Virus record (IMG/VR): IMGVR_UViG_3300035138_000093
Span: 1 to 28,889 of that record
DNA length: 28,889 bases
Reading direction: 5' to 3' (one strand)
From: a virus
In this document: in pieces, positions 1-28,889 of the stretch
Layout: every line of letters starts with the position of its first letter
Numbering within the stretch: the first letter of the stretch is position 1
Position numbers and translations under genes: made by a program
Notes under the pieces: generated by a model
Database searches by the model: none
Told to the model about the DNA's origin: nothing
Seen by the model: the letters and a program-made list of their open reading frames with translations, nothing else

Positions 1-130
1 AAGTATTTAAAAAACTTCCAACTTTTTCAATCTCATTCCCAGAAAAAATAAACTCCTTACAATTATTTAAACTATCTTCCTTTAATTTTTCGACTACTTC
101 AATCAGATTATTATTAAGTATTTTTAGCAT
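1..130 (-). CDS. Partial small protein, left operon (C-terminus outside window)
   Basis: An open frame on the minus strand starts with ATG at 130-128 and runs off the left edge after 43 codons (begins MLKILNNNLIEVVEKL). The start is set by a GGAGGGA ribosome site (complement at 135-141) and by the same two-hairpin leader module found before the other genes of this operon. The visible part is amphipathic and probably helical. No family is recognised. It is the most promoter-distal gene visible in the leftward operon. Confidence 0.6.
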   Translation of the reverse strand, partial: MLKILNNNLIEVVEKLKEDSLNNCKEFIFSGNEIEKVGSFLNT

Positions 131-204
131 TTTATCCCTCCATAGTTTAAAGGCATCTCGGCCTATTAAATAGAAGGATAGAGGGGTTATGAGCCCCAAT
201 ATCC
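131..204 (-). promoter_or_regulatory. Two-hairpin leader module M1
   Basis: Reading leftward, a first hairpin (176-204) follows the stop codon of the 307-aa gene. The second hairpin is AGGC/GCCT (151-154 with 161-164, 6-nt loop), then 9 nt, the ribosome site at 135-141, and the ATG. Same architecture as modules M2-M8. Confidence 0.6.
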
Positions 205-1128
205 TTAGTCTTCTAGTTGGTTTATTGATTCTTTTAGAACTTCTTGGTTTTCAGATGAAAAAAACTTTAGTTCTTCTGGTAAGTCTACTTCTACCGCTTC
301 TAAACGGTTTATTAACTGTTGAGTTGACAGGAATTCGATAGTTTCACAAGACCCTTGCCAGTCTGAATACTCAGCCCAAGCATAATTATCTTCGCTCCAT
401 TTAGCAAGCCTAACATGTGTATGCGCTTGCTGAGCGAAGTTCCAATTATGGCCATCCCATTCATCCATGTTTATCCAGTCCAACTGCTCAAACTGGAATT
501 CTAGTTCGCCATCAGGTTCTTCTATAAAATTGTCAACATGGTTATGACCATCCCAAGCACTATAATACCATTCGGTATCATACTGCAATAGGTCATCTTC
601 TTCAAACTGATTATCACTTAGATATAAAGCAGGTTTTCCTGCTTCTTCTATGTCAAACACACCATAGGCATGTTTGACTTTTGTGTTGAAGAATTCAGAC
701 AGCCATTCCGCGATATTATCTGAGAGCCACAATTCTTTTTCTTCTTTTAGTTCTTTGTATTTTTTGTTGACAGCTATTAGTTCTTCTTCTTTGAAACTAG
801 TTTCTCTGGTTTCAAAGATATAAGTGTCAGAATTGTCCCTGAAGTTAATAACTTCTTGGACTTCCGATTTTTCAACAATTGTGTAGTGTTCTATGTGGTC
901 TTCATACAGAGGTTTGACCAGCAGGTAAGTTGTTCGATTATTAATTATGAAGTCCATAGCATCTTTAATACTATCCCTTATACCTTTTTCTGCATCATGT
1001 TCTTCTAGTACTTTGTTCAATATTTCTTCTATTTCTTTATCTGTCAATTTTACAGTTGGAAAGTTGTCCTTCCTAACTTGTTCTACATCATCCTGATTCC
1101 AGGAAATATTAATTTCATATTTATACAT
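205..1128 (-). CDS. Acidic tryptophan-rich hypothetical protein (307 aa)
   Basis: Unrecognised protein and the largest of the left operon. ATG at 1128-1126 follows a GGAGGGA site (1135-1141). It opens with MYKYEI, resembling the MYKYNAI and YYKYNAI openings of two other proteins in the operon, so its N-terminus may be related to them. A lysine/glutamate-rich helical stretch spans about residues 114-150. The second half is rich in Trp, Asp and Glu and repeats the pentapeptide WDGHN at residues 192-196 and 224-228. The strong negative charge would fit a protein-binding or DNA-mimic role, as in several phage anti-defence proteins, but that is only a guess. No signal peptide or membrane segment is seen. 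Confidence 0.75.
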   Translation of the reverse strand: MYKYEINISWNQDDVEQVRKDNFPTVKLTDKEIEEILNKVLEEHDAEKGIRDSIKDAMDFIINNRTTYLLVKPLYEDHIEHYTIVEKSEVQEVINFRDNSDTYIFETRETSFKEEELIAVNKKYKELKEEKELWLSDNIAEWLSEFFNTKVKHAYGVFDIEEAGKPALYLSDNQFEEDDLLQYDTEWYYSAWDGHNHVDNFIEEPDGELEFQFEQLDWINMDEWDGHNWNFAQQAHTHVRLAKWSEDNYAWAEYSDWQGSCETIEFLSTQQLINRLEAVEVDLPEELKFFSSENQEVLKESINQLED

Positions 1129-1199
1129 GATTTATCCCTCCAATTGCGTTTTTCCTCGCCAGGAATTTAAGGCTAATAGGGCTGTTATACCCTTATTAG
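1129..1199 (-). promoter_or_regulatory. Two-hairpin leader module M2
   Basis: The first hairpin (1172-1200, a GCTAATA outer stem with a GGG/CCC inner stem) overlaps the TAG stop of the upstream gene. The second hairpin is TTCCT/AGGAA with loop CGCC on the plus strand (1152-1165). A spacer of 10 nt leads to the ribosome site at 1135-1141. Confidence 0.65.
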
Positions 1200-1565
1200 C
1201 TAATCTTCTATTTTGAAGTTTTCTAAAAGTTTAATAGCAGAATTAATATTTTTTGTATCTGTTTCTTTGTAGTGGGCATTTAAAGTTTGTTTAAGTGATT
1301 CTAAATTTAATATTATTCTATTGAGTTGTACTTTGATGTTTTTTTCGCTTCTTATCAAAGTAAATTGTTTTTCTCCTATTTGGTCTATAATTTCTTTTTT
1401 TGAGGTTTTTACAAAACCTCTATTTATAATTTTGCCTTTTACAGCTTGATTCCAAATGTAATTGGTGCCTTGGATTTTTATTAGCCAAACTTTTTCGGAA
1501 TTGTATGTATGTGGTATTCTGAATATCTTTGTTCTATTATGCCTTTTTATTTTTGATTTTCTCAT
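1200..1565 (-). CDS. Basic hypothetical protein (121 aa)
   Basis: The frame is open further upstream (to 1592), but the ATG at 1565-1563 is preferred because it sits just after the GGAGGGA site (1570-1576), as in all sister genes. The N-terminus is strongly basic (MRKSKIKRHNRTKIFRIP), followed by a possible beta segment and then, from about residue 55, helical sequence with leucines in heptad-like spacing. A nucleic-acid-binding role would suit the basic start, but no known domain is recognised. Stop TAG lies at the edge of the hairpin of module M2. Confidence 0.7.
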   Translation of the reverse strand: MRKSKIKRHNRTKIFRIPHTYNSEKVWLIKIQGTNYIWNQAVKGKIINRGFVKTSKKEIIDQIGEKQFTLIRSEKNIKVQLNRIILNLESLKQTLNAHYKETDTKNINSAIKLLENFKIED

Positions 1566-1643
1566 AATATCCCTCCAATAGTTTAAAGCCATTTCAGGCT
1601 ATTAGATAAAGCTGTAAGGGTTGTTACACCCTATACAACATAA
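1566..1643 (-). promoter_or_regulatory. Two-hairpin leader module M3
   Basis: The first hairpin spans about 1611-1639 (GGGT/ACCC core). The second hairpin is AGCC/GGCT (1587-1590 with 1597-1600, 6-nt loop). A 10-nt spacer precedes the ribosome site at 1570-1576. Confidence 0.65.
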
Positions 1644-2174
1644 TTATTTCTCATTAGATATAAATAGTACATCATTTTCTAATTCATCAACATAGATATT
1701 AAAGACATAATTTTCATCTATGTTGAGCATTTCTATTTCTCCAGATTCTTGGTGATACCAATTGTACTTGCAAACGCTGTTACAGTATTTATATCTAAAG
1801 TAGGAATATTTCTCAAATATTTCTTCCATGTTGTGATGATATACTGTTAGAGACTCATTTCTTTTCAATAACTTCTGTGCATCTTCTATTAGTCCTGATA
1901 GCACAATCACAGTTTCTTGTTGATTTTCTAAATTTATTGATGGTACTGATATTAACAAATGATTATCAGTATTATTAATATTTACTTTGTCAGAAAAATC
2001 TCTGATTACAGTTATTTCTTTAACTTTTTTAAAACTAGTGTGCTGAAAAGCTAGTAATACAAGTTTAATTGTTGATTCATCAAACTTGTCTTTGCTCATG
2101 ATATTTTGTATCATTATAGACACAAGTTTTTTTATTTCGCTAAATTGCTCATCTTTTATAATTCTGTTACTCAT
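1644..2174 (-). CDS. Hypothetical protein (176 aa)
   Basis: ATG at 2174-2172 with ribosome site 2179-2185. The N-terminal half looks alpha-helical (residues about 5-50), then mixed alpha/beta. A cluster of aromatic residues and two cysteines (YKYCNSVCKYNWYH, about residues 129-142) is followed by an acidic C-terminus. The Cys-x3-Cys pair is not a complete zinc site. No family recognised. Middle gene of the leftward operon, separated from both neighbours by hairpin modules and not by overlap. Confidence 0.7.
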   Translation of the reverse strand: MSNRIIKDEQFSEIKKLVSIMIQNIMSKDKFDESTIKLVLLAFQHTSFKKVKEITVIRDFSDKVNINNTDNHLLISVPSINLENQQETVIVLSGLIEDAQKLLKRNESLTVYHHNMEEIFEKYSYFRYKYCNSVCKYNWYHQESGEIEMLNIDENYVFNIYVDELENDVLFISNEK

Positions 2175-2243
2175 AATATCCCTCCAGTGCGTTTACCCTC
2201 GCCAGGGAAATAGCGGTAATAGGGGTTTAACCCCTACTATTAC
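2175..2243 (-). promoter_or_regulatory. Two-hairpin leader module M4
   Basis: The first hairpin (2215-2244) has a GGGG/CCCC core extended by GGTAA/TTACC. The second hairpin is CCCT/AGGG with loop CGCC on the plus strand (2196-2207). A 10-nt spacer precedes the ribosome site at 2179-2185. Confidence 0.65.
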
Positions 2244-2738
2244 CTAAAATAATGCTATCATTGTGCCCATATCTGAGTATTTGTCTTCTGGTATTTCCCA
2301 GTCAGCTTTAGTATATTCTGGTAGCTTTATAAGGATATTAATACCTAGGCAATAGATTATGTCATCTACCACTTTTATAAATTCTATATCTGGAACTCCT
2401 AATCTTTCTGGACATATTTGATATCTGACACATCTTAATGCTTTATAAAGTGCTATTCTAGACAAAGGATGTACTAGTTTAAATTTGATTTCTGAGTATG
2501 GTTCATTGTCCTGGTATTGCACATTTACACTTCTGACATTTATATCGTGTAATTCTTGCAAAAGTTTTTGTATACCTCTATCAGTTTTAATATAATAATT
2601 TTTGTTATATTTTATTTTTAAAACATCTTTATTATTGTATCCCAATATAGCTATTCTATCTGTTTCCGAGGAGAATAGTATTTTTAACCCGCTAAATAAA
2701 GCGCACATATGTGTATTGTTAGCAACAAAACTTGACAT
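2244..2738 (-). CDS. Hypothetical protein (164 aa)
   Basis: ATG at 2738-2736 directly downstream of the ribosome site 2745-2751. Mixed alpha/beta composition with a basic tyrosine/lysine-rich patch near residues 37-55 and an arginine/cysteine segment (about 95-112). No recognised domain, signal peptide or membrane span. A 50-bp sequence beginning at its start codon (2736-2785) recurs exactly at 3362-3411, so its expression signals were duplicated with those of the neighbouring gene. Confidence 0.7.
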   Translation of the reverse strand: MSSFVANNTHMCALFSGLKILFSSETDRIAILGYNNKDVLKIKYNKNYYIKTDRGIQKLLQELHDINVRSVNVQYQDNEPYSEIKFKLVHPLSRIALYKALRCVRYQICPERLGVPDIEFIKVVDDIIYCLGINILIKLPEYTKADWEIPEDKYSDMGTMIALF

Positions 2739-2785
2739 TATAAATCCCTCCAGTACGTTTAAAGCCCGCCGGCTATTAGATAAAG
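2736..2785 (-). repeat. 50-bp exact direct repeat, copy 1
   Basis: Identical to 3362-3411. It covers the start codon, ribosome site and second hairpin of module M5. Exact identity over 50 bp in a region where the other modules differ points to recent duplication or gene conversion. Confidence 0.9.
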
Positions 2786-2812
2786 CTGCATGGGCTATTA
2801 CGCCCTATACAG
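2739..2812 (-). promoter_or_regulatory. Two-hairpin leader module M5
   Basis: First hairpin 2785-2813 (GCTG/CAGC outer stem, GGGC/GCCC inner stem) just after the TAG stop of the upstream gene. Second hairpin AGCC/GGCT with loop CGCC on the plus strand (2763-2774). An 11-nt spacer precedes the ribosome site at 2745-2751. Confidence 0.65.
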
Positions 2813-3364
2813 CTAGTATTTTAACCAATCATTTTTTAAGTAATCCCTATATTGTTTATTAGTTATGTTAATTTTACAACCTTTGTATAGACTTCTATAC
2901 ATTTTAGGTATTGCATCTGTACCACGGTATTCATCTTTGAAAAATAGGTTTTCACAGCCATTTAATAATAATATATAACCTTTTTTTCTTACTCCACTAG
3001 CTGTATATCCTGCGTCGACGTAGATTACAGCTTCATTTCTTTTTATTAAGTCTTCTTTTTTTATGGTTTTTTCTAGAAATAGGCCATCAATAAAACCAGA
3101 TAGTAATTGTTTGATACCATCACGGTCAATACCTTCTTTATGAGGGCCGTTGAAGAGATATATTTCGCCATAGCAGCTTATACAACTTCTATTATGTTTA
3201 TCTGTATATATGTTATTGAAAATTTTTGGTACAATTGCTTTTGTTAATGATTTAGTTTCTATTTTTGCTTTTGAGTCATCATAATATGCGGTTAGAAACA
3301 GTCTATTATTTTTTCTTATTTCTATTTTAATAGCATTATATTTGTAGTATTTTGATTTTTTCAT
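2813..3364 (-). CDS. Hypothetical protein, paralogue of the next gene upstream (183 aa)
   Basis: The open frame continues upstream to 3454, but the ATG at 3364-3362 is chosen because it follows the conserved ribosome site (3371-3377). The N-terminus (KYNAIKIEI) and a central stretch of about 45 residues ending in DLIKRNE line up with the 120-aa neighbour (KYNAIEIEV; ELIKYHD), so the two are probably diverged paralogues. This copy is basic and has an extra C-terminal region of about 70 residues. No known family recognised. Confidence 0.75.
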   Translation of the reverse strand: MKKSKYYKYNAIKIEIRKNNRLFLTAYYDDSKAKIETKSLTKAIVPKIFNNIYTDKHNRSCISCYGEIYLFNGPHKEGIDRDGIKQLLSGFIDGLFLEKTIKKEDLIKRNEAVIYVDAGYTASGVRKKGYILLLNGCENLFFKDEYRGTDAIPKMYRSLYKGCKINITNKQYRDYLKNDWLKY

Positions 3365-3411
3365 TATAAATCCCTCCAGTACGTTTAAAGCCCGCCGGCT
3401 ATTAGATAAAG
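3362..3411 (-). repeat. 50-bp exact direct repeat, copy 2
   Basis: Identical to 2736-2785. It covers the start codon, ribosome site and second hairpin of module M6. Confidence 0.9.
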
Positions 3412-3423
3412 TTGGAAAAGCTA
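3365..3423 (-). promoter_or_regulatory. Two-hairpin leader module M6
   Basis: The first hairpin (3411-3439) is a 12-bp stem with one bulged base, and the TAA stop of the upstream gene lies in its loop. The second hairpin is AGCC/GGCT with loop CGCC on the plus strand (3389-3400). An 11-nt spacer precedes the ribosome site at 3371-3377. Confidence 0.7.
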
Positions 3424-3786
3424 TTAAGCTTTTTCCAACATAGGGCAATACCAATCATGATATTTTATCAGCTCTTTCTCATTTTTATAGTCTATTTCAT
3501 AGAGAGTTAATGAATGGATACCGCCTGTCAGCAATTCATAGAGGTCTTTTTCGACCTCATTTGACATAGAATATCTTTGTTCGAATCGGTATATTTTACC
3601 GTTTTCTGACAACAAGTAGTTATAGCCATCATAATCACTGTATTGGTAGATATAATTACTACTCTCGTAGAAGTCTAAATATAAATCATTTAAGTCATTG
3701 TATTCTTCATAATGTTCATCAATATAAGCTTTTAATGTTAATTGTCTTGTTCCTACTTCTATTTCGATAGCATTATATTTATACAT
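3424..3786 (-). CDS. Acidic tyrosine-rich hypothetical protein (120 aa)
   Basis: ATG at 3786-3784 after the ribosome site 3790-3796; the longer frame to 3822 lacks this signal. Residues about 24-60 are extremely rich in Tyr, Asp and Glu. The N-terminus and the LTGGIHSL / ELIKYHD region match the 183-aa neighbour, so it is a paralogue that has become acidic. Its stop codon sits in the loop of the hairpin of module M6. Function unknown. A small acidic protein from an early-type operon could bind a host factor, but nothing in the sequence proves this. Confidence 0.75.
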   Translation of the reverse strand: MYKYNAIEIEVGTRQLTLKAYIDEHYEEYNDLNDLYLDFYESSNYIYQYSDYDGYNYLLSENGKIYRFEQRYSMSNEVEKDLYELLTGGIHSLTLYEIDYKNEKELIKYHDWYCPMLEKA

Positions 3787-3843
3787 AAATCCCTCCAATA
3801 GTTTAAGGCCATTACGGGCCATTAGATAGGGCCTGGAAGGGTA
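3787..3843 (-). promoter_or_regulatory. Two-hairpin leader module M7
   Basis: First hairpin 3833-3856 (AAGGGT/ACCCTT with the upstream TAA stop in its loop). Second hairpin GGCC/GGCC with a 6-nt loop (3807-3820). A 10-nt spacer precedes the ribosome site at 3790-3796. Confidence 0.65.
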
Positions 3844-4107
3844 TTAACCCTTTTCAGACAGTAGCAATTTTATGTCTTTTACAGCTTTTAAATGGCTGGA
3901 TAAGGCTTCATATAGAGCTATTATGTAACTTGTGTTCTGTTTGTCTAGATTTAATTGTATATACTGGTAATGTTTTTGAAATTTACTTTTTTTAAGTACT
4001 TTGTTATCTTTACTTATCAGAATTGTTTGTTCTATTCCGTCATATTTAAAATGTAGTATAGTACTTTGTTTTATTTCTTTTATAAGATTATTTAGTCTTA
4101 TTCTCAT
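3844..4107 (-). CDS. Hypothetical protein (87 aa), first gene of left operon
   Basis: ATG at 4107-4105 is preferred over the in-frame ATG at 4119 because the ribosome site (4111-4117) falls between them. The protein begins MRIRLNNLIKEIKQ, is basic in its first half and helical in its last 40 residues. No family recognised. It is the promoter-proximal gene, about 470 nt downstream of the predicted transcription start. Confidence 0.7.
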   Translation of the reverse strand: MRIRLNNLIKEIKQSTILHFKYDGIEQTILISKDNKVLKKSKFQKHYQYIQLNLDKQNTSYIIALYEALSSHLKAVKDIKLLLSEKG

Positions 4108-4138
4108 ATTTCCCTCCATATTTTAAAGTCCGTAGACT
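4108..4138 (-). promoter_or_regulatory. Second-hairpin leader module M8
   Basis: AGTC/GACT stem with a UACG tetraloop in the minus-strand RNA (4127-4130 with 4135-4138), 9 nt before the ribosome site 4111-4117. It keeps the module's geometry with different stem bases. Confidence 0.65.
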
Positions 4139-4144
4139 ATGATA

Positions 4145-4211
4145 ATACACGCCAGGGACTTGAACCCCGGTTTGGCCTGTTTACCTTCATGTAGCTACAT
4201 TAGAGCATGTA
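4145..4211 (-). other. Possible tRNA-like 3' domain in the left-operon leader
   Basis: In the minus-strand RNA a T-arm (CGGGG, loop TTCAAGT, CCCTG; complement 4153-4169) matches the tRNA B-box consensus and is followed by GCGTGTA, which can pair with TACATGC (complement 4205-4211) as a 7-bp acceptor with one G-U. The 35 nt between them are too short for normal D and anticodon arms. A competing hairpin (4194-4200 with 4207-4213) uses part of the acceptor. It may be a tRNA mimic or only a hairpin of the leader. Confidence 0.3.
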
Positions 4212-4416
4212 GCAGCTGTTATACTAGAATTATGTAGCTAGTATAACTTAGGTAGCATTTAATGTTTTGGAGGGAGGGATAACATACAAAGTACTCTATT
4301 TGTTGATAGTAGTTGTTAGCTACTACCTAAGTTTTATTATTAGTAGTGTTTGCAAAATGCATAACTTACTACTAAAGTAATAGTACTTTGTCTACCATAT
4401 ACAATTGTCAAAGAGC

Positions 4417-4444
4417 AATCAAAGAGTAGCAATCAAAGAGTAGC
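4417..4444. repeat. 14-bp tandem repeat in the leader
   Basis: Two exact copies of AATCAAAGAGTAGC, preceded by a partial third copy (TCAAAGAGC). Confidence 0.8.
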
Positions 4445-4582
4445 AAGATGTATCCAAGTTGTTAATTATTTCTACTACTAAGATAAGAGAGTAGCAGCAA
4501 TAATTATATAGAAGTAGCTTAGAGAGCTACTGTATAGAAATGAATTTTGAGGCTAGCGTTGTTGGTCGTTGCTGACATTAAC

Positions 4583-4611
4583 ATAATATAACGAAATGTA
4601 AAACATGTCAA
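4583..4611 (-). promoter_or_regulatory. Strong sigma70-type promoter of the left operon
   Basis: On the minus strand a consensus TTGACA (4611-4606), a 17-nt spacer, and TATTAT (4588-4583). Transcription would start near 4576 and run leftward through all eight genes. Confidence 0.8.
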
Positions 4612-4784
4612 GTGTTTTTATGAAAAAAATACAAAAAGTATTCAAAAGTAAGCTATGACAGGGATTGACCGCATAATAAAATGCTACCATAAAAAGGAAA
4701 TACAAGTAGTTTGATGGGTTTTTTCTCTATATGTGTAATTAAATGTAAATGTTTATGTTAGGGAAATACTTGGGAAATAATTAC

Positions 4785-5068
4785 ATTTGGAATCTGGTAA
4801 TTTTCCCGAATACCCATGGAATCAGCCTCTAAAGCTATCATAACCTAGTACTTGGAAGCTTATGAAGTAGTAGGAAGTAAAAGCATACAAACGTTTATTG
4901 GTGTTATCTGGTAATAAAGCTTAGTAATGAGTCTTATTCTATTACAGTATATGTATATATAAGGAAGATAACACCAATACCCATGGAGCACGCTAATAGC
5001 TTGAATATCAATGTGACACAATTACATTATGTCACATTCGAAATGTATACATATGTACATAATACCCT
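4785..5068. repeat. Repeat-rich stretch with inverted repeats and a recurring word
   Basis: No gene is seen in 4612-5270. TCTGGTAAT occurs near 4793 and 4907. AATACCCATGGA occurs near 4809 and 4976, with a variant AATACCCTGTGGA near 5060. A 14-bp perfect inverted repeat (TATTGGTGTTATCT, 4896-4909 with 4966-4979) encloses 56 nt. A 9-bp inverted repeat AATGTGACA/TGTCACATT (5010-5018 with 5030-5038, 11-nt gap) has the form of an operator, followed by the near-palindrome around 5042-5060. These could be protein-binding sites of a control or replication region. Confidence 0.5.
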
Positions 5069-5078
5069 GTGGAGGTAT

Positions 5079-5196
5079 GGAGGGTAGGCCTACCTGGCGG
5101 GCACTACGGTGTAACACTGTCTACAACGGCTTTTGGCGACTGCTACGCCTGTTAAGGCGTGTTACTAGTCACTTTCAGACTCTTACCCTACCCCCC
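5079..5196 (+). ncRNA. Candidate branched structured RNA (GC-rich block)
   Basis: A 9-of-10-bp outer stem (5079-5088 with 5187-5196) encloses two tight hairpins: ACGGTG/CACTGT with a 3-nt loop (5106-5120) and ACGCCT/AGGCGT with loop GTTA (5145-5160). The outer stem's left arm overlaps a 12-bp palindrome (5083-5094). A G-U pair in the first hairpin favours the plus strand as RNA, but the mismatch in the outer stem favours minus, so the strand is uncertain. The block is much richer in GC than its surroundings. A packaging site is an alternative. Confidence 0.4.
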
Positions 5197-5210
5197 TAGG
5201 GTATAGGAGT

Positions 5211-5232
5211 CCCGTTCCCCCCACACCCACCC
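5211..5232 (-). other. G-quadruplex motif
   Basis: The minus strand has G-runs of 3, 3, 6 and 3 separated by loops of 1, 3 and 3 nt (G3 at 5230-5232, G3 at 5226-5228, G6 at 5217-5222, G3 at 5211-5213). Another G6 and G3 lie a little further on (complement 5186-5196). This fits the usual intramolecular G4 pattern and stands out in AT-rich DNA. Confidence 0.55.
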
Positions 5233-5273
5233 ACCATCAACTCACACAACTTATAGATTTTTAAAATTTTTTA

Positions 5274-5282
5274 TGTTATAAT
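5274..5282 (+). promoter_or_regulatory. Extended -10 promoter
   Basis: TGTTATAAT is a consensus -10 with the TGn extension. The -35 is weak. Transcription would start near 5289 and end at the terminator 5336-5359, giving a transcript of about 70 nt. Confidence 0.45.
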
Positions 5283-5335
5283 TATAGAGTAAAAAAGTGA
5301 TTTAGGTTTAAATATTATAGTATAAACTATTCTCC

Positions 5336-5359
5336 GACCTTGTATAAGGTCTTTTTTTT
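5336..5359 (+). terminator. Rho-independent terminator
   Basis: Six-bp stem GACCTT/AAGGTC with a 4-nt loop, followed by eight T. Confidence 0.85.
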
Positions 5360-5370
5360 ATTTCCCGAAT

Positions 5371-5399
5371 TTGATAAAATAGTGGCAATAATTTATAAT
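5371..5399 (+). promoter_or_regulatory. Promoter of the tRNA-like transcript
   Basis: TTGATA (5371-5376), 17-nt spacer, consensus TATAAT (5394-5399). Start predicted near 5406. The unit ends at the terminator 5616-5654 and contains the tRNA-Lys-like gene plus a 10-bp stem (5485-5494 with 5518-5527) that abuts it. Confidence 0.65.
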
Positions 5400-5527
5400 A
5401 TAGCTAAATATAGAAAATAAAATATAAGTTAATTTAATTGAGTTTTTTCATTAGCTAAAAACGCACAAACTATATCCCTTGCAATTAAAACTCCAGATTC
5501 GCGCACTGATGTGATAAGGAGTTTTAA

Positions 5528-5598
5528 AGGTTCTTAGTATAAAGGGAGTACGGATGGCCTTTAACCATCAAATCAGGGTTCGATTCCCTGAGAGCCTA
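5528..5598 (+). tRNA. tRNA-Lys(UUU)-like gene with C at position 33
   Basis: A complete 71-nt cloverleaf: acceptor AGGTTCT/AGAGCCT (7 bp, one T-G), D-stem GTAT/GTAC with a GGG-containing loop, anticodon stem GATGG/CCATC with loop CCTTTAA, a 4-nt variable loop, and T-arm CAGGG/CCCTG with loop TTCGATT. The anticodon reads TTT (lysine), fitting the AAA-rich codon use. The base before the anticodon is C where U33 is nearly universal, so its activity in translation is doubtful. CCA is not encoded. A stem-loop ends directly at its 5' end and a terminator follows. Confidence 0.65.
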
Positions 5599-5615
5599 TC
5601 CGATACAAAAAAAGA

Positions 5616-5654
5616 GGCTTTTAAATTTTTGGGTAAAAAAGGCCCATTTTTTTT
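5616..5654 (+). terminator. Terminator after the tRNA-like gene
   Basis: GGCTTTT (5616-5622) pairs with AAAGGCC (5638-5644) with one T-G pair. A run of eight T follows (5647-5654). Confidence 0.65.
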
Positions 5655-5655
5655 G

Positions 5656-5682
5656 TTGACAATTTATAAAAATTATTATAAA
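5656..5682 (+). promoter_or_regulatory. Possible promoter of a short transcript
   Basis: Consensus TTGACA at 5656-5661 with TATAAA at 5677-5682, a short spacer of 15 nt. It lies directly after one terminator and about 200 nt before another. The resulting transcript of about 220 nt has no convincing gene. Confidence 0.35.
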
Positions 5683-5872
5683 GTATTTCTAGTGATTAAC
5701 ATTTTTTACTTATGGTATCCATGACAGGAATATTGGGATTTAGTGTTTACTTGAATTTATTACTATTTAGGATTTATAATGTTTTAGAATGATTTATCAA
5801 AAAAATTCATTGGGGTTTATAATGACATATTAATCTATTTAAAGTTGTTCATGAAATAATAATTTCTATATT

Positions 5873-5919
5873 ATTAATACTAAAAAAGAGCTTTTATAAG
5901 GCTCTTTTTTAGTATTAAT
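5873..5919. terminator. Bidirectional terminator, 19-bp perfect inverted repeat
   Basis: Arms 5873-5891 and 5901-5919 are perfectly complementary, with GAGC/GCTC at the centre flanked by A6 and T6, so it can stop transcripts from either side. Confidence 0.8.
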
Positions 5920-5948
5920 TTGACATTTTTTCTAAAAAATGATAATAT
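5920..5948 (+). promoter_or_regulatory. Strong sigma70-type promoter
   Basis: Consensus TTGACA (5920-5925), 17-nt spacer, TAATAT (5943-5948). Start near 5955, with no terminator before the small terminase gene, so it can feed the late operon. Confidence 0.75.
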
Positions 5949-6094
5949 AAATACGGTCGATGAGGGGGCTTTTGTCATTCCCCGAAATAACTAGAAATTA
6001 ACTAGTTAATTAATTTTTTAAATTTTTGAATATTTTATGAATTATCAAAGCACTACAATTGTTAGTTATTATATTTATTAAAGACACAAAAAAG

Positions 6095-6164
6095 TTAATA
6101 TGAAGAACTAAGTTTCAAGATTTGTAAAAAAATTAATATGAAGGACTAAGTTTCAAGATTTGTA
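6095..6164. repeat. 38-bp tandem repeat, two units
   Basis: The 32-bp core at 6095-6126 recurs at 6133-6164 with one difference (GAAGAAC versus GAAGGAC); the flanking A-rich spacer completes a 38-bp period. It lies between two promoters of the late operon. No gene is seen in 5955-6190. Confidence 0.8.
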
Positions 6165-6193
6165 GAATAAACTATAATAAAACAAAAGTAAAG

Positions 6194-6222
6194 TTGTCAA
6201 AAAACAAAAGAAGTGATAAAAT
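6194..6222 (+). promoter_or_regulatory. Promoter of the late operon
   Basis: TTGTCA (6194-6199), 17-nt spacer, TAAAAT (6217-6222). Start near 6230, about 10 nt before a GC-rich hairpin and some 315 nt before the small terminase gene. Confidence 0.7.
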
Positions 6223-6240
6223 ATACATAGGAGTTTAAGC

Positions 6241-6279
6241 GGCCGGGGTAGTTTGTAAATAAGTAAATATATCCCGGCC
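6241..6279 (+). promoter_or_regulatory. GC-rich hairpin at the 5' end of the late leader
   Basis: Ten-bp stem GGCCGGGGTA/TATCCCGGCC (one G-T pair) with a 19-nt AT-rich loop. No T-run follows, so it is not a terminator. Its place near the transcript start suggests mRNA protection or an RNA signal. Confidence 0.7.
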
Positions 6280-6302
6280 TTAGTGATATAGGTTTAAAGA
6301 GT

Positions 6303-6348
6303 CTTTTGTAAGTATCTTTTTGGTTTGTCGACCGATTACTTACAAAGG
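6303..6348 (+). promoter_or_regulatory. Long stem-loop in the late leader
   Basis: A 12-bp stem (6303-6314 with 6337-6348, two T-G or G-T pairs at the base) with an inner GGT/ACC stem (6322-6324 with 6331-6333). Confidence 0.65.
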
Positions 6349-6358
6349 GCCATTTCAC

Positions 6359-6448
6359 GGCTGGGTAGTTCAACTGGTAGAACGTCCAAGTAACTTTGTA
6401 TTTCTATACAAGGTCTTGATGTAGGGGGTTCGAGTCCTCCTCTGGCCT
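6359..6448 (+). ncRNA. tRNA-like structure with abnormal anticodon arm
   Basis: Acceptor GGCTGGG/TCTGGCC (7 bp with G-T pairs), canonical D-arm GTTC/GAAC around AACTGGTA, and T-arm GGGGG/CCTCC with loop TTCGAGT all have normal tRNA spacing. Between D- and T-arms there are about 17 extra nt: instead of a 5-bp stem and 7-nt loop there is a long imperfect arm (6384-6390 with 6415-6420, then an 8-bp stem 6394-6401 with 6406-6413 capped by TTCT). No usable anticodon loop is seen. It sits in the late-operon leader and may act as a processing or regulatory element and not as a decoder. Confidence 0.5.
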
Positions 6449-6506
6449 AATAAAAAAGCTCGTGTTTATGTTTAAAATCAAAGCTAATGTATGATCATAA
6501 GCACTA

Positions 6507-6530
6507 TATAGGGCTCAGAAGAGCCCTATA
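6507..6530 (+). promoter_or_regulatory. Hairpin just upstream of the small terminase ribosome site
   Basis: Perfect 10-bp stem TATAGGGCTC/GAGCCCTATA with an AGAA tetraloop. The ribosome site (AAGGAA, 6533-6538) follows unpaired. Confidence 0.75.
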
Positions 6531-6546
6531 ATAAGGAAGTGATAGT

Positions 6547-7041
6547 ATGGATAATAAGTATGAATTATACAAAGTATCCGAAGTTACTTACGAAGACTGT
6601 ATAAAGCCTTTTCTAGATGATTTAATCCAGTTACGAATACAAGGGTTGTCTCCCTTGGAAATATGCCAATTTTTATCAGATAAAAACAAAATACAAATAC
6701 CAGTTTTCTTACTGTTTGTATATATAGAGAAGTATCCTGACCTTTATGAGGCATGGTATGCTTCTAATTTAATGAGAGTGCATGAGTTAGAAGAAACAGC
6801 TTATAGGATAGCTAAAGGTTATAGCTATGATACTTCTGAGGATATCTACCAGAAGAATAAAGATACTGGTGAGAATGAGTTAGTAGGTACAAAAGTTAAT
6901 CACAGCTATGTAAGGCCTGATGCGAAGATGGTATTAGAGGTGCTTAAGGTACTTCATGGTAATAGGTGGTCTGGAAAGAATACTGATGACCGTAAAATTA
7001 TAGTAGAATTTCCAAAGGACCTGGACGAATTTGCAGGTTGA
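6547..7041 (+). CDS. terS: Terminase small subunit
   Basis: DNA-recognition subunit of the packaging motor, expected to bind the packaging site and recruit the large terminase to the portal. The 164-aa protein has a helical N-terminal half, consistent with a helix-turn-helix (about residues 25-60), then the motif-like stretch LEETAYRIAKGYSYDTSED and a C-terminal MVLEVLKVLHGNRWSGK segment as in small terminases of Gram-positive phages. The ATG at 6547 has an AAGGAA site at 6533-6538. Position first in the late operon and one gene before the large subunit supports the call. It is not overlapped with the next gene: 480 nt of structured non-coding sequence intervene. Confidence 0.75.
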   Translation: MDNKYELYKVSEVTYEDCIKPFLDDLIQLRIQGLSPLEICQFLSDKNKIQIPVFLLFVYIEKYPDLYEAWYASNLMRVHELEETAYRIAKGYSYDTSEDIYQKNKDTGENELVGTKVNHSYVRPDAKMVLEVLKVLHGNRWSGKNTDDRKIIVEFPKDLDEFAG

Positions 7042-7051
7042 CTAAGTCTAA

Positions 7052-7207
7052 CTACTTGTGTTAATATTTTGTTTGGAAGAAGCAATTGACCCTAATTTTT
7101 TCAGAATAATTAAAAACTCAGGGATATAACTTGTTGTTATTTCAGGAAAATTAACATTAACAAGTAGTATAGTATAAAACAGTCAAGCGGTTTAGGGTCA
7201 AACCGCT
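7052..7207 (+). ncRNA. Pseudoknot-like structured RNA between the terminase genes
   Basis: CTACTTG-TTAAT (7052-7065) is complementary to ATTAACAAGTAG (7156-7167) apart from a 2-nt bulge. TTGACCCTAA (7086-7095) is fully complementary to TTAGGGTCAA (7192-7201), giving interleaved A-B-A'-B' pairing. The last segment also sits in an 8-bp hairpin AGCGGTTT/AAACCGCT (7186-7193 with 7200-7207), so pairing with the upstream partner may be a loop contact or an alternative fold. A small hairpin ATAAC/GTTAT lies inside. No gene is seen in 7042-7430. Confidence 0.45.
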
Positions 7208-7262
7208 GTTAAACAATTTTAAGATAAGAGGGAAGTTTGATGAAATATTTTTAAAAAAAACA

Positions 7263-7291
7263 TTTACAAACAAAAGATAAAGTAATATAAT
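7263..7291 (+). promoter_or_regulatory. Promoter between the terminase genes
   Basis: TTTACA (7263-7268), 17-nt spacer, consensus TATAAT (7286-7291). Start near 7298. Confidence 0.75.
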
Positions 7292-7297
7292 GTAGTA

Positions 7298-7411
7298 GAA
7301 TAGAAAAGCCATAATAAACATTAATAAGCATTAAGTTTGAGGTTAAACCCTCTAGTATTCTTTAAACATCATATAAAATAAGCAAAAAACTCCTATCAAG
7401 GGAGTTTTTTT
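7298..7411 (+). ncRNA. Candidate small RNA of about 110 nt or attenuated leader
   Basis: The stretch is bounded by a consensus promoter and a strong terminator and has no gene. It contains a short GAGG/CCTC hairpin (near 7337-7350). It could be an independent small RNA, or the attenuated leader of the genes from 7431 on. Confidence 0.45.
7384..7411 (+). terminator. Rho-independent terminator before large terminase
   Basis: Ten-bp stem AAAAAACTCC/GGAGTTTTTT with a 7-nt loop; the T-run continues to 7411. It would cut off the rest of the late operon unless read through. Confidence 0.8.
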
Positions 7412-7430
7412 GGCTTTTAGGAGTGGTATT

Positions 7431-7517
7431 ATGAAAAAAGTAAGATATAGGAAAAGATATACTTCTTCAGGGCTAATAAAATACATTTGGAAAATTTTAT
7501 GGAGAAAGAGACGTTGA
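7431..7517 (+). CDS. Small basic peptide (28 aa) upstream of large terminase
   Basis: ATG at 7431 with a good AGGAGTGG site (7419-7426). It encodes a lysine/arginine-rich peptide with a central hydrophobic LIKYIWKILW stretch and ends at TGA 7515-7517, six nt before the start of the large terminase. It may be a real membrane-active or nucleic-acid-binding peptide, or a leader peptide whose translation opens the terminase start. No homologue recognised. Confidence 0.45.
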   Translation: MKKVRYRKRYTSSGLIKYIWKILWRKRR

Positions 7518-7522
7518 TGTAG

Positions 7523-8893
7523 TTGATATTCCGCTTAGACGGAGTAATACAGCCTAAGCAACGTTTGTTTTTTCTTGCGCGGACTAAATACATAGCTTAT
7601 GGAGGTGCTAGAGGTGGTGGCAAGTCATGGGCAATGCGAACTAAGTTTGTATTATTAGCACTTAAGTTCACAAAGCTTAAGATACTTCTTCTCAGAAGGA
7701 CCTTTCCAGAGCTAGAAGCGAATCATATAGCTCCTTTATTATCACTTCTTGAGGGAGTAGCCCAGTATGTAGTATCCAAAAAACAATTTGTATTTCCGAA
7801 TGGAAGTTTTATAAAACTTGGATATTGCAAGAACGAAAAAGATGCTTATCAATATCAAGGGCATGAATATGATGTCATTGGTTTTGAAGAAGCAACCTTA
7901 TTTACTGAAAAACAACTCGATTTTATAAAAACATGTCTGAGAAATGTTAGGACTGATTTTAGTCCACGAATCTACTATACATGTAACCCAGGTGGGGTAG
8001 GGCACTATTATATAAAAAGGTTATTTATAGATAGGGATTTTACTGAGGATGAAGATCCGAGTGATTATACCTTTATTCCTGCATCTATTTATGATAATCA
8101 AGTGCTACTTACTCGTGATCCATCATATATGAAAGTTCTTAATTCTATGCCAGAAGAGCTTAGAAGAGCTCATAGGGATGGTGACTGGGACGCTTTATCA
8201 GGGCAATATTTCCGAGAATTTAGAAGGGAAATGCATGTGATAGAGCCTTTTGATATACCTAAGGAATGGTTTAGATATGTAACAATAGACTATGGTCTGG
8301 ATTGTCTAGCTGCTTATTGGATAGCAGTTGACTACATGGGTTTATGTTATGTATACAGAGAGATACATGAAGAAGGTCTTATAATTTCTAATGCAGCTCA
8401 ATTAGTTTTGGATAATTGCAGAGGTGAAATGATAGACCAATTTTTTATACCTCCAGACATGAAGTCATCAAGACAGGAAACTGGTAAATCAGCATATCAG
8501 TTATTTATAGAAAATGGTATAACTGGTGTAATAGCTAAGAATCAGAGAGTTGATGGCTGGTTGTGCATGAAAGAGTATTTAAAGCCAAAGAAGAATGGTG
8601 AGATGCTTGTACCAACACTTAGATTTTTTAAGACATGTAAGAAGTTAGTCAAGCATATACCATTATTACAGAGGGATGATAAAGACCCTAATGATGTAGC
8701 TCAAGAACCGCATGAGTTTACACATGGTCCAGATGCTATAAGGTATTTCTGTTCTTCATGGATATCAACTCCGGAGTATGACAGGGAGTATATATCAGGT
8801 ACTTATTATTATGGAGAGTTAAGAATGAAAGGGTATTCAATTATGGAGATAAGGAAATTAGAGCTTGATGGGCATATAAGGGTAATATATTAA
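7523..8893 (+). CDS. terL: Terminase large subunit (ATPase-nuclease)
   Basis: Motor that pumps DNA into the capsid and cuts the concatemer. The 456-aa protein has a Walker A GGARGGGKS (residues 27-35), Walker B ending in VIGFEE (118-123), coupling motif TCNPGG (153-158), and a C-terminal RNase H-like nuclease starting at TIDYGLD (about 250) with a late aspartate in HGPDAIRYF near the C-terminus. The start is an inferred TTG: an in-frame TAG ends at 7522 and no ATG lies before Walker A. An ATG immediately followed by that TAG overlaps the previous peptide's stop (TGATG), so translation is probably coupled. Length is normal for the family. Confidence 0.95.
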   Translation: MIFRLDGVIQPKQRLFFLARTKYIAYGGARGGGKSWAMRTKFVLLALKFTKLKILLLRRTFPELEANHIAPLLSLLEGVAQYVVSKKQFVFPNGSFIKLGYCKNEKDAYQYQGHEYDVIGFEEATLFTEKQLDFIKTCLRNVRTDFSPRIYYTCNPGGVGHYYIKRLFIDRDFTEDEDPSDYTFIPASIYDNQVLLTRDPSYMKVLNSMPEELRRAHRDGDWDALSGQYFREFRREMHVIEPFDIPKEWFRYVTIDYGLDCLAAYWIAVDYMGLCYVYREIHEEGLIISNAAQLVLDNCRGEMIDQFFIPPDMKSSRQETGKSAYQLFIENGITGVIAKNQRVDGWLCMKEYLKPKKNGEMLVPTLRFFKTCKKLVKHIPLLQRDDKDPNDVAQEPHEFTHGPDAIRYFCSSWISTPEYDREYISGTYYYGELRMKGYSIMEIRKLELDGHIRVIY

Positions 8894-8907
8894 AGGAGGT
8901 AGGACCT

Positions 8908-9936
8908 ATGAGTCCAAAGTATAAGCTGTTATTGTTAGACAAGCCACATGATGAAGTAATGAAAAACTACGAAGATTCTTTTGACATAGTCAATTGGTTT
9001 GAACAAAATAGTGTAGAAGTAATATATACACATCTCACAAAAATAGCATGGGATAAGTATCCTAATCTTAAGTGCGTTCTGTGTCCTGTAACTTCTGTTA
9101 ATCATCTAGAACCTATACCAGAAAAAATAAAAGTTATATATCTTAGGGATAAGCAAGTATTATATGACTCAGTATGGTCTACTGCTGAATGGACTGTTAC
9201 GGCTATGCTTAATCTTATGAGAGCTAATAGAGATGAGCTTACAAGAAAAAAGGTAGGCTTTATTGGATATGGCCGGGTTGGTCAGCAGGTAGCTAATCTC
9301 TTAAAAGGCTTTGACTGCGATATTATGTATATGGATGAGTGTTATCCGATATACAATAATAACAGTATAATACAGGCTAAAGAGACTTTAGCAGATAGTA
9401 TTTATAGTCATGCTGATATTATAACAGTTCATCTATCAGAAAATAATAATACTAAAGGTTTAGTAGGTGCAGAAGCTTTTCAGAAAATGGGTTGGAGAGA
9501 AAACTTGCCTTACTTTATAAACTCATCGAGGTCAAGCATAGTAGATGCTAATAGTCTTATACTTGCTTTAACAACTAACACACTAAAAGGCTGTGCTTTA
9601 GATGTTATAGACACTTATGACTATGTTCAGAAGAAGCAACTCTATGAGCTCAGGTCAGAGATGGGTAATAGGCTAATAATAACACCACATATAGCGGGTA
9701 ATTGTGATAACTCAAGGGTATTTACGGATACGCATGTACTAACAAGATTTTTTGATGAGTTAACATTGTTTGAGACTAAGTTAGAGATAGAAGGGCTCAA
9801 ACAATGTTATAGTTATAATTGTTCAATATGCAATAAAGTTATTGTAACAGAAGAAGAACTTCCAGAAGATATTAAAGTAATATGTAATACTTGTTTTGAG
9901 TTAGAAGATAATAAAAAATGGGAGGGGTTTAAATGA
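8908..9936 (+). CDS. D-2-hydroxyacid dehydrogenase with C-terminal zinc ribbon
   Basis: NAD-dependent oxidoreductase of the PGDH/D-2-hydroxyacid dehydrogenase family (342 aa). Seen: NAD-binding GYGRVG (residues 120-125), catalytic Arg208 in INSSRSSIVD, and His261 in TPHIAG. The usual catalytic Glu of LDVFE is Asp235 (LDVIDT). Beyond the normal end a short domain carries Cys305-x2-Cys308 and Cys326-x2-Cys329, a zinc ribbon not typical of the family. Excellent ribosome site (AAAGGAGG) 15 nt after large terminase. The end overlaps the next gene by 4 nt. Such dehydrogenases occur near NeuA/NeuB genes in some bacterial surface-sugar clusters, so it probably supplies or alters the sugar made by the genes that follow. 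Confidence 0.8.
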   Translation: MSPKYKLLLLDKPHDEVMKNYEDSFDIVNWFEQNSVEVIYTHLTKIAWDKYPNLKCVLCPVTSVNHLEPIPEKIKVIYLRDKQVLYDSVWSTAEWTVTAMLNLMRANRDELTRKKVGFIGYGRVGQQVANLLKGFDCDIMYMDECYPIYNNNSIIQAKETLADSIYSHADIITVHLSENNNTKGLVGAEAFQKMGWRENLPYFINSSRSSIVDANSLILALTTNTLKGCALDVIDTYDYVQKKQLYELRSEMGNRLIITPHIAGNCDNSRVFTDTHVLTRFFDELTLFETKLEIEGLKQCYSYNCSICNKVIVTEEELPEDIKVICNTCFELEDNKKWEGFK

Positions 9937-10166
9937 AAAGTCCTTGGAGTGAAAAAGTTACACCTATAGGTGCTAAAAGTCAAAGTGAACCTGAATTTTT
10001 TATTATGCAGGTTAAAGTGTTTAGAATGGAAGACTATAAAAGCACTGAGGCTTTTGAAAGAGATATAAATAATTTCATTTATAAGAAGCAAAAGGAACAC
10101 AAGCCAAACCAGATAACTTCTATGCCAGGTGAGGTACATATTCTATATGGAAGTGATTTGTCATGA
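9933..10166 (+). CDS. Small hypothetical protein (77 aa)
   Basis: Unrecognised. ATGA overlap with the dehydrogenase stop, ribosome site GGGAGGGG just upstream, and a 4-nt overlap with the NeuB-like gene show that it belongs to the sugar operon. The sequence is hydrophilic with a possible helix (residues 30-55: EDYKSTEAFERDINNF) and no cysteines, signal or membrane span. It could be a subunit or modulator of one of the neighbouring enzymes, but there is no direct evidence. Confidence 0.7.
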   Translation: MKSPWSEKVTPIGAKSQSEPEFFIMQVKVFRMEDYKSTEAFERDINNFIYKKQKEHKPNQITSMPGEVHILYGSDLS

Positions 10167-10903
10167 AATTTATAGCTGATGCATGTTGTAATCACTTAGG
10201 TAATAAAATGATTATAAGTCGTATGATTAAGTTAGCTAGTGCGGCTAATATGGATTATATAAAGTTTCAGCTATATGACCATAAAAAGCTTAATCAAAGT
10301 TATAGTAAGCATGATGATGAGTATAAGGAATTCTTAAGAACATGCGAAATTAGCTTGGGCACATTAAGTTATATAATACTTAAATGTAGCAAAGCTAATA
10401 TAACACCTATGTTTACTATTTTTACTCCTGATAGATTAGAAATGATTAAACAATTTCCAATAAAATTCCCACTTAAAATAGCATCTTGTGATGCTAATAA
10501 GCCATGGGTTGAAGATGTTGTTAAATTTAATAAAGGTGAGATGGTTGTAATATCATTAGGCATGAGTAGTTATGAAGAAAAGCAAAAGTTATTTAAAAAG
10601 TATGAAATAAATCCAGATGTTAGGTTTTTAAGCTGTTTGTCGCAATATCCTTGTTATCCTGGGGATATAGACTGGGATGAAGTTAAAAAACTTAATGGGT
10701 TTTCATGTCATACTAAGGATTTAGCTGTATTTAGAAAACTTATTCAAAGAGGAATAGATTTGGTAGAATTTCATTATACATTAAGCAGGAATCTTCCAGG
10801 TAAAGACCATAGTTTTTCCCTGGACTATGAAGATTTATGTTATATAAATAATATGAGAGGAGCTGTAGAGGATGAGCAGCGATATAAAAATAGGTTCGTC
10901 TAA
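10163..10903 (+). CDS. neuB: NeuB-type N-acetylneuraminate (nonulosonate) synthase, barrel domain only
   Basis: Family reaction: condensation of an N-acetyl hexosamine such as ManNAc with phosphoenolpyruvate to a nine-carbon 2-keto sugar acid. The 246-aa protein covers the TIM barrel: Asn10-His11, Lys34 in IKFQ, Lys105 in LKIASC, the STGM-like SLGM (131-134), His183 in FSCHT, Glu202 and His204 in VEFHYT, and SRNLPGKDH (208-216). The glutamate of the first motif (AExGxNH) is Asp6. The C-terminal antifreeze-like (SAF) domain of about 60-70 residues, which in the family supplies an arginine to the neighbouring subunit's active site, is absent. The gene overlaps the next one by 32 nt, so its 3' end is not a sequencing edge. 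Confidence 0.85.
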   Translation: MKFIADACCNHLGNKMIISRMIKLASAANMDYIKFQLYDHKKLNQSYSKHDDEYKEFLRTCEISLGTLSYIILKCSKANITPMFTIFTPDRLEMIKQFPIKFPLKIASCDANKPWVEDVVKFNKGEMVVISLGMSSYEEKQKLFKKYEINPDVRFLSCLSQYPCYPGDIDWDEVKKLNGFSCHTKDLAVFRKLIQRGIDLVEFHYTLSRNLPGKDHSFSLDYEDLCYINNMRGAVEDEQRYKNRFV

Positions 10904-12149
10904 TTTAACACCAAAAGATAAGTACAGTCTTTTTAAAGAGATAACACCAACTAAAGAAATAGTAAGAGAAGTTAAAGAGAAAGAGAATAAGATATTAAAA
11001 GAAAGGTGCCCTGAATATGTTGAGGAATTAAATAAACTTGTAAGCAAAGATGAGCAATTATTCTTAGATATAGCTAAGTATAAAAAGAATAAAGTTTGCT
11101 GCATAGTTGGATTTGCTCCTAGTTGGAATGAAGCTCCATATGAGAGGAAAGATGTTGACTTTTGGGGCTTGAATGAGCTGTATGGATATCTCAATACTTT
11201 ACCAGAAAAGCCAGATTTTAACCTCTGGTTTGAGGTTCATGATATTAAGAATAGTCCTTCAAAACAGAAACAGTATCACCAGGATTTTCTTAAAACTACA
11301 AATATACCAGTAGTAACTAAGACTCATTATGATGAGTATCCAACTACTATACCTTATCCAGTTGATTATATCATAGATAAAGTAAAAGAAGGGTTCATAA
11401 TAAAAGAGAATACAACAGCTTTTGAGGATTATTCAAACTCTATATCTTGGATGATAGCTCTTGCTATTTATATGGGATATGAAGAAATATATGTATATGG
11501 AGTAGATATGGCTCAGGAAACTGAGTATTTCTTCCAGAGATCCAGCTGTAATTTTTTCATGGGGTTAGCAATTGGGAAAGGTATAAAATTATTAATACCA
11601 GCTTCTTGTAGGTTATGTGCTGGTTCAGGCAATCTTTATGGTTTCAGATCCGATAATGCAGGAAGGTTCAGGACAAAAAAGAAAATTGAAGCCCAGGAAG
11701 AAACAATAGTAAGAGTACATCAAAGGAATCTTGAACTTAAGTTCTACCAGGATAGGGCAAATAAAGAATTTAGTGATAATACTCTTAAAGCAGATTTAGA
11801 TGTAAAAATGATAGAGCAAGAACTTAATCAGGCTAAGACTGCTAAAGTAGTAGCACAAAATTTACTTAGATGTTTTGCCGATATGCCAACAGATTTTAAT
11901 GAAATTAACAAGCAAAAGCCAGGGCTTGTTAATAGGTATCAGATCGAAGTAGAAAATGCTTCAAGGAAGATAGAAGAGTTGAAGAAAGAACTCAAGCAGA
12001 TACAAGATAAACAGTTTAGAAGAGAGCGAGACAATTATGTTGCTAATGGAGTATACAATGATGAAATGGAGATAAACAAAAATCAAATAAATATGCTTAA
12101 AGGTCATGTTGCTGAAAATAATGACTTACTTAATAAAAATCTTGTATGA
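10872..12149 (+). CDS. Rossmann-like protein resembling GT42/DUF115 glycosyltransferases, with coiled coil
   Basis: Putative sugar transferase (425 aa). Residues 76-103 (VCCIVGFAPSW, then WGLNELY) match the nucleotide-sugar-binding start of the GT42 sialyltransferase/DUF115 superfamily in style, and residues 191-212 (SWMIALAIYMGYEEIYVYG) match its second conserved block, where CstII-type enzymes have an SGVYMCAVAIALGYKEIY-like sequence. The C-terminal 150 residues are charged and predicted coiled coil. Related VGFAPS...WGLN proteins of unknown role are known in other phages. Its place between NeuB and NeuC homologues makes transfer of the CMP-activated sugar a reasonable role. The similarity is by eye only. 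Start ATG 10872 has a GAGAGGAG site inside the neuB-like gene. Confidence 0.5.
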   Translation: MSSDIKIGSSNLTPKDKYSLFKEITPTKEIVREVKEKENKILKERCPEYVEELNKLVSKDEQLFLDIAKYKKNKVCCIVGFAPSWNEAPYERKDVDFWGLNELYGYLNTLPEKPDFNLWFEVHDIKNSPSKQKQYHQDFLKTTNIPVVTKTHYDEYPTTIPYPVDYIIDKVKEGFIIKENTTAFEDYSNSISWMIALAIYMGYEEIYVYGVDMAQETEYFFQRSSCNFFMGLAIGKGIKLLIPASCRLCAGSGNLYGFRSDNAGRFRTKKKIEAQEETIVRVHQRNLELKFYQDRANKEFSDNTLKADLDVKMIEQELNQAKTAKVVAQNLLRCFADMPTDFNEINKQKPGLVNRYQIEVENASRKIEELKKELKQIQDKQFRRERDNYVANGVYNDEMEINKNQINMLKGHVAENNDLLNKNLV

Positions 12150-12166
12150 TATAGGTGGTGAGTTCT

Positions 12167-13177
12167 GTGAAAAGAGTATTACTATTTATAGGCTCAAGGG
12201 CTAATTTCGGCAGATTAAAAATGGTTATAGAAGAACTCTTGAAAAGAAATCACAAAGTAGATATTGTGGTAGGTAGTTATAACTTGCCAGAATACCAAGA
12301 GCTTGTACAGTTGAAAGTAGACAATCTTCTGTATAATGACAAGGGTTACAACATGTCTACCTCCGTGTCAATAATAGCGGTTTCTTTAGCTTGTTACCTA
12401 TCGACAAGGGAAGAGTTGTATGATATAGCAGTAGTGCATGGCGACCGATATGAAAATCTCGGATTTGCCATAGCTTGTAGTTATAGTGGGATAATGTTAC
12501 TTCATACAGAAGGTGGAGAGAATTCCGGTCAGATTGATGATAAGGTAAGAAATGCTATTAGTGCTCTTTCAGATGTTCATTGTGCTGCATCTCAATTAGC
12601 CTTTGAGGCTATAAATAGTAGTCTTAAGTTTTTTACAGGCTCACCAGCTATAGACTATGTTAAATCATTAAATCTTTTTTCAAAAAAGCCAACTAAAGAT
12701 TTTATATTAGCTTTATATAATCCTACTGACAATGAAGACCCAGAAGAATTCAGTAATGCTATAGAAGCTATATCAAAGATGGAGCAAGTAGTGTGGGTCA
12801 ATCCTAATTTTGATCCTGGTCATAGAATAACTTCTAAAGTTCTTCATAAGTTAGATAGTGTTAAATTTGTAAAAGGGCTTACACCTCCAGAGTATTATAA
12901 ACTTTTATATAATTGTAGACTTTTGATAGGTAATACTTCATCAGGTATAAAAGAAGGTGCTTTTTTAGAAATACCATATTTATTAGTTGGAGATAGGCAA
13001 AAGGGAAGGGAAATAGGTTTTAATGTATTTAAAGTGAATAATGAGAGAAAAGAAATAATAAAATTTGCTACAACTTTATTAAATGCTGATCCTTATGCAG
13101 TTTACACAGATGTTTTTGGTAAAGGTGATGCTTCAAAAAAGATAGCTGATATTATAGAAAGGGTGAGTCGAGTATGA
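12167..13177 (+). CDS. neuC: NeuC-type UDP-N-acetylglucosamine 2-epimerase (hydrolysing)
   Basis: Family reaction: UDP-GlcNAc (or a related UDP-sugar) to the free 2-epimer, ManNAc, plus UDP, the substrate for NeuB. In the 336-aa protein: GSRANFG (residues 9-15), HGDR (91-94), HTEGGE (113-118) followed by GQIDDKVRNAIS, His219, GNTSSGIKE (255-263) and GDRQKGRE (275-282), all typical of hydrolysing epimerases. GTG at 12167 is chosen because AGGTGG (12153-12158) is well spaced before it; a GTG at 12155 overlaps that site. The end overlaps the next gene by ATGA. Confidence 0.85.
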   Translation: MKRVLLFIGSRANFGRLKMVIEELLKRNHKVDIVVGSYNLPEYQELVQLKVDNLLYNDKGYNMSTSVSIIAVSLACYLSTREELYDIAVVHGDRYENLGFAIACSYSGIMLLHTEGGENSGQIDDKVRNAISALSDVHCAASQLAFEAINSSLKFFTGSPAIDYVKSLNLFSKKPTKDFILALYNPTDNEDPEEFSNAIEAISKMEQVVWVNPNFDPGHRITSKVLHKLDSVKFVKGLTPPEYYKLLYNCRLLIGNTSSGIKEGAFLEIPYLLVGDRQKGREIGFNVFKVNNERKEIIKFATTLLNADPYAVYTDVFGKGDASKKIADIIERVSRV

Positions 13178-13908
13178 GGATTAAACTTCTAGGTTTTGGC
13201 GAAGTAGGAAAAGCTATATATACATTATTTGTAGAAGAGCATGAAGTATTTATACAAGATCCAGCTTTAGGGTTAGAAGTTTCTGAATCTACTCATGATA
13301 AAGGATTAGATGTACTATTGGTTTGTATACCTTTTTCAGATAATTTCATGATAGAAGTACAAAAGGCAAGAGTAGGGATAGATAAAGTAGTAATTTTTTC
13401 CTCTGTTCCTATGGGTACTACAGCTCAAATAAAGAACGCTATACATATACCTATAGAAGGGAAGCATCCGAACCTTGAAAAGCATTTAAAAGACTGGGAA
13501 GTACTTGTGGGTATAGATAAGGACAATCCTTATATAGATATTTATAAAGAGCTTATATCTAGTGTGTTTACTATAAATGTGCTTACACCTACAGAAGTTT
13601 CAGAAGGTTGCAAGCTTTTATCCACATTACTTTATGGTATACAGATAGAGTATATGAGATATGCAGCTAAAGTATTGGGAGATAATTATGAATACTTTAA
13701 CCTTTATAATGATGCTTACAATAAGTTGTATAAAAAAGTAAATGTACCAGTATCAAGGTCCTTATTATCACCTCCAGAAGGACTTATAGGTGGGCATTGT
13801 GTTAGGCAGAATGCTGAGTATTTAAATTCTTTCTGGTCAGAAATAGTAAAAATGGGTTTAGGTAAAGAGTCTAAGGAAACTATAACTAAAGTTTTACAGG
13901 AGGGTTAG
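13174..13908 (+). CDS. Short UDP-glucose/ManNAc dehydrogenase-like NAD-binding protein
   Basis: The 244-aa protein has an N-terminal NAD(P) fold (GFGEVG, residues 7-12), VCIPFSDN and SSVPMGTT segments, and a helical second domain ending in GLIGGHC (204-209), which resembles the catalytic cysteine motif GGHCIP of UDP-ManNAc/UDP-glucose 6-dehydrogenases. The C-terminal UDP-binding domain of those enzymes (about 400 aa in total) is missing. It may oxidise or reduce a sugar intermediate of this pathway, possibly on a non-nucleotide substrate. It overlaps the NeuC-like gene by 4 nt and is followed after 1 nt by the NeuA-like gene, so it is tightly co-expressed. Confidence 0.65.
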   Translation: MRIKLLGFGEVGKAIYTLFVEEHEVFIQDPALGLEVSESTHDKGLDVLLVCIPFSDNFMIEVQKARVGIDKVVIFSSVPMGTTAQIKNAIHIPIEGKHPNLEKHLKDWEVLVGIDKDNPYIDIYKELISSVFTINVLTPTEVSEGCKLLSTLLYGIQIEYMRYAAKVLGDNYEYFNLYNDAYNKLYKKVNVPVSRSLLSPPEGLIGGHCVRQNAEYLNSFWSEIVKMGLGKESKETITKVLQEG

Positions 13909-13909
13909 C

Positions 13910-14629
13910 ATGTATTGGTGTCTTATTCCTTTTAGAAAGGGCTCGAAAAGAGTGCCTAACAAGAATATAAAATTGTTTAATAATAAGCCTTTAGTCTGGT
14001 ATACTGCTATGCAAGCACAAGAAGTATTCAAGGATAATAATATTATCCTTGCTACAGATTTAGAAGAGGGGCTAGTTTCATATTTTATACCTGAGGCTAT
14101 TTGTGATAATTTTCTAACTCATATAAGAAGTAAAGTATCAGATGAGCAACCAGCAACAGAATATATCACAGAAGTAATAGAACATTTTCCGATGAGTTTA
14201 GAAGATGATATAATATTATTACAACCTACATGTCCTCTTCGTGAACCGGATGACATTGTAGACGCTTTAAGCATATATGAATTACATAAAGAAACTAATA
14301 AGACTTTAGTTTCAGTATGTGAGTTTGAAGATATGCATAGAGCTTATGTAGGAGTAGGAGATGAGGTTGGATCATTATTATTAAGATATGGTTTAAAACT
14401 TGAAGAGGAAAAAATATATATAAGGAACAGCAGTATTTATATCTTCAATGTTGGATACTTTATGGAAAATAGAAAAATATTTGATGATAAGGCGTCAGTG
14501 TATGTGATGCCAAAATTTAAAAGCATAGATATAAATACTACTTTAGATTTTAGGCTTGCTGAATTTATATATCAAAGACCAAAAAAGAAATTAGGGGGTG
14601 AGTTTATCAAATGGAAACCATATTATTGA
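13910..14629 (+). CDS. neuA: NeuA-type CMP-nonulosonate cytidylyltransferase
   Basis: Family reaction: CTP plus a 2-keto sugar acid gives the CMP-sugar and pyrophosphate. The 239-aa protein has the nucleotide-binding start IPFRKGSKRVPNKNI (residues 6-20), KPLVWYT (26-32), LATD (47-50), LLQPTCPLR (103-111) and SIDINTTLDF near residues 206-215, where the metal-binding aspartates are expected. Length is normal for the catalytic domain. It has a CAGGAGGG ribosome site and overlaps the following small membrane gene. It completes a NeuC-NeuB-NeuA series for making an activated sialic-acid-like sugar. Confidence 0.85.
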   Translation: MYWCLIPFRKGSKRVPNKNIKLFNNKPLVWYTAMQAQEVFKDNNIILATDLEEGLVSYFIPEAICDNFLTHIRSKVSDEQPATEYITEVIEHFPMSLEDDIILLQPTCPLREPDDIVDALSIYELHKETNKTLVSVCEFEDMHRAYVGVGDEVGSLLLRYGLKLEEEKIYIRNSSIYIFNVGYFMENRKIFDDKASVYVMPKFKSIDINTTLDFRLAEFIYQRPKKKLGGEFIKWKPYY

Positions 14630-14793
14630 TACTACTACTTATGGTAAGCATAGCAAATTTAGTACTTTTAATAATTAGTTATAAAAAAACAATAAAAAAA
14701 TATCCTGTGATAAAGCAGGAAAAAGAATCACCATATGATTATGACAAATACAAGAGAGGAGAATTATATTCGAAGAGGTCTGGGAAGGACTGA
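14611..14793 (+). CDS. Small single-pass membrane protein (60 aa)
   Basis: Residues 2-23 form a strongly hydrophobic helix (TILLILLLMVSIANLVLLIISY), followed by a charged cytoplasmic-type tail rich in Lys, Glu and Tyr. It overlaps the NeuA-like gene by 19 nt, with AGGGGGTGAG as ribosome site. It could anchor an enzyme of the sugar pathway at the membrane or be unrelated; no family recognised. Confidence 0.65.
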   Translation: METILLILLLMVSIANLVLLIISYKKTIKKYPVIKQEKESPYDYDKYKRGELYSKRSGKD

Positions 14794-14797
14794 TTTT

Positions 14798-14989
14798 ATG
14801 TTCCTTAAATGCTGTAATTGTAGTAAGGTACTTCTAGACGACATCCTTGAAAGTGTTACAATAGATTGTAGTACAAATATTAATAATTTTAAAGAAAGCA
14901 CACCAAACACTGTACTTGAGATAAAGTGTAGGAGATGTGGTATGTATAATACTATATATCAAGGAGGTGTTGCTGATGTTAAAATATGA
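14798..14989 (+). CDS. Com-like zinc-ribbon protein (63 aa)
   Basis: Cys5-x2-Cys8 and Cys44-x2-Cys47 frame a small zinc ribbon (FLKCCNCSKVLL, then LEIKCRRCGMYNTI). This layout resembles the phage Mu Com protein, an RNA-binding activator of translation of a DNA-modification gene, but family membership is only suggested. ATG 14798 with GGGAAGGA (14782-14789) is preferred over the longer frame from 14735, which lacks a ribosome site. It overlaps the portal start by 14 nt, so a role in portal or sugar-gene translation is possible. Confidence 0.6.
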   Translation: MFLKCCNCSKVLLDDILESVTIDCSTNINNFKESTPNTVLEIKCRRCGMYNTIYQGGVADVKI

Positions 14990-17030
14990 TGCCCCTTCTG
15001 AAAATGCCGAGGGTTGGGCAAAATGGAGAGGGGATAAAGATAAGAAACGTTCAACTCTTATGACCGAAGAAGAGATGCTCCAATCAAATTATTTCATTTC
15101 TACTCTTAATAATAATGTTGGGAGTATGCAAGACAAGTATGCCGAATGGGATGAAGTAGAGGAATACTACGGAAATGACCAGGAAGAGCGAGAGAATAGT
15201 CCAAATTCGAAAATGAATGCTCTTGTTGCTTCTATAGAAGGTATGATTTGTCAAACAGTTGATAGGGAAATACAAGCTAGTTGTGCTGGTGTATCTGCGG
15301 AGGATAATAATTTTGCTACAGTAGCTAAAAATGGACTCAATTGGATTCTTAGAAATAATAAGATGCGGAAAAAAATGAGTTCATATCTCAGGAAGATATA
15401 TAAATTTGGTCATGGATGGCTTAAGGTAAGCTTTGACCATGACTATGCTGGTGGTTTTGGATTGTCCAAATTTGAAACTGTTCCTTTGAATAAACTATTT
15501 ATAGATACAAAAATTAAAGATCCTTTAAGGATTAATGAAGCTGAATATATAGTTGAGACAGTTAATCTCTCAAGAACATTTGCTATGGATGTTTATGGAG
15601 AGAAAAAGGCAAATGCTATTGATTATGGCTTTAACCAGTTTCGAGATAATGGTGTCTTTAGTGAAGCATATTCGATAGATGATGATGACTCTAATTGGAC
15701 TCTTATAAGTTGGCTTTCTAAGTGCGGTGGTAAGTTAAGACTTAGAGAGATAACAGCTTGTGGGGTTTTGTTATATGACTCATTTAAACCAGGTAAAAGA
15801 AATATAGAGCAGGGAAGAAAGTTAATACCAAAGTCACTATATAAGTATGTTAATGACATTTACCCTTATTTTATAACCACAGAATATCAGCTAGAGGGGG
15901 ACTTATATGGTTTTGGGGATGGAAGGTTATTAATACCTGTTCAAAAAGCTATAAATGAGATATATGATAAAATCCGTATCCAAATGAGGCCAAATACAGC
16001 AGGTGTTGATACTTATTCAGGTATAGACCCAGACTGTATCAATGATAATAGCTTTGAGCCAATACCTTATGATGGTGCAAGATTAGCAGGAAGGCCACCA
16101 ATGTATGAATTTAAATGGGGTTCGGTTAATGCAGAAATGTTTGGACTTATAGAAGCTTTAAGAACTGAGGCTCAGAGAGTTACAAGGTTTTCTGAACTTA
16201 TGATGGGTCAGGCTAAAGCTGCTTCTACTGCTACTGAGGCTGCAATACAGCAAGAACAGGGTAGTAGTAGGATTAAGTATGAGAAGGGAAATGTTGAAGA
16301 TACTTTAGCTGATGCATGTAAATATGCATTAGGGCTAATGATGGAGTTCTCTAAGACAGGAAAGTCTCTAAGGATAGAGCATCCAACAGGTGAGAAAGAA
16401 TATTCCTGGGTTGACTTTAGAGAAATGGCAGAAGTACCAGTACAAATGCCGACTACACAAGACTACCAGGACAGATATATAGAAGAAAATCCACAGGCTA
16501 AACCTCCTGAATTTATGAATGTAGAAGAAAATGGAAAACCTGTAACAAGGGATTTAGATTTAGATATTTATATTTCTGTTGGAGCAGGATTACCAAGAAA
16601 CCCTGCTTTTGTGTGGAGTATAGTAGAGAAGCTTTCACAGCTTGCAGTTATAGATACAGATGAACAACCTCCAGCACCTAAACCAGCTATAAGTTGGAGT
16701 GAGTTGAGAGAATTCATGAGGAATACACTTGGTATTCCAATTAAAGATAATGAAGAGATGAAAAAGTTTGTGGAAGAGTATCGAAAGATACAAGCTATGA
16801 AGACCAAGCAAATGGCTGATAGGTCTAGACAAGCCGGAGGGCAGTCAGGTTTAGGAGGTCCACCGCCTATACCAGGAAATGAACAAGGAGGATTACCACC
16901 AGAAGGACCAGGAGGACCAGGAGGTAATCAGCCAATGGAACAGCCAGAGACTATGGGTGCTGTTCCAGGAGGACCAGAAGAAGGAGGATTTAATAACCCA
17001 GCAGGAGTAGGAGGTATTAGAAATGGCTAA
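14976..17030 (+). CDS. Portal protein
   Basis: Dodecameric ring at the unique capsid vertex through which DNA passes. The 684-aa product has the size and composition of P22-like (podovirus) portals: an alpha/beta N-terminal wing, a central region with the DIYPYFITTEYQLEGDLYGFGDGRLLIPVQKAINEI type stem-helix lead-in, and a helical crown (MMGQAKAASTATEAAIQQ). ATG 14976 follows AAGGAGG at 14961-14967; the open frame reaches further upstream without a ribosome site. The last 70 residues are an unusual Gly/Pro/Gln-rich, collagen-like tail. It lies six kilobases after large terminase because of the inserted sugar genes. Confidence 0.85.
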   Translation: MLKYDAPSENAEGWAKWRGDKDKKRSTLMTEEEMLQSNYFISTLNNNVGSMQDKYAEWDEVEEYYGNDQEERENSPNSKMNALVASIEGMICQTVDREIQASCAGVSAEDNNFATVAKNGLNWILRNNKMRKKMSSYLRKIYKFGHGWLKVSFDHDYAGGFGLSKFETVPLNKLFIDTKIKDPLRINEAEYIVETVNLSRTFAMDVYGEKKANAIDYGFNQFRDNGVFSEAYSIDDDDSNWTLISWLSKCGGKLRLREITACGVLLYDSFKPGKRNIEQGRKLIPKSLYKYVNDIYPYFITTEYQLEGDLYGFGDGRLLIPVQKAINEIYDKIRIQMRPNTAGVDTYSGIDPDCINDNSFEPIPYDGARLAGRPPMYEFKWGSVNAEMFGLIEALRTEAQRVTRFSELMMGQAKAASTATEAAIQQEQGSSRIKYEKGNVEDTLADACKYALGLMMEFSKTGKSLRIEHPTGEKEYSWVDFREMAEVPVQMPTTQDYQDRYIEENPQAKPPEFMNVEENGKPVTRDLDLDIYISVGAGLPRNPAFVWSIVEKLSQLAVIDTDEQPPAPKPAISWSELREFMRNTLGIPIKDNEEMKKFVEEYRKIQAMKTKQMADRSRQAGGQSGLGGPPPIPGNEQGGLPPEGPGGPGGNQPMEQPETMGAVPGGPEEGGFNNPAGVGGIRNG

Positions 17031-17217
17031 ATTCGAACCAAAATACTCTCTTAGCAGATATATTCATGAAGGGAGAGATAAATCTGCTGAGACAGTTTTA
17101 GATGAAATATTCAAACTTTGTCTTGAGTTTCATAAGTTTTATGCTGCTGGTAATCATGATGAAGCCATGCACACTTTTGAATTAATAAAATCAAAACTGT
17201 TTGAAGAGGGTGATTAG
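17023..17217 (+). CDS. Small hypothetical protein (64 aa)
   Basis: Overlaps the portal end by 8 nt, with a GGAGG site inside the portal's Gly-rich codons. It is helical throughout (SAETVLDEIFKLCLEFHKFYAAGNHDEA). No family recognised. Conserved spacing between portal and zinc-ribbon genes suggests a morphogenesis accessory role. Confidence 0.65.
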   Translation: MAKFEPKYSLSRYIHEGRDKSAETVLDEIFKLCLEFHKFYAAGNHDEAMHTFELIKSKLFEEGD

Positions 17218-17218
17218 T

Positions 17219-17602
17219 GTGGACACCCAAAAGAATCAATTATTAATATGTAATTTTCAGAATAATAAGCACCTTAAAAAAGTGCTTACAGATGAGCAGA
17301 TAGTTAATATGACTATAATAGAAGACAGATTCCCTTTATCTAAGCTGCCAGTATGTAACCACTGCGAGAGTTTAGGTCTCTGGGATAAGGACTCTATAAC
17401 AGGGAAACCGGTTGGATATTGTAAAAAATGTGGGACAATTTCTACTAAGCCTGTAACTTACAGTACATATCTAGCGAGAGGGTATGATATTGATAAGACT
17501 GGAGATAATTTCAGGAGGATGGCTTTAGTAGAAAAGAAAGCTGATGCTTATAGAAGGGCGGTATATCTGCCTGACTTCAATAGATTAGATGGAGGTGCAT
17601 AA
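17219..17602 (+). CDS. Zinc-ribbon hypothetical protein (127 aa)
   Basis: GTG at 17219, one nt after the previous stop, is chosen over a TTG at 17201 because GAGGG (17206-17210) is correctly spaced for it. Cys46-x2-Cys49 and Cys68-x2-Cys71 form a zinc ribbon (VCNHCESLGLW then YCKKCGTI). The remainder is basic and helical. It may bind nucleic acid or help capsid assembly; no family recognised. The stop overlaps the next ATG. Confidence 0.65.
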   Translation: MDTQKNQLLICNFQNNKHLKKVLTDEQIVNMTIIEDRFPLSKLPVCNHCESLGLWDKDSITGKPVGYCKKCGTISTKPVTYSTYLARGYDIDKTGDNFRRMALVEKKADAYRRAVYLPDFNRLDGGA

Positions 17603-18174
17603 TGATTTCAAAGAGTGAATTTTTAAGAAAAATTTTAGAAAAAGAAGAAATATTTAGACCTAGTGATGCTGCTATAAAAGAACAGTTTAGAAGATATAAC
17701 AAACCATTAGAGTATGAAGAAGAGATGACTGAGTTTAACCAAGCTGATGCTTTAAGGTATTTAAATACTAAAGATATTGCCTATACTAAAGAAGAATTAC
17801 CTCACAATATGAGTATAAGTCATATGTCTTCTGGTATGTCTACTAGTGCTAAGATATGTAATAATCCTATTATAATGAATAGTACTAGTGCTAAGATGTG
17901 TAATAATCCTACTACAGATTATCCATTTTCATTTATCGAAGAAGAGCAACTTACAGAAGATGAGGTTATATGGGATGAAAGTATTTTTGTACAATGCTGG
18001 GTATGTAAGGATAAAGATATGAGGGTTAATATATCTACTAACAAACTTGAGTGTAAGTGCGGATTCTATATAGACAGAGAGGAGTATGAGAAACTACTTA
18101 GTGATAATTATGTAGAGATAAAGGAGGAGCTTAGTGCTAGGGCTTTAGCATTCAAAACACTTGGGAGGGGGTGA
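17602..18174 (+). CDS. Zinc-ribbon hypothetical protein with internal repeat (190 aa)
   Basis: Ribosome site GGAGGTG with an overlapping TAATG start. The N-terminus is helical and charged; a short repeat STSAK(I/M)CNNP occurs at residues 80-89 and 94-103. Cys132-x2-Cys135 and Cys151-x-Cys153 form a degenerate zinc ribbon. The repeat carries two further cysteines. It is the second zinc-ribbon gene in a row, and no known family is recognised. Confidence 0.65.
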   Translation: MISKSEFLRKILEKEEIFRPSDAAIKEQFRRYNKPLEYEEEMTEFNQADALRYLNTKDIAYTKEELPHNMSISHMSSGMSTSAKICNNPIIMNSTSAKMCNNPTTDYPFSFIEEEQLTEDEVIWDESIFVQCWVCKDKDMRVNISTNKLECKCGFYIDREEYEKLLSDNYVEIKEELSARALAFKTLGRG

Positions 18175-18179
18175 ATGCT

Positions 18180-18401
18180 ATGCCATTAAAAAGGGGTAAA
18201 ATGAATATAGGCCGGAACATCAGAGAGATGAAAAAGGCCGGGTATCCTAAGAGAAGGGCAGTAGCAGCAAGTCTTAATAAAGCTTATGGCCCTAAAAAGG
18301 AAGGTGAAAAACCAAAGCCAATATTGATACAAAAAAATAGAAGTACTACAACTATGAAAAGACCTAGTAGAATTAGAAGAAGAAGGAGGTCAATGCTATG
18401 A
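18180..18401 (+). CDS. Small basic phage protein (73 aa)
   Basis: ATG 18180 with GGGAGGGGG (18163-18170); an in-frame GTG at 18171 abuts that site and is less likely. The sequence MPLKRGKMNIGRNIREMKKAGYPKRRAVAASLNKA resembles short basic proteins of the DUF6496 type found near portal genes in many phages. The C-terminus is an arginine-rich tail. It probably binds nucleic acid or a virion protein. Confidence 0.65.
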   Translation: MPLKRGKMNIGRNIREMKKAGYPKRRAVAASLNKAYGPKKEGEKPKPILIQKNRSTTTMKRPSRIRRRRRSML

Positions 18402-18805
18402 CTGAGGAAGATTTTAAAAAAATCACAGGTCAGACAGAGCAAACTAGAGACAAATATTCAAAAAATACAGGCTTAAAACTTATTGATAATAGAGTAGAAT
18501 CAATAAATAAGTATCCTTACAGAACAACTAAACTTGAGCCACCACCTTTACCACCTATAACTTTTGGTTTTACAGACAGGTATTTTGGTGGTCAAGTCAA
18601 TAAGATAGCAAAGATACGGAATTCTCCTTGGCATATTCTAGCTGATAAAAATGATAATACACTTGCTTTATATATTCCTAAAAGATACATTTCAGAATTA
18701 ACTCATCCGGAACTAAAATCAATTTGTACAAGATTCAAAATCAAATATGAACCTAAAGCTACAAAAGCTGAATTAGTAGAAATATTAGAAGCTAAATTTA
18801 GTTGA
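18398..18805 (+). CDS. Hypothetical protein with C-terminal HeH/SAP-like helix-extended-helix
   Basis: 135 aa, ATGA overlap with the previous gene and an AGAAGGAGG site. The middle is proline-rich (about 49-55) and the last 35 residues (LTHPELKSICTRFKIKYEPKATKAELVEILEAKF) have the helix-strand-helix pattern of HeH/SAP/LEM DNA-binding motifs, often found in phage head-completion or DNA-associated proteins. Its stop codon lies within the -35 box of the next promoter. Confidence 0.65.
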   Translation: MTEEDFKKITGQTEQTRDKYSKNTGLKLIDNRVESINKYPYRTTKLEPPPLPPITFGFTDRYFGGQVNKIAKIRNSPWHILADKNDNTLALYIPKRYISELTHPELKSICTRFKIKYEPKATKAELVEILEAKFS

Positions 18806-18831
18806 CATAACAACATATAAGGGAGTATACT
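18802..18831 (+). promoter_or_regulatory. Internal promoter before scaffold and capsid genes
   Basis: TTGACA (18802-18807), 18-nt spacer, TATACT (18826-18831). A 6-bp hairpin AAGTGT/ACACTT with an AGAA loop follows directly (18832-18847), near the predicted start. Confidence 0.6.
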
Positions 18832-18851
18832 AAGTGTAGAAACACTTTTCG

Positions 18852-18873
18852 CCCTTTTTTCTAAAAGGGTTTT
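18852..18873 (+). terminator. Weak terminator or attenuator before scaffold gene
   Basis: Seven-bp stem CCCTTTT/AAAAGGG with loop TTCT, followed by only four T. It would separate the portal block from the capsid block or tune the internal promoter's output. Confidence 0.55.
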
Positions 18874-18902
18874 ACTCCTAAATCCATAGGGAGGTCAATT
18901 TT

Positions 18903-19733
18903 ATGGATATCAAAAATTTTTTTAAATTTTTATTTTGCGCTCCTTTAATACCTATACTGGGTATTATTATGTCTGATGAAGCAGGCGAAGAAGGAGACTC
19001 TGACAATTCTGACACAGATTCCCCAGAGGAACAACCGGAAGAAGGCGAAAACACTGAGACTGATGGCGAAGAAGAAGAGCCAGAAGCGGAAGAACAGGAT
19101 GAGCCTGAAAGTGAGGGCGAAGATACAGTACCCCTTGCTACATATTTAGAAACGAAAAATAAGCTGAAAGAAGAAAGGCGTAAAAACGCTGAGTATGAAG
19201 ACAGCAAACTTTCTGACAATGTCAGGAAGAAAAAAGAAAGCATCAAAAACATGTTCATTAAAAAAGGTTACTCAGAGGAAGCAGCTAATGATATGGCTGA
19301 CTTTGGAGCTGAGTTTCTAGAAGAAATGTCTAGGACGCAGACAACTAATACTGAAAAACTTATTGAAGAAGAGATTCAAGAGCTTGCTAAAGATGATTTT
19401 TATTCAGGAATAGAAAATCACACAAGTGAAATTAAGTCTACAATTTCTAAGGCCAAGAATGCGGGACTTAATATGACTGTAGAGCAGGCTTATTTAATGC
19501 AGTTTGGAAGTAAGCGGAAATTAAAAGAAGCTATAAGGAAGGAAGAAGTTATTGAGGCTTCTAGAAAAGACAAGCCTAAAACTCCAACTGTTCCTACAGC
19601 TTCTAATACTAAGAAAAGTAATACTTACAAATTAGACGAATATGATAGAAAGGCTCTTAAAATGCTTCAAGAATCTCAGCCAGATTTTAAATGGACTGAG
19701 AAGAAGTATTTTGATGATGTAAAAAATAGGTAA
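18903..19733 (+). CDS. Capsid scaffolding protein
   Basis: Assembly chaperone expected to fill the procapsid and leave before or during packaging. The 276-aa protein is extremely acidic from residue 23 to about 75, then highly charged and helical, with a basic lysine-rich C-terminal region (about 205-240) of the kind that contacts the coat protein. It lies just before decoration and major capsid genes. Oddity: the first 22 residues (MDIKNFFKFLFCAPLIPILG) are hydrophobic. The start at 18903 is supported by AGGGAGG, whereas the internal ATG at 18969, which would remove this segment, has no ribosome site. Confidence 0.75.
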   Translation: MDIKNFFKFLFCAPLIPILGIIMSDEAGEEGDSDNSDTDSPEEQPEEGENTETDGEEEEPEAEEQDEPESEGEDTVPLATYLETKNKLKEERRKNAEYEDSKLSDNVRKKKESIKNMFIKKGYSEEAANDMADFGAEFLEEMSRTQTTNTEKLIEEEIQELAKDDFYSGIENHTSEIKSTISKAKNAGLNMTVEQAYLMQFGSKRKLKEAIRKEEVIEASRKDKPKTPTVPTASNTKKSNTYKLDEYDRKALKMLQESQPDFKWTEKKYFDDVKNR

Positions 19734-19770
19734 GGGGCTCTCCTTAAGACCCCTTACATAGGGAAGGGGT
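19732..19770 (+). promoter_or_regulatory. Alternative hairpins over the decoration-gene ribosome site
   Basis: CCCCTT at 19750-19755 can pair with AAGGGG at 19732-19737 (overlapping the scaffold stop; stem extended by TCT/AGA) or with AAGGGG at 19764-19769, which is the ribosome site of the next gene. The two folds exclude each other. Confidence 0.55.
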
Positions 19771-19777
19771 TGTAAGG

Positions 19778-20281
19778 ATGCCTGCAAATTATTTTAATCC
19801 TGTAGGATGTTATGACAAGAATCTAGTCAGAGCATTAGTTGGTTCAACTGATACAATCTATTCCAGTGATATTGGTAGAGTTCTATTTAGGTCTTCTAAC
19901 AGAGTGGTGTTAGGAACTGGGGGTAGTTCTTTTTCAACATCTTTAATGGTAGGTTACTTATCCCAGGTTGATGGTGGTTCTGCTGGTAGTTCAGGCGGTT
20001 CTACTACTTATGTCTATTATACAAAATTCAATCCAACAAAACCTATAGAAGTTTCTTATACAACTGCTTATGGTGGAGGCCATCCATCTGATACAGATAT
20101 AGGCAGTTATTTAGGGTTGTCTACTTATGCTGCCTGGGATGGTGCAAGAATAGATATGGGTAATATAGGTAATGAACCTGGGACATCTGATGCGAGATTT
20201 TTCCAAATGACTGGTTACTCAACAAATAGGCATAAAATGTGGGGTTATCCAGTAAGAAACAGTTCTGTAATAGCGTGGTAG
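19778..20281 (+). CDS. Putative capsid decoration/stabilisation protein (167 aa)
   Basis: It lies between scaffold and major capsid protein, the usual place of decoration proteins. The sequence is rich in Gly, Ser, Thr and Tyr, with beta-strand-like segments and a Gly/Ser linker near residues 66-77. No catalytic motif, signal or membrane helix. Start ATG 19778 has AAGGGG (19764-19769) at normal distance. The role is inferred from position and composition. Confidence 0.6.
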   Translation: MPANYFNPVGCYDKNLVRALVGSTDTIYSSDIGRVLFRSSNRVVLGTGGSSFSTSLMVGYLSQVDGGSAGSSGGSTTYVYYTKFNPTKPIEVSYTTAYGGGHPSDTDIGSYLGLSTYAAWDGARIDMGNIGNEPGTSDARFFQMTGYSTNRHKMWGYPVRNSSVIAW

Positions 20282-20296
20282 AAAGGAGATGCTAGT

Positions 20297-21193
20297 ATGG
20301 CTTATACTATAACAACAGATATCTCCAGGATGCTATTAGCAGGACAAAAGGAGATATTTACAAGAAATTTTAATGCATACCCAATTGAATATCCTTGGTT
20401 TACTACACCTAAAAAGGCTGTAAAGCAGACTGAAACCTATGATAGCATGGGTAACTTAAAGGCTGCTGGAAGAAAAGTCGAAGGGGATGCAATTACTTAT
20501 GGTAAGATAACTCAGGCTTATCAAACAAGTATAACTAACTATACTTGGGCGAATGGTTTTGAAGTTACTATAGAAGCAACTAAGTATGACTTATATGGTG
20601 TTGTTAATTCAGCAAAAGCAAAAGAATTAGCAAGAACCATGAGAGCATTAGAAGAAGAAAATGCTGTGTATTGGGTAGATAATGCTGCTGCTGTTAATTT
20701 AGCTGATGGTGTACCTTTAGCGTCAGATAGTAAACCTTTAACAGATAGTTCAGCTACTAATGATACTTTAGCTACATCTTCAAGTATAGCAGTACCAGAC
20801 AATCATAAAACAGTTATTAATATGTTCTATGCTTTTAAGAATCACGCTGGTGGACCTATGATAGCAAGACCTAATAAAGCTTTAACACATTATGTAAATC
20901 AGATGACTGTAGAAGAAGTTTATAGGTCTATGAATAAAGCTAATGAGTTCAGTAATACTAAGAATATACTTCCAAAAATTAGCTGGGGTTACAGTACTTA
21001 TATGACTTCTCAGACTGCTTGGATGATGTGGGATTCTTCATATGAGCATATATTAATGCAATGGTTCATGAAAACTGCTTTTGATGCTGACACTGATAAG
21101 ATTTACACAAAGAATATGTATTTCAATGCAATAGCTATGTATAACTCAGGCTGCTTGCCTAACATAGGTATTGTATATAATGCCGGTGCGTAG
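20297..21193 (+). CDS. Major capsid protein (HK97-like fold expected)
   Basis: Shell subunit, 298 aa. Features of HK97-type coat proteins of Gram-positive phages: an N-terminal arm (TDISRMLLAGQKEIFTRNF), an E-loop-like region with YDSMGNLKAAGRKVEGDAI (about 49-67), a spine helix (AKAKELARTMRALEEENAVYW, 108-128) and a beta-rich C-terminus (NIGIVYNAGA). AAAGGAG precedes ATG 20297. Position after scaffold and decoration genes agrees. Confidence 0.85.
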   Translation: MAYTITTDISRMLLAGQKEIFTRNFNAYPIEYPWFTTPKKAVKQTETYDSMGNLKAAGRKVEGDAITYGKITQAYQTSITNYTWANGFEVTIEATKYDLYGVVNSAKAKELARTMRALEEENAVYWVDNAAAVNLADGVPLASDSKPLTDSSATNDTLATSSSIAVPDNHKTVINMFYAFKNHAGGPMIARPNKALTHYVNQMTVEEVYRSMNKANEFSNTKNILPKISWGYSTYMTSQTAWMMWDSSYEHILMQWFMKTAFDADTDKIYTKNMYFNAIAMYNSGCLPNIGIVYNAGA

Positions 21194-21235
21194 AGGGGCT
21201 AGACTCCCAGTACCTTCTTGAAAGGAGGGTGTCAT

Positions 21236-21730
21236 ATGCCTAAAAATGTGCTAGGTACAACTTTAAGTACTTCATATCATGGAAGTACTGATTATAAAAT
21301 TTTTGGAACTAAAGGTGAATGCTATTTAAGGTATGTACATGAAGATGTATCATGGTCAAGTTCTGGTCTTGATATTTCAACAGCAGGTAATCATGGTCAT
21401 ACTCTTATAACAATGGGTGGTACAGACCCAACTACTGCTGTAGCGTTACTTAGTTTAGCAGCGCCCGTAGCTGGATGTTCTAAAATTGTTACACTTGCTT
21501 CTACTGCTGCCCATATAAACAATGTTGATATTGATTTAGGTTCTGGTGTAAGTGTTGGTACATCAGATAATAGATATATAGCTTTTTCAAGTTTAGCTTC
21601 AAGTTACCAAAGTATTTCTCTTTTAGGAGTATCAACAGCAAAATGGATTGTACAAAGTGTTAATTCAACAGCATATTTCGGAGCTGCGACAGGTATAAGG
21701 TCAGCAGCTACAGCAAGAACTACTGCGTAG
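21236..21730 (+). CDS. Putative head-associated/decoration protein (164 aa)
   Basis: ATG 21236 with AAAGGAGGGTG is preferred to the upstream in-frame start at 21218, which would include the ribosome site itself. The sequence is Ser/Thr/Ala/Gly-rich and predicted all-beta, like virion decoration proteins. No known family recognised. It follows the major capsid gene. Confidence 0.6.
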   Translation: MPKNVLGTTLSTSYHGSTDYKIFGTKGECYLRYVHEDVSWSSSGLDISTAGNHGHTLITMGGTDPTTAVALLSLAAPVAGCSKIVTLASTAAHINNVDIDLGSGVSVGTSDNRYIAFSSLASSYQSISLLGVSTAKWIVQSVNSTAYFGAATGIRSAATARTTA

Positions 21731-21737
21731 TTTATAC

Positions 21738-21757
21738 AGCCCCGAAAGGGGCTTTAC
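21738..21757 (+). terminator. GAAA-capped hairpin after the decoration gene
   Basis: Six-bp stem AGCCCC/GGGGCT with a GAAA tetraloop, followed by a weak T-rich stretch (TTACTTAT). It may be a weak terminator or an mRNA stabiliser. Confidence 0.5.
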
Positions 21758-21778
21758 TTATATTAGGAGGTGTAATTT

Positions 21779-22132
21779 ATGTATGTAAGAGAGGTTTATA
21801 AAAAGTTGTTGTCCGCGATACCAGAAAATATACCATCATCGGATAGTACAAGTTTTAATTTTACTCAAATAAATAGTACTACTTTATCTATTTTTCCAGG
21901 TTCTACAACTAAAATATTTGGTAGAAATTATGGGGTTACTATAACTGCTACTACTGGTGGGCTATACATACTACCATCTAGTTATACTACTACTCCTACG
22001 GAACCAACCTCAGACAATTCATATTACATGAATGAGGGTGATGTATTAACACTTAGAGTACCTTATTTTTTAAGTGTGAAGGGTGATTCTACAACAGCCG
22101 CTTATAAGGCTGCTATTTGGAGTGATGAATAA
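21779..22132 (+). CDS. Hypothetical virion protein (117 aa)
   Basis: TAGGAGGTG site and ATG 21779. The first 20 residues are helical, the rest Thr/Ser-rich and beta-like. Its stop overlaps the next ATG. Position between capsid and adaptor genes suggests a head or neck component; family not recognised. Confidence 0.6.
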   Translation: MYVREVYKKLLSAIPENIPSSDSTSFNFTQINSTTLSIFPGSTTKIFGRNYGVTITATTGGLYILPSSYTTTPTEPTSDNSYYMNEGDVLTLRVPYFLSVKGDSTTAAYKAAIWSDE

Positions 22133-22779
22133 TGGATAAGACTTTAGCTCAGTTGTTAGCATGGGTTGATGAATCAGTACCTAATAGGATACCAACTACA
22201 TCTAAGCTTAGATATATAGCTGAAAACCTTGGTGATTCCATGTTTGCTAAGTATAACTCAGCTAAAACTTGGTATGACACTTATACAGTAGCAGATCAAG
22301 CAGAGTATAACTTACCTACTGGGATAAGGGTTACAGATCTTATATATGTTGGAGTGTCTGGTACTACCTATAATACAACAGATGTAATTGGGACTTCAAC
22401 TCCTTTTAATGAGTATAAATATGCTGGTCTTAGGGATGATAAAAGTCCAAGTTATACAGATTATACAACTCAGATCGCTTTAGTGCCTGCTCCAGATGAT
22501 GCCTATCATATGAGGCTGATATATACACCTCAGTATAGAGATATGGGTTGTGAGTTAACAGATTCAACAACAATTATATCAGCGGACACTCCGCTTATTA
22601 ACTGGTTGCAAAGCAAAGTTGCTGCAAGAGTCTGTAAGAGTATGGCTTTTCCAAGGATAGACTTAGGTAATAACTATGAGATAGATGCTGAAAGTTATCT
22701 GGGTGATGCCAGGCTTAATTGGTATAACAATAAGAGAAGACTTAGCAAGACAAATATAGGTTGGAGAGATTGGTGGTGA
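22132..22779 (+). CDS. Head-tail adaptor protein
   Basis: 215 aa, overlapping start (TAATG). The helical N-terminus (TLAQLLAWVDESVPNRIPTTSKLRYIAENL), a beta central part with YTVADQAEYNLPTGIRVTDLIYVGV, and a helical end (AESYLGDARLNWYNNKRR) match the pattern of connector proteins of podoviruses (P22 gp4 class) that bind under the portal. The call rests on pattern and position. Confidence 0.65.
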   Translation: MDKTLAQLLAWVDESVPNRIPTTSKLRYIAENLGDSMFAKYNSAKTWYDTYTVADQAEYNLPTGIRVTDLIYVGVSGTTYNTTDVIGTSTPFNEYKYAGLRDDKSPSYTDYTTQIALVPAPDDAYHMRLIYTPQYRDMGCELTDSTTIISADTPLINWLQSKVAARVCKSMAFPRIDLGNNYEIDAESYLGDARLNWYNNKRRLSKTNIGWRDWW

Positions 22780-22783
22780 TCAC

Positions 22784-24232
22784 ATGTTATGGGATGCTAT
22801 TTCTTCAAAAAAAATAATAATAACTATGGGCCATGGTCAAGGTATTAATAAGTATAGAGACAATGAGCTTGAACTTAACAATGAAGAATTAACAGATTCC
22901 TTAAATATGTCTGCTGACGCATATCCAGCTATAAGGACAAGAAATGATAGAGATAAGATGGAATTACCACAATCTACTAAAGCTATATGGGGTATGGGTA
23001 AAAGGTATAATACTTATCTTCATGTGCTTGAGGATAATACATGGAAGTATGCTGAACCTGGAGCTACTTCATGGGCTAATATATCCACTGAAATAGCAGC
23101 TCCGGGATTAGCATCTTTTGTAGAATTTAATACACAAACTAAAAGAGTTACTATTATAGCTTATAGTACTGGTACAGTGTACAACTCTTATTGGGATGGT
23201 GTTACTTATTCTACGTTTGCTGATACTAATGCACCAAGAAGTAACTTGTACACTGCACACAGATATAGACTGTACGGAGTTGAGAATGATGGGAGAATGC
23301 TTAGATATTCTGCACAAGGTGACTGGACGGACTTTACTACTGCTGATGATGCCGGATACCTAGATATAACAGAAGTTCAAGGTGCTATAACTGCCATAAC
23401 TACTTTTGCTGACCATCCAATAGTTTGGTCTGCTAATTCTATGCATGAATTATATGGAACAGGTCCAGACAATTTCGAACTTGTTAACATTTCTTATACA
23501 ATAGGCTGCGTGTCAAGATTTGCATATACAGAGCTAGAGGGAAGACTATTTTGGATGGACTACAGTGGGATTTATATGTACACAGGTGGTCTACCTCGAA
23601 AGATAGCAGAAAAAGCCAATGGTCTTATTGAGAAGATTAATTGGAGTGTTAAAGAACTGATAAGAGCTGGGGGTATTGATGGGAAGATATACTTCGCCAT
23701 ACCTTATGATGGCAGTACTACTGTTAACAGGCTTTTAGTAATAGATCTGGTTGATGATAAAAGGGCTCCTTATGTAGTTAATATGGAAGATGGAAGTTGG
23801 AATAGTATCACCAGGATAGGCGAAAAATTATATGGTCTGGATAGTACAGGTTTTATATGGGATTTGCACAGTACTAAAATAACAGGATATGACAACAGTA
23901 CTGCTATAAGCTGGAAGTTTGAAACTAAACCTTTCACAGATGAAGTAAGTAATGAAGTAGCTGTAAGAGATATATGGGTTAGACACCAGTCAGGTACTAC
24001 AAATGCTACTATGCAGCTTGGATATACTACAAATAATAATAGTACTACTTATACTGTTCTTGGTGCTTCATCAGATTTTGTTGCGGTACCTTATGAAACA
24101 AGGAAACAAATTTGTCCAACTCCAACAGATTTACAAGGTATGGGTTATATGAAATTTAAGTATTCTGGAACTGGTCATAAAAGAATTTCAGGTACAAAAA
24201 TAAATCTTATAACATATGGTGAGGTGGTTTAA
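22784..24232 (+). CDS. Tail hub/stabilisation protein (P22 gp10-like)
   Basis: 482 aa, predicted all-beta. Repeated blades such as AHRYRLYGVENDGRMLRYSAQGDWTDFT and RLFWMDYSGIYMYTGGLPRKI indicate a beta-propeller-like fold typical of podovirus stabilisation or stopper proteins. In such phages this protein closes the portal-adaptor channel and holds the tail spike or fibre, which fits the next gene. Its end is one nt from the fibre gene. Confidence 0.7.
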   Translation: MLWDAISSKKIIITMGHGQGINKYRDNELELNNEELTDSLNMSADAYPAIRTRNDRDKMELPQSTKAIWGMGKRYNTYLHVLEDNTWKYAEPGATSWANISTEIAAPGLASFVEFNTQTKRVTIIAYSTGTVYNSYWDGVTYSTFADTNAPRSNLYTAHRYRLYGVENDGRMLRYSAQGDWTDFTTADDAGYLDITEVQGAITAITTFADHPIVWSANSMHELYGTGPDNFELVNISYTIGCVSRFAYTELEGRLFWMDYSGIYMYTGGLPRKIAEKANGLIEKINWSVKELIRAGGIDGKIYFAIPYDGSTTVNRLLVIDLVDDKRAPYVVNMEDGSWNSITRIGEKLYGLDSTGFIWDLHSTKITGYDNSTAISWKFETKPFTDEVSNEVAVRDIWVRHQSGTTNATMQLGYTTNNNSTTYTVLGASSDFVAVPYETRKQICPTPTDLQGMGYMKFKYSGTGHKRISGTKINLITYGEVV

Positions 24233-26149
24233 ATGTCTGAAATGGTTAACCAGTTATATTCCTTTGATGAAGATGGTATCCAGAGACTTACTAAAGACCT
24301 TAACTATATGTTCCAACACTTGGATGAAAAAAATGTCAGAAGACTCTATACAGAGTACTGTGAGATAAGCAGTAAAGATGGAGAAACAGAAATAGACGGA
24401 CCTTTACTTGTTATGAGGGCTAGTGGTTCTGCGGTTGTAAGACTTAAAGCCGGTTGGGATGCTGCTGCTGGTGAATTTGTGTTTAACCTATATGACAAGA
24501 CTGGAAACCCTGTTATAGAACTTGATAGTACCGGGGATGCTGTATTTAGAGGAAGTATTAATACTGATGAAGATATATATGTAGGTAATAGAATTTTTGT
24601 TGGTTGGAATGAATCTACAAACATACCACCAGCGGCTACGCTTTCTACAAGGGGTATATACTTTATTGAACCTGGTACAACTAAGTATATGGCGGCTATA
24701 TATAGTACAAATGTACAAAGCCTTATAGGTACTACATATCCTGTATATGAGTTTGAAATGGAAACAAGTAATGCTATGAATATAACTTCTAAGAATAAAA
24801 GTAGGTATTACATGTATGCTGGTTATGATGGTGCTTCAACAGCTACTATAAATAGTACCGATAAAATGTCTTTTAGAGCTTTTAATGGTTTAGCCTTCTT
24901 TAACACTGAACATAATGAGCATAGTACTGCTAAAAGAGGTACTTATATAGGAGAGGATAATCATGCAGTATATCTAGGTAGTTATGACGATTATTACAAT
25001 CAAGTGACTAAAGTAATAGACCAGGAACAAAAATACATGGACAATGAATTAAGGTATTACTTTTCCCACAACCAAAGGTTTATAGCAAGTCCAACATCAG
25101 ACTGGCTAAGAAATGCAACAACTAATGTGACACACAATTATTCTACTAAGACTATAACAAGTACTAATAATATATATTTTAGGCTATCTGATACAACAAT
25201 AAACACTTATGCGTCTATGGAAAGTACTATACCTAATCGAGATTTAACAACTTTCCCTGATGGTTCAAGTGCGAGTACAGATGATTTTATTGTGTTTATA
25301 TTTTATGCTTACAGCACAAATATAAATCCAACTCATGGCGTGTATATCCACTTAGGTACCAATAATGCAAACTACTATAGATACTATCTTACTAGTACTA
25401 ATGGTGATGAATGGACTACTGGTTGGAATCATTTATGGCGTAAAATAGGAGCTTATGAGAGCGCAGCAGGAGCACCTACACTTAATAATATATCATGGGC
25501 AAGAGTTGGTATAAGAGGTCAAGGTGATACAACAGCATCAATTGTCATGGACTATATGGGTATCGCGAGAGCTAATAGTACGGATGCTACTGCTTATAAT
25601 ACTTTTCAGAGGTATACCAGTAATGGTGTTACGGAAAACCAAAAAGTTTCTTATTTTGGTGAAGTATTTAGAGAGCATGAAGGTGAACCAACGCTTTGCC
25701 CAGTTAATATTAATGGATATGCAATTACTGATACTCCTATAAGAGGTGCCGTACAAGACTTTGATGTAGAAGTTCAGGGGTACTCTTTAAGGAGTAACTA
25801 TGCACCTACATTAACAGCTTATTTTGACGCCGATAATTACAGTATCGCCGAAATGACATCTGGTAGATTACGTGTTAGAGGGTACCAAAGTGGTAGTACT
25901 TTTGGTGATTATATAGATTGTAAATCTTATTCAGCTTATGAAGATATTCATTTAAAGTTTAAAAGACAAGCTAATAAATGGACAGCCGCTTTTTGGACAG
26001 ATGGTGACGCTGAAAGTTACAGGGAAGTTACTTATTTTAATGGTCCTACTACTAGATTAGATTATGTATATCTATATTTAGGGCATTCTGATCTAGACAG
26101 TGGTGTGAGGATAAAAGATATAAAACTTAAAAGATATAACTCATATTAG
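24233..26149 (+). CDS. Tail fibre / receptor-binding protein
   Basis: 638 aa. A short N-terminal helical piece is followed by a repetitive beta region (GPLLVMRASGSAVVRLKAG, IELDSTGDAVFRGSINT, about 57-118) usual in tail proteins of Gram-positive phages. Residues about 270-440 and 500-638 look like two concanavalin/laminin-G-like jelly rolls (AYFDADNYSIAEM..., LKFKRQANKWTAAFWTD), which bind carbohydrate in relatives. No enzymatic active site is recognised. It would attach to a host surface sugar. Ribosome site GAGGTGG within the previous gene. Confidence 0.7.
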   Translation: MSEMVNQLYSFDEDGIQRLTKDLNYMFQHLDEKNVRRLYTEYCEISSKDGETEIDGPLLVMRASGSAVVRLKAGWDAAAGEFVFNLYDKTGNPVIELDSTGDAVFRGSINTDEDIYVGNRIFVGWNESTNIPPAATLSTRGIYFIEPGTTKYMAAIYSTNVQSLIGTTYPVYEFEMETSNAMNITSKNKSRYYMYAGYDGASTATINSTDKMSFRAFNGLAFFNTEHNEHSTAKRGTYIGEDNHAVYLGSYDDYYNQVTKVIDQEQKYMDNELRYYFSHNQRFIASPTSDWLRNATTNVTHNYSTKTITSTNNIYFRLSDTTINTYASMESTIPNRDLTTFPDGSSASTDDFIVFIFYAYSTNINPTHGVYIHLGTNNANYYRYYLTSTNGDEWTTGWNHLWRKIGAYESAAGAPTLNNISWARVGIRGQGDTTASIVMDYMGIARANSTDATAYNTFQRYTSNGVTENQKVSYFGEVFREHEGEPTLCPVNINGYAITDTPIRGAVQDFDVEVQGYSLRSNYAPTLTAYFDADNYSIAEMTSGRLRVRGYQSGSTFGDYIDCKSYSAYEDIHLKFKRQANKWTAAFWTDGDAESYREVTYFNGPTTRLDYVYLYLGHSDLDSGVRIKDIKLKRYNSY

Positions 26150-26161
26150 GAGGTGACTTAG

Positions 26162-27595
26162 ATGCCAACTTATGAACAATTATTATCTAACTTACAACAA
26201 GGTTTTGCGGGTCAAGACTTCACAAGTTATGCTCAGAATCAAGGAATACCTGTAGCTTATAATCAAGATTTAAATAGGCTTTTAGTAGGTAATACTCCTG
26301 TAAACATGCAAAATTTAGGTCTTGAAAATCAGGAGGGTAAATTATATGGGAGTGAAACTACTTATCAACAACTATTACAACCTTATTTAAAAACAGGTCC
26401 AACAGATATAACACAGCTTAAACCTTATGAAACGCCTGAATGGATTAAACAGTATATGAAAGATATGATAGCTGAACAAGCTAGCCCTTGGGAATATAAC
26501 ATGGAGGAAGACCCTTCTGTTATAGCAGCTAGGGAACAATTAGAAAACTCAATGGCTGAAATGACAGGTAAAAGAGGGTTTTTGTATGGTACAGCTCAAC
26601 AACAACTTATAAACCAGGCATTCAATAAAGTTGCTCCTATGTTTGAAGAAGTAGCCTACCAGAAACAAGCAGATCGGTATCAAAGGCAAATGCAGTTAGC
26701 TAATACTATCATGCAGTGGGATGACATGTTAGCTAATAGGAAAATGGCTGAGAATGAATTAGTAAAAATGAAAGCTGATTTTATGCTTAGTCTTAACCAA
26801 AGGGATTTAGAAATATTCAAAGTCATGCTTAATCAGAGAAGATTTAATATGGAACTTGAATTAGATGAGAAAAGGTTTGATCTTGAAAAAAGAAAACAAG
26901 AAATGGATTTAGCTTGGAGAAAAGTTAATGAGCTTGGATACGCTGACAATGAAGCTGCTGCGATATTAGGAGTTAAACCAGGTACAGAAGCCGGATGGTC
27001 TAAAAAACTAATACTCCAGCACAAACAAGAAATTGAAACTATGAATAAGAAAAATCAGTATGACATTAAAATGTTATCTGTCAATAAAAAAATAGAGATG
27101 GATTTAATAAAAGAACAAGAGAGAGTAAAAACAGAAAGTCAAATGAGACTTATGGAAGTTGAATACGGCTTTAAAACTGCAATTGTTGAGGTTGAAGAAG
27201 TTTATAGAAGAAAATTAGAAGCTAAAAGAGAAGCAGAAAGAAAAGCAGAAGAAGCAAGAATCAGAAGAGAAGAAGAGGCAAAAGCTAGAGCAAAAGCAGA
27301 AAAAGAAGCTAAAGAAGAAAACTTTGACATACAGTATAAAGGTATGCTTGCCAGACTTAAATCGTCTTATGTAAGGGATGGTTATATACCAGAAGAATAT
27401 CAAGAAGCTGCATCTAAAATGCTATATGATAATTTAAAAAATGGGACTATTGATAATGCTGTGTATAACAGACTTATAGCCGAATATTGGCTAACAGAAT
27501 ATACACCTAAACCTAAATATAATGAACCTTTCCCTAAATTAGAAGGAGTATCCGATTTTAATATGTGGGCTTTGAATTTAAGTAGAAGCTATTAG
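26162..27595 (+). CDS. Coiled-coil virion protein, first of two paralogues (477 aa)
   Basis: The N-terminal third is Gln/Asn-rich and beta-like (a YGSETTYQQLLQPYL segment). A conserved block of about 70 residues follows (TGKRGFLYGTAQQQLINQAF...MQWDDMLANR), then a long helix with Arg/Glu heptads, the motif LGYADNEAAAILGVKPGTEAGW (about 257-278), and a very low-complexity Lys/Glu/Ala/Arg helix (about 345-385). The same order occurs in the next gene. By position after the tail fibre and by composition it may be an internal or ejected virion protein, but no enzymatic domain is seen. Confidence 0.65.
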   Translation: MPTYEQLLSNLQQGFAGQDFTSYAQNQGIPVAYNQDLNRLLVGNTPVNMQNLGLENQEGKLYGSETTYQQLLQPYLKTGPTDITQLKPYETPEWIKQYMKDMIAEQASPWEYNMEEDPSVIAAREQLENSMAEMTGKRGFLYGTAQQQLINQAFNKVAPMFEEVAYQKQADRYQRQMQLANTIMQWDDMLANRKMAENELVKMKADFMLSLNQRDLEIFKVMLNQRRFNMELELDEKRFDLEKRKQEMDLAWRKVNELGYADNEAAAILGVKPGTEAGWSKKLILQHKQEIETMNKKNQYDIKMLSVNKKIEMDLIKEQERVKTESQMRLMEVEYGFKTAIVEVEEVYRRKLEAKREAERKAEEARIRREEEAKARAKAEKEAKEENFDIQYKGMLARLKSSYVRDGYIPEEYQEAASKMLYDNLKNGTIDNAVYNRLIAEYWLTEYTPKPKYNEPFPKLEGVSDFNMWALNLSRSY

Positions 27596-27609
27596 AAAGG
27601 AGGGTTATT

Positions 27610-28889
27610 ATGGCTAATGATACTGCTCTATCTGCTTTAAACTCAGACTTATTATCACAGATACAAAATTTAGGTGTGCAACCCTCTGACACTTTAACTT
27701 CTGCTTTACAAAGTAATGATGCTGTAGCAAATTTAACTAGTCCTTATAAGTTTAGTGACTGGGCTAGTGCTAAAGGATATGAATACAACTATGAGCAAGG
27801 AACAGATACACATAGTATAAATGGTATAACTATACCTAATAATATTATGAATACTCTTCAAGGAGATTATGCAACACCAAAAGTATATGAAAATATATTA
27901 ACTTCTTATAATGATTTGTTAAAGCAGCAGCAAGAACAACAGCAGCAACAAGCAATAACTACCACAACAGGTGGTGAAGCTGCTAAATCTAACTTAGAAA
28001 CCGGTGAGTATGTATCACCATACCAACAGCAGCTACAAGAAATATTAGACCAATTAAACCAGTATACGCCCTACCAAACCCCCGAAGAATTAGAACAGTA
28101 TGTTTATCAATTATTACAATCAGCAAATGAACCTTTTACTTATGACCCTTCTACTGATGCTGCATTATTATCAGCGCAGCAAGAAGCAGGGCGGCAAATA
28201 AGAGAAGCTGCTGGGGCTAAAGGTACATTGTATAGTTCTGCGACACTTACCGGAGCTGCAAAAGCTAAAGGAGCTTTGATTCCAGAATATGAGCAAAAAG
28301 CTTACAGCAGATTTGCTGACCAGAAAAACAGAGAAGTTAATATGATAACAACACTTATGAAATGGGATGAGATGCAGGCTGATAGGTACAATGACCAGTT
28401 GGATCTCATTAAGACAAAATTTGATTATATTATGAACTTAGAGACTCAAGATTTTGAAAAATTCCAACTTATGTTAGAACAAAGGAATTTCCAAAAAGAA
28501 TATGACTTAGAAATGCAGGCATTACAATTACAAAGAGAGATACAAGCTATTGAAGAAGCTTATGCAAGAGTAGATGCATTAGGTTATGTAGATAATGAAG
28601 CTGCTATAGTTCTTGGGATGCCTGTAGGTGAAAAAGCAGGCTGGGTAAAACAGCTTGAGTTAGAACATAAACAAGAATTAGCAAGAATTAAAAAAGAATA
28701 TGAGAATGAGAAAAAACTTCAAAAATCACAAGCTAAAATAGAAAAAGAATTAATAGCTTATAAAAATAAATTAGAAGAAGCAACTAAGAAAAAATTAATG
28801 GCTGAACAATATAAATATGATAAGAAATTAGCTAAATATAAAGGTGAACTAGCTTTAGGTGGAAGTATTAAAGGAACTGCTGGTATAGT
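27610..28889 (+). CDS. Coiled-coil virion protein, second paralogue (partial, C-terminus outside window)
   Basis: ATG 27610 with AAAGGAGGG; the open frame runs to the window end (426 codons seen). The start has its own sequence plus a glutamine-rich run (QQQEQQQQQ, about residue 105). It then repeats the features of the previous protein: AGAKGTLYSSATLTG, TLMKWDEMQADR, a helical region, and LGYVDNEAAIVLGMPVGEKAGW. Tandem duplication followed by divergence is the simplest explanation. Confidence 0.75.
   Translation, partial: MANDTALSALNSDLLSQIQNLGVQPSDTLTSALQSNDAVANLTSPYKFSDWASAKGYEYNYEQGTDTHSINGITIPNNIMNTLQGDYATPKVYENILTSYNDLLKQQQEQQQQQAITTTTGGEAAKSNLETGEYVSPYQQQLQEILDQLNQYTPYQTPEELEQYVYQLLQSANEPFTYDPSTDAALLSAQQEAGRQIREAAGAKGTLYSSATLTGAAKAKGALIPEYEQKAYSRFADQKNREVNMITTLMKWDEMQADRYNDQLDLIKTKFDYIMNLETQDFEKFQLMLEQRNFQKEYDLEMQALQLQREIQAIEEAYARVDALGYVDNEAAIVLGMPVGEKAGWVKQLELEHKQELARIKKEYENEKKLQKSQAKIEKELIAYKNKLEEATKKKLMAEQYKYDKKLAKYKGELALGGSIKGTAGI

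Follow-up and report, generated by a model that had tools for sequence, protein, structure and literature searches.

A putative two-hairpin RNA leader repeated before every gene of an eight-gene phage operon has relatives upstream of phage scaffold genes

Why should one viral operon carry a similar pair of hairpins before each of its genes? The window, which is the whole stretch of viral DNA analysed here (28,889 nt; IMGVR_UViG_3300035138_000093, positions 1 to 28,889), carries a left operon on the minus strand with eight genes, g0 to g7, each headed by a two-hairpin leader. The encoded proteins were mutually unrelated orphans, g1 and g2 excepted. Relatives of the g2, g3, g4 and g6 proteins were sought in IMG/VR and relatives of the g2 and g6 proteins in GenBank phages, and none were found. 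The count of promoter-like sites was not above that in shuffles. An identical contig, L122, spans the right part of the genome only. The features of the operon are as follows.

Candidate sigma-70 promoter of the left operon: 4583..4611, minus strand, TTGACA-17-TATTAT, 11/12, consensus match only
g0: 3844..4107, minus strand, orphan, 87 aa
g1: 3424..3786, minus strand, orphan, 120 aa, distant paralogue of g2
g2: 2813..3364, minus strand, orphan, 183 aa
g3: 2244..2738, minus strand, orphan, 164 aa
g4: 1644..2174, minus strand, orphan, 176 aa
g5: 1200..1565, minus strand, orphan, 121 aa
g6: 205..1128, minus strand, orphan, 307 aa, N-terminus resembling phrog_10258 (unknown function)
g7: 2..130, minus strand, gene start only, running off the contig

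Each leader was 73-79 nt long, comprised two hairpins (H1 and H2) and ended at its 3' side in the invariant ribosome site TGGAGGGA (8/8). The arrangement GGAGGGA-N(2-6)-ATG occurred at eight sites on the minus strand, at none on the plus strand and at none in the reversed-pattern control, and in all eight copies a hairpin ended 9-11 nt 5' of the Shine-Dalgarno sequence (SD), with H2 placed 7-9 nt before the GGAGGGA. By the hairpin test, such a structure was present at 8/8 GGAGG-type starts of the left operon versus 1/12 in the rest of the window (Fisher p = 7e-5), which bears out the initial annotation of a hairpin before each left-operon start at fixed spacing from an identical GGAGGGA. The stem and loop letters it gave were also correct: the H2 loops were GGCG in four copies, UACG in one and 6 nt long in three. 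The individual elements are listed below, with matches to R2, a covariance model built from other phages without window sequences.

g0 H1: 4147..4180, minus strand, T-arm-like, bulge AACC, upper stem GGGG/UCCC
g0 H2: 4125..4140, minus strand, AGUC-UACG-GACU, R2 E 0.019
g0 SD: 4111..4117, minus strand, GGAGGGA
g1 H1: 3833..3857, minus strand, loop holding the g0 stop codon UAA
g1 H2: 3805..3822, minus strand, GGCC-CGUAAU-GGCC, R2 match
g1 SD: 3790..3796, minus strand, GGAGGGA
g2 H1: 3412..3438, minus strand, loop holding the g1 stop codon UAA
g2 H2: 3387..3402, minus strand, AGCC-GGCG-GGCU, linker UUUAAACGU, R2 E 3e-7
g2 SD: 3371..3377, minus strand, GGAGGGA
g3 H1: 2784..2814, minus strand, bulged A, loop GUAAUA
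g3 H2: 2761..2776, minus strand, AGCC-GGCG-GGCU, R2 E 3e-7
g3 SD: 2745..2751, minus strand, GGAGGGA
g4 H1: 2215..2244, minus strand, bulge GUA, GGGG/CCCC
g4 H2: 2194..2209, minus strand, CCCU-GGCG-AGGG, linker UAAACGC
g4 SD: 2179..2185, minus strand, GGAGGGA
g5 H1: 1611..1639, minus strand, loop GUAACA
g5 H2: 1585..1602, minus strand, AGCC-UGAAAU-GGCU, R2 E 0.039
g5 SD: 1570..1576, minus strand, GGAGGGA
g6 H1: 1172..1200, minus strand, bulged A, loop AUAACA
g6 H2: 1151..1166, minus strand, UUCCU-GGCG-AGGAA, linker AAACGC
g6 SD: 1135..1141, minus strand, GGAGGGA
g7 H1: 174..206, minus strand, GGGG-CUCAUAA-CCCC, internal loop UU/UC
g7 H2: 149..166, minus strand, AGGC-CGAGAU-GCCU, R2 E 0.15
g7 SD: 135..141, minus strand, GGAGGGA

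H1 was bulged on its 5' side (by an A in five copies) and had an upper GGG/CCC-type stem, and its loop contained UAA in 7/8 copies. The second hairpin described earlier at the preceding stop codons was confirmed (MFE z of -2.4 to -4.7 in 45-nt windows, each p <= 0.021), but the stop does not often lie in its loop as had been stated: it did so only in g1 and g2, whereas it stood at the foot of the H1 5' arm in g3, g4, g6 and g7 and 4 nt upstream in g5. An extra in-frame UAA was present inside the H1 loop of g3, g6 and g7. At all internal junctions the stop codon was accompanied by H1, and H2 followed after 5-10 nt, with an AU-rich linker (UUUAUCUAAUA); the H1 of g0 follows no ORF because g0 is operon-proximal. 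In appearance, the g0 H1 resembles a tRNA T-arm and the g7 H1 an initiator-tRNA anticodon arm.

By H2 loop, the leaders fell into a GRCG class (g2, g3, g4 and g6) and a class A (g1, g5 and g7), with g0 apart. The four GRCG leaders fit the order 4-bp stem, GRCG loop, (N)0-3 AAACG, SD and start; g0, g1, g5 and g7 are variants with other loops, yet they were among the top R2 matches. The g2 and g3 leaders were identical over 50 nt (linker, H2, SD and ATG), and therefore the eight leaders originally counted stand but comprise seven distinct H2 modules rather than eight. Since the same leader precedes the unrelated g2 and g3, it must move or be homogenised independently of the gene.

Covariation was measured on a MAFFT alignment of the leaders that was made without structure. 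The results showed that 83.6% of the stem cells were paired, compared with 32-51% in the slid alignment, and that 0/500 shuffles reached the observed paired cells or covariation score; the covariation reported at the outset is thus real. Across the eight leaders, 11/16 stem pairs changed on both sides, and RNAalifold predicted both H1 and H2 unprompted. The summed H2 stem score was 89, versus a mean of 14 and a maximum of 63 in 3000 dinucleotide shuffles of the 36-nt upstream pieces. Close pairs of leaders held compensatory changes, A-U to G-C between g1 and g5 (90% identical) and GGGC/GCCC to GGGU/ACCC between g3 and g5 (88% identical), and four G-U pairs occurred in H1 stems. With the model R1, the window yielded the eight leaders and nothing else at E <= 1e-9 (next match 0.055). 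In silico, another fold prevailed over the H2 of g4 (P 0.04). The SD had an unpaired probability of 0.42 versus 0.35 in shuffles, with no consistent trend; its accessibility was on average not below that of shuffles, so no fold-level switch is evident and simple SD sequestration was rejected. An Rfam scan of the window returned only tRNAs above the gathering score, and the leader matched no family.

Elsewhere, the H2 element consisted of a 4-bp covarying stem, a G[A/G]CG loop, a UUUAAACG linker, an SD and a start. Capsid-scaffolding genes follow it in phi18-2 (a Bacillus phage), in the mycobacteriophages Muddy and FF47, in a faecal phage and in prophages of Clostridia, the downstream genes being annotated as scaffolding in phi18-2, Muddy, 8UZL and FF47. 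The stems of these relatives differ from those of the window, and the arrangement H2-linker-SD-start is kept. The element also preceded small orphan genes in two other phages, twice in one of them. The six best places for R2 in the window were g2, g3, g0, g5, g7 and g1, a ranking by a model not wholly independent of the window, because L249, L252a and L257 came from a window-derived pattern; L230, L252b and the Clostridia copies were not required to satisfy it. A scan of 391 Clostridia genomes with R2 gave more copies, again with different stems: the downstream gene encodes a PHROG scaffold protein, or a close homologue of such a protein, in six and a scaffold-like protein in two. L320 is counted among these copies. 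These findings uphold the proposal of a selected RNA structure: covariation exceeded every shuffle and the H2 element was located before other genes in other phages, so neither of the refuting outcomes named at the outset occurred.

When 22 sequences were counted, 19 cells had changes on both sides, which 0/500 shuffles matched, and an SD and start followed the element in 12/17 cases, versus 1/4, 1/3, 1/9, 1/5 and 0/3 for controls with another loop or linker. In the GRCG class, the loop's final dinucleotide is complementary to the dinucleotide following AAA in the linker; such complementarity was present in 21/25 leaders, with a single compensatory change (C-G to A-U in L257), and g0, g1, g5 and g7 break this CG/CG rule. 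The GRCG form was absent from the 30 top-scoring PF06810 loci of Clostridia, making it one of several scaffold leaders. No such leader was found at the window's own scaffold candidate (18903-19733) or in TerL relatives (about 50% identical), and no scaffold match was obtained for the genes downstream of the window leaders. Among other candidates, the best R1 matches checked in the 391 Clostridia genomes preceded ordinary chromosomal-type genes and look like chance, although one weaker match, L230, proved real. The patterns TTTAAAC..TGGAGGGA (113 stretches) and GGCG..AAACGYA..TGGAGGG (14 viral and 34 genomic stretches) yielded nothing beyond single copies, copies without structure or chance copies, and other phi18-2 matches, away from the scaffold gene, were not the element.

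Among known systems, GP20-b RNA (Rfam RF03003, cis-regulatory), which sits before phage scaffold (GP20, PF06810) genes, is similar in layout: both have a pair of hairpins, with GUAA within the loop of the first and an A-rich linker and SD after the second, and the GRCG relatives of H2 precede the same gene class. L249 combines a GP20-like first element (UUUAUGACGUUAAACUG, common to scaffold leader L295) with a GRCG hairpin. However, the GP20-b model gave no match in the window at E <= 10, none at gathering score, and none to the GRCG scaffold leaders, and the window leader, unlike GP20-b, is eightfold and precedes non-scaffold genes. The SAS/ESAS repeats of cluster K mycobacteriophages, with similar motifs in Microbacterium clusters EF/EG (PMC3203893, PMC7302621), likewise occur in many copies in one orientation at non-structural genes, with an over-conserved sequence at the ribosome-binding site (RBS) and an inverted repeat just upstream. 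The SAS 13-mer GGGATAGGAGCCC was absent at the RBS of the window leaders (3-7 mismatches, best 3 in 13), and they lack the conserved 17-bp inverted repeat of ESAS, their stems varying in sequence while keeping pairing; according to Pope et al., ESAS repeats are not generally supportive of RNA pairing. The T4 control sites (gp43 hairpin operator, gp32 pseudoknot, RegA and RegB; PMC3014915) also place a hairpin or pseudoknot 5' of a phage RBS, with a GGAG-type SD in early genes, but are single sites or unstructured motifs, and the RegB consensus GGAGRAYARAA was absent in 8/8 window leaders.

From the sequence comparisons, each left-operon gene probably has its own cis-acting RNA leader controlling its translation initiation. 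Within this reading, it is plausible, if short of probable, that the leader is read by the ribosome, and rather less so that it is an operator for a protein regulator. H1 closes the preceding cistron, with the stop codon at or in it, and would isolate the cistrons. H2 is predicted to form a small H-type pseudoknot just 5' of the SD, in which loop CG pairs with linker CG and an A-rich strand crosses; a conserved partner would read this pseudoknot, the likeliest candidates being the 30S ribosome and ribosomal proteins, and initiation would thereby become independent of the upstream cistron. The leader type, normally single before the scaffold gene, would here have been multiplied along an orphan-gene operon.

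It is somewhat unlikely that the leaders are an operator array through which one phage-encoded RNA-binding translational repressor shuts off the operon gene by gene. The constant distance to a strong SD, whose conservation (TGGAGGGA, 8/8) extends past what pairs with the anti-SD, would suit such a protein, as would the resemblance of the bulged-A H1 and short loops to protein-binding hairpins. There are precedents: autoregulation is described for the P22 scaffold (Wyckoff and Casjens 1985, as cited in PMC5744158), T4 gp43 recognises a UAAC-loop hairpin 5' of its own SD (PMC3014915), and both gp43 and RegA work at target hairpins or RBSs. However, no RNA-binding protein was identified among the operon proteins, and the element is shared by phages whose hosts belong to different phyla and whose proteins are unlike; its recurrence in Bacillus, Mycobacterium and Clostridia phages suits a conserved reader, the ribosome for instance, no less well than a protein of this phage. 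Processing is a less probable explanation. In T7, RNase III cleavage yields single-gene mRNAs, and here H1 could protect the upstream cistron's 3' end and H2 the next 5' end while an RNase cuts the UUUAUCUAAUA linker. The junction layout and AU-rich linker agree with this, but the conserved loops, loop/linker match and invariant SD context would be left unexplained, H2 has merely 4 bp, and the scaffold-gene relatives often have no comparable H1.

A DNA-level origin, in which the hairpins are single-stranded DNA structures at the joints of an integron-like cassette array or recombination hotspot, appears very doubtful. Integron attC arrays are structure-conserved, sequence-variable imperfect repeats between tandem genes, a description that also suits the window leaders, and the identical 50 nt before g2 and g3 and the orphan proteins could be read this way. 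Against this, the attC core sites GTTRRRY / RYYYAAC were absent from 7/8 modules, no integrase was identified in the window, the G-U pairs in H1 are an RNA feature, and elsewhere the element is a single copy before scaffold genes; with no relatives found either for the operon proteins searched, the cassette joint suggested in the initial annotation has little support. Finally, purine-rich SDs and pyrimidine-rich upstream regions favour some pairing, but chance hairpins in AT-rich intergenic DNA are already refuted because the stems covary, and the shuffle tests, MFE z values, 8/8 versus 1/12 count and R2 ranking agree. Nor does any internal H1 score as an intrinsic terminator, the sole minus-strand terminator-like site in 1-7000 being the operon-proximal g0 H1, so that chance hairpins or plain terminators are extremely improbable.

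The best reading of the sequences is that a scaffold-gene-type leader has been multiplied to head every gene of an orphan-gene operon. We tentatively propose that the GRCG-AAACG hairpin may represent an uncatalogued, widespread class of minimal pseudoknot leaders in tailed phages, where it would normally guard the scaffold gene, and that it here may form an operon-wide regulon placing eight mostly unrelated genes under one signal, such as capsid-assembly state or ribosome status. Phage leader RNAs of scaffold genes have been catalogued (GP20-b), and we know of no function for them. The form with a GRCG loop and AAACG linker matched no Rfam family here and was found in Bacillus, Mycobacterium and Clostridia phages. 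In this phage a leader of the kind heads every gene of one operon; elsewhere, as a rule, such a leader occurs once, before the scaffold gene. The eightfold leader brings together, within one operon of one phage, naturally occurring covariation, natural classes of loop and downstream genes that are unrelated, which allows the element to be tested separately from the scaffold protein. Judged by its sequence, the leader looks like a reusable RNA module that would set protein synthesis gene by gene.

In the minus-strand operon of the window (1-4117), all eight start codons (from g0, the operon-proximal gene, to g7, which runs off the contig) are ATG with the Shine-Dalgarno sequence (SD) GGAGGGA 2–6 nt upstream. 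No GGAGGGA-ATG site was found on the plus strand of the window, and the reversed-pattern control also gave none; the ribosome sites of the plus-strand genes were varied, with AGGAGGT-type sites being common. Each leader consists of a first hairpin (H1), an AU-rich linker of 5–10 nt, a second hairpin (H2), a linker of 7–9 nt, a T directly 5′ of GGAGGGA, and, after 3–6 nt, the ATG. The H1 lower stem (6–8 positions) has different letters in each copy, and the upper stem is of the GGGN/NCCC type in most copies. The 5′-side bulge of H1 is A in g1, g2, g3, g5, and g6, GUA in g4, and AACC in g0, and an internal loop takes its place in g7. UAA lies within the H1 loop in seven of the eight copies. In g1 and g2, this loop contains the stop codon that ends the preceding gene; in g3, g4, g6, and g7, that stop codon touches the base of the H1 5′ arm (a second in-frame UAA being in the loop in g3, g6, and g7), and in g5 it is 4 nt ahead of H1. 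H2 has 4 bp, after which most copies have a U.U mismatch and then an A-U pair, and the H2 loop is GGCG (g2, g3, g4, and g6), UACG (g0), or six nucleotides long (g1, g5, and g7); the linker AAACG goes with the GGCG loops and AAACU with the six-nucleotide loops. H1 of g0 (4152-4170, -; GGGGTTCAAGTCCC) resembles a tRNA T-arm, and the H1 loop of g7 (174-206, -; GGGGCTCATAACCCC) resembles an initiator-tRNA anticodon arm; both likenesses may be due to chance.

The pairing was compared with shuffled sequences, whose significance is overstated because the leader copies are related by descent: the stem scores at the eight H2 sites added up to 89 (3000 shuffles: mean 14, maximum 63), H1 had a mean z of -3.3 against dinucleotide shuffles, and in a MAFFT alignment built without structure, 83.6% of cells were paired and 23 changed on both sides, which was reached by 0 of 500 shuffles. 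Two further comparisons are less affected by common descent. When the 3′ partners were slid by 1–3 columns, pairing was only 32–51%. Among close pairs, g1 and g5 (36/40 identical) differ by a compensated A-U to G-C step in H2, g3 and g5 (36/41 identical) differ by a compensated C-G to U-A step in H1, and g2 and g3 share 50 identical nt, yet both H1 arms differ. By one common rule, a hairpin was found at 8/8 operon starts versus 1/12 other GGAGG starts in the window. Unprompted, RNAalifold recovered both hairpins and the bulge. The eight two-hairpin leaders proposed in the initial annotation were borne out and refined.

The record, a linear IMG/VR virus, is a tailed phage of low GC (28–41%), with TerL at 7523-8893 and the portal gene at 14937-17030. 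Its host probably belongs to the Clostridia, since TerL relatives with 50–52% identity are present in Clostridia genomes. The g1 (3424-3786, -) and g2 (2813-3364, -) proteins are distant paralogues (phmmer, 2e-5); the remaining operon proteins showed no clear kinship with one another. A second IMG/VR contig from another record (L122/L211-L212; 30,802 bp) is 100% identical to window 6265-28889, extends ~8 kb farther right, including a 1603-aa protein, and stops short of the left operon. The following features were also observed:

5528-5598, plus strand: tRNA-Lys(UUU) gene, adjoining the divergent region
6359-6448, plus strand: weaker tRNA-like match (34.5 bits), adjoining the divergent region
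6088-6163, plus strand: 38-bp tandem direct repeat, 95% identical, intergenic, ahead of the rightward genes
8908-14629, plus strand: nonulosonic/sialic acid-type cassette between TerL and portal (2-hydroxyacid dehydrogenase domain, NeuB, UDP-GlcNAc 2-epimerase, cytidylyltransferase; weak CST-I sialyltransferase match), an unusual cargo inside a head-gene cluster

A covariance model of the eight leaders (R1) matched only these leaders in the window, and searches of IMG/VR with the g2, g3, g4, and g6 proteins and of GenBank phages with those of g2 and g6 found no relatives. In a Clostridia genome, R1 matched a leader with the stem AGUC/GACU at a scaffold gene (L230). The pattern of H2 plus linker alone gave 27 IMG/VR stretches, three of which (L249, L252, and L257, all with a four-nucleotide G..G loop) continue into an SD and start codon. 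BLAST with L249 led to a Bacillus phage (phi18-2), a mycobacteriophage (FF47), and a faecal phage, with Muddy and 8UZL following later; in all five, AGCC-GACG-GGCU-(U)UAAACG or something close to it is directly 5′ of a scaffolding gene, as called by annotation or by a Pfam or PHROGs match. L252 has two such GRCG leaders 400 nt apart (2172-2601), each before a small orphan gene, and the second has an unrelated stem, CGUC-GGCG-GACG-GUAAACGC, that the search pattern did not demand. L252 represents a second phage carrying more than one leader copy. An orphan gene follows the L257 leader.

A second model (R2) drew on ten sequences from outside the window, with the full SD left out. Its six top places in the window were the leaders of g2 and g3 (E 3e-7 each), g0, g5, g7, and g1, and g6 was ninth. 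As a caution, L249, L252a, and L257 had been picked by a window-derived pattern. In 391 Clostridia genomes, R2 found more copies with varied stems, including L321-L323 and L326-L329. The downstream protein is a PHROG scaffold match or a close homologue of one at L322, L326, L328, L329, L320, and L327, a similar acidic protein at L321 and L323, and another gene product at L324 and L325. Tandem GACG-type hairpins, each followed by an AAACGG-like linker, occur in the scaffold leaders L322, L323, and L316; a skipping-rope RNA match (RF02924, above gathering; L322 1665-1822, -) adjoins the first of these. Across 22 distinct leaders, both partners vary at three of the four stem pairs, and 0 of 500 shuffles reached the observed score.

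Among known RNAs, Rfam GP20-b (RF03003) matches scaffold-gene leaders in Clostridia prophages and has the same layout as the window leaders; its model had no match in the window or among the GRCG leaders. In L249, a first element that also occurs in the scaffold leader L295 (UUUAUGACGUUAAACUG) is combined with a second hairpin of the GRCG type, so the GP20-b-like and GRCG forms appear to belong to a single leader superfamily. Rfam's GP20-a family, from the same survey as GP20-b, had no match in any Rfam scan made. Many Clostridia scaffold loci (L286-L309), among them L295, L300, L307, L308, and L309, have a hairpin, an AUAAAAA-type linker, and an SD but fell short of a match to any Rfam family. 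The closest start-associated arrays are the SAS/ESAS of cluster K and Microbacterium phages, for which RNA pairing is little supported according to their authors (PMC3203893, PMC7302621), and their letters are absent at the window leaders.

The two-hairpin structure is conserved at a fixed distance from an over-conserved SD, and the element recurs before scaffold genes in phages of different host phyla. The leader would act in cis on translation initiation, and the two final bases of the H2 loop may pair with the linker as a small pseudoknot; loop and linker are complementary in 21 of 25 leaders, with one compensatory change (C-G to A-U). SD sequestration as such was unsupported by the SD accessibility analysis. 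The earlier interpretation is partly supported: its selected, covarying RNA structure stands, and its single phage-encoded regulator would be one possible reader. Because the GRCG and AAACG letters are common to Bacillus, Mycobacterium, and Clostridia phages, the ribosome or another conserved reader is no less likely than a protein of the window phage. The left-operon leader is best read as a scaffold-type phage leader RNA that has been multiplied to head every gene of the operon.
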